Shown here piece after piece: positions 1 through 64,000 of a stretch of 64,000 bases of DNA. This DNA comes from Sapientia aquatica (lineage in GTDB: Bacteria; Pseudomonadota; Gammaproteobacteria; Burkholderiales; Burkholderiaceae_D): positions 620,001 to 684,000 of the forward strand of contig NZ_SMYL01000001.1 in assembly GCF_004358105.1 (NCBI RefSeq), in the 5' to 3' direction. Each line of letters begins with the position of its first letter. Within the stretch, counting starts at the first letter, position 1. The notes under the pieces were generated by a model that was not told the DNA's origin, did no database searches, and was given only the letters and a program-made list of their open reading frames with translations. The position numbers and the translations under genes were made by a program.

Positions 1-289
1 AAATTTTACCGGCTTCCAAGGTCACTAATTGACCCAAAGCGGCTTTGTGGGTGCGTAGTTCTTCGCCAAATAAGCGCACCAATTCGCCACGACGCGGCGC
101 AGGGATTTCGCGCCATTGCAGATGCGCTGCATGAGCTGAAGTAATTTTGGCGGCGACGTGAGCCGCGTTATCGGCTTTTAAGCTAGCTAAAGTTTGACCG
201 TCAATTGGTGAGACGCTGTGGATTTGGTTACCAGAATAAGGGGCTAGGTCAACGCCTAATTCAGTTAGCAAGTTGTTGATATTGTTCAT
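1..289 (-). CDS. amaB: Aldehyde dehydrogenase, ALDH7 / L-piperidine-6-carboxylate dehydrogenase type (N-terminal part)
   Basis: The first 96 residues of an aldehyde dehydrogenase run off the left edge. The start is the ATG at 289 (MNNINNLLTEL). The stretch HSVSPIDGQTLASLK followed by a helical segment with PAPRRGELVRLFGEELR and the conserved GQLVTLEAGKI matches the N-terminal Rossmann part of the ALDH7 (antiquitin) family. That family oxidises alpha-aminoadipate semialdehyde / piperidine-6-carboxylate to alpha-aminoadipate with NAD. The catalytic Cys and Glu lie outside the window. The gene follows the saccharopine/lysine dehydrogenase-like gene on the same strand, with a 131-base gap holding a perfect hairpin, and an Lrp regulator is divergent, so a role in lysine breakdown is likely. 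Substrate is inferred from family and context. Confidence 0.8.
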   Translation of the reverse strand, partial: MNNINNLLTELGVDLAPYSGNQIHSVSPIDGQTLASLKADNAAHVAAKITSAHAAHLQWREIPAPRRGELVRLFGEELRTHKAALGQLVTLEAGKI

Positions 290-335
290 GGTGGGTACCT
301 GATGGGTTGGTAGTGCAAAGTTGAATTTGAAACGA

Positions 336-372
336 CGCTACGATTTCTAGATAAATTCCAGAAATCGTAGCG
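336..372 (-). terminator. Perfect 13-bp inverted repeat between the two lysine-catabolism genes
   Basis: CGCTACGATTTCT at 336-348 and its exact complement at 360-372 flank an 11-base loop. The hairpin lies between the dehydrogenase ending at 421 and the ALDH gene starting at 289. No clear T-run follows on the minus strand, so it may be an intercistronic stability or attenuation hairpin rather than a full terminator. Confidence 0.5.
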
Positions 373-420
373 GCTTGCATTGTAATCCAGTGCGCCAAAT
401 AAGGCTGAAAGCGACTGCGA

Positions 421-1509
421 TTAATGTGCGTAGTATTGACCAAAACGGTTAGCCAAGAAGTCTTTCAACGTTGCTTGCTCTTGGCGTACCAAACCAGTTT
501 GTGGCAATTGACCGTTGACCAACATATCGACCATCGCGCAAATGCCGGAGGCAGTCGTCAATTGAATCGCGGATAACAATTGGCCGTTGACTTTTTGGCT
601 GTAGATTTTCTTGGCATACGATTCTTGCTCTAAACGTCCATCGCGCATGCCGCACACGCTGACAAACACCAACACCACGTCTTGCTTCGTGATTGGGATT
701 GCTGTTTCCATGACTTCTTTGAGGATAGGGCGGCGATCAATATGACCTAATTGCAAATCGCGCACCAACATTTTGATGATGTCGCGGTGGCCTGGGTAAC
801 GTACTGTTTTGTAGTTCAGATTTTGTACTTTACCTTGCAGGCTTTCGCACAAGGTTCCTAAACCGCCCGAGGTATTAAATGCTTCGTAATCGATACCGTC
901 TAAAGAGAAATGCTCGATTTCTTCCAAGGGAGATGTTTCGCGCAATTGGCCGTCCACAATCGCTTCGCATGGATTGCAATATTCATTGATTAAGCCATCT
1001 GTGCTCCACGTTAAGTTGTACTTGAGCGCATTGTTCGGGTAGGTCGGCAGCGCACCTACACGCATGCTAACGTCACGTAAGGTGTCAAAACCTTTGGCCA
1101 CATCGTTCGCTACGATAGAGATAAATCCTGGTGCTAAGCCGCATTGTGGGATGAAAGCTGTCTCGGCGTTTTCTGCCAATTGCTTAACGATACGTGTGCT
1201 TTCAACGTCTTCGGTCAAATCAAAATAGTGTGAACGCGCTGCTTTAGCTGCGGCGGCGATGATAGGGGTTAAGAAATATGGGCATGCCGACATCGTGACT
1301 TGATGACCGCGGATAATTTCAGTCACGGCGTCTTTGTCGGATAAATCAATTTGTACGCACTTGGTATTGGGGAAGCCAATTTTGGTGACGTAGTCCAAAC
1401 GATCTTGATCGCGGTCCGCTACGGTGATTTGGTAGTCGCCAGTGTGGGAAAGTAAATTGAGAATAGCGTCGCCGATTTTACCTGCGCCCAATAAGATTAA
1501 TTTAGTCAT
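421..1509 (-). CDS. Saccharopine dehydrogenase-family oxidoreductase, probable lysine 6-dehydrogenase / lysine catabolism
   Basis: This 362-residue protein opens with a Rossmann nucleotide-binding motif (LILLGAGKIGDAI, residues about 4-16) and an acidic residue at the end of the second strand (VADRD), as in NAD(P)-dependent saccharopine dehydrogenase/reductase and lysine 6-dehydrogenase enzymes. Residues CGLAPGFISIVAND and the C-terminal TTASGICAMVDMLVNG segment are typical of the family. Lysine 6-dehydrogenase gives allysine, which cyclises to piperidine-6-carboxylate, the substrate of the ALDH7 enzyme encoded next. That pairing and the divergent Lrp gene favour lysine degradation. A saccharopine-forming role cannot be excluded from sequence alone. 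GGAGACC upstream of the ATG at 1509 is a plausible ribosome binding site. Confidence 0.78.
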   Translation of the reverse strand: MTKLILLGAGKIGDAILNLLSHTGDYQITVADRDQDRLDYVTKIGFPNTKCVQIDLSDKDAVTEIIRGHQVTMSACPYFLTPIIAAAAKAARSHYFDLTEDVESTRIVKQLAENAETAFIPQCGLAPGFISIVANDVAKGFDTLRDVSMRVGALPTYPNNALKYNLTWSTDGLINEYCNPCEAIVDGQLRETSPLEEIEHFSLDGIDYEAFNTSGGLGTLCESLQGKVQNLNYKTVRYPGHRDIIKMLVRDLQLGHIDRRPILKEVMETAIPITKQDVVLVFVSVCGMRDGRLEQESYAKKIYSQKVNGQLLSAIQLTTASGICAMVDMLVNGQLPQTGLVRQEQATLKDFLANRFGQYYAH

Positions 1510-1679
1510 GGTTGGTCTCCTAAGATGTAGTGCGATTTGGATTATTTCGTGGCGTGCTCGAAGTTCGGTACGCTGTTGTTATGTTGCTGAGGAGAAGTTT
1601 AAGGGGCTTTCGTGTCAGATAATAGAGAGCAAAATAGTGTCAATATGATGTGCAACACTACAATTTGACGATATAATTG

Positions 1680-1693
1680 TTGAATATGATCAA
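1680..1693. promoter_or_regulatory. Palindrome in the divergent lysine-gene / lrp promoter region
   Basis: TTGAATATGATCAA has TTGA/TCAA dyad symmetry and lies in the 210-base AT-rich space between the divergent dehydrogenase and Lrp-family genes. Lrp/AsnC proteins bind degenerate palindromes of this kind, and autoregulation from the shared promoter region is common. Assignment as the operator is inference. Confidence 0.3.
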
Positions 1694-1719
1694 AATGTGC
1701 GCAAGCAGACGGAGCGAGT

Positions 1720-2178
1720 ATGAAAATCAACTTAGACAAAATCGATAATCAAATCCTGTCCTTATTGATGGACGATGCGCGTATGCCGGTGACCAGTATC
1801 GCCAAAAAAATCGGCATGGCGCGAACCACTGTGATCGCCCGCATCGCCTCATTGGAGCAAAGCGGCATCATTGCCGGTTACGGGGTGCGATTAAATCAGG
1901 AGTTATTTCAATCGGGCGTGCGCGCTTATGTGGGCATGTCGATTGAGCCGCGCAGCGCGGCGGCTTTAGTCAAATTGTTGCAGCAATGGCCGGAAGTCGA
2001 AACGCTGTGTGCCGTCAGTGGTGTGATTGATTACATGATGACGCTACGTTGCACTAGCACCGAAAATCTAGACAAATTGCTCGATCAAATCGGGGATTTA
2101 GAAGGCGTGCGCCAAACCTCAACCTCGGTGATTTTGAGTAAACGGATTGATCGCAGCGCCATCGGCTTAAGCGTTTAA
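1720..2178 (+). CDS. Lrp/AsnC family transcriptional regulator
   Basis: This 152-residue protein has the usual family layout: an N-terminal winged helix-turn-helix (residues about 5-55, beginning LDKIDNQILSLLMDDARMP, with IAKKIGMARTTVIARI as the recognition part) and a C-terminal RAM ligand-binding domain (about 65-145, with the VSGVIDYMM segment typical of the effector pocket). GGAGCGAGT precedes the ATG at 1720. It is divergent from the lysine-degradation genes and probably senses lysine or an intermediate and controls them. Its stop codon overlaps the convergent DUF924 gene by 4 bases. Confidence 0.92.
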   Translation: MKINLDKIDNQILSLLMDDARMPVTSIAKKIGMARTTVIARIASLEQSGIIAGYGVRLNQELFQSGVRAYVGMSIEPRSAAALVKLLQQWPEVETLCAVSGVIDYMMTLRCTSTENLDKLLDQIGDLEGVRQTSTSVILSKRIDRSAIGLSV

Positions 2179-2726
2179 AACGACGAGCCAGGCTGGCGCA
2201 AGAATTCAATTTCTTCCGGCGTCGATTGCCGCCCTAAAGCAGCATTGCGATGCGGGTAACGGCCAAAGCGCTCGATGATGGCTTTGTGTTTATGTTCAAA
2301 CGCTAGATTACTTTCTAAGCCGGGTTGGTCAAACAAATGCAGCGCTTGCTGATGAACCAAGAGCGATTCTGAATGCATAAACGGTAAATACATAAATGCT
2401 TTTTGGGCTGGAGTTAACTCTTTATCTGCGCCTAAACTGATTGCATGCTGCGCTAAACATAGCGCCAAATTATCCGATGCAAAGGCCAGCGCAGCGTGGT
2501 TGCCCGGTGCGCGCGCTAGATTGCGTGAAAACTGATCAAGAACAATAATTTCAGCCAATCGTCCGTGCGCCGACGAACGCCAATCCGCCAGTTCACCCGC
2601 ATTAGCGCTGCGATGAACCTCGGCAAAACGCTGATAAATCAGCGCATCAAATTCAGCATCTTTGGCATACCATTTTTTTGGTTCAATCTCGTTAAACCAA
2701 AACTGTAGAATGTCGTCGTGTCGCAT
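2175..2726 (-). CDS. DUF924 family protein
   Basis: This 183-residue all-helical protein shows the DUF924 pattern: an N-terminal ILQFWF..I.PKKWYAKD segment, the LAEIIVLDQFSRNLAR block (about residues 56-71), the FMYLPFMHSES block (about 111-121), and a C-terminal RFGRYPHRNAALGR motif. The family has a TPR-like fold and no established biochemical role. The gene follows the Cdd1-like HhH gene with a 9-base gap, so the two are probably co-transcribed, and it converges on the Lrp gene. Confidence 0.9.
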   Translation of the reverse strand: MRHDDILQFWFNEIEPKKWYAKDAEFDALIYQRFAEVHRSANAGELADWRSSAHGRLAEIIVLDQFSRNLARAPGNHAALAFASDNLALCLAQHAISLGADKELTPAQKAFMYLPFMHSESLLVHQQALHLFDQPGLESNLAFEHKHKAIIERFGRYPHRNAALGRQSTPEEIEFLRQPGSSF

Positions 2727-2735
2727 AATTTTTTC

Positions 2736-3017
2736 TTAAATTTGATAGGTCTTTTTTCGTTCAGCAGTAAATTCCCACCACGGCAATTCTGGCCCACCTT
2801 CCATAAAATTCACCACCGCCATAAACACATCCAAGGCACAAGGATCGTGCCGCTGACCAGTGATGCGGCACAACTCTTGATACAAGTGCAGCGGATCTTG
2901 TCCGCGTAATTGGTCTGGCTGCGTGATGCCGAGTAAACGCAAATCGGCTGCCGTGGCTTTGCCTACATTGGGCAAGTCCTCTAACTTTTTAAATTGTGTA
3001 CGCTCGGTTGTTGGCAT
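2736..3017 (-). CDS. Small helix-hairpin-helix protein (Cdd1 / pathogenicity-locus type)
   Basis: This 93-residue protein begins with a helix-hairpin-helix (KLEDLPNVGKATAADLRLLG, about 11-30) and has the LYQELCRITGQRHDPCALDVFMAVV block and WWEFTAERK tail of the small Cdd1-like family. HhH motifs usually give non-specific DNA contact, but no function has been set for this family. It is the first gene of a two-gene unit with the DUF924 gene. Confidence 0.82.
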   Translation of the reverse strand: MPTTERTQFKKLEDLPNVGKATAADLRLLGITQPDQLRGQDPLHLYQELCRITGQRHDPCALDVFMAVVNFMEGGPELPWWEFTAERKKTYQI

Positions 3018-3180
3018 GGTCGTCTTTCGAATTAGGCGTCAAGTATAAACCTATTTATTGTGCATTTTGGCAACGTCAGTTATGATTCTTGGCAACATTA
3101 CTTATTTCCAAGAAGAAATAAATAGCTTAATAAATAATGTTAAATCTAACGTTTATAAAAACTAAAACAGGGGTCGATGA

Positions 3181-5181
3181 ATGAAAATAAGTTCGCTAAT
3201 TTCTTGCATTGCTTTAGTGGGGATGAGTTTAACCGGCGGATCTTGGGGCGCTGATCGCCTGCCTAGTGTGGAGAGCTTTTTTAGTAATCCCGACGTCACC
3301 CAAGCGGTGATGTCGCCCAAAGGTAACTACATTGCTTTTATAGCGCGCAACGCCGATGGCAGCCAAAAGATTGCCGTGCGCGCCACTGCCGATTTAAAAA
3401 ATGGGGAGGTCGTCAACGAAGGAACTGTTGATGACAAAATTTTGAGCTTGCATTGGGTCAATGAGGATCGTTTGGTCTTTATCGTCAAAAGCCTTAAAAC
3501 TGAATTTATCGGCAACACGGATGTAATTGCAGTCAATCGCGATGGAACAGGCGTAGCGCACTTAATTTCGGGTGACTGGGAGCATACGGCCCAGAGCACC
3601 GGAAGCAATATTTCGAGCAAAATACTCACCGCCGATTACGCATTTTTTAGCGTGGCACACGACAATAGCGACGATATCATCGTGCGCAAGTACCTTTTTT
3701 CTACGACAACGTATGAGATTGTTGGCACGCGGCTTTATCGACTCAATACCAAAACCCGCAAATTATCCGAACTGCTCGATGGCCCTCAACCACCCAATGT
3801 CACCGGTTGGTGGCTTGATGCCAGCGATGTGCCACGCATTGCTGCCTCACAAGCTAAAGGCAAGTGCATTATTTCTTACCTCGATCCGAAATCAAATGTG
3901 TGGTCCGAGTTAGCCAATGCCGACTGTTACGAGGGCAGTACATTTAATCCCGTTGACTTTGAATCGTCCGACACCATCATTGTGAGTAAAAGTTTTAAGG
4001 GACTTGGTGCGTTGTATCGTTTTGATTTAAACAAAAAGCAATTAGCGAGCGAGCCTTTTTTAAACATTGCCGGAATGGATTTTGAAGGCAGTATTGAGAC
4101 CGATTACGGTATCAAGAAAATGATAGGCATTCATTATGATGGTGATGCCAAAGCAACCGTTTGGTTTGATCCACATTTCAAAGACATCCAACAAAAAGTG
4201 GATGGAATTTTGAAGTCAACCATCAACGAGATAACGTGCGGCACCGATTGCATTAATGCGCCAGCGGTTTTGGTTAAAGCACAATCAGATCGGCAACCAA
4301 CCCAATATTTTGTCTACAACGTCGTTAATAATTCCATCATCGGCATCGGCGGTGAGCATTCGGCCATCAAACCTGCACAAATGGGGATGCGAGACTTTGC
4401 CTATTTCACCGCGCGTGACGGTCTCAAAATTCCCGTTTATGTCACGCTCCCACCGGGAAAATCCACATCGCCAAAACCCGCCATTGTCTTAGTACATGGC
4501 GGTCCTTGGGTGCGCGGTTCGTCGTGGGAGTGGGAGCCAGACGCGCAATTTTTGGCGTCGCGCGGCTATGTCGTTATTCAGCCTGAGTTTCGCGGTAGCG
4601 AAGGTTTTGGTCATGCATTCTTTAAAGCCGGTTGGAAGCAGTGGGGCCAAAGTATGCAAGATGATTTGGCGGATGCGGCCAATTGGGCGGTGCAGAAAGG
4701 ATGGGCTGATCCAAAACGTGTGGCCATTATGGGGGCGAGTTATGGCGGCTATGCCACGCTCATGGGCCTGATCAAACATCCCGATGTATTTCGCTGTGGT
4801 GTGGAGTGGGCGGGGGTGACGGATATGGGGCTGCGTTACAGCACGCCGCAAGATGATGCTACTTCCGATGTGTTGAACTACGATTTAAAAACCTTGATGG
4901 GCGATCCAGTAGCGGACGCCGACATGTTTAAGCAAAATTCGCCATTACAAAATGCCGACAAGCTCAAACAACCATTATTGATCGCGCACGGTGCATTAGA
5001 TCGTCGGGTCCCGATTGTGCATGCGACCGATTTTTATAGCGCGGTTAAAAAACACAATAACAACGTGGAGTGGATAGTCTATAGCGACGAAGGTCACGGC
5101 TGGTATCACGAACCAAATCGATATGATTTTTGGAAGCGGGTTGAAGTGTTTTTAGATAAAAATCTTAAGAATGTGGAGTAA
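3181..5181 (+). CDS. Exported S9 family (prolyl oligopeptidase-type) serine peptidase
   Basis: This 666-residue protein has an N-terminal signal peptide (residues about 1-23, ending near GGSWGA). A beta-propeller of roughly 390 residues follows (ending near residue 410), then an alpha/beta hydrolase domain. The catalytic Ser is in GASYGGYA (about residue 520), the Asp in HGALDRRVP, and the His in DEGHGW near the C terminus, the standard S9C order. VHGGPWVRG is the oxyanion-loop region. It is likely a periplasmic dipeptidyl- or acylaminoacyl-type peptidase for short peptides; exact specificity is unknown. A strong terminator follows. It stands alone, divergent from the HhH gene. Confidence 0.9.
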   Translation: MKISSLISCIALVGMSLTGGSWGADRLPSVESFFSNPDVTQAVMSPKGNYIAFIARNADGSQKIAVRATADLKNGEVVNEGTVDDKILSLHWVNEDRLVFIVKSLKTEFIGNTDVIAVNRDGTGVAHLISGDWEHTAQSTGSNISSKILTADYAFFSVAHDNSDDIIVRKYLFSTTTYEIVGTRLYRLNTKTRKLSELLDGPQPPNVTGWWLDASDVPRIAASQAKGKCIISYLDPKSNVWSELANADCYEGSTFNPVDFESSDTIIVSKSFKGLGALYRFDLNKKQLASEPFLNIAGMDFEGSIETDYGIKKMIGIHYDGDAKATVWFDPHFKDIQQKVDGILKSTINEITCGTDCINAPAVLVKAQSDRQPTQYFVYNVVNNSIIGIGGEHSAIKPAQMGMRDFAYFTARDGLKIPVYVTLPPGKSTSPKPAIVLVHGGPWVRGSSWEWEPDAQFLASRGYVVIQPEFRGSEGFGHAFFKAGWKQWGQSMQDDLADAANWAVQKGWADPKRVAIMGASYGGYATLMGLIKHPDVFRCGVEWAGVTDMGLRYSTPQDDATSDVLNYDLKTLMGDPVADADMFKQNSPLQNADKLKQPLLIAHGALDRRVPIVHATDFYSAVKKHNNNVEWIVYSDEGHGWYHEPNRYDFWKRVEVFLDKNLKNVE

Positions 5182-5207
5182 GTGCTTCGTGTAGCGTGAT
5201 GGATAAG

Positions 5208-5245
5208 AAAGCCCGCTATTGGTAATCGATAGCGGGCTTTTTTTT
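5208..5245 (+). terminator. Rho-independent terminator of the S9 peptidase gene
   Basis: AAAGCCCGCTAT at 5208-5219 pairs perfectly with ATAGCGGGCTTT at 5229-5240, with a 9-base loop and a T-run after the right arm. It lies 26 bases after the peptidase stop. Confidence 0.93.
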
Positions 5246-5318
5246 AACCAAGCTAGTCACCTTGATTGCGCCGATTGACTGTGATTTTGCTCTGCCGAGG
5301 TTAAATCAATCAATCTGC

Positions 5319-6308
5319 TTAAGTCGTTAACTCCACGGTCGCTGGCTTTGGTTCAACATGTACTGCCGGCCTTAAATTGGCGGATACCACATTTGGCATG
5401 GCATCAGTCCAATATATAAAACGTATTGCATTAGCATGGCGCGTCAATTGGAAATGGCCTTGCCCCGTTAAATTCACACGCCGTCCATCACGCAATATTC
5501 GAGCGTCGTTAACATAGGTCCCAAACTTAGAATGATCGACTAAGAAAACACTTTTTTGGACCGGGTCCCAGTCAAGTACCACATGTTGTCCAGAGACGTC
5601 GTTTTGATTGACATGAATATCTGCACAAGGAGAGCTGCCGATAATAATCGGGAAATGAGGAATAAATAATTCGCGGGCATTATTTTCTTCAGCCATCACT
5701 AGATGGAAATTGTCTGGCGTGGTCTGTTCGGTAGCGAGTGGACAAAATTTAGTTTCCAAAGGAGCGGGGCTGCTTTTCTTGGCGTCGACGATTTCATCCA
5801 AATAGTAAAACTGAATCGCAATATTTAAATGGTCAAGGATGGCTAATGCGCCGCCCGTATATTCTTCGAGGTCTAGTTCTGAGATGATTTTTAAGTCTTC
5901 AAATTGCGAAATATCGACTAAATTGTCAAAAATTCTGTGCGCAAGAACAGCCTTCACCATTAATCGCAAAGTGATGTCAGAGAATTTTTTAATTTGCTCC
6001 AACATGGCTTGATTTTCGGCCGTCTCGACAATTTTGATTTGTTTGATCTGCCAGATTTTTTCAGGTCTGGCTTCCAATAATGGCTCAACACTTTTTATAA
6101 AGTAGGTCTGTGTGGCATCCCTTAGCGCATTCATCACCAGGACTTGAGTGGGCAGAATTCCTAGGTGGATATCTGCCTTTGGATACTCCAAATTGGTCAA
6201 GGCGTTTTCTGCGTCAGGATTTGGTACTCGGTTTTTAGCGATTGTTGGTTTATTTTTGAAAATCTCTTTCCCAACAAAACTCAACATAAAATCAACAATT
6301 TTTTTCAT
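5319..6308 (-). CDS. FHA domain protein with altered phospho-threonine site
   Basis: This 329-residue cytoplasmic protein has a helical N-terminal two-thirds of no recognised family and a forkhead-associated domain at about 215-300. FHA landmarks are IIIGSSPCADIHV, VSGQHVVLDW and FGTYVND. The Ser and His of the SxxH motif are kept, but the usual Arg after the first Gly is Ser, and the Asn before GT is Phe. Both normally contact phospho-threonine, so binding may be lost or changed. Kinases that could feed an FHA reader are present in the window (a PP2C-kinase fusion at 21-22.8 kb and the island kinase at 50-51.4 kb), but no link is shown. The gene stands alone. Confidence 0.75.
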   Translation of the reverse strand: MKKIVDFMLSFVGKEIFKNKPTIAKNRVPNPDAENALTNLEYPKADIHLGILPTQVLVMNALRDATQTYFIKSVEPLLEARPEKIWQIKQIKIVETAENQAMLEQIKKFSDITLRLMVKAVLAHRIFDNLVDISQFEDLKIISELDLEEYTGGALAILDHLNIAIQFYYLDEIVDAKKSSPAPLETKFCPLATEQTTPDNFHLVMAEENNARELFIPHFPIIIGSSPCADIHVNQNDVSGQHVVLDWDPVQKSVFLVDHSKFGTYVNDARILRDGRRVNLTGQGHFQLTRHANAIRFIYWTDAMPNVVSANLRPAVHVEPKPATVELTT

Positions 6309-6520
6309 AACTTCAACATAACTGAATCATTAGTACGGCATCAATACCAGCGGTAATTTACGGTCCTACAAAGCACGAACAAAGCGGTGTGAAGTGGACG
6401 ACAACAAGCCACAGCGCTAAATCGCGCAGTAGGTGGTTTTAATAACTGCCAAGGTGAATACAAGTTGATTGCGCGGCAAAAGACCGACTAGGATCTATTG
6501 CCGAGCAAATCAGAATTGCT

Positions 6521-8941
6521 TTATTGGGTCTGGCGTTGAATGTCAAAGAAGGTCGTTTGCACCACGAGCGGAGCGCCGACGGTTTGGTTCATATAGAACG
6601 GCTTAATCACTTTGAAGCCAGGACCATTACTGATGAACGTAGCTCGCACAGTATGGTAATTCGGCGTTCCTGTTTTATTGTTGAAATCAGCGGCCATATC
6701 GGCATACCAGTTTTGGGGCATGCGCCATTGCACGGGGAAGTTGCTGCCTGTCGCGGTGAAATAATAACCGCCGCCTTGCACATATTGCGTGCCTGTTGCG
6801 CCATTGGCGATTTGCTCCGCATTAATGTAGTCGGGCGCTCCAGTGCTTGGATTTATGGGGCCAAAGCCACTTCCAGCAACACCTGCCGTGTCCGTCAAAG
6901 TAATGGTCTGGTAAGAGATAGCGTTGGATTGATTTAAGGTCGATAAATCACCGTCTGCCGCGTGCACAAAATACTCAAGTTTTAAGGTAATGACTTCACC
7001 TTTTGCTGGCGTGCTTGCCACACCGCCGTAAATCTTTAATGCCCATCCTTGATTGCTACCCGCCAGCATAAAGAATGGAAAATAGCCATGCGAAGGCCAA
7101 GCATTAACGCCTGCAGGAATTGCGCCAACAGGCCAATAATTGAATAGAGTTTGTTCAAGAGCAGAACCTAGCAAATTGCCAGAATTAGCTTGTGGTGCAG
7201 CTCCGTAAGGCATCCAGTCGTACATTCCAGCAACTGCTCCAATACCAACATCGCGCTGTGGTGCGTACATAAAGGCGGCGCGATGCCCTAATCCGGCAAT
7301 GTTGCCGCTTCCTGCTTCATCCCAGATGGATGCTAATTTCGAATTGGCGGGGAAAGCCGTTAAGGCGCCGTAATTAAGCTTTGTATTGACACTGCCGCCC
7401 ATTAAACAACTGCTCGAACGGCCAGCAGAAATTGCGCTAAACATGGCTCCGCCCATACCTGCCGCATTGGCATCATTGACGCTTGGGGAATGGCTGCCAG
7501 GTAAGTTAGACATTGAGGCAACCTGTGATGCCACTTCTTTATATCCCGACATAAACACCCATTGAGCGCCATATAACGCCCGGGTAAAGTTATAAAAGTC
7601 GACGGCATTTTGCTGCCAGCCTAAATTTAAAATTCCCATGTCATAACTGCCTTCGACCCATTTCGGTAGCTCGGCATAAACAGGCAAGGTGCCAGTGTAT
7701 TCTTTAAAAATACTGGTATCGCCATTTCGGATGTTGTTATAAAAATTGATTAAATCCAGACGTTTTGTACTCCACGCGTCGTTACCTTTGCTGGTCACAC
7801 CTTTGAATGAATTATAGGGAATGGCCGCAAACGCCGCCGTAGCAGCTTTATAACTAGTAACAGTGCTAGCCGAATCCTTGGCGGTAGGTGTTGGAGGTAA
7901 GCTAATCGGCACGGTCGATGTAACGAACGACGCTGGCAAAAGTGGGGCGTAGCTTACTGGCAGCGTTGCAGGAAGTTGCGCCGGAAGATTTGCTAATAAG
8001 GTTGATTGGGTATAAAAGTTGCTGTCATTTGCTGTCACCGCAGCTAACAAATCCGCCGACATTGGTGTGCTGGTCGATATAGCGCTGGCAGGCGAACAAC
8101 CACTAGCATTGCACAGTTGAACCTGATAGGAATAGCTAGTCCCTTGACTCAGACCAGTGTCCACAAAAATCGATTTTTGCGGCGGGTTGGTGTAGTTCGT
8201 CGTTGTTACGGCAGGGGAGGTGACGACGACTCCGTTGCGGGTAATCACATAGCTCGTGGCACTAGCATTGGCCTGCCAAGCAACCGTAATACTGGATGCG
8301 TCCGCGGCAGCAGTAGAAATAATTGGCGCGCCGGGAATGGCTGGTGGCGTAACCGCTGGGGAGCCAGATGAACCCGTAGAACCCGCAGAACCCGTAGAAC
8401 CCGCAGAACCCGCAGAACCCGTAGAACCCGTAGAACCTGTAGAACCTGTTGAACCTGTTGAACCCGTTGAACCCGTTGAACCCGTTGAACCCGTTGAACC
8501 CGTTGAACCCGTTGAACCCGTTGAACCCGCAGAACCCGCAGAACCCGCAGAACCCGCAGAACCCGCAGAACCCGTTGAACCCGCAGAATCCGCAGAACCC
8601 GTTGAACCTGTTGAACCCGCAGAACCTGTTGAACCTGTTGAACCCGCTGAACCAGTTGAGTCTGTTGGGCCGGTAACCACCGCTGGTGGTGTGCCGCCAA
8701 TTACACCGGGACTTGTTTCAGAAGGTGGCTGCGTTACGGGTGGCGTCGTAGTCGATGCAAGTCCGAAATTGCCATTGGTACCGGTCATTACCCCCGATCC
8801 GGTATCCGCCGCAGGAGGTGTCGAGCTGCTTGCTGCACCCGTTCCGCCACCGCCGCCGCAACCTGCGGCGCTCATTAAAATAAGTAAGCCTGCTAATTTT
8901 TTTGTTGTGTTGACCGTTATTGCCGTTCTGAATTTGTGCAT
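6521..8941 (-). CDS. Lipoprotein with Gly-Ser-Thr/Ala repeat, fibronectin III and CAP-like domains
   Basis: This 806-residue protein has a lipoprotein signal (LLILMSAAGCGGGGG, lipid-modified Cys near residue 28) and a Ser/Thr/Pro-rich linker. About 34 tandem Gly-Ser-Thr/Ala triplets follow (about residues 92-193), then a fibronectin type III domain (about 200-292, with SITVAWQANASATSYVITRNG) and a large C-terminal part. Within that part, VDFYNFTRALYGAQ, then GLGHRAAFMYAPQRDVGIGAV, resemble the helix and the GHR...VGIG signature of CAP/SCP-PR1 domains. The CAP call is my reading of motifs, not a search result. The low-complexity stalk would hold the domains away from the outer membrane. It may be regulated by the adjacent FixJ-like regulator through the 41-bp sequence at 9096-9136. 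Confidence 0.72.
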   Translation of the reverse strand: MHKFRTAITVNTTKKLAGLLILMSAAGCGGGGGTGAASSSTPPAADTGSGVMTGTNGNFGLASTTTPPVTQPPSETSPGVIGGTPPAVVTGPTDSTGSAGSTGSTGSAGSTGSTGSADSAGSTGSAGSAGSAGSAGSAGSTGSTGSTGSTGSTGSTGSTGSTGSTGSTGSTGSTGSAGSAGSTGSAGSTGSSGSPAVTPPAIPGAPIISTAAADASSITVAWQANASATSYVITRNGVVVTSPAVTTTNYTNPPQKSIFVDTGLSQGTSYSYQVQLCNASGCSPASAISTSTPMSADLLAAVTANDSNFYTQSTLLANLPAQLPATLPVSYAPLLPASFVTSTVPISLPPTPTAKDSASTVTSYKAATAAFAAIPYNSFKGVTSKGNDAWSTKRLDLINFYNNIRNGDTSIFKEYTGTLPVYAELPKWVEGSYDMGILNLGWQQNAVDFYNFTRALYGAQWVFMSGYKEVASQVASMSNLPGSHSPSVNDANAAGMGGAMFSAISAGRSSSCLMGGSVNTKLNYGALTAFPANSKLASIWDEAGSGNIAGLGHRAAFMYAPQRDVGIGAVAGMYDWMPYGAAPQANSGNLLGSALEQTLFNYWPVGAIPAGVNAWPSHGYFPFFMLAGSNQGWALKIYGGVASTPAKGEVITLKLEYFVHAADGDLSTLNQSNAISYQTITLTDTAGVAGSGFGPINPSTGAPDYINAEQIANGATGTQYVQGGGYYFTATGSNFPVQWRMPQNWYADMAADFNNKTGTPNYHTVRATFISNGPGFKVIKPFYMNQTVGAPLVVQTTFFDIQRQTQ
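8362..8667 (-). repeat. 9-bp tandem repeat coding Gly-Ser-Thr/Ala
   Basis: About 34 copies of a 9-base unit (plus strand mostly GAACCCGTT or GAACCCGCA) lie in frame within the lipoprotein gene. Synonymous variants cluster at the array edges and near-identical copies lie in the middle, as expected from slippage or unequal exchange. Length change by whole units keeps the frame. Because the unit has no stop in any frame, long false ORFs appear on both strands here. Confidence 0.95.
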
Positions 8942-9244
8942 TTGATTACGCTAATTTTCTAAAATGGTGTTCTGTATCTGGGGGGCCGTTAATGGAATTG
9001 CTCATTATTCAATGCAGATAAAAAAGCATTTTGGAAAAAATTTGAGCAATAAAAAGATGCGCGAAATGGTAGGTTGAAAATCGGCGAGCGACAATTTGTA
9101 GTTCTACGCAGCGAGTTACGGGCACTACTGAGATGGGACGGTCAGGACGACGCGTATGCAGAATTTTCGTGAATTTCTATGTTTTCACGAGCAGGTAAAG
9201 TTGACGTTAATTGAGATTGGTCAAGAGCAATTGGAGGGGCTTAC
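8942..9244. other. 303-base gene-free stretch upstream of the lipoprotein gene
   Basis: No credible ORF is present. The stretch holds the lipoprotein promoter region (AT-rich, 8942-9060), the 41-bp sequence A at 9096-9136, and the end of the regulator transcript. No clear terminator was seen. Confidence 0.6.
9096..9136 (+). promoter_or_regulatory. Candidate operator, copy A of a 41-bp shared sequence
   Basis: The sequence begins TTGTAGTTCTACGCAG and ends CACTACTGAGATGG. It matches 13568-13608 at 31 of 41 positions, including the block CTACGCAG and the blocks CGGG, ACTAC and GAGA at identical spacing. It lies about 155 bases upstream of the lipoprotein start. Binding by the adjacent FixJ-like regulator is inferred from position only. 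Confidence 0.42.
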
Positions 9245-9868
9245 TCAGTTCTTTTGATGTTGAATTTCCTGATAGGCCAGTTGAAGTTTTACACAATCGG
9301 CTAAAGAAGTTACCTCTAGTTTTTCGATCGCATTGGCGCGATGTGATTCTATGGTACGCACACTAACACCAAGTTTATCGGCGATAGTTTTATTTGGTAA
9401 GCCGTCCACGATTAACTCTAAAACTAATTTTTCTCTGTCGGTTAATCGGCCAATTTTTAATAAAACATCTTCATTATAACGACGTGCTTGATATCGCTCT
9501 TCGGACAATTTAATTGTTTTTTGCACGCAATCAATTAGCGCTTGCTCATCAATTGGCTTAACCAAAAAATCAACAGCTCCAGCTTTAAATGCGCGCGTGC
9601 ATTGGGCAAGATCCCCGTGACCGGTAATAAAAATAATCGGGATAGTGCTCCCCATTTCATTCAACGATTCCTGAAATGACAGTCCATTTACACCCGGCAT
9701 GCGGATATCTAATATTAAGCAGCACACCACATCGGGCTGATAGTGATTTAAAAATTGCTGCACATCTTCAAAGGCTTGCACCCGCAGACCGATAGAGCGT
9801 ATCAATAAACTTAATGAATCTCGGACAGCTCCGTCGTCGTCAATCAAAAATACAGTCGGCTCAATCAT
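9245..9868 (-). CDS. FixJ/NarL-type response regulator
   Basis: This 207-residue protein has a receiver domain (about 5-120) with the acidic pair IDDDG, the phospho-acceptor Asp in LILDIRMPG (about residue 55), Thr in FITGHGD, and Lys in LVKPID. A LuxR/FixJ helix-turn-helix follows (about 140-200, LTDREKLVLELIVDGLPNKTIADKL). It follows the histidine kinase by 18 bases and forms an obvious pair with it. Candidate targets are the lipoprotein gene downstream and its own operon, which share the 41-bp sequences described here. Confidence 0.95.
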   Translation of the reverse strand: MIEPTVFLIDDDGAVRDSLSLLIRSIGLRVQAFEDVQQFLNHYQPDVVCCLILDIRMPGVNGLSFQESLNEMGSTIPIIFITGHGDLAQCTRAFKAGAVDFLVKPIDEQALIDCVQKTIKLSEERYQARRYNEDVLLKIGRLTDREKLVLELIVDGLPNKTIADKLGVSVRTIESHRANAIEKLEVTSLADCVKLQLAYQEIQHQKN

Positions 9869-9886
9869 AATAATCTCTCATCCCGC

Positions 9887-12364
9887 CTAAACATTGAAGT
9901 TGCTGGTAACCGATAACACCGTGGTATTGGCTTTAAAAATTGGAAAAGTCACGATAAATTCAGCTCCGCCATGTTCTAAGTTACGCGCGCTCAGTTGACC
10001 TCCATAGGATTCCACAATGGACGTGCTAATGGTTAACCCGAGTCCCATTCCGTCTTTTTTGGTGGTGAAAAATGGATTGAACAGTTGATCGGCATCGTCT
10101 TTAGCGATGCCACTGCCATGGTCTTTTATTGATACCGCAACTCGATCAAATTCTTGCGTAGACCTTATCGTGATCACTTTTTGTGGAGGCTCAACATCAC
10201 TCATGGCTTCCATGGCATTGCGGATTACATTCAGAATGACTTGCTCTACTTGAATACCGTCAGCGGCAATGAGCGCAGGCGATTGAATTAAATCGATGTC
10301 GATAGCAATCTCGTGATCACGTAAATCATGCTCAATTAAGGTCAACACATTTTGGATTAGTTGATTAATTTGAATTAACTCTACGGGAGCACGTTTTTTA
10401 GTCACAAACGATCGTAAGCGCGAGATGATTTTGCCCGCTCGTTTGGCTTGCAATGCCGCCGATTGCATCGCTCGGATAATTTCCTCTTTATCTGGGTGCT
10501 CCTCTTGGATCAAGCGAATACAGGCTTGGTTATAACTGAGGATGGCGGTGAGTGGCTGATTGATTTCGTGTGCAATACCGGAAGCCATTTCACCCATGGT
10601 CGTCAAACGAGTTACGTGCGCTAATTCTGCTTGATGTTGACGCAGACGTTTCTCGCTGGCCTCGATGGCGGCTAGTGCTTTTTTTCGTGCCGGCCCTAAA
10701 TCCCTAAAGACCAACACCGCCCCGATGCAGCGGTGATCGAGATTAAACAAAGGCGAAATACTACCCTCAATTAATTGGTGTAAGCCCTGTTCGATGTTTA
10801 GGACTGTATTTTCAGGAAAATCGACGATGCGCTCTTCGTTCAAACACGTTTGAATTGGATCGGGAATCGCGCTGCTGGCAAAGTCGTAATGAAGATTGAG
10901 TACTCGCCCAACATGCAGTCCATTAATGCTGTCCATATCTTTATGCAATGCAGTCAATGCAGCCGCGTTGGCGTAGTTGATGCAGCCGAACGAATCAAGC
11001 GTGAGCACGGCATCGTTAATCGAATGCAGTGTCACTAACGCGCGTTCTTTTTCCCGAAAAATGATGTCGTTGGTATTGTGGGTTAGTTCTTTTTGTTGAT
11101 CTCGTATGCGAATTAATGCGGCGGCGAGTAGCGCAACGCCCAAGCTAATTAATGCACTAATCACGGTAGCCGTACCGCTGAATAATTCCCAACCCACTTG
11201 GCGGCTGGATTCAATCAAATAGGGCTGCTGCACGTTCATGTTGCGGTGCGAATAATGAAACACAGGGAACAGAAAATTGCTCCAGTTGCGATTTAACTGA
11301 GGTGCCGCGCCTGGATTGAATATCGCTATGGTGTCATTCGATGAGCGATTTAAAAAATATCCGCTGTCAATTTTGACCATCGTGTTTGGCGATGGCATTT
11401 CATCCGAACTTAATAGTTTGATGGGATTAATCGTGATGGATAGAACATGTGCTGCCTGAGCATGCCGGATTTCGACATCGGTAGAGGGCGTGGCGGTCGC
11501 AAATACGGCTTTTAATAAACCAAAAACGCGATCATTGTTGACGGTAAATGGTTTGGTGATGGCATATTTTTGCGTGCGAATCGATCGATCAATGGCGTCG
11601 CGCCAAATCGGATCGTCGTACATATCAACACCTAATTGTTTCATATCGCTTTTGGCGATAGGCTCTTTGAACGTGACTGGATAATAAAAAGCATGCGGGA
11701 AAACGGAATGCGGGTTAGTTGAATTAGCCTTGGTATCGATGGAGTCAATTCTGCTAATCGGCTCCTGATTTATCGACTTAATTTTGTAATTCATCGCCAA
11801 CATCGATTTGGCATGCTCTTCAAACTGAGTAACTTCTTCGCGCTCAACTCTAGGTTCAATCGTGACCGAAGTAATATAAGGATATTGGACAATAATATCC
11901 TTAACATAACCCCGCAGCCGATTAAATAGAACAGCATCAAAATTGCCTGCCTCGATGTTCAGTGTTGGCATGGCGTTGATATCGATTAACGATAGGCCCG
12001 ACGCGGACGCTTTAAATAGCGACTCAAATTCAGTCGTAGCGCTTTGTTTTGTTAACGAGTGTTGGTGAGGAAATTGGGCTAACTTGGCATTTGGGGAGGG
12101 TTCCATTCCATAGAACGGAATCACATCAAAAATATGGAGGATGGTTTCTATGCTTCCGACAACGACTTCACTTTGAATTAATCGCTGGTGCACCAGCTCG
12201 GTAATCGCCGCTGATTTATTGTTGAATATTTTTTCTTGATTACGATATTCGTTGAACACTAGCACGCTCATTGCTGATAAAAATAGCGCGAACCAAAGAA
12301 TGACGGTTAATGCAATAAAATTGCTTTTAACAGCGTGCCACTTTTGATTCATGAATATCAGCAT
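9887..12364 (-). CDS. Membrane sensor histidine kinase with CHASE and PAS domains
   Basis: This 825-residue kinase has a first membrane helix (about 16-37) and a periplasmic CHASE-like domain (about 80-340, with YITSVTIEPRVEREEV). A second helix (about 394-418) precedes a PAS domain (about 440-555) and a HisKA domain with the phospho-acceptor His in GIAHEINQPLTAI (about residue 598). The HATPase domain shows the N box NVIRNAMEAM, G1 HGSGIAKDD and G2 GMGLGLTIS. The CHASE domain senses a small periplasmic ligand, and the binding-protein gene immediately upstream may supply it. The start is ATG 12364 or ATG 12352; neither has a strong ribosome site. Confidence 0.93.
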   Translation of the reverse strand: MLIFMNQKWHAVKSNFIALTVILWFALFLSAMSVLVFNEYRNQEKIFNNKSAAITELVHQRLIQSEVVVGSIETILHIFDVIPFYGMEPSPNAKLAQFPHQHSLTKQSATTEFESLFKASASGLSLIDINAMPTLNIEAGNFDAVLFNRLRGYVKDIIVQYPYITSVTIEPRVEREEVTQFEEHAKSMLAMNYKIKSINQEPISRIDSIDTKANSTNPHSVFPHAFYYPVTFKEPIAKSDMKQLGVDMYDDPIWRDAIDRSIRTQKYAITKPFTVNNDRVFGLLKAVFATATPSTDVEIRHAQAAHVLSITINPIKLLSSDEMPSPNTMVKIDSGYFLNRSSNDTIAIFNPGAAPQLNRNWSNFLFPVFHYSHRNMNVQQPYLIESSRQVGWELFSGTATVISALISLGVALLAAALIRIRDQQKELTHNTNDIIFREKERALVTLHSINDAVLTLDSFGCINYANAAALTALHKDMDSINGLHVGRVLNLHYDFASSAIPDPIQTCLNEERIVDFPENTVLNIEQGLHQLIEGSISPLFNLDHRCIGAVLVFRDLGPARKKALAAIEASEKRLRQHQAELAHVTRLTTMGEMASGIAHEINQPLTAILSYNQACIRLIQEEHPDKEEIIRAMQSAALQAKRAGKIISRLRSFVTKKRAPVELIQINQLIQNVLTLIEHDLRDHEIAIDIDLIQSPALIAADGIQVEQVILNVIRNAMEAMSDVEPPQKVITIRSTQEFDRVAVSIKDHGSGIAKDDADQLFNPFFTTKKDGMGLGLTISTSIVESYGGQLSARNLEHGGAEFIVTFPIFKANTTVLSVTSNFNV

Positions 12365-12442
12365 AGTGTGAAGTTAAAAACACGGGCAATAGAAAATATA
12401 AACTAAGGCAAATTAAATCAGTGGATTTTTAGTGGCGTTAGG

Positions 12443-13153
12443 CTACAAGCCCATCTTAGACATTTCGCCTGATTTTTCTAACGATCGTACCGCGTTATTG
12501 AGGTGCTCAATGGTCGTATCGCTAAGCTGACGGTTGCACGCAATGTATCCGTCGATGGTGCCGATTATCGTGACCAATCTTGGCTCAGCGACGTTGAGTT
12601 CTCGCATCGCCGCCACAGCAGGAATAGCATTAACCGCCCAAAGATCAATCTTTTTTGCGGCCAATTTACTTAAATTAATCGCTTCGTTCTCTTCTTCTTC
12701 TACCTGAAATCCACTACCTTTCAATTTACTTGCAACTGCGGACTTACGTCCAACCCCAATGACTAGCCCGCGAGCGTCCTCAAGAGTGCGAATCGGACGC
12801 TTGTCGTTCGTATTTGCGTAGAGAAGCATTTTTTGTCGCACGATTGGCCCGACCCATTTGAATTTGGATTCATTAACATTGTCCCGGCCGATTCCCATGG
12901 CGCAGGTTGCTGATTGATGTTCAGCCAATTCATACGCTTTTGCTAAGGGAGCAATTTCATACATATCAACCACACCGGCGCGGCTGGCAACGACGTGGAT
13001 GAAATCGATAGCCGCTTTATTGATCATTTTTCCGTTATCACGACTGGTAATTAAACCCGGCGTTTCAGGCGCTAGAAAAGTGATTGTTTCCGAGTGCGAG
13101 ACAATTGGGTTGATACAAAACAGGAATATCAGGCCGAAAAAGTTTTTTTTCAT
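12443..13153 (-). CDS. Periplasmic solute-binding protein (family 3-like)
   Basis: This 236-residue protein has a cleavable signal (about 1-22, ending SHSE) and the two-lobed layout of amino-acid type binding proteins: ITFLAPETPGLI at the start, a central MGIGRDN segment, RTLEDARGLVIGVGRKSAVASKL, and a second lobe to the end. No permease or ATPase genes lie next to it. It precedes the CHASE-type histidine kinase by 78 bases on the same strand, so it may be a sensory binding protein delivering a ligand signal rather than a transport component. That role is inferred from context. Confidence 0.78.
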   Translation of the reverse strand: MKKNFFGLIFLFCINPIVSHSETITFLAPETPGLITSRDNGKMINKAAIDFIHVVASRAGVVDMYEIAPLAKAYELAEHQSATCAMGIGRDNVNESKFKWVGPIVRQKMLLYANTNDKRPIRTLEDARGLVIGVGRKSAVASKLKGSGFQVEEEENEAINLSKLAAKKIDLWAVNAIPAVAAMRELNVAEPRLVTIIGTIDGYIACNRQLSDTTIEHLNNAVRSLEKSGEMSKMGL

Positions 13154-13567
13154 AGTTCTCTAAAAGTGCGACCTCGACTCAAACCATGTTCAGTGGTGTC
13201 AATTGGCGGGTAACGATGCAGCTGAAGCCGCTTGCGTGATGAGCTTCTCGTCAATCCAGAATAGGTCAAAACCAAATAATTGTTAATGTAGAAGTCGGCT
13301 GGCAGCGGATAAAAATTCACAATTAAACTCAGGGGGCAACATTGCGCGAGCGGATTTTTTTTTGTACAAAAAACAAAAAACGCCACAAGAACGGCGCTTG
13401 TAACCTGTTGCTCGGTAATGTCTTACGACTAAAGCTGGCTAACAAAAAAATGAATGTTGTTACCAATTTAGTCAGTTTTACACTGCACCAAAAATGCCTA
13501 GACAAGGGATTCGCAGCCAAGCGCGGGAGCCGGCAGGATGGTAATCGTAAAAATACCTTGTGGCTAG

Positions 13568-13608
13568 TTGTAGAACTACGCAGGATTTTGCGGGAACTAC
13601 GGAGACGG
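13568..13608 (+). promoter_or_regulatory. Candidate operator, copy B of a 41-bp shared sequence
   Basis: The sequence starts TTGTAGAACTACGCAG and ends GAACTACGGAGACGG. It is 31/41 identical to 9096-9136 without gaps. It lies 414 bases upstream of the binding-protein start, in the only promoter region for the binding protein / kinase / regulator unit. Confidence 0.42.
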
Positions 13609-13646
13609 ATAGAGTTAGTCGGCCTGAACCGCTGCTTGGATGTGTA

Positions 13647-13676
13647 GTGGCATCAATTCATTGAGAATTGAGCCAC
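13647..13676 (-). terminator. Hairpin downstream of the ABC exporter gene
   Basis: GTGGC-A-TCAATTC and GAATTGA-GCCAC form a 12-bp stem with one bulged base and a 5-base loop, 38 bases after the ABC gene stop on the minus strand. There is no long U-tract, so it could be a terminator or a processing hairpin. Confidence 0.45.
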
Positions 13677-13713
13677 TTTGGATTTGGCAGTAAATTAACC
13701 TGAACTGATTAGA

Positions 13714-15474
13714 TTAAGTCGTTTGAAACTGCAGCGCCGCCAATTTGGCGTAGATTCCGCCTTGATCGACCAAACTGGCGTGCGTACCAGTTTCGACGAT
13801 TTGACCATGCTCCATCACCAAAATACGGTCGGCGCGTTGCACCGTTGCTAGTCGATGCGCGATGATTAGTGTAGTTCGGCCTTGCATGGCAGTTTCTAAA
13901 GCACCTTGCACCAAGCGCTCGGACTCTGCATCCAGGGCGCTGGTCGCTTCATCTAGCAGCAGTAAGGCAGGATTTTTCAACAGGGCGCGGGCGATCGAGA
14001 TGCGCTGACGTTGTCCGCCGGATAGACGCACACCGCGCTCGCCTAAAAAGGATTGATAGCCTTCGGGTAGTTTCTCGATGAACTCATGTGCGGCAGCCAT
14101 TTTAGCTGCTTGAATCACTTCTTCATCGGTGGCATTTTTTCTTCCATAGCGAATATTTTCCATCGCATTAGCGGAAAAAATAACCGTATCTTGCGGAACA
14201 ATCCCAATCGTGTCGCGCAGGGTGTGCAGTGTTAGGTCACGAATATTGACACCGTCTAATAAAATTTGTCCTTGTTGTGGGTCGTAAAAACGCAAGAGCA
14301 ATTGGAATAGGGTAGTTTTGCCAGCGCCGGATGAACCGACCACCGCTACGGTTTCTCCCGCTGCGACCTTAGTCGTTAAATGCGATAGCGCCTCGGTATC
14401 TGGTCGGGAAGGGTAGTGAAAGGTAACATCGTTCAAGGACAAGGTCGCGCCGTTACCGGAACGCGGTGGCAACGATTTTGGTGTAACGGGCTCAGCGATA
14501 CTGCTTTTGGCCGCCAATAATTCCATCAAGCGCTCGGTCGCGCCAGCCGCGCGTTGCACGTCGCCCATGACTTCGGATAACGCGCCAATCGCGCCAGCAA
14601 CGACGGTGGCGTACAAAATAAATTGGCTCAATTCTCCGCCCGTCATGCGCTGATCCATCACGGCGTGCGCGCCTAACCAGAGCACAAAAACAATAGCGCC
14701 AAATACCAATAAAATCGCGATCACAGTTAATAAGGAACGAGCGCGAACGCGACGCATGGCGGTGCTAAATGCGTTTTCTACCGACAATTTAAAGCGCGCT
14801 GCTTCGTGCTGTTCTTGGGTGTAGGCTTGCACGATAGGCATGGCGTTTAAAATCTCGCCAGCCAGTGCTGATGCGTCGGCAATTCGATCTTGTGAATCCC
14901 GCGATAAGCTGCGCACGCGGCGTCCGAATAACACGATAGGAACGACCACTAATATCAAGGCCAAAATGATGATGGACGATAATTTGGGGCTCGTAATAAA
15001 GAGCATCACCAAGCCGCCAAAAAATAACAAGGTATTGCGCAGCGCCATCGAGATACTGGTGCCGACCAGAGTTTGAATTAAGGTGGTGTCAGTCGTTAAG
15101 CGCGACAGCACTTCACCGGTTTGCGTCGTCTCAAAAAATTCTGGACTTTGTTCGATTACATGTTCATACACCGCACTGCGAATGTCGGCGGTGACGCGCT
15201 CACCGAGTAATGAGACTGTATAAAACCGTGCTGCCGTTGCCACCGCCAATACGCAAGCCACTGCAAACAAACCAATAAAAGCGGCATCCACATGCGCGAT
15301 GCTGCCTTGCCCGCTAAAGCCCATATCGATCATTTGGCGAAACGCATACGGAATCGCTAAGGTCGCGCCAGCCGCGACCAATAGGGCGATACCGGCAAAG
15401 TAAAACTGTTTTAGATAGGGGCGTAAGAAAGGCAATAACCCTTTTAAAGTCGTAATGCTGCTAGGTGAATTCAT
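13714..15474 (-). CDS. MsbA-family ABC exporter half-transporter
   Basis: This 586-residue protein has a six-helix ABC exporter membrane domain (about 1-315), then a nucleotide-binding domain. That domain has Walker A GSSGAGKTT, Q-loop VPQDTVIF, signature LSGGQRQRIS, Walker B LLLLDEATSALD and switch His IIAHRLAT. The coupling-helix segment GEVLSRLTTDTTLIQTLVG is typical of the MsbA/LmrA lipid and multidrug group. It probably acts as a homodimer in the inner membrane. The substrate cannot be read from sequence, and no accessory exporter genes are adjacent. Confidence 0.92.
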   Translation of the reverse strand: MNSPSSITTLKGLLPFLRPYLKQFYFAGIALLVAAGATLAIPYAFRQMIDMGFSGQGSIAHVDAAFIGLFAVACVLAVATAARFYTVSLLGERVTADIRSAVYEHVIEQSPEFFETTQTGEVLSRLTTDTTLIQTLVGTSISMALRNTLLFFGGLVMLFITSPKLSSIIILALILVVVPIVLFGRRVRSLSRDSQDRIADASALAGEILNAMPIVQAYTQEQHEAARFKLSVENAFSTAMRRVRARSLLTVIAILLVFGAIVFVLWLGAHAVMDQRMTGGELSQFILYATVVAGAIGALSEVMGDVQRAAGATERLMELLAAKSSIAEPVTPKSLPPRSGNGATLSLNDVTFHYPSRPDTEALSHLTTKVAAGETVAVVGSSGAGKTTLFQLLLRFYDPQQGQILLDGVNIRDLTLHTLRDTIGIVPQDTVIFSANAMENIRYGRKNATDEEVIQAAKMAAAHEFIEKLPEGYQSFLGERGVRLSGGQRQRISIARALLKNPALLLLDEATSALDAESERLVQGALETAMQGRTTLIIAHRLATVQRADRILVMEHGQIVETGTHASLVDQGGIYAKLAALQFQTT

Positions 15475-15584
15475 GGAGGATTTTCGATGGAAGTTCGGAT
15501 TGGGAGTTTAAAAAACGCAGGCGACTAGTAGTGCAAGGGAATCAATATCGCGCACCGCATCGCAAAGGACGCAATAACATGCAT

Positions 15585-15606
15585 AAAAACCTTACAGATT
15601 GTAAGG
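15585..15606 (-). terminator. Terminator of the CheY-CheC-GGDEF operon
   Basis: On the minus strand CCTTAC-AATCT-GTAAGG is followed by TTTTTA, about 60 bases after the diguanylate cyclase stop. The stem is short (6 bp), but the U-tract is clear. Confidence 0.6.
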
Positions 15607-15666
15607 TAGATTGCATGAAATTGCTTGGCGTTAATGTATTTGGCGCGTTGGGAGCGCACTCAGAAT

Positions 15667-16623
15667 TTACAACGGCAAGAATTGCACCTGATTGCGGCCT
15701 TTTTGCTTGGCGGCATATAAGGCTAGATCGGTGTTTTTTAAGAACGTCGTGGCATCAACAACCATGCCCGGCAAGAAGCTTGACACACCGATGCTGACCG
15801 TCATGTGCTTTGCGATGAGCGAGTTGAGATGCGGGATTTTGAGATCTTCCACGGCGCTGCGGATGTTTTCGGCCAGCATTTGCGCAGCGGCTGGGGTGGA
15901 ATTGGGCAGCAATACAATAAATTCTTCACCACCATAACGCGCCACCATATCGGAGCTTCTTTTCATGGTCGTTCTGATGCAAGTCGCTACTGCAATAATG
16001 GCGGCGTCGCCTGCGGGGTGGCCGTAGTGATCGTTGTAGTTTTTAAAAAAGTCGATATCCAGCATGAGCAAGGACAAAGTGGTTTTTTGCCGCATCGCTT
16101 GGTTCATCTCGATTTTGTAATGCGAGTCGAAAAAGCGACGGTTATAAATCCCCGTCAATGGATCGGTGGTGGCGTCTTTTTTGTGGGTTTCCGAATGGTC
16201 GCGCAACATTTTCTCGCGCTTGATCGACGCGCTGGAGTCGGTGACTTGAATCAAGCAATTCCAGTTGCCTTGGTTGTCTTTAATAGGATTGAGGATGACC
16301 GATTGCGATAATTTCTCATCGCTTTTTTGCGGGCTATACAGCGGTAATGGATATTTATGCAGGGCGTTAGAGAGCACCACCGGCAATTTGGTGTTGATGC
16401 AGCGCTTAATGGCGGCCACAAAAGGAGCGGGCAGTTTTTCGGGGAAAACCAATTCCAACGGCTGATTAATGGCCGACAAATAATTGATACCGCTATGCTT
16501 ACTAATCCATTCATTCCACAGCAAAATCTCGCCATTGCTGTCCACTAATATCAAACCAATATTGAGTGCGTTAAATAGCTGTGACCAATCAATTTCTGTC
16601 GGTGTCACGGTGGATATATTCAT
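15667..16623 (-). CDS. PAS-GGDEF diguanylate cyclase
   Basis: This 318-residue protein has an N-terminal PAS sensor domain (about 14-130, NIGLILVDSNGEILLWNEW) and a C-terminal GGDEF domain (about 150-315). The active site is intact, ARYGGEEFIVLLP, and the inhibitory RxxD site is present five residues before it (RSSD). It should make c-di-GMP from two GTP and be subject to product inhibition. Its ATG overlaps the TGA of the CheC gene (ATGA), so it is the third gene of an operon with a CheY-like regulator and a CheC phosphatase. This couples a phospho-signal to c-di-GMP. Confidence 0.93.
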   Translation of the reverse strand: MNISTVTPTEIDWSQLFNALNIGLILVDSNGEILLWNEWISKHSGINYLSAINQPLELVFPEKLPAPFVAAIKRCINTKLPVVLSNALHKYPLPLYSPQKSDEKLSQSVILNPIKDNQGNWNCLIQVTDSSASIKREKMLRDHSETHKKDATTDPLTGIYNRRFFDSHYKIEMNQAMRQKTTLSLLMLDIDFFKNYNDHYGHPAGDAAIIAVATCIRTTMKRSSDMVARYGGEEFIVLLPNSTPAAAQMLAENIRSAVEDLKIPHLNSLIAKHMTVSIGVSSFLPGMVVDATTFLKNTDLALYAAKQKGRNQVQFLPL

Positions 16624-17231
16624 ATGTTCTGCAAAAAGCTATCGATCTTGGTACGCAAACTGCTGAGTGAACCTGAGCTAAATAAGAAAATGAGGCGGCC
16701 ATTGACTTGGCGGCGTTCAATTTCAAGGTTGATGTGTAAAATCAAAATGTATACCTGGTCTTCCAAATCGACGATGTTTTGAATGACTTCATCGGCGCTA
16801 TAAACGGTATAGGTTGGGAGCGAGCTTTCAAGCTGGATAACCAACATATCGGCCATCGCGGATAGGCAAGCATTGAGAATGATATTGCCCAATTCGCACA
16901 TCGCTTCTTGCTCAAATTCGGCGAGCTCTTCGACACTCATTTGCGAGCCCATCATGTCGCGCATGATTTCGAGCGCGCTTTCTTCGGAAAATAATAACGA
17001 CGCTTCTGCGCTAAACGTGCCGCTGAATTGCTGCTTGACGATGCCGAAGTGGGATTGTTCGAGTTGCAGCGCCTGGACGTTGAGTTCTTCGCTTCTGCGG
17101 ATTTCGACCGAAGGGACAGAGAGTTTGACTTCTTCACCAACGATTTCACTCAGTGAAGCCGCGGCGCGACCCGCTCCAATATTAAAAACTTCGGAGAGTG
17201 CATCGAGATGAAGGTCGGTCAGATTAAACAC
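16620..17231 (-). CDS. CheC-type phosphatase of CheY-P
   Basis: I take the start as GTG 17231 (VFNLTDLHLDALSE): AAGG lies about 10 bases upstream, the gene then overlaps the previous stop by only 8 bases (GTGTTTAA), and homologues start here. A longer frame to 17294 would overlap the regulator by 71 bases. The 203-residue product has two CheC active-site motifs of the D/ExxxExxN type: DALSEVFN near the N terminus and EAMCELGN around residue 105. Such enzymes dephosphorylate CheY-like proteins, and the partner is surely the regulator encoded just upstream. Confidence 0.88.
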   Translation of the reverse strand: MFNLTDLHLDALSEVFNIGAGRAAASLSEIVGEEVKLSVPSVEIRRSEELNVQALQLEQSHFGIVKQQFSGTFSAEASLLFSEESALEIMRDMMGSQMSVEELAEFEQEAMCELGNIILNACLSAMADMLVIQLESSLPTYTVYSADEVIQNIVDLEDQVYILILHINLEIERRQVNGRLIFLFSSGSLSSLRTKIDSFLQNI

Positions 17232-17613
17232 GGCCTGCCTTGAAAAAAGAGATCGCAATGTTGACCGATTTTTCGGTAACTGGCTTCGCCACAAATTGTG
17301 CGCCTAAGTCGGCAGCGCGAGTGCGCAGGACTTCTTGGATATTGGCCGAGAAAATCGCGATGCGCAAATGCGGATGTTTGACCAAGATCTGCTCGGCGGC
17401 ATCGGTGCCTAAAATACCGGGCATGTTGATGTCCATTGTGCAATAGTCAAAATGCTTTTGATCGACCACGGTTAAGGCTTCGTTACCGGAGGATGCTTCG
17501 GTAATGACCCAGTTGGGATGTTTATCTAACACAAAGGCACGAATCATCATGCGCGAGACGCGGCTGTCATCAACAATTAACAAGGAACAGACATCACTGG
17601 TTTCAGTCGACAT
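17224..17613 (-). CDS. Stand-alone CheY-like response regulator
   Basis: This 129-residue protein is a receiver domain only: acidic pair IVDDSRVSR, phospho-acceptor Asp in YCTMDINMPG (about 57), Ser in IFSANIQE, Lys in VAKPVTEK. It has no output domain. It is the first gene of a tight operon with a CheC phosphatase and a PAS-GGDEF enzyme, both overlapping their neighbour. The likely scheme is that a remote kinase phosphorylates it, CheC resets it, and it acts on the cyclase or a motility target. The kinase is not in the adjacent genes. Confidence 0.93.
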   Translation of the reverse strand: MSTETSDVCSLLIVDDSRVSRMMIRAFVLDKHPNWVITEASSGNEALTVVDQKHFDYCTMDINMPGILGTDAAEQILVKHPHLRIAIFSANIQEVLRTRAADLGAQFVAKPVTEKSVNIAISFFKAGRV

Positions 17614-17733
17614 AAAACACCTAAAAATATACTAATGAATAACGAAAGTGACCACGAGCAAATCGTTATGAGCTCCTACCCAGTATTGTTTATTTTTTCC
17701 GGTTTTTCTAGGTCTATTTGACATTATTTCTCT

Positions 17734-17760
17734 GTTAAGGCGCGTGCCGAAAGCCTTAAC
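17734..17760 (-). terminator. Inverted repeat downstream of prpR
   Basis: GTTAAGGC and GCCTTAAC form a perfect 8-bp stem with an 11-base loop, about 80 bases after the prpR stop. No U-tract follows, so it is a weak terminator or an operator for the operon reading away to the left. Confidence 0.4.
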
Positions 17761-17838
17761 TAGCTTGGCCTAGCTTGGAATCGCTTGCGTGAACCTAAAT
17801 AAATGCCTTTGTAATAAGGAAATGCGCGACAGCGTTGT

Positions 17839-19461
17839 TTACAGCTCTTTCATTTTGCGCCACAGCGTGGTGCGGCTAATGCCAAAGTACTGCGCTGTTT
17901 TAGCCTTATTTCCCTTAAATCGCCGCAAAATCGGGGCGATTTGTTCAGCGGTGATCAAGTAAGAATCTTCTGGCTCGTCTTGATTGGATGGCGCGTCTGA
18001 TTGCATTGCTTGGCCCGCTTCTGAAGCTGGTGCTGCAAGCGACTGCAATTCCGGCATGGCTTGCAACAAGAGTTTGGGCGTTAAGGCTTGCAGTGGCTCG
18101 GCCAACAAAAATAAGGCCAAACGCTCGCAAATATTACGTAACTCACGCACATTGCCAGGCCAAGAATAATGTTCTAACAAGGATTGGCAGCCTACAATTT
18201 CAGCATGCAGGTTGGCGTGCGGTTTCACACCTAGGTTAGCGAGCGCATTTTTTAAGCACCATTCGGTTAAGGCCAAAATGTCGGAACGACGCTCGCGCAA
18301 GGACGGCAGCTTTAACTGCAGCACTGCTAGGCGGTAATACAAGTCGCGTCGGAATTGGCCAGTTTCAATCCGCTGCAACAGGTCGGTGTGGGTCGCGCTG
18401 ATAATGCGGATATCGACTGGAATCGGTCGGGTCGCTCCGACGCGCACGACTTGCCGTTCTTCTAGGACGCGCAACAAGCGTGTTTGTAATGCAAAAGGCA
18501 TTTCACCAATTTCATCCAAAAACAAGGTGCCGCGCTGGGCTGTCTCAATTAAACCTGCGTGACCGCCGCGTCTGGCTCCAGTGAAAGCGCTGTCTTGGTA
18601 GCCGAATAATTCAGCTTCTAATAACGATTCGGCAATCGCTCCACAATTGACTGCTACAAAAGGCGCGCGCGCTCGGTTACTGGCTTGGTGTGTGGCTTGC
18701 GCGGCTAACTCTTTGCCGCTGCCGGTTTCGCCCTGAATCAAGACGCTGGCGTTGGAGCGGGCGAACAAGGTGATATTGCTACGTGCTTGTTGCATCACTT
18801 CCGAATCGCCCTTGAGCGCATCAATGCCGTGCTTGGCGCGTAAGGTGTCGCGGCTGGCCAGGCTTGGCCCAGCTTCGCTGCGCGAGAATTTGGCAATTTC
18901 CAGCGCATCGCTAAAGGCTTGTCGTATCGAATTGGAAGAATACAAAAAGATGCCAGCTAAGCCAGCTTCATCGGCTAAATCAGAAATCAAACCAGCACCA
19001 ACGATTGCTTTAATGCCACGCGCTTTAAGTTCGCTGATCTGGGCGCGTGCGTCCTCTTCGGTGGTGTAAGTGCGTTGCACGATATCAAAGCCAAAGGTGG
19101 ATTTAAATTCGGTCAATTCGGGCATGGTTTGTTGATACGTTACGATCCCAATCGCGGAACTGATTTTGCGGGCGCGCGCCAAGGCCTGCATCACATCGAA
19201 GCCGCTGGCTTTGGCAATAATGACCGGAACCGGAAGGCGGCTTTTGAGGTAGGCCGCGTTGGAACCAGCGGCAATAATGGCGTCGCACCTCTCGGTTTGC
19301 ATCCGCTCTCGCAGCACTTTGACCGCATCTTCGAAACCCAAGTGAATCGGCTCGATGTGCGCGTCGTCGGCATATTCGAGCATGATGTCGCGGAATAAAT
19401 CAAACAACCGCGAGATGGACACCGTCCAGATGATGGGCTTGTCGTTGGAATGAGGAGTCAT
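17839..19461 (-). CDS. prpR: PrpR-type sigma-54 dependent activator
   Basis: This 540-residue protein has an N-terminal PrpR_N ligand domain (about 8-200, [18 protein letters not shown]), then an AAA+ domain with Walker A GETGSGKE (about 245) and Walker [13 protein letters not shown] Fis-type helix-turn-helix closes the protein ([24 protein letters not shown]). PrpR senses 2-methylcitrate and activates propionate catabolism from sigma-54 promoters. Two oddities stand out: the sigma-54 contact loop reads SAFTGA instead of GAFTGA, and no prpBCD-like genes are in the window. The domain family is clear; the propionate role is inherited from the family. Confidence 0.85.
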
Positions 19462-19492
19462 GCTTAATCGGTATGAAGGAGGACGATGTGAC

Positions 19493-19576
19493 TACCACGT
19501 TACAGGGACGTGGTAATCAACGAAATAGCGTTTCAAGCTGTTTCACTGCTGCGAATTATGCGACAGGATTGAAACG
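19493..19576. promoter_or_regulatory. Inverted repeats upstream of prpR
   Basis: The prpR upstream region has two dyads: TACCACGT at 19493-19500 with ACGTGGTA at 19508-19515, and CGTTTCA at 19529-19535 with TGAAACG at 19570-19576. Either could be a binding site for PrpR or another regulator. No convincing -24/-12 sigma-54 element was seen. Confidence 0.35.
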
Positions 19577-19689
19577 TCCGCCAGCTTTTCAACAAAATCC
19601 AGCTTTAGATCAAAAGCCAAAGCTGGATGGGCAGGATTACACACAAAAAAGTGAATCAATTGCTATTGGTTTTGAGCTTCCTCGTGGAC

Positions 19690-20964
19690 TTATTTGAGCG
19701 CAGGTCGAATCGAGTCGAGATTGCCATCGGACGGCAGGGCAGGCACGTTGATGAGCCACATTAATAAGGAATACACATCGACGTTATCAAAAGCCGGTAG
19801 TTGGACATGCTCTTTAAATGACGGGCCAGAGGCGATAAAAATCGCTTGCATGGCTGCGCTTTGATTGTCGTAGCCGTGGGCGCCACCGGAAGTAGTTTTG
19901 ACGTTGGCTTGATCAGCAAGAATCACCCAGCCGACTTCTGGCATGCACACAATGCTTGGGACGCGCGCATTTTGACCGAAATGCAATCGGGCAGGAATAG
20001 TCGCCTTAGCCCAGCACTGCATGTGTTGATGCGGCTTGAGCAAAGCGTCGTTGATGATCTGTTCTTGACCCGTTTGCGGCTCAATTCCAGCATACGCACC
20101 CGCCGTAATCAAACGATAGCTATTGCGTGGCGCAAGTTGATCGAGAACGATAGTGCGACTGGAATCAATGGCGGCCATGCCATGATCGGACACAATCACG
20201 ATATTGGCGTTGATTTGACGTTGATTTAGGCCGCTCAATAACAGCCCAATCACTTGGTCAACATGCGCTGCGGCTTGGGTTGTTAACTCAGAATCTGGGC
20301 CATTCATATGCCCCGAATGATCGACTTCATCAAAGTACAAGGTGATAAAACGTGGGCGCGTTGCGAGCGGTTTGTCCATCCATTCCAACACCGTTGCCAC
20401 ACGCTGTTCGGCGCTGATTTTGCCATTGAATACGCGCCACTCGGATGGTCGCACGCCGTGAATATCCGCCTCGGAACCAGGCCAAAACATGGTCGCGCTA
20501 GGCACACCATTTTTTTGCGCTGTGACCCAAACAGGTTCAGCTTGATCCCACCAACGCCGGTCAATAACAGCCTCGCGATTGCCCAAACTAAAGCGTTGGT
20601 TGGGAATAGTTGCATCTTCCATCGTATTGCCGACGACGCCGTGATGATCGGGCGTGAGTCCGGTGACTAAGGTGTAGTGATTGGGAAAAGTGATCGAAGG
20701 AAAAGCAGGACGCATGGCGTCGGCGACTGCGCCTTGCTTAGCGAGTGCGTTTAAATTTGGCGTGACACCACGGGTTAGATAATCGGGCTTGAAGCCGTCG
20801 ATGGAAATTAAGATCACCGGCGCGGCGTCAGGCTTGGTCTGGATAGCGCTGTTAGATGGCGCCGCAATAACCTTATCGGCTTGATTGGGATGCGCGCACG
20901 CCGTTGCTAGGATGGCGAATAAAAGTACACTTGAATAACTTACACTGCGTTTTAGCCAAGACAT
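19690..20964 (-). CDS. Lipoprotein ectonucleotide pyrophosphatase/phosphodiesterase (alkaline phosphatase superfamily)
   Basis: This 424-residue protein has a lipoprotein signal with lipobox LATAC (Cys about 23). The metal-site motif ISIDGFKPDYL and the nucleophile Thr in FPSITFPNHY are those of the NPP family, followed by TLVTGLTPDHHGVVGN. Later metal ligands are in YFDEVDHSGHMNG, VSDHGMA and GAHGYDN. The enzyme should cleave nucleotide or phospholipid-type phosphodiesters at the cell surface. It stands between prpR and the PP2C-kinase gene on the same strand with gaps over 100 bases, so co-transcription is uncertain. Confidence 0.9.
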   Translation of the reverse strand: MSWLKRSVSYSSVLLFAILATACAHPNQADKVIAAPSNSAIQTKPDAAPVILISIDGFKPDYLTRGVTPNLNALAKQGAVADAMRPAFPSITFPNHYTLVTGLTPDHHGVVGNTMEDATIPNQRFSLGNREAVIDRRWWDQAEPVWVTAQKNGVPSATMFWPGSEADIHGVRPSEWRVFNGKISAEQRVATVLEWMDKPLATRPRFITLYFDEVDHSGHMNGPDSELTTQAAAHVDQVIGLLLSGLNQRQINANIVIVSDHGMAAIDSSRTIVLDQLAPRNSYRLITAGAYAGIEPQTGQEQIINDALLKPHQHMQCWAKATIPARLHFGQNARVPSIVCMPEVGWVILADQANVKTTSGGAHGYDNQSAAMQAIFIASGPSFKEHVQLPAFDNVDVYSLLMWLINVPALPSDGNLDSIRPALK

Positions 20965-21077
20965 CGCTTCACCCCATCCAAAGAAAAAAGTTAGGGGTGA
21001 ATTTTAATAACTAAATATGACGGGCGTATAAATTTTATTAACGTGATCGCTCAACGATGTCATCTTGTGTACAGCGC

Positions 21078-22772
21078 TTAGCTCACCACAACCCAATACA
21101 GTAAGAACAAATTCAATACGAACGATGCAAGCGCGACGCTGCGCCATAACAACACCGGATCGCGCTTGATTAATGGAATAGGGCGCGCTTTATCCAAGGG
21201 TCGACTGGCGCCGCGTTCTAGCGCCAGTAAGAATTCATCGGTGGTTTCAAAGCGGTCAAGGGGGTCTTTTGCGACCGCCTTGAGCAAAATGGTTTCCAGC
21301 CACATCGGCAATTCGGGGCGATAACGACTTGGATTGACCGGTTCACCAAAGCGCGGGCGGTGAAACGGTTCGATTTCGCCGTAAGGATAGTGGCGCGTTA
21401 GCAAGTAATACAAACTAATCCCAATGGCGTAAATATCGGTGCGAACACTGGCCGCGCCGTTCTCAAATTGTTCCGGAGCTAAATACGAAGGCGTACCGGC
21501 CAGTGTATTAATGGTAGGGTTATACCAGCCAGACTGGGCTGTGCCTAAATCCAATAAACGGATTTCGCTGTCATCGCCTAAGTGAATATTGGACGGTTTA
21601 ATATCGCGATGGATGATGCTGCGGCGATGCAAGGCGCCGACCGCCCGCACCAGCTTACAACCGTAACTAACGATCTCGGGCACCGAGAAATAGCGTCCGT
21701 TGTCGATTTTTTGTTGCAGCGATGCGCCAGGATGATAGCTGGTTAAAAAGTATAAATAATTGTGCGGCGTGTGCTGCACCACTTGCGGGAAGAAGCGCGC
21801 CACAACGCGCTTTGCCAACCATGCTTCATGCGCGAAGGCGCTGCGTTCGTGATGATCGCGACCCCGGTCGGGATGCAATGTTTTTAGTACCAACTGGCGA
21901 TTTTGTTGGTCATCAAAAACTCGGTACAAGATGGTGGTAGCCGAAGTGTGCATGACCTCTTGCACGAGCAAACCATCAATTTTTTGCCCAACGGTGAGAA
22001 TGTTAGGCACCGTTAAGTTAATCATCTCTGTTAAGGTATCGCGCAAATCTCCTTCGGGCAGTGCAATGACTTTAATAATGATGGCGCTAATATTGTCTTG
22101 CGAGCCGCTTGATAGGGCGTATTGGCACAGCAAATCGGCGGCATCGTCGGGCAAATCGCCTTCGGGCAGATTGCCTAAAAAGTAGTTGATGGTGGAATCG
22201 TTTAACGCACTCCACAAGCCATCGCTGACCAGCAAGAAAATATCGCCTTGGTGTAATTCACCCATGCCATGATCAATTGCGATCCGCGTGTCTAGCCCAA
22301 TGGCGCGAGTCAACACATGCTGCATTTCCGGTCTATCCCAGACATGATCTTGGGTGAGGCACTGAATTTTTTTATCACGGAATAAGTAGGCCCGGCTGTC
22401 ACCCACGTGCGCGGTGTAATACATGCGTCCGCGCATGACCAAGCTAGTCAAGGTCGTGGCCATGCCGGTCATTTCACCGTGTGTACTGCCCTGATGTTGC
22501 ACCCAGCTATTAATGGCGACGATGACTTTTTCCAGAGCAGAGGTGATTTCCCACGTGTCGGGCGTGGCGTAATAATCGGATAAAAGTCCGCGCACGCTGT
22601 ATTCTGCAGCATCCCGTCCCGCTTGGTTGCCAGAGACTCCGTCGGCAATCGCGGCAATCATGCCCTTGCTGGATAGTTCTGGCTCCAAGGGAGTGACCAT
22701 GCCAACAAAATCCTCGTTCTTAGCGCGATGACCCGCAATCGACGCGTGTTTGATTGAAATGGTTAGTGGCAT
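21078..22772 (-). CDS. PP2C phosphatase - Ser/Thr kinase fusion, membrane-anchored
   Basis: This 564-residue protein joins a PP2C domain (about 1-240; NEDFVG, AIADGVSG, VGDSRAYL, LVSDGLW, SQDNISAI) to a protein kinase domain (about 265-520). The kinase motifs are Lys in LVLKTL, HRDIKPSN, DLG in place of DFG, and APE in YLAPEQFE. A C-terminal membrane helix (about 543-562) suggests tail anchoring with both domains in the cytoplasm. The fusion makes opposed activities in one chain. In other proteobacteria such fusions often sit beside nitrate assimilation genes, which are absent here. The target is unknown. Confidence 0.9.
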   Translation of the reverse strand: MPLTISIKHASIAGHRAKNEDFVGMVTPLEPELSSKGMIAAIADGVSGNQAGRDAAEYSVRGLLSDYYATPDTWEITSALEKVIVAINSWVQHQGSTHGEMTGMATTLTSLVMRGRMYYTAHVGDSRAYLFRDKKIQCLTQDHVWDRPEMQHVLTRAIGLDTRIAIDHGMGELHQGDIFLLVSDGLWSALNDSTINYFLGNLPEGDLPDDAADLLCQYALSSGSQDNISAIIIKVIALPEGDLRDTLTEMINLTVPNILTVGQKIDGLLVQEVMHTSATTILYRVFDDQQNRQLVLKTLHPDRGRDHHERSAFAHEAWLAKRVVARFFPQVVQHTPHNYLYFLTSYHPGASLQQKIDNGRYFSVPEIVSYGCKLVRAVGALHRRSIIHRDIKPSNIHLGDDSEIRLLDLGTAQSGWYNPTINTLAGTPSYLAPEQFENGAASVRTDIYAIGISLYYLLTRHYPYGEIEPFHRPRFGEPVNPSRYRPELPMWLETILLKAVAKDPLDRFETTDEFLLALERGASRPLDKARPIPLIKRDPVLLWRSVALASFVLNLFLLYWVVVS

Positions 22773-23074
22773 AGTTATCCGATTCGATTCTTACGCTGCG
22801 TTTGTGCCCTAAATGTGTAATCTGGTCTTGGCTTGGCCGACCTTATCGAATGTCGATTCAGGCAACCGTCTGGCACACGCTATCAGCAGCAAGGGCTGTG
22901 CCAGCTAAGGCATGATTGTTCGTGGTGCAGAACTAGGTGAATTGCTAACGTTGACTGTCTATTTGAGTGCATCAAACTGGTTTATTTGGGGCATTGCACA
23001 ATTTGAGTGCGTTTTAGGTGTGGGCCGAATAAGATTAGAGAAAAGCAAGCTCGCGGATGCATGGTTATTGCGAT
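22773..23074. other. 302-base gene-free stretch
   Basis: It lies between the phosphatase-kinase start and the acetyltransferase end. One 62-codon plus-strand frame (22912-23100) overlaps the acetyltransferase gene and has no ribosome site. I see no clear hairpin or repeat. Confidence 0.5.
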
Positions 23075-23635
23075 TTAGCGGATTTTCTTCGACATATTAA
23101 TTTCAGAAAACTCGTGCCCGTCGAGTTGGAAGACATCAGATTTTTCCTCGGTGATGACGAAATTGCTGGATTGATAAAGTCTAATTGCCGGCAAATTACC
23201 CGATAAGACTTGCAAATCAATCCAGTTAATTGACGTGGTTTTTAGCAACCAACTTTCAGCGTGCGCCAGCAAAACTTTTCCTAGCCCGATATGGCGCAAG
23301 TCGCGCTGCACGCCCATGCCCAGCAGGCACCGTTTGGCTGATGTAGGTTCGGAATGAGCGCGTAAATCGATGTGACCGATGATTTGCCCAGCATCTCCAT
23401 GACAGAGCCACATTTTGCGCCAGCCAGCTTGGTTGTAAGGCGTGCTTAATCCGCGATAAAACGTAGCAGCCTTTTGTTCAGTCACGACAGAATTCGCGCG
23501 CGCCAGCGGCATGAAATACGGTAAGTCGCCTTTACCGTTGTCACTCAATTGGTCGTTTAAATAAGCAATAAATTGGTTGAAATCAGTGATATTGAAATCG
23601 CTGATGTTGGCGGCGTGTTTATCGTTGGGATGCAC
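23075..23635 (-). CDS. GNAT family N-acetyltransferase
   Basis: This 186-residue protein carries the acetyl-CoA pyrophosphate-binding motif RHIGLGKVL in the block GMGVQRDLRHIGLGKVLLAHAESWL (about 115-135). The usual GNAT strand-helix ending follows, with LSGNLPAIRLYQSSNFVI. The substrate is not predictable. It lies 43 bases downstream of the dioxygenase gene on the same strand and may be co-transcribed. Confidence 0.85.
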   Translation of the reverse strand: MHPNDKHAANISDFNITDFNQFIAYLNDQLSDNGKGDLPYFMPLARANSVVTEQKAATFYRGLSTPYNQAGWRKMWLCHGDAGQIIGHIDLRAHSEPTSAKRCLLGMGVQRDLRHIGLGKVLLAHAESWLLKTTSINWIDLQVLSGNLPAIRLYQSSNFVITEEKSDVFQLDGHEFSEINMSKKIR

Positions 23636-23678
23636 GTGACAGGTTTTCTATGCGTTGTTGACCAGATGGTTGCGGAAG

Positions 23679-24476
23679 TTACCCAAAGCGGAAACTAGAA
23701 ACAGTCAACCCACCCATAAACGTTTTCTCATGATAAACGCAGCTCGCTGCGTCGTCTTCCGCTGCGCCAAGCGCCACCATTAGCGGCAGCAGATGTTCTT
23801 CTCGCGGGTGCGCTGCATGTGCCGCTGGCGCCGCACTCCAATTAGCGATTTGGGCTGTCCGCGCGGCAGTATCGGCTTGTATTAATGAACTGTGTAACCA
23901 TGCATCAAATTGTGCCGAAGCGGCATAGCCAGCCGGCCCAAACTGACGCAAATTGTGAAAGCTTAATCCGCTGCCAATAATCACAACACCTTGCTCCCGC
24001 AATGGCGCTAATGCGCGGCCCAAGGCAATATGTTCAGTCGGATCAAGGCCGACTTTCAAAGATAATTGCACGATAGGGACATCGGCCTTTGGATAGACCG
24101 GATAAATCGCCGAGTACATGCCATGATCGAACCCACGCTGCGCATCCATTCCAGCAGCGATGCCTGCATCCTGAAGTAGCTGTTGAACCTGCTGCGCCAA
24201 TTCGGGCGAACCCGGCGCAGGGTAGCTAATGCGATAGGTGTAGTCAGGAAAGCCGCCATAGTCGTAAATCATTCCCGGCGCTGAACTCGACATCAGCGTA
24301 AATTCAGGCTCTTCCCAATGCGCAGAAATGACCAAAAGCGCTTGAGGCGTGACGCCAAGTTGACGCGGAATGTCTTGCAGCGAAGCTTCCAATTTTGCAT
24401 AGGCATTGCCATATTCCTGCTTCATAAATGGCCAAGGACCACCGCCGTGGGAGATGAAATAGGTCGGGAGTTTCAT
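23679..24476 (-). CDS. ygiD: LigB-type extradiol dioxygenase (DODA / YgiD family)
   Basis: I choose the ATG at 24476 (MKLPTYFISHGGGPWPFM); GGAAG lies about 10 bases upstream, while the ATG five codons earlier has no ribosome site. The product of about 265 residues matches the usual length. Zinc-site His residues are in ISHGGGPW, ISAHWEEPE and FDHGMYSA, and GSGLSFHNLR is typical of the YgiD/4,5-DOPA dioxygenase group. Members open catechol rings such as DOPA. The physiological substrate in bacteria is unclear. Confidence 0.9.
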   Translation of the reverse strand: MKLPTYFISHGGGPWPFMKQEYGNAYAKLEASLQDIPRQLGVTPQALLVISAHWEEPEFTLMSSSAPGMIYDYGGFPDYTYRISYPAPGSPELAQQVQQLLQDAGIAAGMDAQRGFDHGMYSAIYPVYPKADVPIVQLSLKVGLDPTEHIALGRALAPLREQGVVIIGSGLSFHNLRQFGPAGYAASAQFDAWLHSSLIQADTAARTAQIANWSAAPAAHAAHPREEHLLPLMVALGAAEDDAASCVYHEKTFMGGLTVSSFRFG

Positions 24477-24544
24477 AGTTGAGGCTTCCATCGAGGAGTT
24501 AAAATTCTTGTGAAGTGATTGTTTAATGTTTGCATTGCTTTAGA

Positions 24545-26248
24545 ATGCCCAAAACATTTTTTGCAACAGCGCTTATGTCCGAATCGAATTCAAGAAGAAT
24601 AAACCAATTTCATTTATCGAGTGAAACCTTCGCCCGAATCTTATTTTGGGGTGCTTGGTTTTTGCCAACTGTTTTAGCGCTTATGCGATCAGGTGGAAAT
24701 GGTCGTGCCTGGGAATCCTTGCTGTGGTCGGCTTGCATTTGTGCTTTGCTGGCGATTTTGCCAAGGCGGCTGTTTCGTGTGGCCCAATATTGTTCACTGC
24801 TGCTGACGCCTGCGCTGCTTTGGTGGATCGCTTACGCGGCATTAAACGGCATCGGCCCCGGTTGGCAAGCTGCGTTGGCTGCGACCGCCACATCGGTAAA
24901 TGAAACCAAAGATGCGCTTAAATTAGCAATTGATGCGCCGTACTTTGTATTTTTTTCTTTGGTTTGCGTAGCATCCCTAGTCGTTAGCTTTTATCTTTAC
25001 ACGACAACGTTGGCGATGGCAGCCACATCTGCTAAAACCAGCGAAGGTTTGAAATTGATCTTTGCACTGGCGCTACTGCCGTTTGCTTATTCGTATATTG
25101 TTAGCTCGCTGGGCGCGCATCTTCCGATTATTTTCCTCTCTTCGGATTCGAGTTTTTCAACTATTGGCTCGGCGACGAGGTTGGTTTGGGAAGGGGTAGA
25201 CCAAGTTCTGTATGGCGATATTTTGTACGCCGGTCATTCACGTTTGCCGGCAAAAGTTAGCGTGCACGTGAAAGCGCCTCGATTGGCAATGTTCGTTGTG
25301 GGCGAAAGTGTTCGCGCCGGTGGAATTGGAATTGAAAAAATTGAGCGTGGTCCCTGGACCAAAGCCTTGAATGAGCGAGTTAATAATCATCTTGGCGTTT
25401 GGCTACCAACCACTTGCGCTGGGTCAAATGGAACAGCGGTTTCGGTTCCAATGCTAATCACGGAAACTGAACCCAGCAATTACAAGCAATCCGCTACGGC
25501 GCCTTCCGTGCTTGCCATGCTTAAAGCCGCTGGTTATAAAACCGCATGGATTAGCAATCAAGATACTAATGTTTTTAGTGAGTCTGGCCATGACTACTAT
25601 TGGACGATTTCGCGCTCTGCTGGCGTTAGCGATAGCTACGATGAAGAAATGCTGCCAATTGCTAGTGCATTTATCTCTCCCTTGCGCGCGCAACAGAACG
25701 CAATGACAACGCCTTATGCAATGGTCTTGCACATGCACGGAAGCCATTTTAGTTACCAAGAGCGTTATCCAGTGGCTGAATTCGCCAAAGAACCAGAGAA
25801 CCTTTCATCGGACGATTTAACGGAATTACGTTATGAGCGTAGCGAAGAATACAGCGCAAAGGTAATTGTTAAATTAGCCGCCTTATTGGATTCGGTTGAC
25901 TATCCAGCTTTTTTGGTTTTTAGCGGTGATCATGGAGAAAATCTGCCCAGTGATCATAATGGCGTTTTAACTCATCTCGGACCACGCGCGACGATCCGGG
26001 ATGGGACGACGACTAGTTTTGTTTTGTGGAATCGCGCTATGCAACTGAGCGCGGCACCAGACACACTCTTGCGTAATGTCATCAATCAAAACATGATTGC
26101 CCACGTCGATATCGCAAAAATATTCTTAACGCTGTCCGGATTTTCAAATGACGCTGTGACCCCTGCTAAGCAAGTCACAATTTTGGCGCCGGTTGAAGTT
26201 GGTGCGCCGGCTTTTACCGTGAATGACTGTTCATTATTAAAGCCGTGA
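24545..26248 (+). CDS. Phosphoethanolamine transferase (EptA-like)
   Basis: The protein has several N-terminal membrane helices (about 30-215) and a periplasmic alkaline-phosphatase-like domain. Landmarks are the metal-site VVGESVRAGGIG, the nucleophile Thr in CAGSNGTAVSVPML (about residue 297), HMHGSHFSYQ, and FSGDHGEN near the end. The family moves phosphoethanolamine from lipid to lipid A or another surface acceptor; this can change polymyxin sensitivity, but the acceptor here is unknown. The start is uncertain: ATG 24545 is used, TTG 24530 and ATG 24575 are in frame, and none has a good ribosome site. It converges with the TPR-methyltransferase gene, 11 bases away. Confidence 0.85.
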   Translation: MPKTFFATALMSESNSRRINQFHLSSETFARILFWGAWFLPTVLALMRSGGNGRAWESLLWSACICALLAILPRRLFRVAQYCSLLLTPALLWWIAYAALNGIGPGWQAALAATATSVNETKDALKLAIDAPYFVFFSLVCVASLVVSFYLYTTTLAMAATSAKTSEGLKLIFALALLPFAYSYIVSSLGAHLPIIFLSSDSSFSTIGSATRLVWEGVDQVLYGDILYAGHSRLPAKVSVHVKAPRLAMFVVGESVRAGGIGIEKIERGPWTKALNERVNNHLGVWLPTTCAGSNGTAVSVPMLITETEPSNYKQSATAPSVLAMLKAAGYKTAWISNQDTNVFSESGHDYYWTISRSAGVSDSYDEEMLPIASAFISPLRAQQNAMTTPYAMVLHMHGSHFSYQERYPVAEFAKEPENLSSDDLTELRYERSEEYSAKVIVKLAALLDSVDYPAFLVFSGDHGENLPSDHNGVLTHLGPRATIRDGTTTSFVLWNRAMQLSAAPDTLLRNVINQNMIAHVDIAKIFLTLSGFSNDAVTPAKQVTILAPVEVGAPAFTVNDCSLLKP

Positions 26249-26259
26249 AATTTGGAGCG

Positions 26260-27783
26260 CTATTGTTTGCTTAACACCACTATGAGTGCTGAAATCTCGG
26301 TTTTGTTTTCTTGCCTCACCGCAGACGATTTAATCGCTATCACATCAAAATTGTACAGCGCCGATAAGCGCAAAATGTAGTCCTCAGAATGCGCATAGCG
26401 GCAACTAGTTTGTAGTTGAAAATCACGCCCAGTCGCGCTAGAAATAAGTTCTTCCACCGAAAAACAAAATAGACCGCCACCGTTCAATGCAGCCCGAGCT
26501 GCTTTGAATAGTCTGGTTAGATCACCTAAGTAGACAAACACATCCGCAGCAACAATGACGTCAATGTTGTTCGCCGTTTCCATGTACTCGACAATTTCTG
26601 AGCAAGTCAATTCGTCGTATAGATCAAGTTTCGCAGCTTGTTTGATCATGTTGGGGGATAAATCAATTCCGACTAGCTTGCTCGAATAAGGACGTAAAAA
26701 TGGAGCGCAAAGGCCAGTCCCGCAACCCAAATCGAGCATGATAAGTTGATTGGACTGGCGATGTTGAATAATAAGCTGTCCCAATATTTGCGGAGTTTGA
26801 TAGTTTAGAACGCCCACTAAATGTTCATCAAAATGATCGGCATATTGATCAAACAATTCCTTAACGTAGTTAGCCGGAGGCGCCATCGGCGTCGCTCCGA
26901 TCCCCATAGTCGCTAGAACAAAATCAATGTGTTGTTGATCCGCGCCATGCATACTGGCTCTGTTGTACGCTTCGACAGCGTCGCTGCTGCGTTCCAATCG
27001 GCGCAGCGTATTTGCTCGATATAAATGAAGTTTGGCTTCGCTTTCCTTTGATGTGAGTGCACGGTCAAAACTCAACAAAGCCTCATCTAGTCGCCCCAAT
27101 TTATTGAAAATTATGCCTTTATTTGTGTGAGCCTCATGATAGTTACTGCGATGCTCAAGAGCGCAGTCATAACTAGCAATGGCCGCGTTGAATTGCTGTA
27201 AGAGCTGCAGACTTAGACCCTGGGCAAAATAGGCATCGGGATAGTCAGGACGCACAAGCAAAGCCTGCTCTAAGCTTTGCAATGCCTCTTCGTGTTGGTC
27301 GATGGATTGGTAAGCGACAGCGCAGTTGTAGATCGCCTCGGAGTAATTGGGTTGATGCAGTAATGCAGTTCGGTAGCTAGTGATTGCTTGTTGAATGCGG
27401 CCTAAATGTTTAAGTGAATTACCGCGATTATTGTGCGCTATCGCATAGTTTGGCTTTAGCTCGATGGCGATTTCGAGATTATTCAGCCCATGTTGATAGG
27501 CGCCGATGTCGTTTAAGGCTGAACCGAGATTACAAAACGCGCTGGCGTGTTCAATGGTAAAAACAGTCGTCACTGTCTGCAACGCCTGCTGAATTAATCG
27601 GATCGCCTCGCGCGGATTGCCACGTTGCTGCTCAATTACGCCAGAAAAATGCAGCGCATCAAAATGAGTTGGTTCAACCATCAGAATTTGTTGATACAAC
27701 TGGCTGGCGGCATCAAGTTGGCCTTGCTGGTGGAATTCGATTGCCTGTTTTAATTGTTCACTATTTGTTGTTTTATTATTCAT
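26260..27783 (-). CDS. TPR repeat protein with C-terminal SAM-dependent methyltransferase domain
   Basis: This 507-residue protein has about eight tetratricopeptide repeats (about 1-285), for example AIAHNNRGNSLKHLGRIQQA. A class I methyltransferase domain follows (about 300-505), with motif I LIMLDLGCGTGLCAPFLRP and then VGIDLSPNMIKQA. No signal or membrane helix is seen. Similar TPR-methyltransferase fusions modify proteins or lipid-linked glycans, but no substrate can be named. It converges on the phosphoethanolamine transferase and is divergent from clpB. Confidence 0.85.
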   Translation of the reverse strand: MNNKTTNSEQLKQAIEFHQQGQLDAASQLYQQILMVEPTHFDALHFSGVIEQQRGNPREAIRLIQQALQTVTTVFTIEHASAFCNLGSALNDIGAYQHGLNNLEIAIELKPNYAIAHNNRGNSLKHLGRIQQAITSYRTALLHQPNYSEAIYNCAVAYQSIDQHEEALQSLEQALLVRPDYPDAYFAQGLSLQLLQQFNAAIASYDCALEHRSNYHEAHTNKGIIFNKLGRLDEALLSFDRALTSKESEAKLHLYRANTLRRLERSSDAVEAYNRASMHGADQQHIDFVLATMGIGATPMAPPANYVKELFDQYADHFDEHLVGVLNYQTPQILGQLIIQHRQSNQLIMLDLGCGTGLCAPFLRPYSSKLVGIDLSPNMIKQAAKLDLYDELTCSEIVEYMETANNIDVIVAADVFVYLGDLTRLFKAARAALNGGGLFCFSVEELISSATGRDFQLQTSCRYAHSEDYILRLSALYNFDVIAIKSSAVRQENKTEISALIVVLSKQ

Positions 27784-27856
27784 TTGGACTAGTTTGATTA
27801 AGATTGATCCTGATCAAACTTCTTAAATTGTTTCGTAATCAATATGAAAAAGCCCG

Positions 27857-27886
27857 CTTGTAATTTAAAAGAGATGCCTAATCTAT
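27857..27886 (+). promoter_or_regulatory. Probable sigma-32 heat-shock promoter of clpB
   Basis: CTTGTAA at 27857-27863 and CCTAATCTAT at 27877-27886, 13 bases apart, resemble the RpoH consensus CTTGAAA / CCCATNT. They lie about 40 bases before the clpB ATG, which has TTAGGAGA as ribosome site. clpB is a classic sigma-32 gene. Confidence 0.6.
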
Positions 27887-27925
27887 GGGCGCATCTGAGT
27901 ACAAAATACTGTTTAGGAGATTTTC

Positions 27926-30508
27926 ATGCGTTTTGATAAATTAACTACAAAATTACAAGCCGCACTCGCTAACGCGCAAAGCTTAGCGGTGCGCAAAGAC
28001 AACGCCTATATTGAGCCGGTGCATATTTTGCTGGCTTTATTGGACGACGATGATATGTCGGCTAATTCCTTATTGCAACGTGCTGGTGTCAACGTCGCGG
28101 CGCTAACCGCTTCTTTAAACACCGCGGTCGGCAAACTGGCGAAAGTCACCGGCAATGGCGGCGAAGTGACCTTAAGTCGCGAATCGTCATCTCTGTTTAA
28201 CCTGGCAGAAAAAGAATCCGAAAAGCGCGGCGATCAATTCTTGGCCTCTGAAATTGTTTTACTCGCTTTCTGCGACGATAAATCCGAAGCCGGTCAATTA
28301 GCGCGTCAGTACGGCCTGAATAAAACCGCGATGCAAGCTGCAATTGATGCGGTGCGCGGTGGCGCGTCGGTGGATGCCCCCGAGGCCGAGGAACAACGCG
28401 AAGCGTTAAAAAAATACACGGTCGATTTAACCGCGTTAGCGCGCAAAGGCAAGCTCGATCCGGTTATTGGGCGCGACGATGAAATCCGCCGTACCATCCA
28501 AATTTTGCAACGTCGCAGTAAAAATAATCCAGTTTTGATTGGCGAGCCCGGCGTGGGTAAAACCGCGATTGTCGAAGGCTTGGCTCAGCGAATCGTCAAT
28601 GGCGAAGTGCCCGATAGCTTGAAGTCCAAACGCGTTTTATCCTTGGACATGGCGTCATTATTGGCCGGTGCTAAATACCGTGGCGAGTTTGAAGAACGTC
28701 TTAAATCGGTATTAAAAGAAATCGCCTTGGACGAAGGTCAAACCATCGTTTTTATCGATGAGTTGCACACCATGGTCGGTGCTGGCAAAGCCGAAGGCTC
28801 AATCGATGCGGGCAATATGTTGAAACCCGCTTTAGCCCGCGGTGAGTTGCATTGCGTCGGTGCGACGACGTTGGACGAATACCGCAAATACGTTGAGAAG
28901 GATGCGGCTTTAGAGCGCCGTTTCCAAAAAGTGCTGGTCGATGAACCAAGCGTTGAAGCCACGATTGCGATTCTGCGTGGCTTGCAAGAAAAATACGAAG
29001 TCCACCATGGTGTCGATATCACTGATCCCGCGATTGTGGCCGCGGCGGAACTATCGCACCGCTACATCACTGACCGGTTCTTACCCGATAAAGCGATTGA
29101 TTTGATTGATGAGGCGGCTTCTAAGATCAAGATCGAAATCGATTCCCGTCCTGAAGTCATGGATAAACTCGATCGTCGCACGATTCAATTAAAAATTGAA
29201 CGCGAAGCGATTAAAAAAGAAAAGGACGAAAGCTCCAAAAAGCGTTTGGAATTAATCGAGCAAGAAATCGTCAAGTTGGAACGCGAATACGCGGATTTAG
29301 AAGAAATATGGAAAGCCGAAAAAGCCTCTGTCCAAGGTAGCACGCAGATCAAAGAAGAGATCGAAAAAGTGCGCCTAGAAATGGAAGAAGCGCGCCGCAA
29401 AGGCGACTGGCAAGCGATGTCCGAATTGCAATATGGACGTTTGCCCGAGCTGGAAGCGAAAGCCAAATTGATCGACAAAGGCGAAGCAAAAAACGGCAAA
29501 ACACCTAAGCTACGTTTATTGCGCACCCAAGTCGGCGCGGAAGAAATCGCCGAAGTCGTCTCACGCGCAACCGGTATTCCGGTGTCACGCATGATGACCG
29601 GCGAACGCGAGAAGTTAATGCATATGGAGCAGCGTTTGCATCAACGTGTGGTTGGTCAAGATGAAGCCGTTGTTGCGGTGTCCGACGCAATTCGTCGCTC
29701 CCGCGCTGGGCTGGCTGATACCAGCCGACCATATGGTTCTTTCTTGTTTTTAGGTCCAACCGGTGTTGGTAAAACCGAGCTGTGCAAAGCCTTAGCGAAC
29801 TTCTTATTTGATAGCGAAGACGCCTTAATTCGTATCGATATGAGCGAATTCATGGAGAAACATTCGGTAGCGCGCTTGATCGGCGCGCCGCCGGGTTATG
29901 TGGGCTACGAAGAGGGCGGCTATTTAACCGAGGCAGTGCGCCGCAAACCGTATTCGGTGATTTTGCTCGATGAAGTTGAAAAGGCGCATCACGATGTGTT
30001 TAACGTCTTGCTGCAAGTTTTGGATGATGGTCGCATGACGGATGGTCAAGGCCGCACAGTTGACTTTAAAAATACGGTCATCGTAATGACTTCCAACCTC
30101 GGTTCGCACCGAATTCAAGCAATGGAAGACAGCGAACCAGCGCTGGTCAAAATGGCGGTCATGGGCGAAGTGCGTGAACATTTCCGACCTGAATTCATTA
30201 ATCGGATTGATGAAATCGTGGTATTCCATGCATTAGATGCAAAAAATATCGGTTCGATTGCGAAAATCCAATTGGGTATTTTGCAAGGGCGCTTGGCGAA
30301 AATGGAAATTGGTTTGGATGTCAGCATCGAGGCATTATCCAAGATTGCCGAAGCCGGTTTCGATCCAGTGTATGGCGCACGTCCATTAAAACGGGCGATC
30401 CAGCAGCTCATCGAAAATCCCTTATCGAAGCTTATTTTGGAGGGTAAATATCTTCCAAAACAAGTCGTGCATATTACGGTGGACGATGGGCAGTTAGTCT
30501 TTAAATAA
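27926..30508 (+). CDS. clpB: ClpB disaggregase
   Basis: This 860-residue AAA+ chaperone has an N-terminal Clp_N repeat domain (1-145) and a first AAA+ domain with Walker A GEPGVGKT (about 206) and Walker B VFIDELH. The coiled-coil middle domain (about 410-530, rich in Glu/Lys/Arg) and a second AAA+ domain with GPTGVGKT (about 612), LLDEVEKAH and a C-terminal small domain follow. With DnaK/DnaJ/GrpE it threads and rescues aggregated proteins. Length and order are standard. It is monocistronic, with a heat-shock type promoter and a strong terminator. Confidence 0.98.
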
Positions 30509-30552
30509 ATTGCCCGTTTAGGTTTTAAAAACCAATATTGGGTCGAGTGTAG

Positions 30553-30593
30553 CGGCGCGGACAAGTTAATCTTGTTCGCGCCGTGATTATTTT
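30553..30593 (+). terminator. Terminator of clpB
   Basis: CGGCGCGGACAAG at 30553-30565 pairs with CTTGTTCGCGCCG at 30571-30583 (13 bp, one G-U), loop TTAAT, followed by a T-rich tail. Confidence 0.88.
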
Positions 30594-30720
30594 AAGCCGC
30601 TAAATGGCAATGCCACCTAATCTGTTTGTGCTAGATCAAGCTTGATTCGTGATTGCTTTGGTAAAGTCCTCTAATCGATTTTTCCGTCAGAGAGCTACCT
30701 TGCTAACTTCTAAATTTCCA

Positions 30721-31854
30721 ATGTTGTCTATCAAAGGCAAGTCTTTGCTGCCTATCGTGCAAGGTGGTATGGGCGTCGGCGTCTCTGCGCATCGCCTAGC
30801 CGGAACAGTCGCTGGCTTGGGTGCGATGGGAACGATATCGAGCGTAGATTTGCGCCGCCATCATTCTGACTTGATGGAATTCACTGCAAAGTCGCGTGAC
30901 AAAGATCAAATTAACCGCGTCAATTTAATTGCGCTCGACCGCGAGATTAAAGCCGCTCAGCGCCTAGCTAACGGCACTGGCATGATCGCTGTCAACGTGA
31001 TGAAAGCGGTATCCGAATATGCCGCCTATGTGCGCCAAGCGTGCGCCAGTGGGATTGACGCGGTTGTGGTCGGTGCTGGCTTGCCGCTCGATTTGCCGGA
31101 ATTGACATCGGATTTTCCTAAAGTGGCGTTAATTCCCATTTTGTCGGATGCGCGTGGCATTGCCTTGGTGCTGAAAAAATGGATGCGTAAAAATCGTCTG
31201 CCAGACGCCATCGTCATTGAAAATCCGCGCTACGCCGCTGGGCACTTGGGTGCGGCCAAGCCGGAAGATGTGAATTTGCCGCAGTTTGCTTTTCCTTCGG
31301 TGCTAGAAAATACGCTGCAATTATTTAAAGACTTGGGTATTGAATCTGAGCGTATCCCCTTAATTACCGCAGGCGGAATTCACCAACATGAACAAGTGGA
31401 TCAATTGGTTAAATTAGGCGCTTCCGCGATTCAATTGGGCACACCGTTTGCGGTGACCGAAGAGGGCGACGCGCATCCCGATTTTAAAAAGGTATTAGTG
31501 CAAGCCAAGCCGGAAGATATTGTGACTTTTATGAGCGTTGCCGGATTACCAGCGCGTGGTGTAAAAACGCCGTGGTTGGAAAACTATTTGAGCAAAGAAT
31601 CTAAGATGCAGAGCAAAGCGCATGTTCAAGAATGCACCGTAGGATTTGATTGTTTGCAGCAATGCGGACTGCGCGACGGTAACGCGAAAGCAGGGCAGTT
31701 TTGTATCGATACCCGCTTGGGCTTTGCGCTGCAAGGCGATGTGAAGCGCGGCTTATTTTTTAGAGGTTCAGAGCCGCTGCCGATGGGGAGCGAAATTCGT
31801 TCGGCTAAAGAGTTGATTAACTACATGTTAAACGGCAGTCGCGAAAGTCAGTAA
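30721..31854 (+). CDS. Nitronate monooxygenase-family FMN protein
   Basis: The start is taken at ATG 30721 (MLSIKGKSLLPIVQGGMGVG). TTG 30700, preceded by AGAGAG, is an alternative with a better ribosome site. The TIM-barrel protein of about 377 residues has the FMN-site motif IVQGGMGVGVSAHRLAG, GAGLPLDLPEL, ITAGGIHQHEQ and ASAIQLGTPFAVTEEGDAH, as in nitronate monooxygenase/enoyl-reductase-like enzymes. A C-terminal extension with several Cys (QECTVGFDCLQQCGLRDG) is characteristic of one subgroup. It may detoxify nitronates; the true substrate is open. Confidence 0.88.
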   Translation: MLSIKGKSLLPIVQGGMGVGVSAHRLAGTVAGLGAMGTISSVDLRRHHSDLMEFTAKSRDKDQINRVNLIALDREIKAAQRLANGTGMIAVNVMKAVSEYAAYVRQACASGIDAVVVGAGLPLDLPELTSDFPKVALIPILSDARGIALVLKKWMRKNRLPDAIVIENPRYAAGHLGAAKPEDVNLPQFAFPSVLENTLQLFKDLGIESERIPLITAGGIHQHEQVDQLVKLGASAIQLGTPFAVTEEGDAHPDFKKVLVQAKPEDIVTFMSVAGLPARGVKTPWLENYLSKESKMQSKAHVQECTVGFDCLQQCGLRDGNAKAGQFCIDTRLGFALQGDVKRGLFFRGSEPLPMGSEIRSAKELINYMLNGSRESQ

Positions 31855-31889
31855 TTCGACTAAAGTCGCAATAAAGCGATCACGAATAA

Positions 31890-31928
31890 AAAATGCTGCA
31901 TCAAGATGAATTGATGCAGCATTTTTTT
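31890..31928. terminator. Terminator between nitronate monooxygenase and smpB genes
   Basis: AAATGCTGCATCAA and TTGATGCAGCATTT form a perfect stem of at least 14 bp with a 6-base loop. A-tract and T-tract flank it, so it can act on both the plus-strand gene and the converging smpB transcript. Confidence 0.9.
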
Positions 31929-31956
31929 ATTGGTGTTGAGTTGTTGCTTGCAATTG

Positions 31957-32406
31957 TTAGCGCCGATGGATTTTCATGATCTGCTGCTGTTCACGCTGCC
32001 AATCGCGATTCTTTTCGGTTTCGCGTTTGTCGTATTGTTTTTTACCTTTGGCTAAACCAATTTGTAATTTGATCCGACCACCTTTGAAGTGCATATTGAC
32101 CGGCACCAAGGTATAACCAGCGCGCTCAACTTTACCGACTAATTTATTAATTTCTGATTTATTTAATAATAATTTTCGTGTGCGCAGTGCTTCGGGGCTA
32201 ATGTGGGTAGAGGCGGTTGGCAATGCGCCGATATGCGCGCCGAACAGAAAAATCTCCCCATTTTTGACGATCACATATGCTTCTTTTAGTTGAACGCGGC
32301 CAGCGCGAATTGCTTTGACTTCCCAGCCCTGCAAGACGACACCGGCTTCAAATTGTTCTTCGATAAAATAATCGTGAAAGGCTTTTTTATTATCAGCAAT
32401 GCTCAT
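31957..32406 (-). CDS. smpB: SsrA-binding protein SmpB
   Basis: This 149-residue basic protein matches SmpB throughout: [51 protein letters not shown], and the C-terminal [14 protein letters not shown] tail. It binds tmRNA and brings it to stalled ribosomes. The ssrA gene was not found in the window. It is divergent from ratA. Confidence 0.98.
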
Positions 32407-32564
32407 AAGGACTTTTATTATTTGGTAAATAGTTTAACTTTGCTTAGTTCGGTTCAGCCCAAGAACTGGTTTGCTTGGCGGCGAAAGGTAGGTAATAAGC
32501 AAGTAAGTCGGGTAAAATTTCGAATTACGGGAAATTTTACCCATATAAAAATGGTTTATAAAAA

Positions 32565-32999
32565 ATGGCGGTAGTTCAAAAATCAGTCTTGGTTGGCTTT
32601 AGTGCCGAACAAATGTTTGCTTTGGTCGATGCGGTGGAAGATTATCCGCAATTCTTACCTTGGTGCGGCGGAGTTAAGGTGCAACAACGCACTGAGCAAA
32701 GTTTGGTGGCAACGATAGACATCAATTTTCATGGCGTGCGTCAAAGTTTTACGACTGAAAACTCCAACAACGCACCGACTTTAATGAAAATGAAGCTCAT
32801 TTCTGGGCCATTTAAACATCTGGATGGCACGTGGACTTTTAAACCGCTGCGGGAAAACGCCTGCAAAATCGAATTTGATCTGCATTACGAATTTTCCAGC
32901 AAGATTTTAGATCATTTGATCGGGCCTGTGTTTAGTAAAATCGCCAACAGCTTCGTCGATGCCTTTTGTGCCCATGCTGAAACCGTGTATGGAAAATGA
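32565..32999 (+). CDS. ratA: RatA / coenzyme Q-binding START-domain protein
   Basis: This 144-residue SRPBCC-fold protein shows the family landmarks VLVGFSAEQMFALVDAVEDYPQFLPWC, GVRQSFTTEN, LDGTWTF and EFDLHYEFSS. E. coli RatA was described as a toxin acting on 50S subunits, and eukaryotic relatives (Coq10) bind ubiquinone. It is followed by rnfH with an 11-base overlap, the common proteobacterial arrangement next to smpB. A GTCGGGTAAAAT promoter-like element lies about 45 bases upstream. Confidence 0.93.
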   Translation: MAVVQKSVLVGFSAEQMFALVDAVEDYPQFLPWCGGVKVQQRTEQSLVATIDINFHGVRQSFTTENSNNAPTLMKMKLISGPFKHLDGTWTFKPLRENACKIEFDLHYEFSSKILDHLIGPVFSKIANSFVDAFCAHAETVYGK

Positions 33000-33294
33000 T
33001 TCATTGATAACGGTTCAGGTCTGCTATATCGACGTTGAACACCAGTTTTTAAAGTCCGTCTCCATTGCGTCTGGATCCAACATTTCCAAGGCGATTGCCC
33101 TAAGCGGCTTTGCGGAAGCTTTCCCCGCCATCGAGCTTGCCAAGCTTAAAGTGGGGATCTATTCAAAAATTAAAAGCCTAAGCACCGTGGTTAGGCCGGG
33201 TGACCGAATTGAGATTTATCGCCCATTGCAGGTCGATCCTATGTTAGCTAGACGGCGCCGCGCAGGCACGCGCCCAGCTAAAGCTAATCCTTAA
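32989..33294 (+). CDS. rnfH: RnfH family ubiquitin-like protein
   Basis: I use ATG 32989 (MENDSLITVQVCYIDVEHQ), which overlaps ratA by 11 bases and lies within its last codons; the longer frame has no ribosome site. The 101-residue product has the RnfH beta-grasp pattern: SGSNISKAIALSGF, LKVGIYSKIK, VRPGDRIEIYRPLQVDP, then a basic tail RRRRAGTRPAK. Role unknown despite the name. It overlaps the stop of the converging DUF4124 gene by 4 bases. Confidence 0.92.
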   Translation: MENDSLITVQVCYIDVEHQFLKSVSIASGSNISKAIALSGFAEAFPAIELAKLKVGIYSKIKSLSTVVRPGDRIEIYRPLQVDPMLARRRRAGTRPAKANP

Positions 33295-33797
33295 TTGCAA
33301 TCCGCCATCCGTTGATTGGTGGTCGCTTGCTCTTGCGAGCGTTGCTCGTCGGTTAAGTAGGCCTTTTCCCCCGCGGTGTTGAATTGGGCAATCCGTTGTC
33401 CTGAGTCTAGGCTCATTTTGTATTCCTTTAAGCGCTTGCAGTTATCCGCTTTTGCCGCCTGTATATTGGCCGCTTCCGCATCTTTCTTGGCTTTTGCCGC
33501 GAGTTCATCGCGCCGTTTTTTGGACGCTAAGTCTTTTTCGGCCAGTGTGAGCTCGTGTTTTGGTTCTGACGATCCAGTTGAGTCGGCGTCGTCCACTGAG
33601 CTTGGAGCATCGAAGCTGCGACCGGCGTATTTTAGGATTTTGTTTTTGGCGACCGATGCGGGTGGTGGTTGGTCTGAAAATTGTTTATTGCCTTTTTCAT
33701 CAACCCATACATACTGAGCTAGGACAGCAGTGCTCATTGACAACAAGATGGCCAGGATTGCGAAGGATTTGCAGGAAAACGTCTTCATGATGTTCAC
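33291..33797 (-). CDS. Secreted DUF4124 domain protein
   Basis: This 168-residue protein has a signal peptide (about 1-27, ending VLAQ) and the DUF4124 core just after it (YVWVDEKGNKQFSDQPPP, about residues 28-46). A Lys/Ala-rich charged helical region with coiled-coil character follows (about 85-130). DUF4124 proteins are common in beta- and gammaproteobacteria and have no set function. It is divergent from guaB and converges on rnfH, a usual Burkholderiales order. Confidence 0.9.
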   Translation of the reverse strand: MNIMKTFSCKSFAILAILLSMSTAVLAQYVWVDEKGNKQFSDQPPPASVAKNKILKYAGRSFDAPSSVDDADSTGSSEPKHELTLAEKDLASKKRRDELAAKAKKDAEAANIQAAKADNCKRLKEYKMSLDSGQRIAQFNTAGEKAYLTDEQRSQEQATTNQRMADCN

Positions 33798-33999
33798 TTT
33801 TTCAATGGTAAAAGAGACTTAAGTAATTTGTTGCTTTGGTGCTAGATTTCGACATGCTTTAAGTCATCTGTCAATAAGGTTTTCGTTTGGCAACTATCTG
33901 TATCAAATTTGTACATCCGTAGTTGGCTTGATTTTGTTGCTTGAAATGCATTGTTTAGAGTGATTTCTTTCTCAAAAATAACAAAAAATCTTCCCGGCA

Positions 34000-34030
34000 A
34001 TAAGACGATTTGCCAAGTTTTCTGTATAAT
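34000..34030 (+). promoter_or_regulatory. guaB promoter region
   Basis: A perfect -10 box TATAAT at 34025-34030 lies 26 bases before the guaB ATG, with AGGAAA as ribosome site. The -35 region is weak, so the promoter may need an activator. The 259-base divergent space to the DUF4124 gene holds no ORF. Confidence 0.55.
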
Positions 34031-34056
34031 TCGGTTTTGCGCCTATAGGAAATACT

Positions 34057-35517
34057 ATGCGTCTCCTCCAAAAAGCACTCACATTTGACGATGTGCTCTT
34101 AGTTCCAGCTTATTCTGACATTCTCCCAAAAGAGACTTCCCTCGCGACCCGTTTAACGCGCAACATCACGTTGAACATCCCACTGTTGTCCGCCGCCATG
34201 GACACCGTTACCGAAGCGCGTTTGGCTATTGCCATGGCGCAAGAGGGCGGAATTGGGATTATTCACAAGAATTTAACGCCGAAAGATCAAGCGAGCGAAG
34301 TTGCTAAAGTAAAACGTTTTGAATCCGGTGTGTTGCGTGATCCGATCACGATTCCACCTAGCATGAAAATTCGCGACGTTATTGCATTATCGCAACAACA
34401 CGGCATCAGCGGCTTCCCGGTTGTTGAAGGCAATATCGTGGTCGGTATTATCACCAACCGTGATTTGCGTTTTGAACGCGAATTAGATGCTCAAGTACGC
34501 GACAAAATGACCCCGCGTGAGAAGTTGGTGTATGTCGACGAAACCGCTGACGTTGTTGAAGCCAAACGTTTGATGAACAAACACCGCTTAGAGCGCGTGT
34601 TGGTGGTGAATGATCGCTTCGAGTTACGCGGTTTAATCACTGTTAAAGATATTCAAAAATCGACCGAACATCCTTTAGCGTCTAAGGACAGCGAAGGTAA
34701 ATTGCGCGTAGGCGCAGCGGTTGGCGTGGGCCCTGACAATGACGAACGGATTGATCTGTTGGTCAAAGCCGGCGTGGATGTGATCGTCGTCGATACCGCG
34801 CACGGCCATTCTAAAGGCGTGTTGGACCGTATTCGTTGGATCAAAACCCATTACCCGCAAGTCGATGTAATCGGCGGCAATATCGCAACCGCAGCAGCCG
34901 CTTTGGCAATGGTTGAACATGGCGCGGATGGCGTGAAAGTCGGTATCGGCCCCGGTTCGATTTGCACGACACGGATTGTGGCTGGTGTTGGTGTACCGCA
35001 GATTTCGGCTATTTCTAATGTCGCAAATGCCTTAAAAGGCACTGGCGTTCCATGTATCGCTGACGGCGGCGTGCGTTTCTCCGGTGACGTGTCGAAAGCG
35101 TTGGCGGCGGGTGCTTCGACGGTCATGATGGGTAGCATGTTTGCAGGTACCGAAGAAGCGCCGGGTGAAGTGATTTTGTTCCAAGGACGCAGCTATAAAT
35201 CGTATCGCGGCATGGGCAGTTTAGGCGCGATGGCGGCAGGTTCGGCTGATCGCTATTTCCAAGAAGCTGATGCCAGCACTGAGAAGATGGTGCCGGAAGG
35301 AATCGAAGGCCGCGTGGCCTATAAAGGCAGCGTCTTAGCGATTCTGTTCCAGTTGGTTGGCGGTGTGAAGCAATCGATGGGTTACTGCGGTTGCGCCACA
35401 ATTGAAGATTTGCATAACAAAGCTGAATTTGTGGAAATTACTTCAGCCGGTATGCGCGAATCGCATGTACACGATGTGCAGATCACCAAAGAAGCACCGA
35501 ACTATCGCGCTGAGTAA
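34057..35517 (+). CDS. guaB: Inosine-5'-monophosphate dehydrogenase
   Basis: This 486-residue protein is a full-length IMPDH: N-terminal [17 protein letters not shown], two CBS domains (about 95-205), and the catalytic Cys in GPGSICTTR (about residue 305). [20 protein letters not shown] and the mobile flap with GMGSLGAM complete it. It makes XMP from IMP with NAD, the first step to GMP. A GAF-GGDEF gene lies 55 bases downstream, then guaA, so GTP supply and a c-di-GMP protein are genetically linked. Confidence 0.98.
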
Positions 35518-35572
35518 TTTTAAATTTTTCCAAAACTAGTTATCTAACCGGCAGTAAATCTACGGAGAGTAT

Positions 35573-36598
35573 ATGAAACCAACAGGTGGCACCTCGTCTG
35601 TGAGTCCAGTACCAAACTCGGGCGTGTCTGGTTTTTCGATTACACCGCAAGAGGAACGGATACTTCGAATAGAGCGAATTGCGATTCGCCTATTTGGGGT
35701 GGCAAATTGCATAGTTAGTTTTGGTCAAGTCTCAGCACGATTCGGTAAAGGTGAGCGTTCGATGGCGGCGCTAGAAGCGGCGTTTTGTGATTCCATTCCT
35801 TTTCCCAATGATCCAGTGATAGTCAACGATGCCCGTAATGATCCCAGAACCGTTGCTAATCCTTGGGTAATCGGGCCACCGTACATTCGGTTTTATGCAG
35901 TGCAGCCAATTTTTGATAACAAAAAAGTGGTCGGTGCGATTTATCTGATCGACTATGTGGCGCGCCAGTATCAAGAAGAAGACACCTTTTTGTTGAACGA
36001 TTTAGCCGGTTTGGTTGAGCAAGAATTGATGTTTGATTCGCTGCAAGCCGCTAATGACGATATGACGCGCCAAAATCGCTCATTGCGTCGTGAAAGCATG
36101 ATTGACCCAGTTTTTGGCACGTGGAATCGCAGCGCGATTTTGCGATCACTGGAAATCGAAGTCGATCGCTGCAAAAAAGCCGGTAAGCCGTTGTCATTAG
36201 CGATGATTAGTGTCGATAACTACAACGATCTGAAAAACGATTTCGGCCTGCACTCATCGGAATCGATCCTCATTAAAATGGTTAGCCGCATGCGTTCCTG
36301 TATTCGTCCTTTCGATGCACTTGGGCGTTACGGTGTCGAAGAGTTTTTAGTTGTTTTACCCGGCGCATCGCATGTGGTGATTCAGGCGATCACCGAGCGC
36401 ATTCGCAGCACGGTGATGGCGCATCCTGAAACCCTGAACGATAAATCGGTTGCTGTTACCGTGTCCGCAGGAACAGTATCGACCGATGTGGTATTCACCG
36501 ATCCAGATGGATTGCTCAATCGGGTGCATCAAGCGTTACATGCAGCGCAAAAAATGGGCAAAAATTGCGTCGTCCATTCGGCACCTGATACGCCTTAA
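35573..36598 (+). CDS. GAF protein with degenerate GGDEF domain (GVEEF) and intact I-site
   Basis: This 341-residue protein has a GAF domain (about 30-160) and a GGDEF domain (about 180-335). The signature reads LGRYGVEEFLVVLP: the second Gly of GG(D/E)EF is Val, so cyclase activity is doubtful. The inhibitory site RxxD is intact and correctly placed, RPFD five residues before GVEEF. Degenerate GGDEF proteins with an I-site are known as c-di-GMP receptors. It lies between guaB and guaA on the same strand, 55 bases after guaB, and a terminator follows it. A sensory link between GTP synthesis and c-di-GMP is possible but unproven. Confidence 0.88.
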   Translation: MKPTGGTSSVSPVPNSGVSGFSITPQEERILRIERIAIRLFGVANCIVSFGQVSARFGKGERSMAALEAAFCDSIPFPNDPVIVNDARNDPRTVANPWVIGPPYIRFYAVQPIFDNKKVVGAIYLIDYVARQYQEEDTFLLNDLAGLVEQELMFDSLQAANDDMTRQNRSLRRESMIDPVFGTWNRSAILRSLEIEVDRCKKAGKPLSLAMISVDNYNDLKNDFGLHSSESILIKMVSRMRSCIRPFDALGRYGVEEFLVVLPGASHVVIQAITERIRSTVMAHPETLNDKSVAVTVSAGTVSTDVVFTDPDGLLNRVHQALHAAQKMGKNCVVHSAPDTP

Positions 36599-36618
36599 TA
36601 CGTTGTTTTACCGAAATT

Positions 36619-36648
36619 GGGTGCGCAGTGTTTTGCGCCCCCTTTTTT
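36619..36648 (+). terminator. Terminator between the GGDEF gene and guaA
   Basis: GGG-T-GCGCA and TGCGC-CCC pair (8 bp with one bulge) and a run of six T follows. It would end the guaB-GGDEF transcript and separate guaA. Confidence 0.8.
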
Positions 36649-36682
36649 ATTTCTCTTTCTAATTACTTGCAAGTTGGCTTTC

Positions 36683-38263
36683 ATGCATTCAAAAATTCTG
36701 ATTATTGATTTTGGTTCACAAGTAACCCAGCTAATCGCCCGTCGCGTGCGCGATTCCGGCGTGTTTTCTGAGGTGTATCCCTACGACGTCAGCGACGAAT
36801 TTATTCGTAACTATGGCGCGTCAGGCGTGATCTTGTCAGGTGGCCCAAACAGCGTGATCGACGATGAAACGCCGCGCGCTCCGCAAGCAGTGTTTGAGTT
36901 AGGCGTGCCAGTGCTGGGCATCTGCTACGGCATGCAAACCATGGCGGCGCAACTCGGTGGGCAAGTAGAAAACGGTAAAGTGCGTGAGTTTGGTTACGCC
37001 GAAGTACGCGCCCGCGGCCATACAAAACTATTGCAAGACATCGTTGATTTCACGACCACCGAAGGTCACGGCATGCTCAAGGTCTGGATGAGCCACGGCG
37101 ATAAAGTCAACGTGATGCCAGCCGGTTTCAAATTAATGGCGTCCACCGACAATTGCCCGATCGCGGGTATGGCTGATGAAGAGCGTCAATTTTACGCGGT
37201 GCAATTCCATCCAGAAGTGACGCACACAGTGCAGGGTGCCGCGCTAATTGGTCGTTTTGTGCACGAAATTTGCGGCTGTAAATCGGATTGGAATATGCCC
37301 GACTACATCAACGAAGCAGTTGCTGCGATTCGCGCGCAAGTGGGTAGCGATGATGTGATTTTGGGCTTGTCTGGCGGTGTCGATAGCAGCGTCGCAGCGG
37401 CATTAATTCATCGTGCGATTGGTGACCAATTGACGTGCGTCTTCGTTGATCACGGCTTGTTGCGCTTGGACGAAGGCAAAATGGTCATGGAGATGTTTGC
37501 CGAAAATCTAGGCGTCAAAGTCATCCACGTTGACGCAACGGCGCAGTTTATGGGGCATTTGGCTGGCGTTACCGATCCAGAACAAAAACGTAAGATCATT
37601 GGTCGTGAATTCGTCGAAGTTTTCCAAGTAGAATCGGCCAAAATTAAAAATGCTAAGTGGTTAGCGCAAGGCACGATCTACCCTGACGTGATCGAAAGCG
37701 CTGGCAAAGGCAAAAAAGGACACACAATTAAGAGCCACCACAACGTCGGCGGCTTGCCTGAAACCTTGCATTTGAAATTGCTTGAGCCGCTGCGCGAATT
37801 GTTCAAAGACGAAGTCCGCAAATTGGGCGTGGCATTAGGTTTGCCAGAATCTATGGTGTACCGCCATCCGTTCCCAGGCCCAGGATTGGGTGTGCGAATT
37901 TTGGGCGAAGTCAAAAAAGAATTCGCCGATTTATTGCGTCGCGCCGATGCGATTTTTATCGAGGAATTACGCAATACCAAAGTCGAAGGAACAGACCAAA
38001 ATTGGTATCAAGCGACCAGCCAAGCTTTCGCAGTATTTTTACCAGTGAAGTCAGTTGGTGTAATGGGCGATGGCCGCACCTATGAATACGTCGTTGCTTT
38101 GCGCGCCGTGCAAACGCAGGATTTCATGACCGCCCATTGGGCCCATTTACCGCATGAATTGCTGGGCAAAGTATCAAACCGCATCATCAACGAAGTGCGC
38201 GGTATTAATCGCGTGGTGTACGACATTTCAGGAAAACCACCGGCAACGATTGAGTGGGAGTGA
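36683..38263 (+). CDS. guaA: GMP synthase (glutamine-hydrolysing)
   Basis: The start is ATG 36683 ([21 protein letters not shown]); a longer frame lacks a ribosome site. The 526-residue product has the class I glutamine amidotransferase domain with catalytic Cys in GICYGMQ (about 82) and His-Glu in FHPEVTH. The ATP pyrophosphatase P-loop is [13 protein letters not shown] (about 226), and the dimerisation domain ends in PPATIEWE. It aminates XMP to GMP. The last 15 bases of the gene are the left attachment site of the genomic island; the reading frame and C terminus are unchanged. Confidence 0.98.
38249..38263 (+). repeat. attL core of the guaA island
   Basis: ATTGAGTGGGAGTGA, the last five codons of guaA including its stop. 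It matches 52594-52608 at 14 of 15 bases. Confidence 0.88.
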
Positions 38264-38301
38264 GATTATTTCGTTAAGTCTTTGATTTATAACGTTATTT
38301 A

Positions 38302-38316
38302 ACTTACACAAAAGTT
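38302..38316 (+). repeat. Left arm-type repeat of the island
   Basis: ACTTACACAAAAGTT is identical to 52528-52542 in the same orientation. It begins 39 bases inside attL. After it, both copies continue with CAC and, some 20 bases on, ATTGATTT. Probable integrase arm sites. Confidence 0.7.
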
Positions 38317-38320
38317 TCAC

Positions 38321-38353
38321 GCAGCCAGCTAAGTCATTGATTTAGCTGGCTGC
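38321..38353 (+). terminator. Perfect 12-bp hairpin between attL and int
   Basis: GCAGCCAGCTAA (38321-38332) and TTAGCTGGCTGC (38342-38353) form a perfect stem with a 9-base loop, followed by TCCGTTTA. It may replace the lost guaA terminator or insulate int from guaA transcription; the T-run is weak. Confidence 0.55.
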
Positions 38354-38425
38354 TCCGTTTATAGTTACACGCAATGCTGCACAAAACTGCGGCTATTCAA
38401 ATTCGTAGTAACCAACGGGCCACAA

Positions 38426-39718
38426 ATGTCGCTAAAGAAAAAAACATTCGCAGACGAAGAAATACCGATATTCGACAGTGCTGTCATCTACAAGCGTGGC
38501 GAATATTGGCAAATGCGGATGTGGCTTGAGAAGGAAGGGAAATACGCAAGGTTCAGCCTTCGGACACGCAGTCAATCGACTGCTGAAGACAAAGCTAAAG
38601 GATATTTTCATCGGCTCATGGCCGACCAGTTAGCTGGTAAAAAGTATTTTTCAAATACCACGAAATGTGGCGTGGAAGAATACCTTAAGCAACGATACAA
38701 GGATGTTGAAGCTGGCTTGATCGTGAAAGGGCGGTACGGCACTATCAAAACGCACCTCGATCACTGGCTCAACTTTATTGGCCGTGACACCAAATTGAAA
38801 GAACTTGACCGGACTGATTGCGAAAATTACTTTTACGAACGCACCAAGACAAAAAAGAGAATAAGCGTAAGTCAAACAACCATTGCAAATGAACAAAGCA
38901 CGATCAACGCGATGATGTTATGGCTGTTCAAACGCCAAGAAACCTTAATCGAGGCTTTTGATTTCAAAAAATTGCCACGAATCGATAAGGGCGACGACAC
39001 AAAGCGTCGTGCCATGTTCACTGATGAAGAGCTTGCCAGAATTAAAGCCATTCTGGAAGAAAAAATAAAGACATATAAGCGTAAGAAAAAATTAGAGCAA
39101 AGTGACCTAACTGAAATTTTAGTTGCGTATTATTTTCTGATTTCCATTGCAACAGGATTGCGTAGAAGTGAGCAGTTGCAGCTTTGCTGGAACGATATTG
39201 ATACCGTAAGTAAAGGTGTTGCGGGGGAAGGAGAAATCGAAGCAATTGGAATGATAAAATTTACAATTCGTGCTGAAACATCAAAAGTAAGGAAGACACG
39301 CAAATTCTTGATTCAGGAGTGGGAATATACCTTTGGATTAGATTATTTAACTCATAACCTTTATAAAAAAGCCGTTGAGGAAAAGCGTGCTCCCGTAGAT
39401 TACGGAAAATGGCTGCTTTTTAGTCTCGATGGTGTAACGCCATTGACGCCAAGAACAATTGGTCTGCACTTTGACAAACTGCTAAAAGCTGCTGACATTA
39501 AAGATACCGACACCCGCGACTTGGTGCCATACAGCTTTAGGCATAATTTTATTACTAAGATGGTGAATGCCGGATTTAATCCGACGCAAGTAGGTGAGGT
39601 TTGCGGAACGAGCACCACACAGATCGAGCAAACCTATTACCATACGACGGAGCGAAAGATGATTGAAAATGCTTTACCGAATTACTACTTCAAAGATGAT
39701 TTGCTCGTGCCAAAATAA
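38426..39718 (+). CDS. Tyrosine recombinase (guaA-island integrase)
   Basis: This 430-residue phage-type integrase has an N-terminal arm-binding and SAM-like core domain (about 20-180), then the catalytic domain. Catalytic residues are visible: Arg in ATGLRRSEQLQL, Lys in the ETSKVRKTRKF segment, Arg-His in YSFRHNFIT, His/Trp position and Tyr nucleophile in IEQTYYHTT. It is oriented inward from attL, as expected for an enzyme that integrates the element at guaA and, with a partner, excises it. No dedicated excisionase was recognised. A bidirectional terminator follows. Confidence 0.95.
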   Translation: MSLKKKTFADEEIPIFDSAVIYKRGEYWQMRMWLEKEGKYARFSLRTRSQSTAEDKAKGYFHRLMADQLAGKKYFSNTTKCGVEEYLKQRYKDVEAGLIVKGRYGTIKTHLDHWLNFIGRDTKLKELDRTDCENYFYERTKTKKRISVSQTTIANEQSTINAMMLWLFKRQETLIEAFDFKKLPRIDKGDDTKRRAMFTDEELARIKAILEEKIKTYKRKKKLEQSDLTEILVAYYFLISIATGLRRSEQLQLCWNDIDTVSKGVAGEGEIEAIGMIKFTIRAETSKVRKTRKFLIQEWEYTFGLDYLTHNLYKKAVEEKRAPVDYGKWLLFSLDGVTPLTPRTIGLHFDKLLKAADIKDTDTRDLVPYSFRHNFITKMVNAGFNPTQVGEVCGTSTTQIEQTYYHTTERKMIENALPNYYFKDDLLVPK

Positions 39719-39765
39719 TTCTTTGCCATTTGTAATTGGTAAGTGTTTTTTTCAGAACAAGTTCG

Positions 39766-39801
39766 CTCAGCAAAAAGCCCGCAGTGTTGCGGGCTTTTTG
39801 C
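39766..39801. terminator. Bidirectional terminator between int and the next gene
   Basis: CAGCAAAAAGCCCGC and GCGGGCTTTTTGCTG form a perfect 15-bp stem with a 6-base loop. A-tract and T-tract in the stem make it effective for both converging genes. Confidence 0.92.
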
Positions 39802-39815
39802 TGAAGAAAACATTG

Positions 39816-40253
39816 CTACGCCTTGGCAGGCTTGTCAAACCCCTTCAACAGCAAATCCACTTCTCCGGCAGTAACCGCGGCAATGACCGTTTCAATGGTC
39901 GGCACCAGTCGAGCCGCTTTGCCAACTTCGATGGCTGATTTGCCGGGTGCAAATTCAATCGGCACATTTCCGTAGCGGACTTCCAGCACCATATTTCCGT
40001 CGCTGCCGCTGAACCAAGCCTTGACTCGTTTCTGCACAGTTTCGGTGGTTTTTTCGCCAGTTTCCGCATTGATTTTGACCCGTTGACGGTCAGGGGCGAC
40101 ATAGGGCTTGCCATCAATAAAACACTGTGCAATTTCACGCTGTTCCTGCAAGCGTATCAGCAGCTTCTCGCGGCGAACGATAATCGGGTCAGTGCTTGCC
40201 TTGGCTGGCTTGGCAGTAATTTTCAGGCTACCCAAAATTGTGGTCTTCGACAT
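39816..40253 (-). CDS. Island-associated protein, DUF6641-like
   Basis: This 145-residue protein begins SKTTILGSLKITAKPAK, has DPIIVRREKLLIRLQEQ, and then a Lys/Arg-rich middle (KRVKAWFSGSDGN). The segment VRYGNVPIEFAPGKSAIEV and a C-terminal helix with VTAGEVDLLLKGF complete it. I recognise this layout from small proteins carried on guaA-type islands (called DUF6641, from memory, not searched). The basic N-terminal half suggests nucleic acid binding. No function is known. It converges on int. Confidence 0.65.
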   Translation of the reverse strand: MSKTTILGSLKITAKPAKASTDPIIVRREKLLIRLQEQREIAQCFIDGKPYVAPDRQRVKINAETGEKTTETVQKRVKAWFSGSDGNMVLEVRYGNVPIEFAPGKSAIEVGKAARLVPTIETVIAAVTAGEVDLLLKGFDKPAKA

Positions 40254-40332
40254 TTCTTACTCCTAAGTGGTTGTTTAGTTCACTTAGTTTATTGTCGGAA
40301 TCCAGTCTGGACGACCTATATCTGCCATGGTT

Positions 40333-40629
40333 TCATCGGCTTCTGGCAGCACATTCCTGCATGACATTAGCAGCAACCGCTTGCTGCAATTCAGATAGTC
40401 GCATTGCGGCATCTTGAATAAATTCGCTGTCGCTATTTGCAAGCACCTGTGCTCGTGATTGCAGCGTGTAGCTCAGCATTGCCCATGCTTCAATACTTGG
40501 ATTTTCATTTCGTGAGTTGAGCATACTCAGATAGCTGGGATGCTTGCCCAAGTAGTTGCTACTGAAATCATGCCCGGAACGGCACAGACAATTTTCTTTC
40601 AGTTCTTTATATACATCGTTTATCTGCAT
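40333..40629 (-). CDS. Small island protein, DUF6626-like
   Basis: The start is ATG 40629 (MQINDVYKELKENCLC), placed by a strong ribosome site GGAGG 8 bases upstream; a longer frame to 40752 lacks one. The 98-residue product has an HTH-like N-terminal half with FSSNYLGKHPSYLSMLNSR and NPSIEAWAMLSYTL, then a helical tail. This resembles small putative DNA-binding proteins of guaA-type islands (DUF6626 from memory). It is divergent from the Rep-like gene and could regulate it or act as a recombination directionality factor. Confidence 0.65.
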   Translation of the reverse strand: MQINDVYKELKENCLCRSGHDFSSNYLGKHPSYLSMLNSRNENPSIEAWAMLSYTLQSRAQVLANSDSEFIQDAAMRLSELQQAVAANVMQECAARSR

Positions 40630-40828
40630 GTTGATTCCTCCACATGTATTTATCTCTGTCGGCATTTCGTAAAAGTCAGCAATTTTCCAGTTCACGCATA
40701 AATACATTGGGCTGCTTAAGCAACTGATGCAAATGGACGCAGCAGAAACCAAAATTTCAAGCGAGCCTCTCGGAACGAGGACGCCAAGAATTCGAAGCAG
40801 CAGCCCGAGACAAATTTACGGTGAGAAT

Positions 40829-41413
40829 ATGAAAGCAATAAAACAAGTAGAAAATTTGCTGCACCAAAAGCCACGAACCGAAGCTGAATCAAAGTCAGGT
40901 CTGAAATATCTTTACGAACTCAGTGAAAAGGAAAAGCAAACTCGCAGATTACACACCAGCTTTGCTAATTGGATCAGCAATGCATCAGCAGGATTCAACT
41001 ATGCAGTGACTTTGACTTACCCAGAATCATTTGAAGTGAAATATCGCAAACGTGCTGAGCAAATGGCCGGTCGATTTCGCGACAGCTATAACCGTAAGTT
41101 CGGCTACGGTTCAAACGAAGAGAGAAAGCAAGCTTTTGATTTAACCAAAGCGGCTCCCATGGTGGTTATCAATGACGGAGATGGAAAGAATATCCGATTT
41201 CACCATCACCTTGCACTTGTAAAGCCGGCAGGCATGGCGGATGCAGATTTCCAAGTCAATGTTGATAAATGTTGGCAGGACTGCCTACGCGGTGCAAAAG
41301 GTATTACAGATGTGCAGCCAATGGCAACAGACGGATGGAATGCCTATCTTGCACGAAAACTTGAAGTGGGAAATCAGGAGGCATTCGACGTTTTCAGTTC
41401 TAACATCTACTGA
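40829..41413 (+). CDS. Putative HUH Rep-like protein (rolling-circle initiator type)
   Basis: The start is ATG 40829 with GGTGAG just upstream; an earlier in-frame start at 40727 is in the divergent promoter region. The product is 194 residues. Three features fit HUH initiators: a motif 1-like strand YAVTLTYPE (about 65-73), an HxH-type motif RFHHHLALV (about 129-137), and a downstream WNAYLARKLE segment where the catalytic Tyr would sit (about 178). It resembles phage/inovirus Gp2 (YagK/YfjJ) proteins found on integrative elements. Activity is not certain: the Tyr-Lys spacing is not the textbook YxxK. Replication after excision is a possible role. Confidence 0.6.
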   Translation: MKAIKQVENLLHQKPRTEAESKSGLKYLYELSEKEKQTRRLHTSFANWISNASAGFNYAVTLTYPESFEVKYRKRAEQMAGRFRDSYNRKFGYGSNEERKQAFDLTKAAPMVVINDGDGKNIRFHHHLALVKPAGMADADFQVNVDKCWQDCLRGAKGITDVQPMATDGWNAYLARKLEVGNQEAFDVFSSNIY

Positions 41414-41544
41414 TAAAACGCGGGTAGATTGAGGCTCTGCCGTGGCAGTAGGTGGGCAAGACGAAAGTCTTGTCCTTCGGTGTGACTACTTCGCAAACAA
41501 TGATTCACAAACAATGCAACATCGGTCAGCGTTATGCAATCACC

Positions 41545-41634
41545 CACAGACACAGACACAGACACAGACACAGACATACAGAAACAGACATACAGAAACA
41601 GACACAGGCACTGGCACTGGCACTGGCACTGGCA
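41545..41634. repeat. Hexanucleotide tandem repeats
   Basis: About five CACAGA units, a variant stretch (CATACAGAAACAGA twice) and about four CTGGCA units lie in 90 bases, downstream of the Rep-like gene and upstream of the 300-residue unknown gene. No credible coding region covers them. Confidence 0.9.
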
Positions 41635-41646
41635 ACGTAATGTTGC

Positions 41647-41676
41647 AACCATGATGCCTTCTTAAAGGCAATGGTT
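41647..41676. repeat. Strong hairpin after the hexamer repeats
   Basis: AACCAT-GA-TGCCTT and AAGGCA-ATGGTT form a 12-bp stem with a 2-base bulge and a 4-base loop (CTTA), just before the next gene. It may be a terminator for the Rep-like gene or part of an origin. Confidence 0.65.
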
Positions 41677-41687
41677 ACCGAAAAGCA

Positions 41688-42590
41688 ATGCTGCAATTTT
41701 CAATCCGATACAGCACCAATGTAATTTTTGCAATGCAACGAAAACAGCGAACAAAACGCCCTTGCAGCGTGGAAATTGCAACCCAGCTACCCAAGCCAGC
41801 CCAGCCCGGCAACGACAACAGCTTGACACCCTACAGTGCGTTTGCTGCGTGGCAACGCAATGCACACAAGCATCAAAAGTTCGTGCACAATGATTTGCAC
41901 GAACTTTTACGCATTGCGTGTCAAATGCCCGATTACTCAAAAAGCTTGAAGCGGCTTGCCAAACTAAAGGAAATCGACCAAAAGCCTGTCGCCAGTCAGG
42001 CTGTGCCGAATCATGCAGTAAAGGTTAGTAGACATGCACGATTGACCTTGCTCCTGTCACGCATTGATGCAGGTAATGATGTTGCTCGCAGGGAACTAAA
42101 GAACGCACTAACTGCGGATGAGTGGGGACAATTCGACGAATTTGGTAGTTACATTCGCTCCGGCCATCTTGGTGAGCGGCCAGAAGAACTCAAAAAATAT
42201 GTCGAATTGCTCCGTAAGGCAGATTTTTTTCACTCGCGGGCGGACAGCACTCCGGTAAATTCCAGCAGTAAGCGGGACGCCAACAATAGAACCGGGCGTG
42301 ACCGGCTGCGATTTAAGGCAGAAGCAACCTACGAAAAGGCACTGGAATATCTGAGTGAAATACTCGATTCAACTGCTAATCGCAATGGATTGATTGAAAT
42401 GTGGCTCGATAGGCCGGTTGACATGACGCCAGGTCATGAACCAAGCCTTGATCCAATTAGCATGCCACGACTGAAAGGTAGCACTTCTGTCTATTGTCAG
42501 AGCCAAGCTGAGTTGACCATCTTTGACCAACTTCGAGACGCAAAGCGGTCAGCGTTGGTCAACGCCATTGAAAGTCTTGTGCAATCTTAA
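41688..42590 (+). CDS. Unknown island protein, 300 residues
   Basis: I do not recognise this protein. It has a basic N-terminal region (MQRKQRTKRPC at about 16-26; ATG 41733 is an alternative start), a helical middle with LHELLRIACQMPDYSKSLKRL, a second helical part with SRHARLTLLLSRIDAGNDVARRE, and a Ser/Asn-rich charged linker. It ends with LTIFDQLRDAKRSALVNAIESL. No membrane segment, Cys cluster or catalytic motif is evident. It ends 11 bases from the converging hsdR stop. It may belong with the Rep-like gene in a replication or maintenance module. Confidence 0.65.
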   Translation: MLQFSIRYSTNVIFAMQRKQRTKRPCSVEIATQLPKPAQPGNDNSLTPYSAFAAWQRNAHKHQKFVHNDLHELLRIACQMPDYSKSLKRLAKLKEIDQKPVASQAVPNHAVKVSRHARLTLLLSRIDAGNDVARRELKNALTADEWGQFDEFGSYIRSGHLGERPEELKKYVELLRKADFFHSRADSTPVNSSSKRDANNRTGRDRLRFKAEATYEKALEYLSEILDSTANRNGLIEMWLDRPVDMTPGHEPSLDPISMPRLKGSTSVYCQSQAELTIFDQLRDAKRSALVNAIESLVQS

Positions 42591-42601
42591 GCAAGCAATC
42601 A

Positions 42602-45600
42602 CTAAACCCACTCAGCACTCAAACTTTCCGCCTGCTGCAACACGGTCTGAATCGCTTCTTCTTGCTGGTCAGGCGGATACTTATATTTCCGCAAAATCCG
42701 CTTCACCATCAACCGCAACTTGGCACGGACACTTTCACGCTGTGACCAATCGACGCTGACATTCTGGCGGAGATTTTCCGTCAGTTCGTGTGCGATCAGC
42801 TTCAGCGTTTCATCGCTTAATTCCCGAACGGCGGATTCATTGTTGGCAAGGGCGTCATAAAACCGGATTTCATCATCAGTCAGTCCAAGCGACTCATTGC
42901 GGTTTGCGGCTTCCTTGAACTTTTTCGCCATCTGAATCAGTTCTTCGATGACCTGTGCCGTTTCAATTGACCTGTTCTGATAGCGTTTAATGACATCAGC
43001 CAGCAAGTCAGAAAACTTCTTGTTCTGCACAACATTGCCGCCAAACTTGCTTTTGATTTCCCCTTCAAGCAAGCGTTCCAGTAGTTCAACAGCCAAATTG
43101 CGTTCAGGCAGGTTACGCACTTCTGCCAAAAAATCATCATCGAGCAAGCCGATGTTCGGTTTGTCCAAGCCAACCGCATCGAAAATATCCACGACCTGAT
43201 CTGACACGACAGCAGAGCCGATGATTTGCCGGATTGCTAATTCGCGTTCTTCGTCGGTCTTCTTCTTGGTGCTAATTTCACGCTTGGTCAGCAGCACTTT
43301 GACGGCTTGGAAGAATGCAACTTCTTCACGCACTGCCTTAGCTTCGTCCAGTGTGCAGCAGAGTGAAAATGCCTTGCTCATTGCCAGAGCATGGTCAGCC
43401 CATCGCTTTTTACCGTCCTTGTCAGCCAGCACAAAGTTAGCGGCACTAGCGAGCAGCTTGTGACCGCCTGTTAGGAAGTTGCTGTAATCAAAGCCGTGCA
43501 GCATGGCACGCAGCACTTCCAGCTTTTCTTCAAGAACGGAATACGCTTCGTGTGCATCGACAGTAGGGCGACCACGGCCATTGCTGGCGGTGTATTCCTT
43601 CAATGCCTGTTTAAGATCGTTGGCAATGCCGATGTAATCGACGACCAGACCGCCTTGCTTGTCCTTAAATACCCTATTCACCCGTGCAATAGCTTGCATC
43701 AGGTTGTGTCCCTTCATGGGCTTATCGACATACAACGTGTGCACACAGGGAGCATCAAAGCCGGTCAGCCACATGTCACGCACGATGACCAGTCGTAGCG
43801 GGTCAACTGGATTCTTGAATCGCTTTTCCAACTCCTTCTTGACCTGCGTGGAATAGATATGTGGCCGCAGCAATGGCTTGTCGCTGGCAGAGCCAGTCAT
43901 CACGATCTTGATTGCACCCTTGGCCGGATCGTCGTCGTGCCAGTCTGGGCGTAGCTTGGTAATTTCGTTATACAAATGGACGCAGATGTCGCGGCTCATT
44001 GCCACAACCATTGCTTTTCCGCTCTGTGCTTTGGCTCGTTCTTCAAAGTGTGCGACCAGATCAGCGGCCACTTGGCGTATGCGTGGTTCAGCACCAACGA
44101 CTTTTTCCAGTGCTGCCCATTTGCTTTTTAGCTTTGACTGTTCGTCGCCATCTTCATCTTCTGCAAGCTCATCGACTTCCGCATCCAGTTCGTCAAGCTG
44201 TGCCTCTTTCAGCCCAAGCTTGGCAAGGCGTGATTCGTAGAAGATAGCAACGGTTGCACCATCATCCTTGGCTTGCTGCATGTCGTAGACATGGATGTAG
44301 TCGCCAAATACTGCACGGGTATCGCGGTCTTCGCCGGAAACGGGTGTGCCGGTGAAAGCTACAAATGTCGCATTGGGCAGTGCATCACGCAGATGCTGGG
44401 CGTAGCCGACCTGATAGCCTTTGTCGTCGCCCTTGAACTTTGCTTCAAAGCCATATTGGGTGCGATGTGCTTCATCGGCAATCACGACAATATTGCTGCG
44501 GTCAGAAAGCACGGGGAAGCTATCTTCATCTTCACCCGGCATGAATTTTTGAATCGTAGCGAACACGATGCCGCCAGATGGTCGGTTGCCCAACTTAGCT
44601 CGCAAATCACCACGGGTTTCAGCCTGCACGGGTTGCTCACGCAGCAGGTCTTGAGCCAGTGAGAACACGCCGAACAACTGGCCGTCCAGATCATTGCGGT
44701 CTGTGATGACAACGATGGTTGGGTTTTCCATCGCGGATTCACGCATGACCCGTGCTGCGAAGCAGGTCATGGTGATGCTCTTGCCGCTGCCTTGCGTATG
44801 CCAAACGACGCCGCCTTTATGATTGCCGCCCGGTCTTGAAGCGGTCACGACTTGTTCAATAGCGGCACGGACAGCATAGAACTGGTGATAGCCCGCAATT
44901 TTCTTAATCAGGCCACCGTCATCTTCAAACAGCACGAAGAACCGCAGGTAATCCAGCAGGTATGCCGGAGCAAGCACACCACGAATCAGCGTTTCCAATT
45001 CGTTAAACTGTCCGAGCGGGTCAATAGTGACGCCATCAATCGTTCGCCACTGCATAAAGCGTTCAGCGTCACTCGACAGCGAGCCCAGCCGTGCTTCGCT
45101 GCCATCCGAAATGACCAGCACTTCGTTGTAATTGAAGACATCGGGGATCTGCTCTTTGTAGGTCTGTATCTGGTCGAATGCTTTCCAGATATCGGCGTTT
45201 TCATCTGCTGGGTTCTTCAGCTCCAGCAACACCAGCGGCAATCCGTTGACGAACAAAATGATGTCTGGGCGACGAGTGTGCTTGGGGCCTTTGAGCGTGT
45301 ATTGATTGACTGCCAGCCATTCGTTGGCAGCGACATCTATAAAATCAACGAGCCGCACAAAGTCGCCGCGTGTTTCGCCATCTTTCTGATATTGCACTGG
45401 CACGCCGTTGACCAGCAGACCGTGAAAGTGCCGATTGGCCGATAGTAAGGCGGGAATACCTAAATCCATTACCTGCTTGACTGCGTCTTCACGGGCGACA
45501 ACCGGAACAGCAGGATTCAATCGGTTGATTGCATTACGCAGACGCTCAACCAGCAGCGGTTGCAGGTAGTTGCTGCGTTCTGGCGTTTCGCCATCCGGTG

Positions 45601-45688
45601 CAATTGCATAGCCGTTGACATATTGGTAGCCAACTTCTTGCAGCCATTCTAAGGCTTCGTTTTCTAATTGTTCTTCGGTCATACTCAT
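42602..45688 (-). CDS. hsdR: Type I restriction endonuclease subunit R
   Basis: This 1028-residue protein has an N-terminal HSDR_N nuclease domain with the PD-(D/E)xK residues in RRPDIILF and LLELKNP (Asp about 142, Glu-Lys about 156-158). A superfamily 2 motor domain follows, with Walker A TQGSGKS (298-304), DEAH in [11 protein letters not shown] (405-408), SAT-like FTGTPV and the motif VI region [11 protein letters not shown] helical C-terminal domain (about 780-1028) docks to the methylase. All key residues are present, so it should cut unmodified DNA. Its ATG overlaps the hsdS stop (ATGA): the operon is hsdM-hsdS-hsdR. Confidence 0.97.
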
Positions 45689-46995
45689 GCTGCGGCCTCT
45701 TCAACAGCATCTTCAGCTTCGGTTATGCGTAGTTGACCGGAAATTAGACGAGGAAGTAGGGCGTCACGAAGGTCTGCAAGTGAATTTGCTTGGCGAGCAT
45801 TTTCAACGATCCTATCAAACAATACACTTGCCACTTCTTCAAAAGCGGTAAGGATTTCAGTGTTCGGCAATAAGATCGGGATTGGTCTAAATGCCTTCTT
45901 GCTTATTTCCATAAAGGTTGAGCCATTTGCTCTGGCCTTTATAACTTCCATGTTCGTTTGGCACCAGAGCAGCATATAGAGCGGCGACAATTTGCCGGTC
46001 GGAGGGAATGCTATATAACCCTGATTGATCGCCAATGGAACTTGGGCAATTGCGAGGTAGCCAATTGGTGCACGAGAGGAAAGTAAGAGTGTTCCTGCTG
46101 GTAGCAAACCAGAACCAATTTTTGCCAGCCCTTTGTTGGAAAGTTTTCGTTCCGTATTCAGCAATACAGGCGAATTGATGCCGGAAAGATCTTTTGGTGT
46201 GGTCCAGCAATGCTCAGCGGGTTCCCAAAAGCTTTCATCTTTTGTATCTGGTGTTGCTCCGCCGACGCAATCAACAACTTCGCCGACAGGCTTAACCGAC
46301 CAGCCCTTCGGCACCAACCCCAATTCAGATTCTTCAAAGCTATCAGGAAACAATGCCGCCGTTGCTTCATCCATGCCTTCCGGCATTTGACCTTGCTGCT
46401 TGGCACGCACCGGATCGAAACCTACGAACCATGACTTGAACAGTGCTTGGGCAATAGCTTCTAGCGTGGCGTTGGTTTCCCGGAGTAGGGCAATGCGGTC
46501 GTCGAGTGCTTTAAGAGTTGATGCTGCTCCAATCTGGTCAGCAAGCGGAGGCAATGCGACATTTACCTTCCGCAACTCGCTTTGCTTAATGCCCAGAACA
46601 GTTGTGCCGGTTGCACGTGAACGAAGCTGATCTTGCATCTCCTCAGTTTGCAGCAGATAGAGGAGGTAGGTGTTATCGAGCAAGCCAGTCTTACCGCGAA
46701 GTGTGACAACACGCTGTGCTAATGCCACCTTCTCAGTGCCCAATTGTGCAACTTCACCAAGTGGTGCCTCAACGGTCAGGACAACATCGCCCGCTTTTGG
46801 CAATCCACGACGCATCCAAGAGTCATAGTTATCGACTGCAATAAATTCGGTTGGCGTTTCAATTCGACCGCCTTTTATGATCTTTGCTGTTATCAACGGG
46901 ATACCAGATTCCGTCTTTACTGGCGTTTTACCGCGATAGTCGATTAGAGCATCAAGGCAATCTTCTAACGGGAGCACAGGAGCGTTAAAATTCAT
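45685..46995 (-). CDS. hsdS: Type I restriction-modification specificity subunit S
   Basis: This 436-residue protein has two target recognition domains (about 10-160 and 235-385), each followed by a conserved spacer helix: [25 protein letters not shown] near the middle and [30 protein letters not shown] at the end. LLPRLISG is the classic HsdS end. The two TRDs set a bipartite recognition sequence that cannot be read from the protein. It overlaps hsdM by 11 bases, with ribosome site GGGAGGA inside the hsdM end, and overlaps hsdR by 4. No second hsdS or partial TRD was seen nearby. Confidence 0.95.
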
Positions 46996-48535
46996 AGCCG
47001 AGTCCTCCCAGTTTCTTGCGAATCAGTGCATCCAGTTCGGCTCCCTTTGCCATTTGCTCGCCAAGCTTTTCAGTGAGCTTCTGCATCTTTTCAGCAAAGG
47101 CTTCGTCATCGTCTTCGACTTCTTCAGCACCTACATATCGCCCTGGGGTGAGCACATGGCCGTGCTCTGCAATTTCTGCTAGCGGCACACTGCGGCAATA
47201 ACCTGCCACATCTGCGTAAGTTTCCGAACCTTCGCCACGCCATGATGCAACAGTGGCCGCAATACGGCCGATAACTTCATCGGTGAATTCACACTGCACA
47301 CGACTAATCATGCTGCCAAGCTTGCGAGCGTCAATAAACAACACTTCACTCTTACGGAATGTCTTTTGCTTGGCAAGGAACCATAAGCAAGCCGGAATTT
47401 GCGTGTTGAAGAACAACTGACCGGGGAGTGCGATCATTACTTCGACCACATCAGCGTCAACCATTGCTCTGCGAATATCGCCTTCGCTGTTTTGGCTGGA
47501 ACTCATGCTGCCGTTTGCCAGCACGATACCAGCACGGCCAGTCGGCTTGAGGTGATACAGCATGTGCTGCAACCACGCATAGTTGGCATTGCCTTGCGGC
47601 GGCGTGCCATACACCCAGCGTGGATCACCTTCTAAGCTGCCATGCCACCAGTCGCTGATATTGAACGGCGGATTTGCCAGCACAAAATCGGCTCGCAAAT
47701 CGGGATGCTGGTTGCGGGTAAAAGTATCTTCGGGTTCGCGGCCAAGGTTGTAGTCGATACCACGAATCGCCAGATTCATTGCCGCTAACCGCCATGTAGT
47801 GGGGTTCGCTTCCTGACCATAAATGCTGACATCGCCAAGTTTGCCACCGTGGGCTTCAATGAAACGCTCAGACTGCACGAACATACCGCCAGAACCGCAG
47901 CAGGGGTCATACACCTTGCCATGGTGCGGAGCCAGCACAGCAACCAGCGTTTTAACTATGCTGGCAGGCGTGTAGAACTGTCCGCCACGCTTGCCTTCTG
48001 CACTGGCGAACATGCCAAGGAAGTATTCATAAACTTGGCCGAGCACATCACGGGCGGCACTGGCATCCACGCCAAAACCGATCTGCGATACCAAATCGAC
48101 CAACTCGCCAAGCTTGCCATCCGGTAGCTGGGCACGGGCATAGCGTTTATCCAGAATACCCTTGAGCTTGGGATTCTCAACTTCGATGACTGACAGTGCG
48201 TCATCAATGCGTTTGCCAATGTCGGACTGCTTGGCATTGGCACGAATGCTTTCCCATCGTGCCGTTTCTGGCACCCAGAACACATTGACTTCGCGGTAAT
48301 AGTCGCGGTCTTCCAGTTCTTCTGCCAACAATGCAGCGTCAGCATCATGCAAGAAGTAGTCATCGTTTTTGTCAGCAAACCGGCGAATCAACTCTTCGCG
48401 GCGTGACTGGAATGTATCGGATATGTATTTGACGAAGATTAGGCCGAGCACCAAATGTTTGTATTCAGCAGCGTCCATGTTCGCCCTGAGTTTGTCTGCT
48501 GTTGCCCAGAGCGTTTTCTTGATGTCTTCAATCAT
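46985..48535 (-). CDS. hsdM: Type I restriction-modification DNA methyltransferase subunit M
   Basis: This 516-residue N6-adenine methyltransferase has the HsdM_N helical domain (about 1-150, IKKTLWATADKLRANMDAAEYKHL), then the catalytic domain. SAM-binding motif I is in YDPCCGSGGMFV (about 209-220) and the catalytic NPPF is at 288-291 in FVLANPPFNISDWW. Length and order are usual. It is first in the hsdMSR operon, with ribosome site AGGGAAG before ATG 48535, so methylation is made before restriction. Confidence 0.97.
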   Translation of the reverse strand: MIEDIKKTLWATADKLRANMDAAEYKHLVLGLIFVKYISDTFQSRREELIRRFADKNDDYFLHDADAALLAEELEDRDYYREVNVFWVPETARWESIRANAKQSDIGKRIDDALSVIEVENPKLKGILDKRYARAQLPDGKLGELVDLVSQIGFGVDASAARDVLGQVYEYFLGMFASAEGKRGGQFYTPASIVKTLVAVLAPHHGKVYDPCCGSGGMFVQSERFIEAHGGKLGDVSIYGQEANPTTWRLAAMNLAIRGIDYNLGREPEDTFTRNQHPDLRADFVLANPPFNISDWWHGSLEGDPRWVYGTPPQGNANYAWLQHMLYHLKPTGRAGIVLANGSMSSSQNSEGDIRRAMVDADVVEVMIALPGQLFFNTQIPACLWFLAKQKTFRKSEVLFIDARKLGSMISRVQCEFTDEVIGRIAATVASWRGEGSETYADVAGYCRSVPLAEIAEHGHVLTPGRYVGAEEVEDDDEAFAEKMQKLTEKLGEQMAKGAELDALIRKKLGGLGYEF

Positions 48536-48830
48536 TGGCTTCCCTGTAAAACCGTCTTTTTATTTGCGAAATGCATTTCATAACATTGTCGCTTATAAAC
48601 AACGATAACGGCAGTTAAAACGCAGCAACATCATCGGTTTTGTTGGTTTTCATGCAGTTCCGTGCATGTCCAATCATCTCGTCCACCGCGTAGCCACCTG
48701 AGAGCTACCAGCGAGGCCAGCAAGCCAGATGCTACATGCGTGTGCTGTGGTGCCAACAAGGGACGGTTTTTGCCGCAGTGTCGCTGGGCGTAGCATCGAC
48801 TGCATCTATCGGAACAAGGGAGAGTAGGTC
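48536..48830. other. 295-base space between hsdM and the next gene
   Basis: It must hold the hsdMSR promoter (AT-rich, 48550-48630, ACAACGATAACGG region) and the start signals of the divergent 115-residue gene. From about 48640 rightward the DNA becomes noticeably richer in G and C than the kinase genes and the left part of the island. No ORF or clear hairpin was seen. Confidence 0.5.
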
Positions 48831-49178
48831 ATGCACCAACGGCGACCATGGCACTATGTCGTAGCAACCGAAGCGATGCTGGCCGCAGTTGGCGTCAAAT
48901 CTGCTACGGCTGTTCAATACGATGCAACAAGAGGCGTGCTTGAGCTGCTGGACGATGACGCAGGCTGCACAGAATGGGTCGTGCGAACCAAGGAACCCAA
49001 CTTCGCATGGACTGATAGGCTCGAAGCCAAGTTCGGCATAACTGCTATCTACATGGACGACTGGATGATCGACGACTTCGATGCCGATTTCGTGAAGATC
49101 AACTACCGTGGTCAGCGGCTGCTCTTCACAAGACCAATGCAGCGTGCCTTCGAACGGCTGATGATGCCGTTCTTGTAG
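48831..49178 (+). CDS. Unknown 115-residue island protein
   Basis: I do not recognise the family. The frame is supported by a good ribosome site (GGGAGAG, 9 bases before ATG 48831) and by globular composition: VVATEAMLAAVGVKSATAVQ, an acidic patch LELLDDDAG, aromatic-rich WVVRTKEPNFAWTDRLEAKFG, YMDDWMIDDFD and a basic end YRGQRLLFTRPMQRAFERLM. It is acidic overall in the middle, with several Asp runs. It converges on the serine recombinase gene with a 7-base gap and is divergent from hsdM. A DNA-mimic or regulator of restriction is conceivable only from its place and acidity. Confidence 0.55.
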   Translation: MHQRRPWHYVVATEAMLAAVGVKSATAVQYDATRGVLELLDDDAGCTEWVVRTKEPNFAWTDRLEAKFGITAIYMDDWMIDDFDADFVKINYRGQRLLFTRPMQRAFERLMMPFL

Positions 49179-49185
49179 CGTCACT

Positions 49186-49755
49186 TCAAGCGACGGTGTT
49201 GCAGTAGCGGTGGACTGTGGCTCGATCAATACCAAACTGCCGAGCCAATTCGCTGCGGTTTTCGTTGGCGTTATATCGCTGCCGCAATTCTGCTTGCTGT
49301 TCAGCGGAAAGCTTTGGTTTGCGGCCTTGATACTTCCCTTCAGCTCGTGCCCGTGTAATACCTTCGATTTGCCGTTCCTTGCGGATACCGTGCTCAAACT
49401 CAGCGAAAGCGGCAAACATGGTCAGTGCCAGCTTTCCGGCTGGCGTGTCAGTGTCAAAGCCTTGTTTCAAGATGACCAAGCGTATCCCACGCTCGGACAG
49501 CAGTGCAATTTGCGTCAGCACATCAACAGTGCTGCGGCCAAGCCTGTCTAATGCATAGACAACAAGCGTGTCTCCTTCCCGTACATACGCCAAACATGCT
49601 GACCAGCCCGTGCGGTGGTTTGCGTTGGTTGTGCCGCTGACTGCTTCGTCGGCAAATTCCTTGTCAACTTGCCAGCCGCCAGCGATGATTGCCTGACGCT
49701 GGTTCTGCACAGTTTGCTCGCTTGTCGAGACACGCAGATAGGAAATGATGCTCAT
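49186..49755 (-). CDS. Serine recombinase (resolvase/invertase family)
   Basis: This 189-residue protein has a resolvase catalytic domain (1-135) with the nucleophile Ser in YLRVSTSEQ (about 10), Arg residues in YALDRLGRST, and the E-helix FAEFEHGIRKERQIEGITRA. A C-terminal helix-turn-helix follows (about 150-187, ENRSELARQFGIDRATVHRYC). Length fits the Tn3 resolvase / Hin invertase / Tn552-type group. GGGAGGCC precedes the ATG. Dyad-related GTTGCA motifs overlap its promoter region, as expected of a res site. It may resolve multimers of the excised element or be a remnant of a nested transposon. Confidence 0.93.
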   Translation of the reverse strand: MSIISYLRVSTSEQTVQNQRQAIIAGGWQVDKEFADEAVSGTTNANHRTGWSACLAYVREGDTLVVYALDRLGRSTVDVLTQIALLSERGIRLVILKQGFDTDTPAGKLALTMFAAFAEFEHGIRKERQIEGITRARAEGKYQGRKPKLSAEQQAELRQRYNANENRSELARQFGIDRATVHRYCNTVA

Positions 49756-49756
49756 T

Positions 49757-49843
49757 GTTGCAAGGCCTCCCGCCGATTCGTTGCATTAAAGTCGTTGGAC
49801 TATTGTGCAACAGATGTATCTATTTCGCGACAAAATATGCAAC
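49757..49843. promoter_or_regulatory. Res-like array of GTTGCA/TGCAAC motifs
   Basis: GTTGCA occurs at 49757 and 49780, and the inverse TGCAAC at 49806 and 49838. This gives nested dyads just upstream of the serine recombinase start. Resolvases commonly bind such sites in their own promoter. Confidence 0.45.
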
Positions 49844-49865
49844 GGTTTCGCTGGGGTTTGCTACT

Positions 49866-49893
49866 GTGGCATACGGGTAAACCCTATTGCCAC
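49866..49893. repeat. Interrupted palindrome upstream of the kinase gene
   Basis: GTGGCA-TAC-GGGT-AA-ACCC-TAT-TGCCAC: two paired blocks (6 and 4 bp) around a central AA. It lies in the 307-base space between the recombinase and kinase genes and could be an operator or hairpin. The rest of this space (49894-50062) shows only a TATAAA-like -10 before the kinase. Confidence 0.5.
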
Positions 49894-50062
49894 AGGGTGT
49901 TAATCCTGATACCCGCGAAGTCAGGTACTATGTAGGGTTATCGTCATTGCCTAGATGTGTGGCAGTGATGGTAGGGGGAGGTTTGGGCATGCTCAACCAA
50001 AAGGGTGGCTGCTTGAGTAGCCCATTACCAGCAAATTTTAACTTATAAAAGACTCAAAATTA

Positions 50063-51421
50063 ATGGCTACATACAAAGTCCAAAATACGCTAGGCCGGGG
50101 GGCATTCGGTAGGGTTGATCGAGCAACCGATGAGGCAGGGGTGGACTTTGCACTGAAATTTTTTGATCCTAGTGCGGTAGTCCTTACTGCAATCGCACAA
50201 GGGCATGTATCGTCTGATGAACTTAAGCGTCGTTTTTTTAGTGAAGCAACCTATCAAGCTCGCATTAACCATCCGAATGTAGTCAAGGTCTTTGGTAGCA
50301 ACCTGTCGGCGACACCACCATTTTTTATAATGGAACTTGCTGAAGCATCGCTGGCGAATGACATGGATAGCGATCACACCTTAAGCGGAAGTCCTCAGCA
50401 AGCTTTGTTCGACATACTAGCCGGATTGGAAGGCATTCATGGTCAAGGTATATATCACCGAGACTTAAAGCCGCAAAATATTCTTCGAATTAGAAATGAT
50501 GACGGGTCATATCGATACGCCCTTTCTGATTTCGGCCTAATAAAAGTCACGACAAGTGACGCAACTACTCTTACTGCGACCGGTGCCCAAGGCGGCACCG
50601 AGCGTTATGCTGCACCAGAATTAATTTCAAATTTTAAGAGAGCAACAGCACGCTCAGATATTTTCTCATTTGGGGTCATTTTATTTGATATTTTTGCTGG
50701 CCCGATTAACAGAATTCCTTACACAGAAGTACATTTTCCGGGTGCAGTGGGACTTGTTGCATCGAAGTGTACAAAGACATTGGCAGCTCGCCGTTATGGC
50801 TCAATTGCTGAAGTTCGAGCTGCTTTGTACGAAGCGTTAAGAGGTGAGACACCGCAGTTTGGCTCGCATCGCGAGGAGCAAATTGTCGAATTGCTGCGTT
50901 CAGAGAGTACCTTAACCGCCCAAGATTGGGATCATGTATTTCTCTTGCTTGAAGAGTTGTCGCCAACATCTCGATCGTTTGATCTATTACTTCGAGTTTT
51001 TTCTAAGCAACATTTCGAAGCTCTTGCAACAGAAGCCCCTGATTTGTTAATGGCATTTGCTGGCTACTATACGGACTATGTTGACGAAGGGCAGGGGAAA
51101 TTCGATTTCGATTATTGTGATGTGATTGCCGATAAGCTGACATGGCTCTTTGAGCTTGGTGATATTGCAGTAAAGGCTCGTATCCTGTTGACTATGCTTC
51201 GATTGGGAACTTCCCATAATCGCTGGTTTGTCGAAAGACGATTCATGCAACTTGCTGGCACCACATTGGATGCCGCTGTTGCCGAACGAATGATTTTAGA
51301 TGTCGAAATTGCAGGCATTGATTTGAATGCGAATATAGATCATCTAGAGCGGTCTATAGGCGTGTCTCGCGGCCAGCTCTCTCCAGCCTTGCAAAGATTG
51401 TGGGTGTCTGAAAGTGAGTGA
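50063..51421 (+). CDS. Ser/Thr protein kinase with unknown C-terminal domain (island)
   Basis: This 452-residue protein has a complete Hanks-type kinase domain (about 4-265): glycine loop LGRGAFGRV, Lys in FALKFF, HRDLKPQN, DFG in LSDFGLI, activation segment TERYAAPELIS, and RSDIFSFGVILF. Residues about 270-452 form a helical domain I do not recognise, with LTAQDWDHVFLLLEEL, a tract EGQGKFDFDYCDVIADKLTWLF, and LERSIGVSRGQLSPALQRLW at the end. There is no membrane helix. The PP2C gene begins inside its last codons (8-base overlap), so kinase and phosphatase are made together. It differs from the core PP2C-kinase fusion in order and architecture. Confidence 0.92.
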   Translation: MATYKVQNTLGRGAFGRVDRATDEAGVDFALKFFDPSAVVLTAIAQGHVSSDELKRRFFSEATYQARINHPNVVKVFGSNLSATPPFFIMELAEASLANDMDSDHTLSGSPQQALFDILAGLEGIHGQGIYHRDLKPQNILRIRNDDGSYRYALSDFGLIKVTTSDATTLTATGAQGGTERYAAPELISNFKRATARSDIFSFGVILFDIFAGPINRIPYTEVHFPGAVGLVASKCTKTLAARRYGSIAEVRAALYEALRGETPQFGSHREEQIVELLRSESTLTAQDWDHVFLLLEELSPTSRSFDLLLRVFSKQHFEALATEAPDLLMAFAGYYTDYVDEGQGKFDFDYCDVIADKLTWLFELGDIAVKARILLTMLRLGTSHNRWFVERRFMQLAGTTLDAAVAERMILDVEIAGIDLNANIDHLERSIGVSRGQLSPALQRLWVSESE

Positions 51422-52127
51422 ATTTCAGATTGCATCATTTTCGATTGCTTCAAGCGAAAAGCAGAACTTCGACGCTATTGCAAACGCGATACTCCCTCGT
51501 AATCGACTGCTGCTTGTGATAGCCGATGGCGTTGGCTCATCCCTTCATGGTGGGGAGGCAGCAAGGCTCGCTGTTGCAACATGTGTAGAGATGGCCTCAT
51601 CAGCGGAAATTTCTGATGTTTTTGTCGAGGCGAATAATCGGATAAATGCGGCAGCAAATTCAGACTATAAACAATGGAGCACGACTTTAACAACCTGCAT
51701 CCTTGATAGTGACAAGGCTTATGTTGGTCATGTTGGGGACACGCGAATTTATCATTTGCGAGGTGCTGGTATTCAGACTCGCACGAAAGACCAAACAGAA
51801 GCCGAAAAGTTGATCGATGAAGGCGTGCTTTCTCGTGAGCGTGCCCGTCGCTATCCGAGAAAAAATGTGCTTCTGTCTGCCTTGAACGGATCGGGCGACT
51901 ATGAGTTGCAGCAATCGTCATTCGAAGTAATGCGTGGCGACAGGATTCTTCTTCTTTCGGATGGCTTGTATAGGCAGGTTGGCAAGCACGAAATTGTTCA
52001 GTTGTCATCCGATAATAACGATGTATCCGCTTTTATTGATGCATTAAAAGCGATGCTTTTTGATCGAGGAATCATTGATGATTCCTCTGTAATATGTGCT
52101 GAGTTAAACATGAAAGATGGGCAATAG
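51414..52127 (+). CDS. PP2C-type protein phosphatase paired with the island kinase
   Basis: The start is GTG 51414, overlapping the kinase stop (GTGAGTGA). The 237-residue product is a bare PP2C domain: VIADGVGSSLHGGEAA (metal Asp), WSTTLTTCIL, VGHVGDTRIYHLR, LLLSDGLYRQV and IDDSSVICAEL. It should reverse phosphorylation by the kinase encoded just upstream. Translational coupling suggests a balanced switch. TerY-P type stress loci also contain a kinase and a PP2C, but with a vWA protein that is absent here. Confidence 0.92.
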   Translation: MSEFQIASFSIASSEKQNFDAIANAILPRNRLLLVIADGVGSSLHGGEAARLAVATCVEMASSAEISDVFVEANNRINAAANSDYKQWSTTLTTCILDSDKAYVGHVGDTRIYHLRGAGIQTRTKDQTEAEKLIDEGVLSRERARRYPRKNVLLSALNGSGDYELQQSSFEVMRGDRILLLSDGLYRQVGKHEIVQLSSDNNDVSAFIDALKAMLFDRGIIDDSSVICAELNMKDGQ

Positions 52128-52130
52128 TTG

Positions 52131-52367
52131 TTAGTGACCAGCCTTCAAATAGTGGCCTTGAAGTATGGTTTGAAAGTAAGTTAATGGTAGCGAAATCATT
52201 TCTTTATCCCATTCATCATGTGTGTAGCTAGAAAGGCTACACATATGGTCTTGCGTTGAAATATGCACAGCAAAAATTTCAGGGAAAACAGTACGGCGGC
52301 CAATGAGAATATTATCAATAAGTCTAGCTTCATTATTCATATTGGCGTCACATGAAGGTATTTTCAA
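52131..52367 (-). CDS. Small ORF or gene fragment downstream of the PP2C gene
   Basis: A 78-codon frame starting at TTG 52367, or ATG 52337 (MNNEARLIDNILIG), ends 3 bases from the PP2C stop. It reads like real protein (RRTVFPEIFAVHISTQ, HDEWDKEMISLPLTYF), but no ribosome site or family is evident. It may be a fragment left by rearrangement near the island end. Confidence 0.3.
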   Translation of the reverse strand: MKIPSCDANMNNEARLIDNILIGRRTVFPEIFAVHISTQDHMCSLSSYTHDEWDKEMISLPLTYFQTILQGHYLKAGH

Positions 52368-52393
52368 AGCATTATCCGGATTAATGATGGCAC

Positions 52394-52435
52394 TTTAGCG
52401 ACTGAACACTTCAAAGTCGGATAAAATAGCGGGTT
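52394..52435 (+). repeat. Dispersed intergenic element, copy 1 (promoter-like)
   Basis: TTTAGCGAC, 19 bases, TAAAATA, 2 bases, GGGTT, with CAAAGTCGGA just before TAAAAT. It matches 58796-58837 at 34 of 42 bases without gaps. The TAAAAT block looks like an extended -10 box pointing out of the island toward attR; it would point at int in the excised circle. Confidence 0.6.
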
Positions 52436-52527
52436 GAATTTTGCCGCACAGTGCGTAAGTTTCTTTCCTTGTGGCATTGATTTTATTGAAGAAATTCGTG
52501 GTTTATTCCAAAGCAATAAATCCACGC

Positions 52528-52542
52528 ACTTACACAAAAGTT
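52528..52542 (+). repeat. Right arm-type repeat of the island
   Basis: ACTTACACAAAAGTT, identical to 38302-38316 and in the same orientation, 52 bases inside attR. Confidence 0.7.
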
Positions 52543-52593
52543 ACACACTAAATGCAAGCTATTGATTTTAATGGATAAATTATGTATGTATTT

Positions 52594-52608
52594 ATTGAGT
52601 GGGAATGA
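52594..52608 (+). repeat. attR core of the guaA island
   Basis: ATTGAGTGGGAATGA matches the last 15 bases of guaA with one change (G to A before TGA). It marks the right end of the island. Confidence 0.88.
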
Positions 52609-52650
52609 TTTCATGTGCTAATCACATGACTTCGCCGAGTTTAAAACGAT

Positions 52651-52689
52651 GCCATTGATGATCTCTCGATTATCAATGGCTTTTTTATT
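52651..52689 (+). terminator. Probable original guaA terminator, displaced by the island
   Basis: GCCATTGAT (52651-52659) and ATCAATGGC (52672-52680) form a perfect 9-bp stem followed by TTTTTTATT. It lies 43 bases beyond attR, where guaA would end in the empty chromosome, and no gene reads into it from the left now. Confidence 0.85.
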
Positions 52690-52774
52690 GGAAGGATGCC
52701 GTGGTGCTCATGCAATTGTAGCCAGCGCTTCAACTAGAAGCATGATCTTTGCTGGTTTAACTTCAAGCGCTAGA

Positions 52775-53725
52775 TTAGCTATGCATGGGCTTCTCCCAAG
52801 CTCCTTTGGTATTGACACCAGCTTGATCCGCCAATGCTTCAAGCGCACGAGTTTCATCAAACGATAATTTAAGCGCTATGGCTGCTGCCGCATCCTCGAC
52901 ATGCTTGAGTTTGGTCACGCCAATAATAGGTAGCGTACCTTTGGCGATGGCCCACGCAATAGCGATTTGTGCTACTGAGGCGTTTTTAGTTGCTCCGATT
53001 TCTCGCATTCTATCGGTCAACTTTTGAAGCTGCGGTAAAGCTTCGTTGTAGGTCGCGGCTCGGCCACTGCCTTCCGGGAGCGGGTGATTGGCATCGTATT
53101 TGCCCGATAGCGCACCTTGTTCAAGCACTAAATAGGCAAAGAACGTGATGTTATTTTGCTTGCAGTAGTCCAGAATGCCGGCATGCTCGGAGGAGCGATA
53201 CAACAGACTGTAATGGTTTTGTATTGCCGAGATTTCAAACCCAGCTTGCTTTAGCGTGTTGTTGACTAGTTGGATTTCTGCTAAATTGTGATTGGATACT
53301 CCCACGCGCTTGATCGTGCCACTTTGCAGCAGCGGCACAAGGTAGTGCGTCCATTCGTTGATCTGGGTCGGGTTATGAATCCAGTACAGGTCGATGATTT
53401 CGGTACCTAGTCGTTTGCAACTTTGTTCCAATAAATCGGCAACTGGATTATCGGCGTTCTTGCTGGCCAATTGAGGCGTGAATTTAGTGGACAATATTAA
53501 TTCATCGCGTCGGCTTGATTTGATGAATTCGCCCAAAATTGTCTCGGACGCTCCCATGCCATAGACCGCGGCAGTGTCCCACAGGACTAATCCTTTTTTT
53601 GTGGCTAGGTCGAAAATTGGACGCAGGATGCCTGCATCGAGGTAGTTGCCAAATACTTGATCGCCACCAGCAAAGCCGGTGCCCCATGACCATGTTCCGA
53701 GTGCGATTTTGGGTAAGGTTTTCAT
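52775..53725 (-). CDS. Aldo/keto reductase
   Basis: The start is ATG 53725 (MKTLPKIALGTWSWG), with AAGGAGC 9 bases upstream; the frame extends further but without a ribosome site. The 316-residue TIM-barrel protein shows the AKR tetrad: Asp and Tyr in LWDTAAVYGMG, Lys in LSTKFTP, His in YWIHNPTQ. NADPH-site residues are in GTLPIIGVTKLKHVEDAA. It probably reduces aldehydes or quinone-derived carbonyls. It is last in a minus-strand group with a hydrolase, a YciI-like protein and a flavin reductase, opposite a LysR regulator. Confidence 0.92.
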   Translation of the reverse strand: MKTLPKIALGTWSWGTGFAGGDQVFGNYLDAGILRPIFDLATKKGLVLWDTAAVYGMGASETILGEFIKSSRRDELILSTKFTPQLASKNADNPVADLLEQSCKRLGTEIIDLYWIHNPTQINEWTHYLVPLLQSGTIKRVGVSNHNLAEIQLVNNTLKQAGFEISAIQNHYSLLYRSSEHAGILDYCKQNNITFFAYLVLEQGALSGKYDANHPLPEGSGRAATYNEALPQLQKLTDRMREIGATKNASVAQIAIAWAIAKGTLPIIGVTKLKHVEDAAAAIALKLSFDETRALEALADQAGVNTKGAWEKPMHS

Positions 53726-53757
53726 GATTGCTCCTTCGATATTTCGCTTGCCACTGT

Positions 53758-54885
53758 TCATATCAGATGTGTTTTGAAAAATTTTTCGATGTGATCGAAT
53801 GGAATTTTTTCTACTTGATCGTATAGGTCAACGTGGTCTGCCTCTGGCACGATGAATAATTCTTTGGATTGTCCAGCCAAGCGATAAATATCTTCCGAAT
53901 AGTAGCGCGAATGGGCATTTTCTCCAGCAATTAACAGAATTGGTCGCGGTGCAATCATCGCGATTTGGGACATCATGGGAAACGCGAAAAAGGACATCGA
54001 CGTTGTGGCAGTCCAGGCTGTAGTGGAGTTGATCGAACGTGGGTGAAAACCGCGCGTCGTCTTGTAGTACATGAAGAATGCAGCCATTACTGGATTGGCG
54101 TTGATGGGCAAGGGATCGGGAAGTAGTTTGTCGCTTTTGATTAATTGACCCTGCTCATCGAACGGGATTTCGTGCAGGCCTGTCGCAAAGTTGCCTTGTG
54201 CCGCATCGTTCCAGCGTTGCTGACTTAGGTAGTCAATGATCTGATGTCGTTGATCTAATGTGTAACTGTCGTGATAGCCGCGGCTGATGCTGCGCGACAT
54301 GTCGTACATCGATGCGGTGGCGACGGCTTTGATGCGGGAATCGCTGGTCGCTGCTGTTAGCGCCATACCCGAGAGGCCGCAGATCGCCATTGCGCCTATT
54401 CGGTTGCGGTCTACGTGGGGCAATAAGCCGATGTAATCCACCGCTGCGCTGAAGTCTTCTGTATGGATATCGGGCGAGGCGACATTGCGCACATCGCCCC
54501 CACTTTCTCCAGTGAAGGATGAGTCGAATGCCAAAGTAATGAATCCGCGTTCAGCCAGAGTTTGCGCGTATAGTCCAGACGATTGCTCTTTTACCGCGCC
54601 AAATGGCCCGCCTAGCACTAACGCTGCCGATGATTGGTGCTCTTGTTGCAGCGACTTTGGTTGATACAAATCACCCACCAAGGTAATACCGTAGCGATTT
54701 TTAAACTGCACTTTGCTGTGGGTTACGTTGTCGTTTTTTGGGAATACTTTGTCCCAAGTTTGCGCGTCTTTCATAGCGTTTCCTTTGATTGGTGGTGTGT
54801 GCGGTGCCGCATGGACATCAGCAAGCTCTATAACGCTCGCTATGCCGGTAGCAAATGTGGCGTGTAAAAAAGTTCGGCGGTCCAT
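53758..54885 (-). CDS. Alpha/beta hydrolase (dienelactone hydrolase-like), Tat-type signal
   Basis: This 375-residue protein begins MDRRTFLHATFATGIASV, a twin-arginine-like signal. The body is an alpha/beta hydrolase: strand-turn ALVLGGPFGAVKEQSSG, nucleophile Ser in AICGLSGMALTAA (about residue 170), Asp region RPILLIAGENAHSRY, and His in PEADHVDLYDQ. The nucleophile elbow is GLSGM rather than a strict GxSxG. Similar proteins are annotated as dienelactone or X-Pro-peptidase-like hydrolases. It lies 32 bases upstream of the reductase gene and is likely co-transcribed. Confidence 0.85.
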   Translation of the reverse strand: MDRRTFLHATFATGIASVIELADVHAAPHTPPIKGNAMKDAQTWDKVFPKNDNVTHSKVQFKNRYGITLVGDLYQPKSLQQEHQSSAALVLGGPFGAVKEQSSGLYAQTLAERGFITLAFDSSFTGESGGDVRNVASPDIHTEDFSAAVDYIGLLPHVDRNRIGAMAICGLSGMALTAATSDSRIKAVATASMYDMSRSISRGYHDSYTLDQRHQIIDYLSQQRWNDAAQGNFATGLHEIPFDEQGQLIKSDKLLPDPLPINANPVMAAFFMYYKTTRGFHPRSINSTTAWTATTSMSFFAFPMMSQIAMIAPRPILLIAGENAHSRYYSEDIYRLAGQSKELFIVPEADHVDLYDQVEKIPFDHIEKFFKTHLI

Positions 54886-54941
54886 AGTTTTCTTCCGTCG
54901 CTTTTCGTCGAATCAAATTAGGCATTGAATCGGACTAGCAC

Positions 54942-55235
54942 TTAAGGTGTTGCGAATAACATTTCCCAATTCAGCATGGGGCCCAATGGAATGATTTCCC
55001 AGCCAATTAAATCGACTTTGGCTAACGGAAATTCCATTAATTTGGCCCGTGCCGCATCGACCGAATCGGCTTCGGCAATGATGGCAACGCCGACGCGATC
55101 TTGGCGGAAATATATGTCGCGGATGAAGCCAGATTTATACAGCTCCCATCCGTGACGTACTTCGTTGTGTAAGTGCGGGCTGTACTGCTCCAACGTGGCG
55201 TTTGGATTGGGTATGTCGAGGCAAAGCAATTTCAT
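54942..55235 (-). CDS. YciI / muconolactone isomerase-like small protein
   Basis: This 97-residue protein of dimeric alpha-beta barrel type reads MKLLCLDIPNPNATLEQYSPHL, IRDIYFRQDRVGVAIIAEADSVDAARAKLMEFPL, IGWEIIPLGPM. The His and Asp residues expected of YciI/muconolactone isomerase-like proteins are not clearly conserved, so enzymatic activity is uncertain. It is in the LysR-divergent group between the flavin reductase and the hydrolase. Confidence 0.75.
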   Translation of the reverse strand: MKLLCLDIPNPNATLEQYSPHLHNEVRHGWELYKSGFIRDIYFRQDRVGVAIIAEADSVDAARAKLMEFPLAKVDLIGWEIIPLGPMLNWEMLFATP

Positions 55236-55291
55236 GGTGATTAGTCCTTGTCGTTAAAAAAATACTCGAAAAATGATGCGTCGAAGGCGGA

Positions 55292-55840
55292 TTAACTGCC
55301 TGTGTTTTGTACTGTCGGAGCACTCAGTAAAGTGTGCAAGGCTGCTTTAAAGCCGGCCAATTTTTCGGCACCAGCGCCCATCGCCTCGAAAAAGGCAACT
55401 GGTTTGGCATACGTCATACCGACGTAAAGGGCACTGGCCTTCATCGGCGTTAGGACTTCATCGATATTGCTATGAATTAACCCATCGGCGGAATAGGTGT
55501 GGGCAGTAGCACCGGTTGAGACCACCACTTGCATTTGCTTACCTTGCAAAGCGTTGCCGTCGCGGCCAAAGGCCCAACCGTAGCCCCATACTTGGTTGAG
55601 GTAGGCTTTGAGCATTGGTGTCAGGTTGAACCAATGAATAGGGAATAAATACACCACGCGCCCTACGCCGTCATGTGCACGCTGCTCGGCGGCGACGTTG
55701 AAAGCTTGAGTATCATGGCCATACAGGGTTTCCAAATTGCGCACTTGGACATTAGGTAGTGACTTGGCAGTCTCTTGCAACGCCTTAATAACAAGGGATT
55801 GTTCAGGGTAAGGGTGGGAGACAATGACAAGGGTTTTCAT
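55292..55840 (-). CDS. Flavodoxin-fold NAD(P)H quinone oxidoreductase
   Basis: This 182-residue protein matches the MdaB/KefF/NQO family: MKTLVIVSHPYPEQSL (FMN/FAD phosphate site), VYLFPIHWFNLTPMLKAYLNQVWGYGWAFG, and QVVVSTGATAHTYS. It likely reduces quinones with two electrons to limit redox cycling. It is first in the minus-strand group and divergent from the LysR gene, the usual layout for inducible quinone/electrophile response. Confidence 0.9.
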   Translation of the reverse strand: MKTLVIVSHPYPEQSLVIKALQETAKSLPNVQVRNLETLYGHDTQAFNVAAEQRAHDGVGRVVYLFPIHWFNLTPMLKAYLNQVWGYGWAFGRDGNALQGKQMQVVVSTGATAHTYSADGLIHSNIDEVLTPMKASALYVGMTYAKPVAFFEAMGAGAEKLAGFKAALHTLLSAPTVQNTGS

Positions 55841-56012
55841 GTTGTTTCCTTTTCGGTGACGAGTTTAAGCGGCTTGGATAAATCCATGTAAGCCTGCGAT
55901 GAAATGATTATGGGCTGCTTCATTGTTGAAGAAAATGAGCTATCGGGTTTAAAATCTCACAACTTTAAGTTGTTAATCATGTTCTTGTCGTTAAGCCAAA
56001 GGAGCTTGTTAA

Positions 56013-56966
56013 ATGGACTCTTCGCAGCGTGTGCGCGCCATACTTTCGTTTGTTCAGGCCGCCGATGCGGGCAGTTTTGCAGCCGGGGCCCGCGCGTTAG
56101 GAATTTCGTCCGCAGCCGTCGGGAAAAATATCGCGGGACTAGAGAAATCGCTGGGTGTTCGTCTAATGAACCGCACCACACGTAGTTTGAAATTGACTGA
56201 CGAGGGCGAAGCTTTTTTGCGTCAAGCGCGGGTCGCTCTAGAGGCGCTTGATTTGGCGGTAGATGCGGTAATTTCGCAGCGCGCAGCACCAACTGGCTCG
56301 GTGCGCATTTCCACCAGCGCAGGCTTCGGCAGAGAGCAGCTCGCTCCTTTGTTACCGAACTTATTGATTAAGTATCCTGGATTGGCGGTGGAAGTGGATT
56401 TCGATGACCGCGTAATTGACCTAATCCATGATGGTTATGACATCGCCTTACGCGGCGGACGCGTTGCCGACTCGTCACTGATATCGCGCACAGTCTGTCA
56501 ATTCCGCCTGGTGTTGGTCGCATCTCCATCGTATTTACAGACTTTTGGTATTCCTCGCAAACCAGATGAATTGATGAAGCACCGGTTGTTGACCCGACGT
56601 TTTCTAGGTGGCAGGATATCGCCTTGGAATTTCTTGGCCGATGACGCAAGCCTTACAACGCTCAATACAGATTCCGCCGTCATGACTATGTCATCACCGG
56701 AAACTCTGACCCAAATGGCGGTCGCTGGTGCAGGGATTGCGGAGGTGGGCGTGCATCACGCTTGGAAATACTTGCGTACCGGCGAATTGAAGCTGCTTTT
56801 ATTGAGTTCCCATCACCCCGGCAGCTTTGAAATGACGCTTCAATATCCACATCGTGCTTTGGTAGCGCCGCGTGTGCGGGTGACGATTGATTATCTGCTG
56901 GAAGCCTTTGCCAACATGCACGAACTGCACGTGCCACTATCTGAGTTGAGTCCTTATCAGGCGTAA
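56013..56966 (+). CDS. LysR family transcriptional regulator
   Basis: This 317-residue protein has an N-terminal winged HTH (about 8-66, FVQAADAGSFAAGARALGISSAAVGKNIAGLEKSLGVRLMNRTTR) and a C-terminal periplasmic-binding-like effector domain (about 90-300). CAAAGGAGC precedes the ATG. It is divergent from the quinone reductase / hydrolase / aldo-keto reductase group, with 172 bases between, and probably activates it in response to an electrophile or aromatic compound. Confidence 0.95.
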   Translation: MDSSQRVRAILSFVQAADAGSFAAGARALGISSAAVGKNIAGLEKSLGVRLMNRTTRSLKLTDEGEAFLRQARVALEALDLAVDAVISQRAAPTGSVRISTSAGFGREQLAPLLPNLLIKYPGLAVEVDFDDRVIDLIHDGYDIALRGGRVADSSLISRTVCQFRLVLVASPSYLQTFGIPRKPDELMKHRLLTRRFLGGRISPWNFLADDASLTTLNTDSAVMTMSSPETLTQMAVAGAGIAEVGVHHAWKYLRTGELKLLLLSSHHPGSFEMTLQYPHRALVAPRVRVTIDYLLEAFANMHELHVPLSELSPYQA

Positions 56967-57101
56967 TCGAGCCCGTATTTATCACTTCGTCTGCCTTGGT
57001 TAATAAAAAAGCGGCAACTTTACCCCTCTATTCAGGCGCTGGTCGTAATCGATTGCTTTTTATAATGAAAATTGCGCTATTGGGCACAGGGTTCGGTTGC
57101 C
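56967..57101. other. Space after the LysR gene
   Basis: The 317 bases from the LysR stop to the radical SAM start hold only the small candidate peptide frame at 57102-57215 and an AT-rich probable promoter zone (57055-57075, TATAATG). No terminator hairpin was seen after the LysR gene. Confidence 0.4.
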
Positions 57102-57215
57102 ATGTTGCGCCGTCTTGAATTAGCCGGGCTTGCGCGCCTCAGCTCGCCGTTAATTCGTGTGAATTTGATTGGGTTTTACTGGATGTTGAATGGATGCATC
57201 ACTTGTTTGACTTGA
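57102..57215 (+). CDS. Candidate small peptide (37 residues) upstream of a radical SAM gene
   Basis: ATG 57102 opens a 37-codon frame, basic at the start (MLRRLELAGLARLSS) and ending WMLNGCITCLT with two Cys. It lies 68 bases before the radical SAM start on the same strand. A TATAAT-like box is at about 57061. The ribosome site is weak. It could be a precursor or leader peptide, or chance. Confidence 0.2.
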   Translation: MLRRLELAGLARLSSPLIRVNLIGFYWMLNGCITCLT

Positions 57216-57283
57216 ATTAAGTCAAATCATGTCTACGCTTAAGATTTTTCCGTGGCATTAACAGGCAATCACCGAGGAAATAT

Positions 57284-58435
57284 ATGTCGATACTTGGAAA
57301 GCTGAACTTGGCAGAGACGCTGATGCGCAACGGCTGGGTATCGCATTCAATTAATGTTCTTAACGAATTGGATGTTACGCAGTTATCTGAGCTTGAAATA
57401 GAACGTCGCTTATCTATTTTTAAATTTTCCGAAACTGCCTCGGCCAATCTCTCTACGACGGATTACCCGATTTCCATCTTTGGTGATCGAATACTAAGTT
57501 CCTTACATTTTCGAGAGTTGCCAGATCGCGAGCTGAAAAAGCAAGCATTTAAACAAGGCGTTGATTACATTGATATAGAAACCTCGTCGCAATGCAATCG
57601 CAAATGTCACTACTGCACTAACTCAACGCTAGACCGCATTAGCGACAATAAATTTTTGGATGTTTCTGTCCTAGAAAATATCCTCAAAGAGTTAGCCGAA
57701 ATCGATTACGACAAAGAACTGCATTTTGTGGGTTATAACGAGCCGCTAATGCACCGCGAATCGATTGTGAATGTCGTTCGGATCGCATCGAAAATTCTAC
57801 CGAATGCAAAAATAGTGATATTCACCAATGGCGACTATTTAGATTACGACTACTTAAATGAATTAATCGATGCTGGCGTTGATAGGCTAAACATTTCCGT
57901 GCACTTGGCTCCTGGTGCCGCGTATAACAGCGAAGAAATCATCGATAGAATTTTTAAACTATCCACCAAGCTGCGGGTGACGCCAGTGCTCAAGCAGTTT
58001 GTGAAGAAGCGCGAAATCTATTTTTCGCTACTCGGCTCAGCGATCGAATTGGAGATATTTCAACGCGATTATTCCAATGTGGGACACGATAGAGGTGGGC
58101 TGTTAGATGTGCAAATTAAGAAAACCAGAACAGCCGCCTGTACCAGTCCACTGAAACAATTCATTGTGGGATACACCGGCACGATTTTGCCTTGTTGTGC
58201 CTTAGTCGGCGACGATCCGCGCCATAACACATGTATCGTTGGCGATGCGTTCAAAGAAAGCATTTTCGATATTTATGCGGGGAAAAAATATATTGAATGG
58301 CGCAAAGGCTTGGCTAATTTAAAACCAAAAGAGGGCGCCTGCAAATACTGTAATGCTGAATGCGACACGCCCGATAATACCGATCCTAATCGTTACCAAA
58401 TCATTGATTTTGCCTTATCTAAAATGGGTGCATAA
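57284..58435 (+). CDS. Radical SAM / SPASM domain protein of unknown function
   Basis: This 383-residue protein has the radical SAM cluster motif CNRKCHYC (about 104-111), GYNEPL as the SAM-binding GGE-like turn, and a TIM-barrel core. A C-terminal SPASM-type region has Cys at CTSPLKQF, LPCCALVG, NTCIVGD and the closing CKYCNAEC. SPASM enzymes bind extra iron-sulphur clusters and modify peptides, sugars or cofactors. A leading domain of about 95 residues is unrecognised. GAGGAA before ATG 57284 is a good ribosome site. No biosynthetic partner genes are adjacent. Confidence 0.88.
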   Translation: MSILGKLNLAETLMRNGWVSHSINVLNELDVTQLSELEIERRLSIFKFSETASANLSTTDYPISIFGDRILSSLHFRELPDRELKKQAFKQGVDYIDIETSSQCNRKCHYCTNSTLDRISDNKFLDVSVLENILKELAEIDYDKELHFVGYNEPLMHRESIVNVVRIASKILPNAKIVIFTNGDYLDYDYLNELIDAGVDRLNISVHLAPGAAYNSEEIIDRIFKLSTKLRVTPVLKQFVKKREIYFSLLGSAIELEIFQRDYSNVGHDRGGLLDVQIKKTRTAACTSPLKQFIVGYTGTILPCCALVGDDPRHNTCIVGDAFKESIFDIYAGKKYIEWRKGLANLKPKEGACKYCNAECDTPDNTDPNRYQIIDFALSKMGA

Positions 58436-58795
58436 ATTGGTTTTCAATCAGAAATCGGCTGAGTTAACGCTCGGCGTTTGTGGCTGATTTGATGGCCTTC
58501 CCATTAAAACTAGGTAAATTTTAGTTATTTGTTCATCCTCGCGATTCTTGATTGAACCTCGCCCCTCGTTTCCGTCTCGTCCTGCGCTCATTGCGCAATA
58601 AAACTCGTGTTGAGCTATTGGGTAGCAAGCACAGCTTGCCTTAGATACTCGCCATTTTTGTTATTTTTTTCAAAATTGTATTTAACAAAAAATCGACACC
58701 AAATGAAACTAGCGCCAAAACTTGGCTAGCGATTTGCGCTGCGTTTCCATGAGTTGTGAGCGATTTCGACCTGATAACTGGGCAACTAGGTGCCG
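58436..58795. other. Gene-free stretch after the radical SAM gene
   Basis: Together with 58838-58949 this is about 570 bases without a gene before queE. An 84-codon minus-strand frame (58709-58963) has poor support and overlaps the dispersed element. No clear terminator was seen after the radical SAM gene. Confidence 0.5.
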
Positions 58796-58837
58796 TTTAG
58801 CGACGAAAAAGCGCAAAGTCGGATAAAATATTGGGTT
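58796..58837 (+). repeat. Dispersed intergenic element, copy 2 (promoter-like)
   Basis: TTTAGCGAC, 19 bases ending CAAAGTCGGA, TAAAATA, 2 bases, GGGTT; 34/42 identical to 52394-52435. It may serve as the promoter for queE (leader about 175 bases) or for a small RNA ending at the hairpin 58950-58979. Confidence 0.6.
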
Positions 58838-58949
58838 ATGCGTTACCGATAAAAAGGAGTGTTTTTCCTTTTGGTACTGATTGTAAAAATATTTTTTAAT
58901 GGTGCGGATTCGTTGTGGTTGACTACGCAGATTGGAATTAGAAGCTTCG

Positions 58950-58985
58950 TTGGCAGAAAGCATGTTTGTTTTCTGCCAAAATTTT
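58950..58985 (+). terminator. Perfect hairpin in the queE leader
   Basis: TTGGCAGAAA (58950-58959) and TTTCTGCCAA (58970-58979) form a perfect 10-bp stem with a 10-base loop, followed by AATTTTA, 31 bases before the queE start. It may be a terminator/attenuator or the end of a short leader RNA. Confidence 0.55.
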
Positions 58986-59010
58986 AACTACTCATTATGC
59001 GAGTTGTGCA

Positions 59011-59646
59011 GTGACTTACAGCGTTAAAGAAATTTTTTATACCTTGCAGGGCGAAGGCAATCATGCTGGGCGTCCTGCCGTGTTTTGTCGTTTTGCTGGG
59101 TGCAATTTGTGGTCGGGCAGGGAAGCGGATCGGGCGACGGCGGTTTGCCAGTTTTGTGACACCGATTTTGTTGGCACAGATGGCGAACTGGGCGGAAAGT
59201 TTAAACAAGCGCACGAACTCGCCGCCACCATTAATGGCTTGTGGCCAAGCTCGTATCTCGATTCCAAGTACGTCGTGTTTACGGGCGGCGAACCATTGAT
59301 GCAGTTGGATGCGGCGTTGATCGATGCGATGCATGCGGTGGGATTTGAAATCGCCATTGAGACCAACGGCACCATCGCCGTTCCAGAGGGCGTTGATTGG
59401 GTCTGTGTAAGCCCCAAAATGGGCGCCGAATTGGTTGTCCTCCAAGGCGATGAATTAAAAGTCGTTATTCCTCAACTTGGTCAGCCATTAGATCAGTATG
59501 CCGAACTCGACTTTACACATTTTTTTGTACAGGCCATGGATGGGCCTTTGCAGGCGGAAAACATTCGTAAGGCGATCGCGTATTGTAAAAATAATCCGCG
59601 CTGGAAGTTAAGTATTCAAACCCACAAGCTTTTACAAATTCCCTAA
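59011..59646 (+). CDS. queE: 7-carboxy-7-deazaguanine synthase
   Basis: I choose GTG 59011 (MTYSVKEIFYTLQGEG), where family members begin; the frame extends to TTG 58966 but that runs into the hairpin. The 211-residue radical SAM enzyme has the QueE-type cluster motif with a long first gap: C in AGCNLWSG, then CQFC (Cx14Cx2C), followed by DTDFVGTDG, and FTGGEPLMQ for SAM binding. It converts 6-carboxytetrahydropterin, made by QueD downstream, to 7-carboxy-7-deazaguanine on the route to queuosine. Confidence 0.95.
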   Translation: MTYSVKEIFYTLQGEGNHAGRPAVFCRFAGCNLWSGREADRATAVCQFCDTDFVGTDGELGGKFKQAHELAATINGLWPSSYLDSKYVVFTGGEPLMQLDAALIDAMHAVGFEIAIETNGTIAVPEGVDWVCVSPKMGAELVVLQGDELKVVIPQLGQPLDQYAELDFTHFFVQAMDGPLQAENIRKAIAYCKNNPRWKLSIQTHKLLQIP

Positions 59647-59763
59647 AACAGCGCAGCAAGCCAATTGACTTGCGCAAATTGAAAGCAACAATTCGCGGTT
59701 CTTTCTGCGGCGAATTGACCGAATTAATTAGTCGTACCCAGTTACTTATTAAGGCAACACAAC

Positions 59764-60718
<955 letters not shown>

Positions 60719-60774
60719 CAATTGTCATTCAAGCAGCAATCATTCCTCAACACTTCAACCAAATTAACCGCACC

Positions 60775-61683
60775 ATGCCAACCATTGCCATCGTCGCACC
60801 GAGTGGATACGCCCCAGAGCCAGCTAACGTTGCCCGCGCTATCGAACGTTTGCAAGCACGCGGTTGGGCAGTTAAGAATTTCGTCAACCACGCGCACAAG
60901 TTTCAACGTTTTGCCGCCGATGATGCCTCGCGTTTGGCGCAGTTGTATCAAGCGGCTGACGATTCGGAGGTGGACGTAATTTTGGCCATGCGCGGCGGGT
61001 ACGGCATTTCTCGCATTCTGGCTGACATTGATTTTGAGCGTTTGGCGGCTAGCGGCAAGTTGTTTGTTGGCTTTAGCGATTTCACACCCATCCATTTAGG
61101 ATTGTTGGCAAAAACGGCAACGATTAGCTTTGCTGGCCCGATGGTTTGCGAAGATTTGGGCACGGAAGAATGCCATGAAGCCTCGTTTCAAGGTTTAAAA
61201 GAGTGTTTAATCCCCGCGCCTAACAGCCTGCCTTACACGCTCAACATTCCAAGCTTGGGAAATCCAGCAGTCAACGTCAGCGGCACATTTTGGGGCGGAA
61301 ACTTAGCGATGGTCGCGCATTTGGTTGGCAGCGAATTTATACCGCTAATCGAAGGCGGTATCTTGTTCTTGGAAGATGTGAACGAGATGCCCAATCGAGT
61401 TGAACGCATGCTGCTGCAACTGCATCATGCCGGAATCTTGAAGCGCCAAAAAGCCATCGTCTTAGGCCAATTTACCAATTACCGCTTGAGCGATTACGAA
61501 AACGGCTACGACTTTAATGCCATGCTCGATTTCATCCGTAGCAAAATTTCAATTCCCATTATTACTGGCTTGCCTTTCGGTCATGTAGCCAATAAAGTGA
61601 CGCTGCCAGTCGGGGCGCAGGTGAGTTTGGTTAGCGATGCCGAGCAATTTACATTGCAATTTGGTTCCTATCCACATTTGTAA
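60775..61683 (+). CDS. ldcA: LD-carboxypeptidase (S66 family)
   Basis: The start is ATG 60775 (MPTIAIVAPSGYAPE); the upstream frame overlaps tadA without a ribosome site. The 302-residue product has the S66 residues: Ser in FVGFSDFTPIHL, Glu in LFLEDVNEMPNRVERM, His in LPFGHVANKVTLPVG, plus MRGGYGISRIL. It trims the terminal D-Ala from tetrapeptides of recycled murein in the cytoplasm. It follows tadA by 56 bases. Confidence 0.93.
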   Translation: MPTIAIVAPSGYAPEPANVARAIERLQARGWAVKNFVNHAHKFQRFAADDASRLAQLYQAADDSEVDVILAMRGGYGISRILADIDFERLAASGKLFVGFSDFTPIHLGLLAKTATISFAGPMVCEDLGTEECHEASFQGLKECLIPAPNSLPYTLNIPSLGNPAVNVSGTFWGGNLAMVAHLVGSEFIPLIEGGILFLEDVNEMPNRVERMLLQLHHAGILKRQKAIVLGQFTNYRLSDYENGYDFNAMLDFIRSKISIPIITGLPFGHVANKVTLPVGAQVSLVSDAEQFTLQFGSYPHL

Positions 61684-61769
61684 AATTAGTATTAATTCAC
61701 CGTATTTTTTATTTTTCCTAACCCGATTCGGGTGCGTAGTTGGTTGATTTGATTAGAAAAACGCATCGT

Positions 61770-61783
61770 TAGAATGGTATAAT
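61770..61783 (+). promoter_or_regulatory. Extended -10 promoter of ybiT
   Basis: TGGTATAAT with a perfect TATAAT at 61778-61783 lies 33 bases before the GTG start. The -35 is weak, as is usual with a TG extension. Confidence 0.6.
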
Positions 61784-61816
61784 CGCGGGTTAAATTTTTA
61801 TCGCAAAAGGTATTAC

Positions 61817-63415
61817 GTGCTCTCTACCGCAAACATCACTATGCAGTTTGGCGCTAAGCCACTGTTTGAAAACATCTCCGTTAAATTTGGCGACGGCAAC
61901 CGTTATGGTTTGATTGGCGCAAATGGCTGCGGTAAATCCACCTTTATGAAAATCTTGGGCGGCGACTTGGAGCCAAGTTCGGGCAACGTCATGTTAGACG
62001 TGGGCGAACGCCTCGGTAAATTAGGTCAAAATCAATTTGGCTACGAAGAAATGCGCGTGCTCGATGTGGTGATGATGGGGCACGTTGAAATGTGGGCGGC
62101 AATGACAGAACGCGATGCGATTTACGCTAATCCAGAAGCCACCGATGACGACTACATGCGCGCTGCCGATTTGGAAGCGAAGTTTGCCGAATACGATGGT
62201 TACACCGCCGAATCACGCGCCAGTGAATTATTGATGGGCGCGGGGATTGATATTCCTCAGCACCAAGGCCCAATGAGCGAGATCGCACCTGGTTGGAAAT
62301 TGCGGGTGTTATTGGCGCAGGCGCTGTTCTCTAATCCGGATATTTTGTTGCTCGATGAGCCAACCAATAACTTGGATATCAACACCATTCGTTGGTTGGA
62401 AGACGTATTGAATCAGCGTAATTCGACCATGATTATCATTTCGCATGATCGCCATTTCTTGAACCAAGTGTGTACGCACATGGCCGATATGGATTACGGC
62501 ACGCTCAAAATTTATCCGGGCAATTACGACGAATACATGTTGGCATCGTCCCAAGCCCGTGCTCAACAATTGGCTAACAATGCTAAGGCCAAGGATAAAG
62601 TCGCTGAATTGCAAGACTTTGTGCGTCGTTTCTCGGCCAATAAATCCAAAGCGCGTCAAGCAACTTCGCGGGCCAAGCAGATCGATAAAATCAAGATCGA
62701 AGACATCAAACCGTCTAGCCGCCAAAACCCGTACATCCGTTTTGAAGGCGAGAAAAAACTCCATCGTTTGGCCGTGGAAGTGCAGGGCATCACCAAAGCC
62801 TACGATTACACCTTGTTTAAAAACGTCAATTTCAACGTGGAAGCCGGTGAGCGCATCGCCATCATTGGTGCTAACGGCGTCGGTAAAACCACTCTGTTGC
62901 GTTGCATCGTCGGAGCGCCAAGCTTGCAAGCGGATTCTGGTCATGTGAAATGGGCAGAAAACGCCAATCCCGGTTACATGCCACAAGATCCAACCGAAGA
63001 ATTCGCCAACGGAAAAGTGTTGACCGATTGGATGGGCGACTGGACGCAAGAAGGGGACGACGATCAAGCGGTACGTTCGATTTTGGGCCGCTTATTGTTT
63101 AGCGGAGACGAAGTGAAGAAATCCGTGAAAGTCTTATCCGGTGGTGAAAAAGGCCGGATGATGTACGGTAAATTAATGCTCGGTCGGCACAACGTTTTAT
63201 TGCTCGATGAACCGACCAACCACATGGATATGGAATCGATTGAATCGCTCAATATCGCGTTGGAAAAATATGCCGGCACATTGATTTTTGTATCGCACGA
63301 TCGTGAATTTGTATCGAGCTTGGCGACACGGATTTTGGAAATCAAGCCGAACGAAATCGTCGATTTCCAAGGTACGTATGAAGAATATCTGAAGAGCCAG
63401 GGAATTGAAGCGTAA
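61817..63415 (+). CDS. ybiT: ABC-F ATPase YbiT
   Basis: The start is GTG 61817 with AAAAGG 6 bases upstream. The 532-residue protein has two soluble ABC domains: Walker [10 protein letters not shown] and GANGVGKTT; Walker [13 protein letters not shown] and [12 protein letters not shown]; the second signature is [10 protein letters not shown]. The first reads [15 protein letters not shown], which is typical of YbiT. The linker between the domains (about 245-310) is Lys/Arg-rich. ABC-F proteins bind the ribosomal E site and relieve stalling. It is monocistronic with a clear terminator. Confidence 0.96.
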
Positions 63416-63438
63416 TTAAATTTACTGAGTTCTGATGT

Positions 63439-63467
63439 AAAGGCGTCCTGACGGGCGCCTTTTTTAT
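63439..63467 (+). terminator. Terminator of ybiT
   Basis: GGCGTCC and GGGCGCC pair (7 bp, one G-U) around TGAC, followed by TTTTTTA. It lies 25 bases after the ybiT stop and also faces the converging methyltransferase gene. Confidence 0.85.
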
Positions 63468-63509
63468 TGCCTAAAATTGTGTCGTGATGCGCGGTCGGGC
63501 TGAAGTGCG

Positions 63510-64000
63510 TCAAGCCAAAAACAAAAACACGGTCGGCTTTTTATTAAAGTCTGGCATCTTTCCTTTGGCCAGCAAACCCTTCCAATGCGACACCGGCCAA
63601 GTCTGAATCGATTCCGTTTCCAAGGTTAAATCTGTCGCTACACACACCATCGTGGACGGATGGCAGCTCGCGCACATGGCTTCCAATAAGGCCGCGTTTC
63701 GGTAGGGCGTTTCAATAAATAATTGCGTTTGTTTGTCTTTGCGCGAACGTTGTTCTAACTCTTGCAAGCGCTTAGTGCGTTGTCCCGCATCGGTGGGCAA
63801 ATAGCCGTTAAAGGCAAAACTCTGTCCGTTTAGTCCGCTTGCCATCACCGATAGTAATAACGAGGAAGGCCCCACCAATGGGCGCACGACGATGCCATGT
63901 TGATGCGCTAAGCGAACCAAGTTTGCGCCCGGATCGGCTACCGCTGGCACGCCCGCTTCGGAGATCAAGCCAACATCGTGGCCCTGTAATAATGGATCGA
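63510..64000 (-). CDS. RsmI-family SAM-dependent methyltransferase (C-terminal part)
   Basis: The last 163 residues are in the window; the gene continues beyond the right edge. DVGLISEAGVPAVADPGANLV (shown in parts: LISEAGVPAVADPG) and VGPSSLLLSVMASGLNGQSF match the tetrapyrrole-methylase fold of 16S rRNA C1402 ribose methyltransferase RsmI. FIETPYRNAALLEAM is also typical. Burkholderiales carry both RsmI and a shorter paralogue; the ending KKPTVFLFLA without the RsmI C-terminal helical domain suggests the paralogue. It converges on ybiT. Confidence 0.85.
   Translation of the reverse strand, partial: DPLLQGHDVGLISEAGVPAVADPGANLVRLAHQHGIVVRPLVGPSSLLLSVMASGLNGQSFAFNGYLPTDAGQRTKRLQELEQRSRKDKQTQLFIETPYRNAALLEAMCASCHPSTMVCVATDLTLETESIQTWPVSHWKGLLAKGKMPDFNKKPTVFLFLA

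Follow-up and report, generated by a model that had tools for sequence, protein, structure and literature searches.

What does a protein kinase gene that runs into a phosphatase gene do at the end of a genomic island in Sapientia aquatica? The pair lies in the window, the 64-kb stretch of DNA analysed here, to whose positions all coordinates refer; residues are numbered as in the window kinase or PP2C. The first gene (50063..51421, + strand), identified from its ORF, Pfam and a structure model, begins with ATG and encodes a Hanks-type Ser/Thr protein kinase of 452 aa with a predicted all-helical C-terminal tail. The Pfam Pkinase match covers residues 4-213 (E 1.4e-31), and the catalytic residues K32, E61, HRD 132-134, N139, DFG 156-158 and APE 184-186 are intact; K32, E61, D134, N139 and D156 are conserved in each of the 49 kinase alignment rows with coverage at these positions. 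Sequence and family alignment place the HRDLKPQN catalytic loop of this RD-type kinase at residues 132-139 (50456..50479, +), while the alignment and the model place the activation segment, which carries an LTxTG motif, at residues 160-186, from DFG+2 to APE (50540..50620, +). Position 171 is Thr in 50 of 51 aligned kinases and Ser in the other one, and we take this Thr of the LTxTG loop to be the usual autophosphorylation site of RD-type kinases. The AlphaFold2 model of the full kinase had a mean pLDDT of 91.4, with activation loop residues 165-177 the sole run of three or more residues below 50. Neither PASTA nor any further extracellular domain was detected by Pfam in the window kinase.

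The second gene (51414..52127, +; ORF, Pfam and alignment) has a GTG start and encodes a PP2C-type phosphatase of 237 aa, matched by PP2C_2 over residues 13-190 (E 7e-15). Its residues D20, D38-G39, G108-D109, D176, D183-G184 and D222 are intact and do not vary among the 25 aligned pairs. An earlier, sequence-only reading of this DNA had described full sets of catalytic motifs in both proteins and an overlap of 8 bases between the genes; the alignments bear out the former, and the ORFs place the 8-nt overlap at 51414-51421. Such an overlap suits matched synthesis of kinase and phosphatase. Scans for promoter and terminator signals at the pair gave none above chance. Distant bacteria show this gene order and tight spacing as well, indicating that the pairing is more than chance.

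We then considered the C-terminal part of the kinase, a tail of 194 residues (about 259-452; 50837..51418, +), by means of Pfam, PDB, AlphaFold2, Foldseek and VIA-align. AlphaFold2, run with 51 sequences, modelled it as 11 helices in a repeat-like arrangement (mean pLDDT 94.5), and the tail is thus confidently predicted to be an all-helical, solenoid-like domain. The family alignment revealed a signature, GTSHNRWFV, at residues 382-390 (51206..51232, +), and all 51 alignment rows share D353, G382, S384, H385, N386, R387 and V390 without exception. At all loci whose tail ORF is unbroken, a kinase domain precedes the tail. Pfam returned no family for the tail even at E up to 10, and a sequence search of the PDB brought up nothing convincing (best E 0.17). 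By structure, the best PDB match in Foldseek was a designed protein (E 0.049) and the best in VIA-align a designed repeat, at a Z of 10.4, which is in a range common for helical repeats; both lists consisted of generic helical repeats with designed ones at the top. Comparison of the fold with viral structures gave no match at E 0.001 or better. The tail is therefore without a sequence match or a confident fold match, although absence from these fold lists is no proof of a new fold. This agrees with the earlier description of a C-terminal domain that could not be placed, and neither sequence nor structure comparison tied it to a known domain with an unrelated role, the outcome which that description had named as speaking against it. 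The tail may serve in sensing, as a scaffold or in substrate reading.

The element that carries the pair could be delimited. A repeat search identified a 19-bp direct repeat, with one mismatch between its copies, as putative attL at 38302..38320 (+), 38 nt past the guaA stop, and as putative attR at 52528..52546 (+), 400 nt past the PP2C stop. These are the only two copies in the window, where 0.04 would be expected, and the only two at up to 2 mismatches in the 4.43-Mb genome. A tyrosine integrase gene (38426..39718, +; PF00589, E 1.7e-13) starts 105 nt past the left repeat. Further in lie the type I restriction-modification genes hsdM, hsdS and hsdR (42602..48535, -; Pfam and PADLOC) and, as the divergent neighbour of the pair, a serine recombinase gene of the resolvase family (49186..49755, -; Pfam). 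A queE match lies within about 11 nt past guaA in one relative (L019) and about 1.1 kb beyond it in another (L015), while queE starts at 58966 in the window. Taken together, the end repeats, the integrase and the guaA-queE spacing in relatives indicate a guaA island of 14.2 kb that contains hsdR, hsdS and hsdM and has the pair as its last cargo, much as the sequence-only reading had proposed in calling the pair island cargo beside a type I restriction system. The extra DNA between the island end and queE (52547-58966; an aldo/keto reductase gene and others) is outside this element. Within the island, the gene at 40727-41413 showed a weak REP_ORF2-G2P match (E 0.0093) and is perhaps a replication initiator of the element. 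At 41534-41634, ahead of an ORF at 41688, ACAGAC-like and CACTGG-like units form a short tandem tract.

How widely is such a kinase distributed? Searches with the window kinase found it in 1 of 147 relatives (E up to 1e-30) and in 1 of 398 genomes of the phylum (E up to 1e-80), and both times this was the window's own genome. We reject housekeeping signalling on these counts, and the homologues were not found mainly in core housekeeping contexts, the finding that the earlier reading had set against its own proposal. A scan with the tail alignment recovered 50 loci in genomes of 84,980 species and 6 in viral contigs, 56 loci in all; the 50 are a lower bound, since the scan requires an exact match to one degenerate peptide. 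The hosts include Pelomonas, Vibrio, a Campylobacteraceae bacterium, Flavobacterium and Amycolatopsis, as well as Clostridia, Acidobacteria, Gemmatimonadetes and Synergistales. We define the family by a kinase domain followed by a tail with [FW]xxCD-like and GxSHNR[WF]xV signatures, captured end to end in a profile (A5) built from 51 kinases. The window kinase, itself a row of A5, scored 523.7 bits over positions 1-438 of 442. Among 31 locus-bearing genomes, 30 had full-length matches of 357-578 bits (two copies in one of them) and the remaining one (L042) a broken copy of 188 bits, while other kinases in the same genomes scored at most 158 bits; A5's own rows are among these genomes' matches. 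The profile separates the tailed-kinase family sharply from other kinases. At L053, a kinase split by a stop adjoins an intact PP2C. A viral scan with the whole window kinase gave no matches. Among the 50,697 records of a phage collection, none matched the tail of the E. coli KV7 relative described below, and none contained 80% of the window kinase.

We then asked how constant the phosphatase partner is. A PP2C gene lies directly 3' of the kinase on the same strand in 33 of the 56 loci (L031 included) and is adjacent but convergent in one (L046). In four loci, all from Bacteroidetes and forming one related clade, a PPP-family phosphatase, which differs from PP2C in fold and is not homologous to it, takes the place of PP2C and lies directly 5' of the kinase (L057, 6691-7350; L058, 6644-7366; L060, 6683-7342; L061, 6686-7345). 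These upstream proteins are calcineurin-like, form one family and match Metallophos in Pfam with E 2.6e-14 to 7.2e-20. Neither PP2C nor PPP was found beside the kinase in the other 18 of 56 loci. The PP2C aligned in one frame at L040, L043 and L084, and in two reading frames at L034 and L055. A second PP2C-like gene was seen 2.8 kb from the pair's own PP2C at L048 (positions 8651 and 11480), and weak DUF4145 matches were noted at the phosphatase-less locus L070 (6515-7318, E 0.00045) and the PPP-linked locus L057 (8758-9411, E 0.0093).

We placed partner type on a FastTree tree of 56 kinases, comprising the 51 rows of A5 and 5 plasmid kinases, from which L033, L042, L053, L065, L071 and L076 had been left out as duplicate or broken. 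Only 2 changes of partner were required; none of 500 label shuffles gave as few, the shuffle minimum being 15. Within the PP2C clade, 34 of 34 kinases have an adjacent PP2C. We read this pattern as suggesting that PP2C was taken up once, with no loss since in this sample, and that the PPP phosphatase would represent an independent uptake; the direction of change is deduced from a tree rooted by midpoint. Kinase and PP2C tree distances correlated (r 0.74; none of 2000 permutations reached it, best 0.40) over 25 pairs, in which KV7 (L106) and L083 are the same phage and from which descent shared through the carrier is not removed. PP2Cs failing a motif, position or length filter and broken kinases were excluded. 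These results show that kinase and PP2C have been inherited together.

Relatives of the pair were found on plasmids and prophages. In a tblastn search of plasmids, Acinetobacter relatives covered 98% of the length at 33-35% identity, and kinase, PP2C and BrnTA occur together on three plasmids of this genus (8.6, 10.2 and 16 kb). BrnTA directly adjoins the pair on the 8.6-kb and 10.2-kb plasmids, with three hypothetical genes in between on the 16-kb one. A kinase with the tail motif is also encoded on three actinobacterial plasmids, where no PP2C is annotated beside it. As a separate observation, an Acinetobacter nosocomialis plasmid (L024, 4980-6305) encodes, next to BrnTA and without an annotated PP2C, a kinase whose C-terminal part is different, and A. 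pittii plasmids encode a kinase similar to it.

Among 5426 E. coli genomes, the pair of a P2-like viral contig (L084) matched one, strain KV7, and a second pair query (L035) matched none. In KV7 a P2-family prophage holds the pair, flanked by its replication endonuclease and portal genes; further on, the prophage has a GmrSD-type gene and a HEPN gene. Ten proteins of this prophage were matched at 100% by an IMG/VR contig (L083), while L084 represents a second P2-like contig with a portal protein 77% identical, and its pair lies between a gpA fragment and the portal gene. At L030, a gene matching Phage_GPA in Pfam adjoins the pair. As set out in passages of Rousset et al. (2022; PMC9122126), the gpA-gpQ interval of P2 is a hotspot that holds old, tin and tested defence systems; the interval occupied by the pair in KV7 is this published hotspot (PMC9122126).

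A survey of neighbouring genes, proposed with the sequence-only reading, was carried out with PADLOC for 20 of the 56 loci, taking at each the nearest ORFs of 180 aa or more, six at most, and excluding kinase and PP2C. The PP2C of L046 and the PPP proteins of L057 and L060 were dropped from the cases, the second PP2C-like protein near L048 being kept, and two long proteins, one each of L087 and L098, were dropped from the controls. Neighbour proteins matched 99 PADLOC families as against 50 for proteins from matched control regions (115 and 118 proteins, respectively), a count of families and not of proteins. We regard this as suggestive of a modest enrichment of defence genes, owing in part to generic methylase, helicase and kinase models. 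Pfam counts over the same cases and controls revealed no dominant defence family. Single neighbours were mixed, with a relaxase and NikA at L043, a KAP NTPase at L046 and an integrase at L048; the remaining neighbours scanned by hand were ordinary or unmatched.

We compared the pair with known kinase-based systems. The best PADLOC match was PD-T4-6, a single-gene system (134 bits; kinase residues 3-213 against model positions 10-208 of 292); this match ends with the kinase domain and leaves the tail unmatched, and a generic kinase may match likewise. Stk2, a Ser/Thr kinase defence of staphylococci that is also discussed in PMC11341870, was matched partially (69.8 bits; residues 41-260 against 150-356 of 500) and differs in being a single gene with no known PP2C partner. 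MADS MAD6 and BREX PglW are kinases within DNA-methylase systems, and the window kinase fell below the NCBIfam cut-offs for both (102 against 460 bits and 45.6 against 990 bits, respectively). It likewise scored below that for PknB_PASTA_kin (106 against 450 bits), and the PP2C below that for Stp1_PP2C_phos, the Stp1/IreP model (128 against 230 bits). The TerY-P triad also unites kinase and PP2C in one locus, but vWA/TerY is absent from the scanned island proteins (E up to 0.1; 0.01). Pairs in the lambdoid phages phiES15 and Flotzy and in E. coli prophages resemble the window pair as phage cargo in which the kinase gene precedes PP2C, with a 4-nt overlap, but their kinases are tail-less and 255-260 aa long. 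In lambdoid phages and prophages, tail-less pairs with a 4-nt overlap recur either next to the lysis genes or within the early region (L026-L029, L107-L109), and tail-less kinase-PP2C pairs also occur on Vibrio plasmids.

The closest precedent is KKP (PfkA-PfkB-PfpC) of Pf6 and other prophages. Passages of its report (PMC11341870) describe a PP2C/kinase module that acts both as a toxin-antitoxin and in phage defence; inhibition of the PP2C by a T4 replication protein sets it off, and it controls Pf production through phosphorylation of MvaU. As there described, KKP shares with the window pair a Hanks kinase opposed by a neighbouring PP2C, carriage on a mobile element and a kinase C-terminal domain, which in KKP is needed for the effect. 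In KKP, however, the phosphatase gene comes first and two kinases follow, with FHA and CSD tails, whereas in the window the kinase precedes PP2C, its tail is predicted to be all-helical and the island has no second kinase, the other kinase matches of this genome lying outside it. FHA and cold-shock domains are absent from the window kinase in Pfam and from its tail at E up to 10. On the description of KKP in these passages, the pair is not a member of it. The relevant passages on DefensePredictor (PMC13092281) include a HipA-type kinase and metallophosphatases and no such pair, and those of PMC7159879 mention actinobacterial kinase-PP2C-vWA neighbours. Among the matches listed, the open-access literature holds no two-gene form with this tail, KKP being the only close match, which agrees with the earlier statement that the pair fits no familiar system.

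Based on these comparisons, we consider the chances about even that the pair is a mobile two-gene phosphorylation switch that acts in the manner of a toxin-antitoxin or abortive-infection system, probably against phages. The kinase would autophosphorylate at Thr171 and phosphorylate host proteins, while the phosphatase, made in step through the gene overlap, would keep kinase and substrates dephosphorylated. A phage or rival element might upset this balance by acting directly on the phosphatase or by attaching to the tail close to D353 and SHNRW, and unrestrained phosphorylation would then arrest growth and halt the invader, as is the case for KKP with its two kinases. Of the functions suggested earlier, the antiphage switch gains real but indirect support from the rarity of the kinase in the phylum (1/398), the small plasmids, the P2 hotspot and the KKP precedent. 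Control of restriction gains none, and the evidence speaks neither for nor against control of excision. The 18 of 56 loci without an adjacent phosphatase indicate that the kinase is tolerated alone in some lineages and weaken a strict toxin-antitoxin reading. More tentatively, the loci may represent a new family of immune switches, in which a solenoid-tailed Hanks kinase that senses the invader twice took on an unrelated phosphatase antitoxin, PP2C downstream and PPP upstream, and spread on plasmids, islands and P2-like prophages. If so, phosphorylation-based phage defence would extend past KKP, Stk2 and PD-T4-6 to a form in which one kinase and one phosphatase suffice. Its sensing part would be a helical domain that is without known relatives and bears a fixed signature (D353, GxSHNR), and two unrelated folds would have provided the phosphatase. 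A two-gene cassette of roughly 2 kb in E. coli K-12 would then make it directly testable how infection is read by the balance of kinase and phosphatase.

Other readings of the same evidence were weighed against this switch. The carriers are an integrative element, prophages and plasmids, and the pair could regulate the element itself (its excision, lysogeny or transfer) by phosphorylating a DNA-binding protein of the host or of the element, as passages on KKP describe for the Pf prophage and MvaU (PMC11341870). We think this rather unlikely: by their annotations the guaA island, the P2-like prophages and the 8.6-16-kb Acinetobacter plasmids share little else, and their different integration and replication genes make one shared target within the element unlikely, although a host target would be possible. 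An addiction module, in which loss of the element leaves the kinase unopposed and kills segregants without any phage defence, would fit the very small plasmids, the position next to BrnTA on the 8.6-kb and 10.2-kb ones and the constancy of PP2C in its clade (34/34). It would require, however, that the phosphatase decay faster than the kinase, and both the anti-phage cargo described for the P2 gpA-gpQ site in passages of PMC9122126 and the 18 relatives with no phosphatase found alongside argue against it, so that we hold it to be improbable. We are as sceptical, if not slightly more so, of cargo for lysogenic conversion or host signalling that alters physiology (stress, biofilm or cell wall) and is not defence. 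Tail-less kinase-PP2C pairs are indeed cargo near lambdoid prophage lysis genes, and the PP2C has some likeness to Stp1/IreP, if under the cut-off; yet Pfam shows neither PASTA nor another extracellular domain in the window kinase, and the family is rare in the phylum and its relatives lie on different kinds of element.

Control of the island's type I restriction-modification system, which the sequence-only reading had also offered, is unlikely and the least probable of these readings. The hsd genes end 1.5 kb upstream of the pair, and the model names of MADS point to a kinase coupled with a type I-like methylase; but the hsd genes and the pair are divergently transcribed, with the resolvase gene between them. 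In a tblastn search of the stretches neighbouring the 56 loci, the window's HsdR, HsdS and HsdM all went unmatched at 53 of them. HsdM alone was matched at L079, and all three near the pair just at L032 and L033, where the pair, on one contig, again has R, M and S genes nearby, together with an integrase-like match. We therefore reject restriction control as the main role, with the proviso that distant type I systems may escape tblastn. On this MAG contig, the pair-plus-restriction copies at L032 and L033 score equally and are separated by about 34 kb, consistent with either a duplication or a misassembly.
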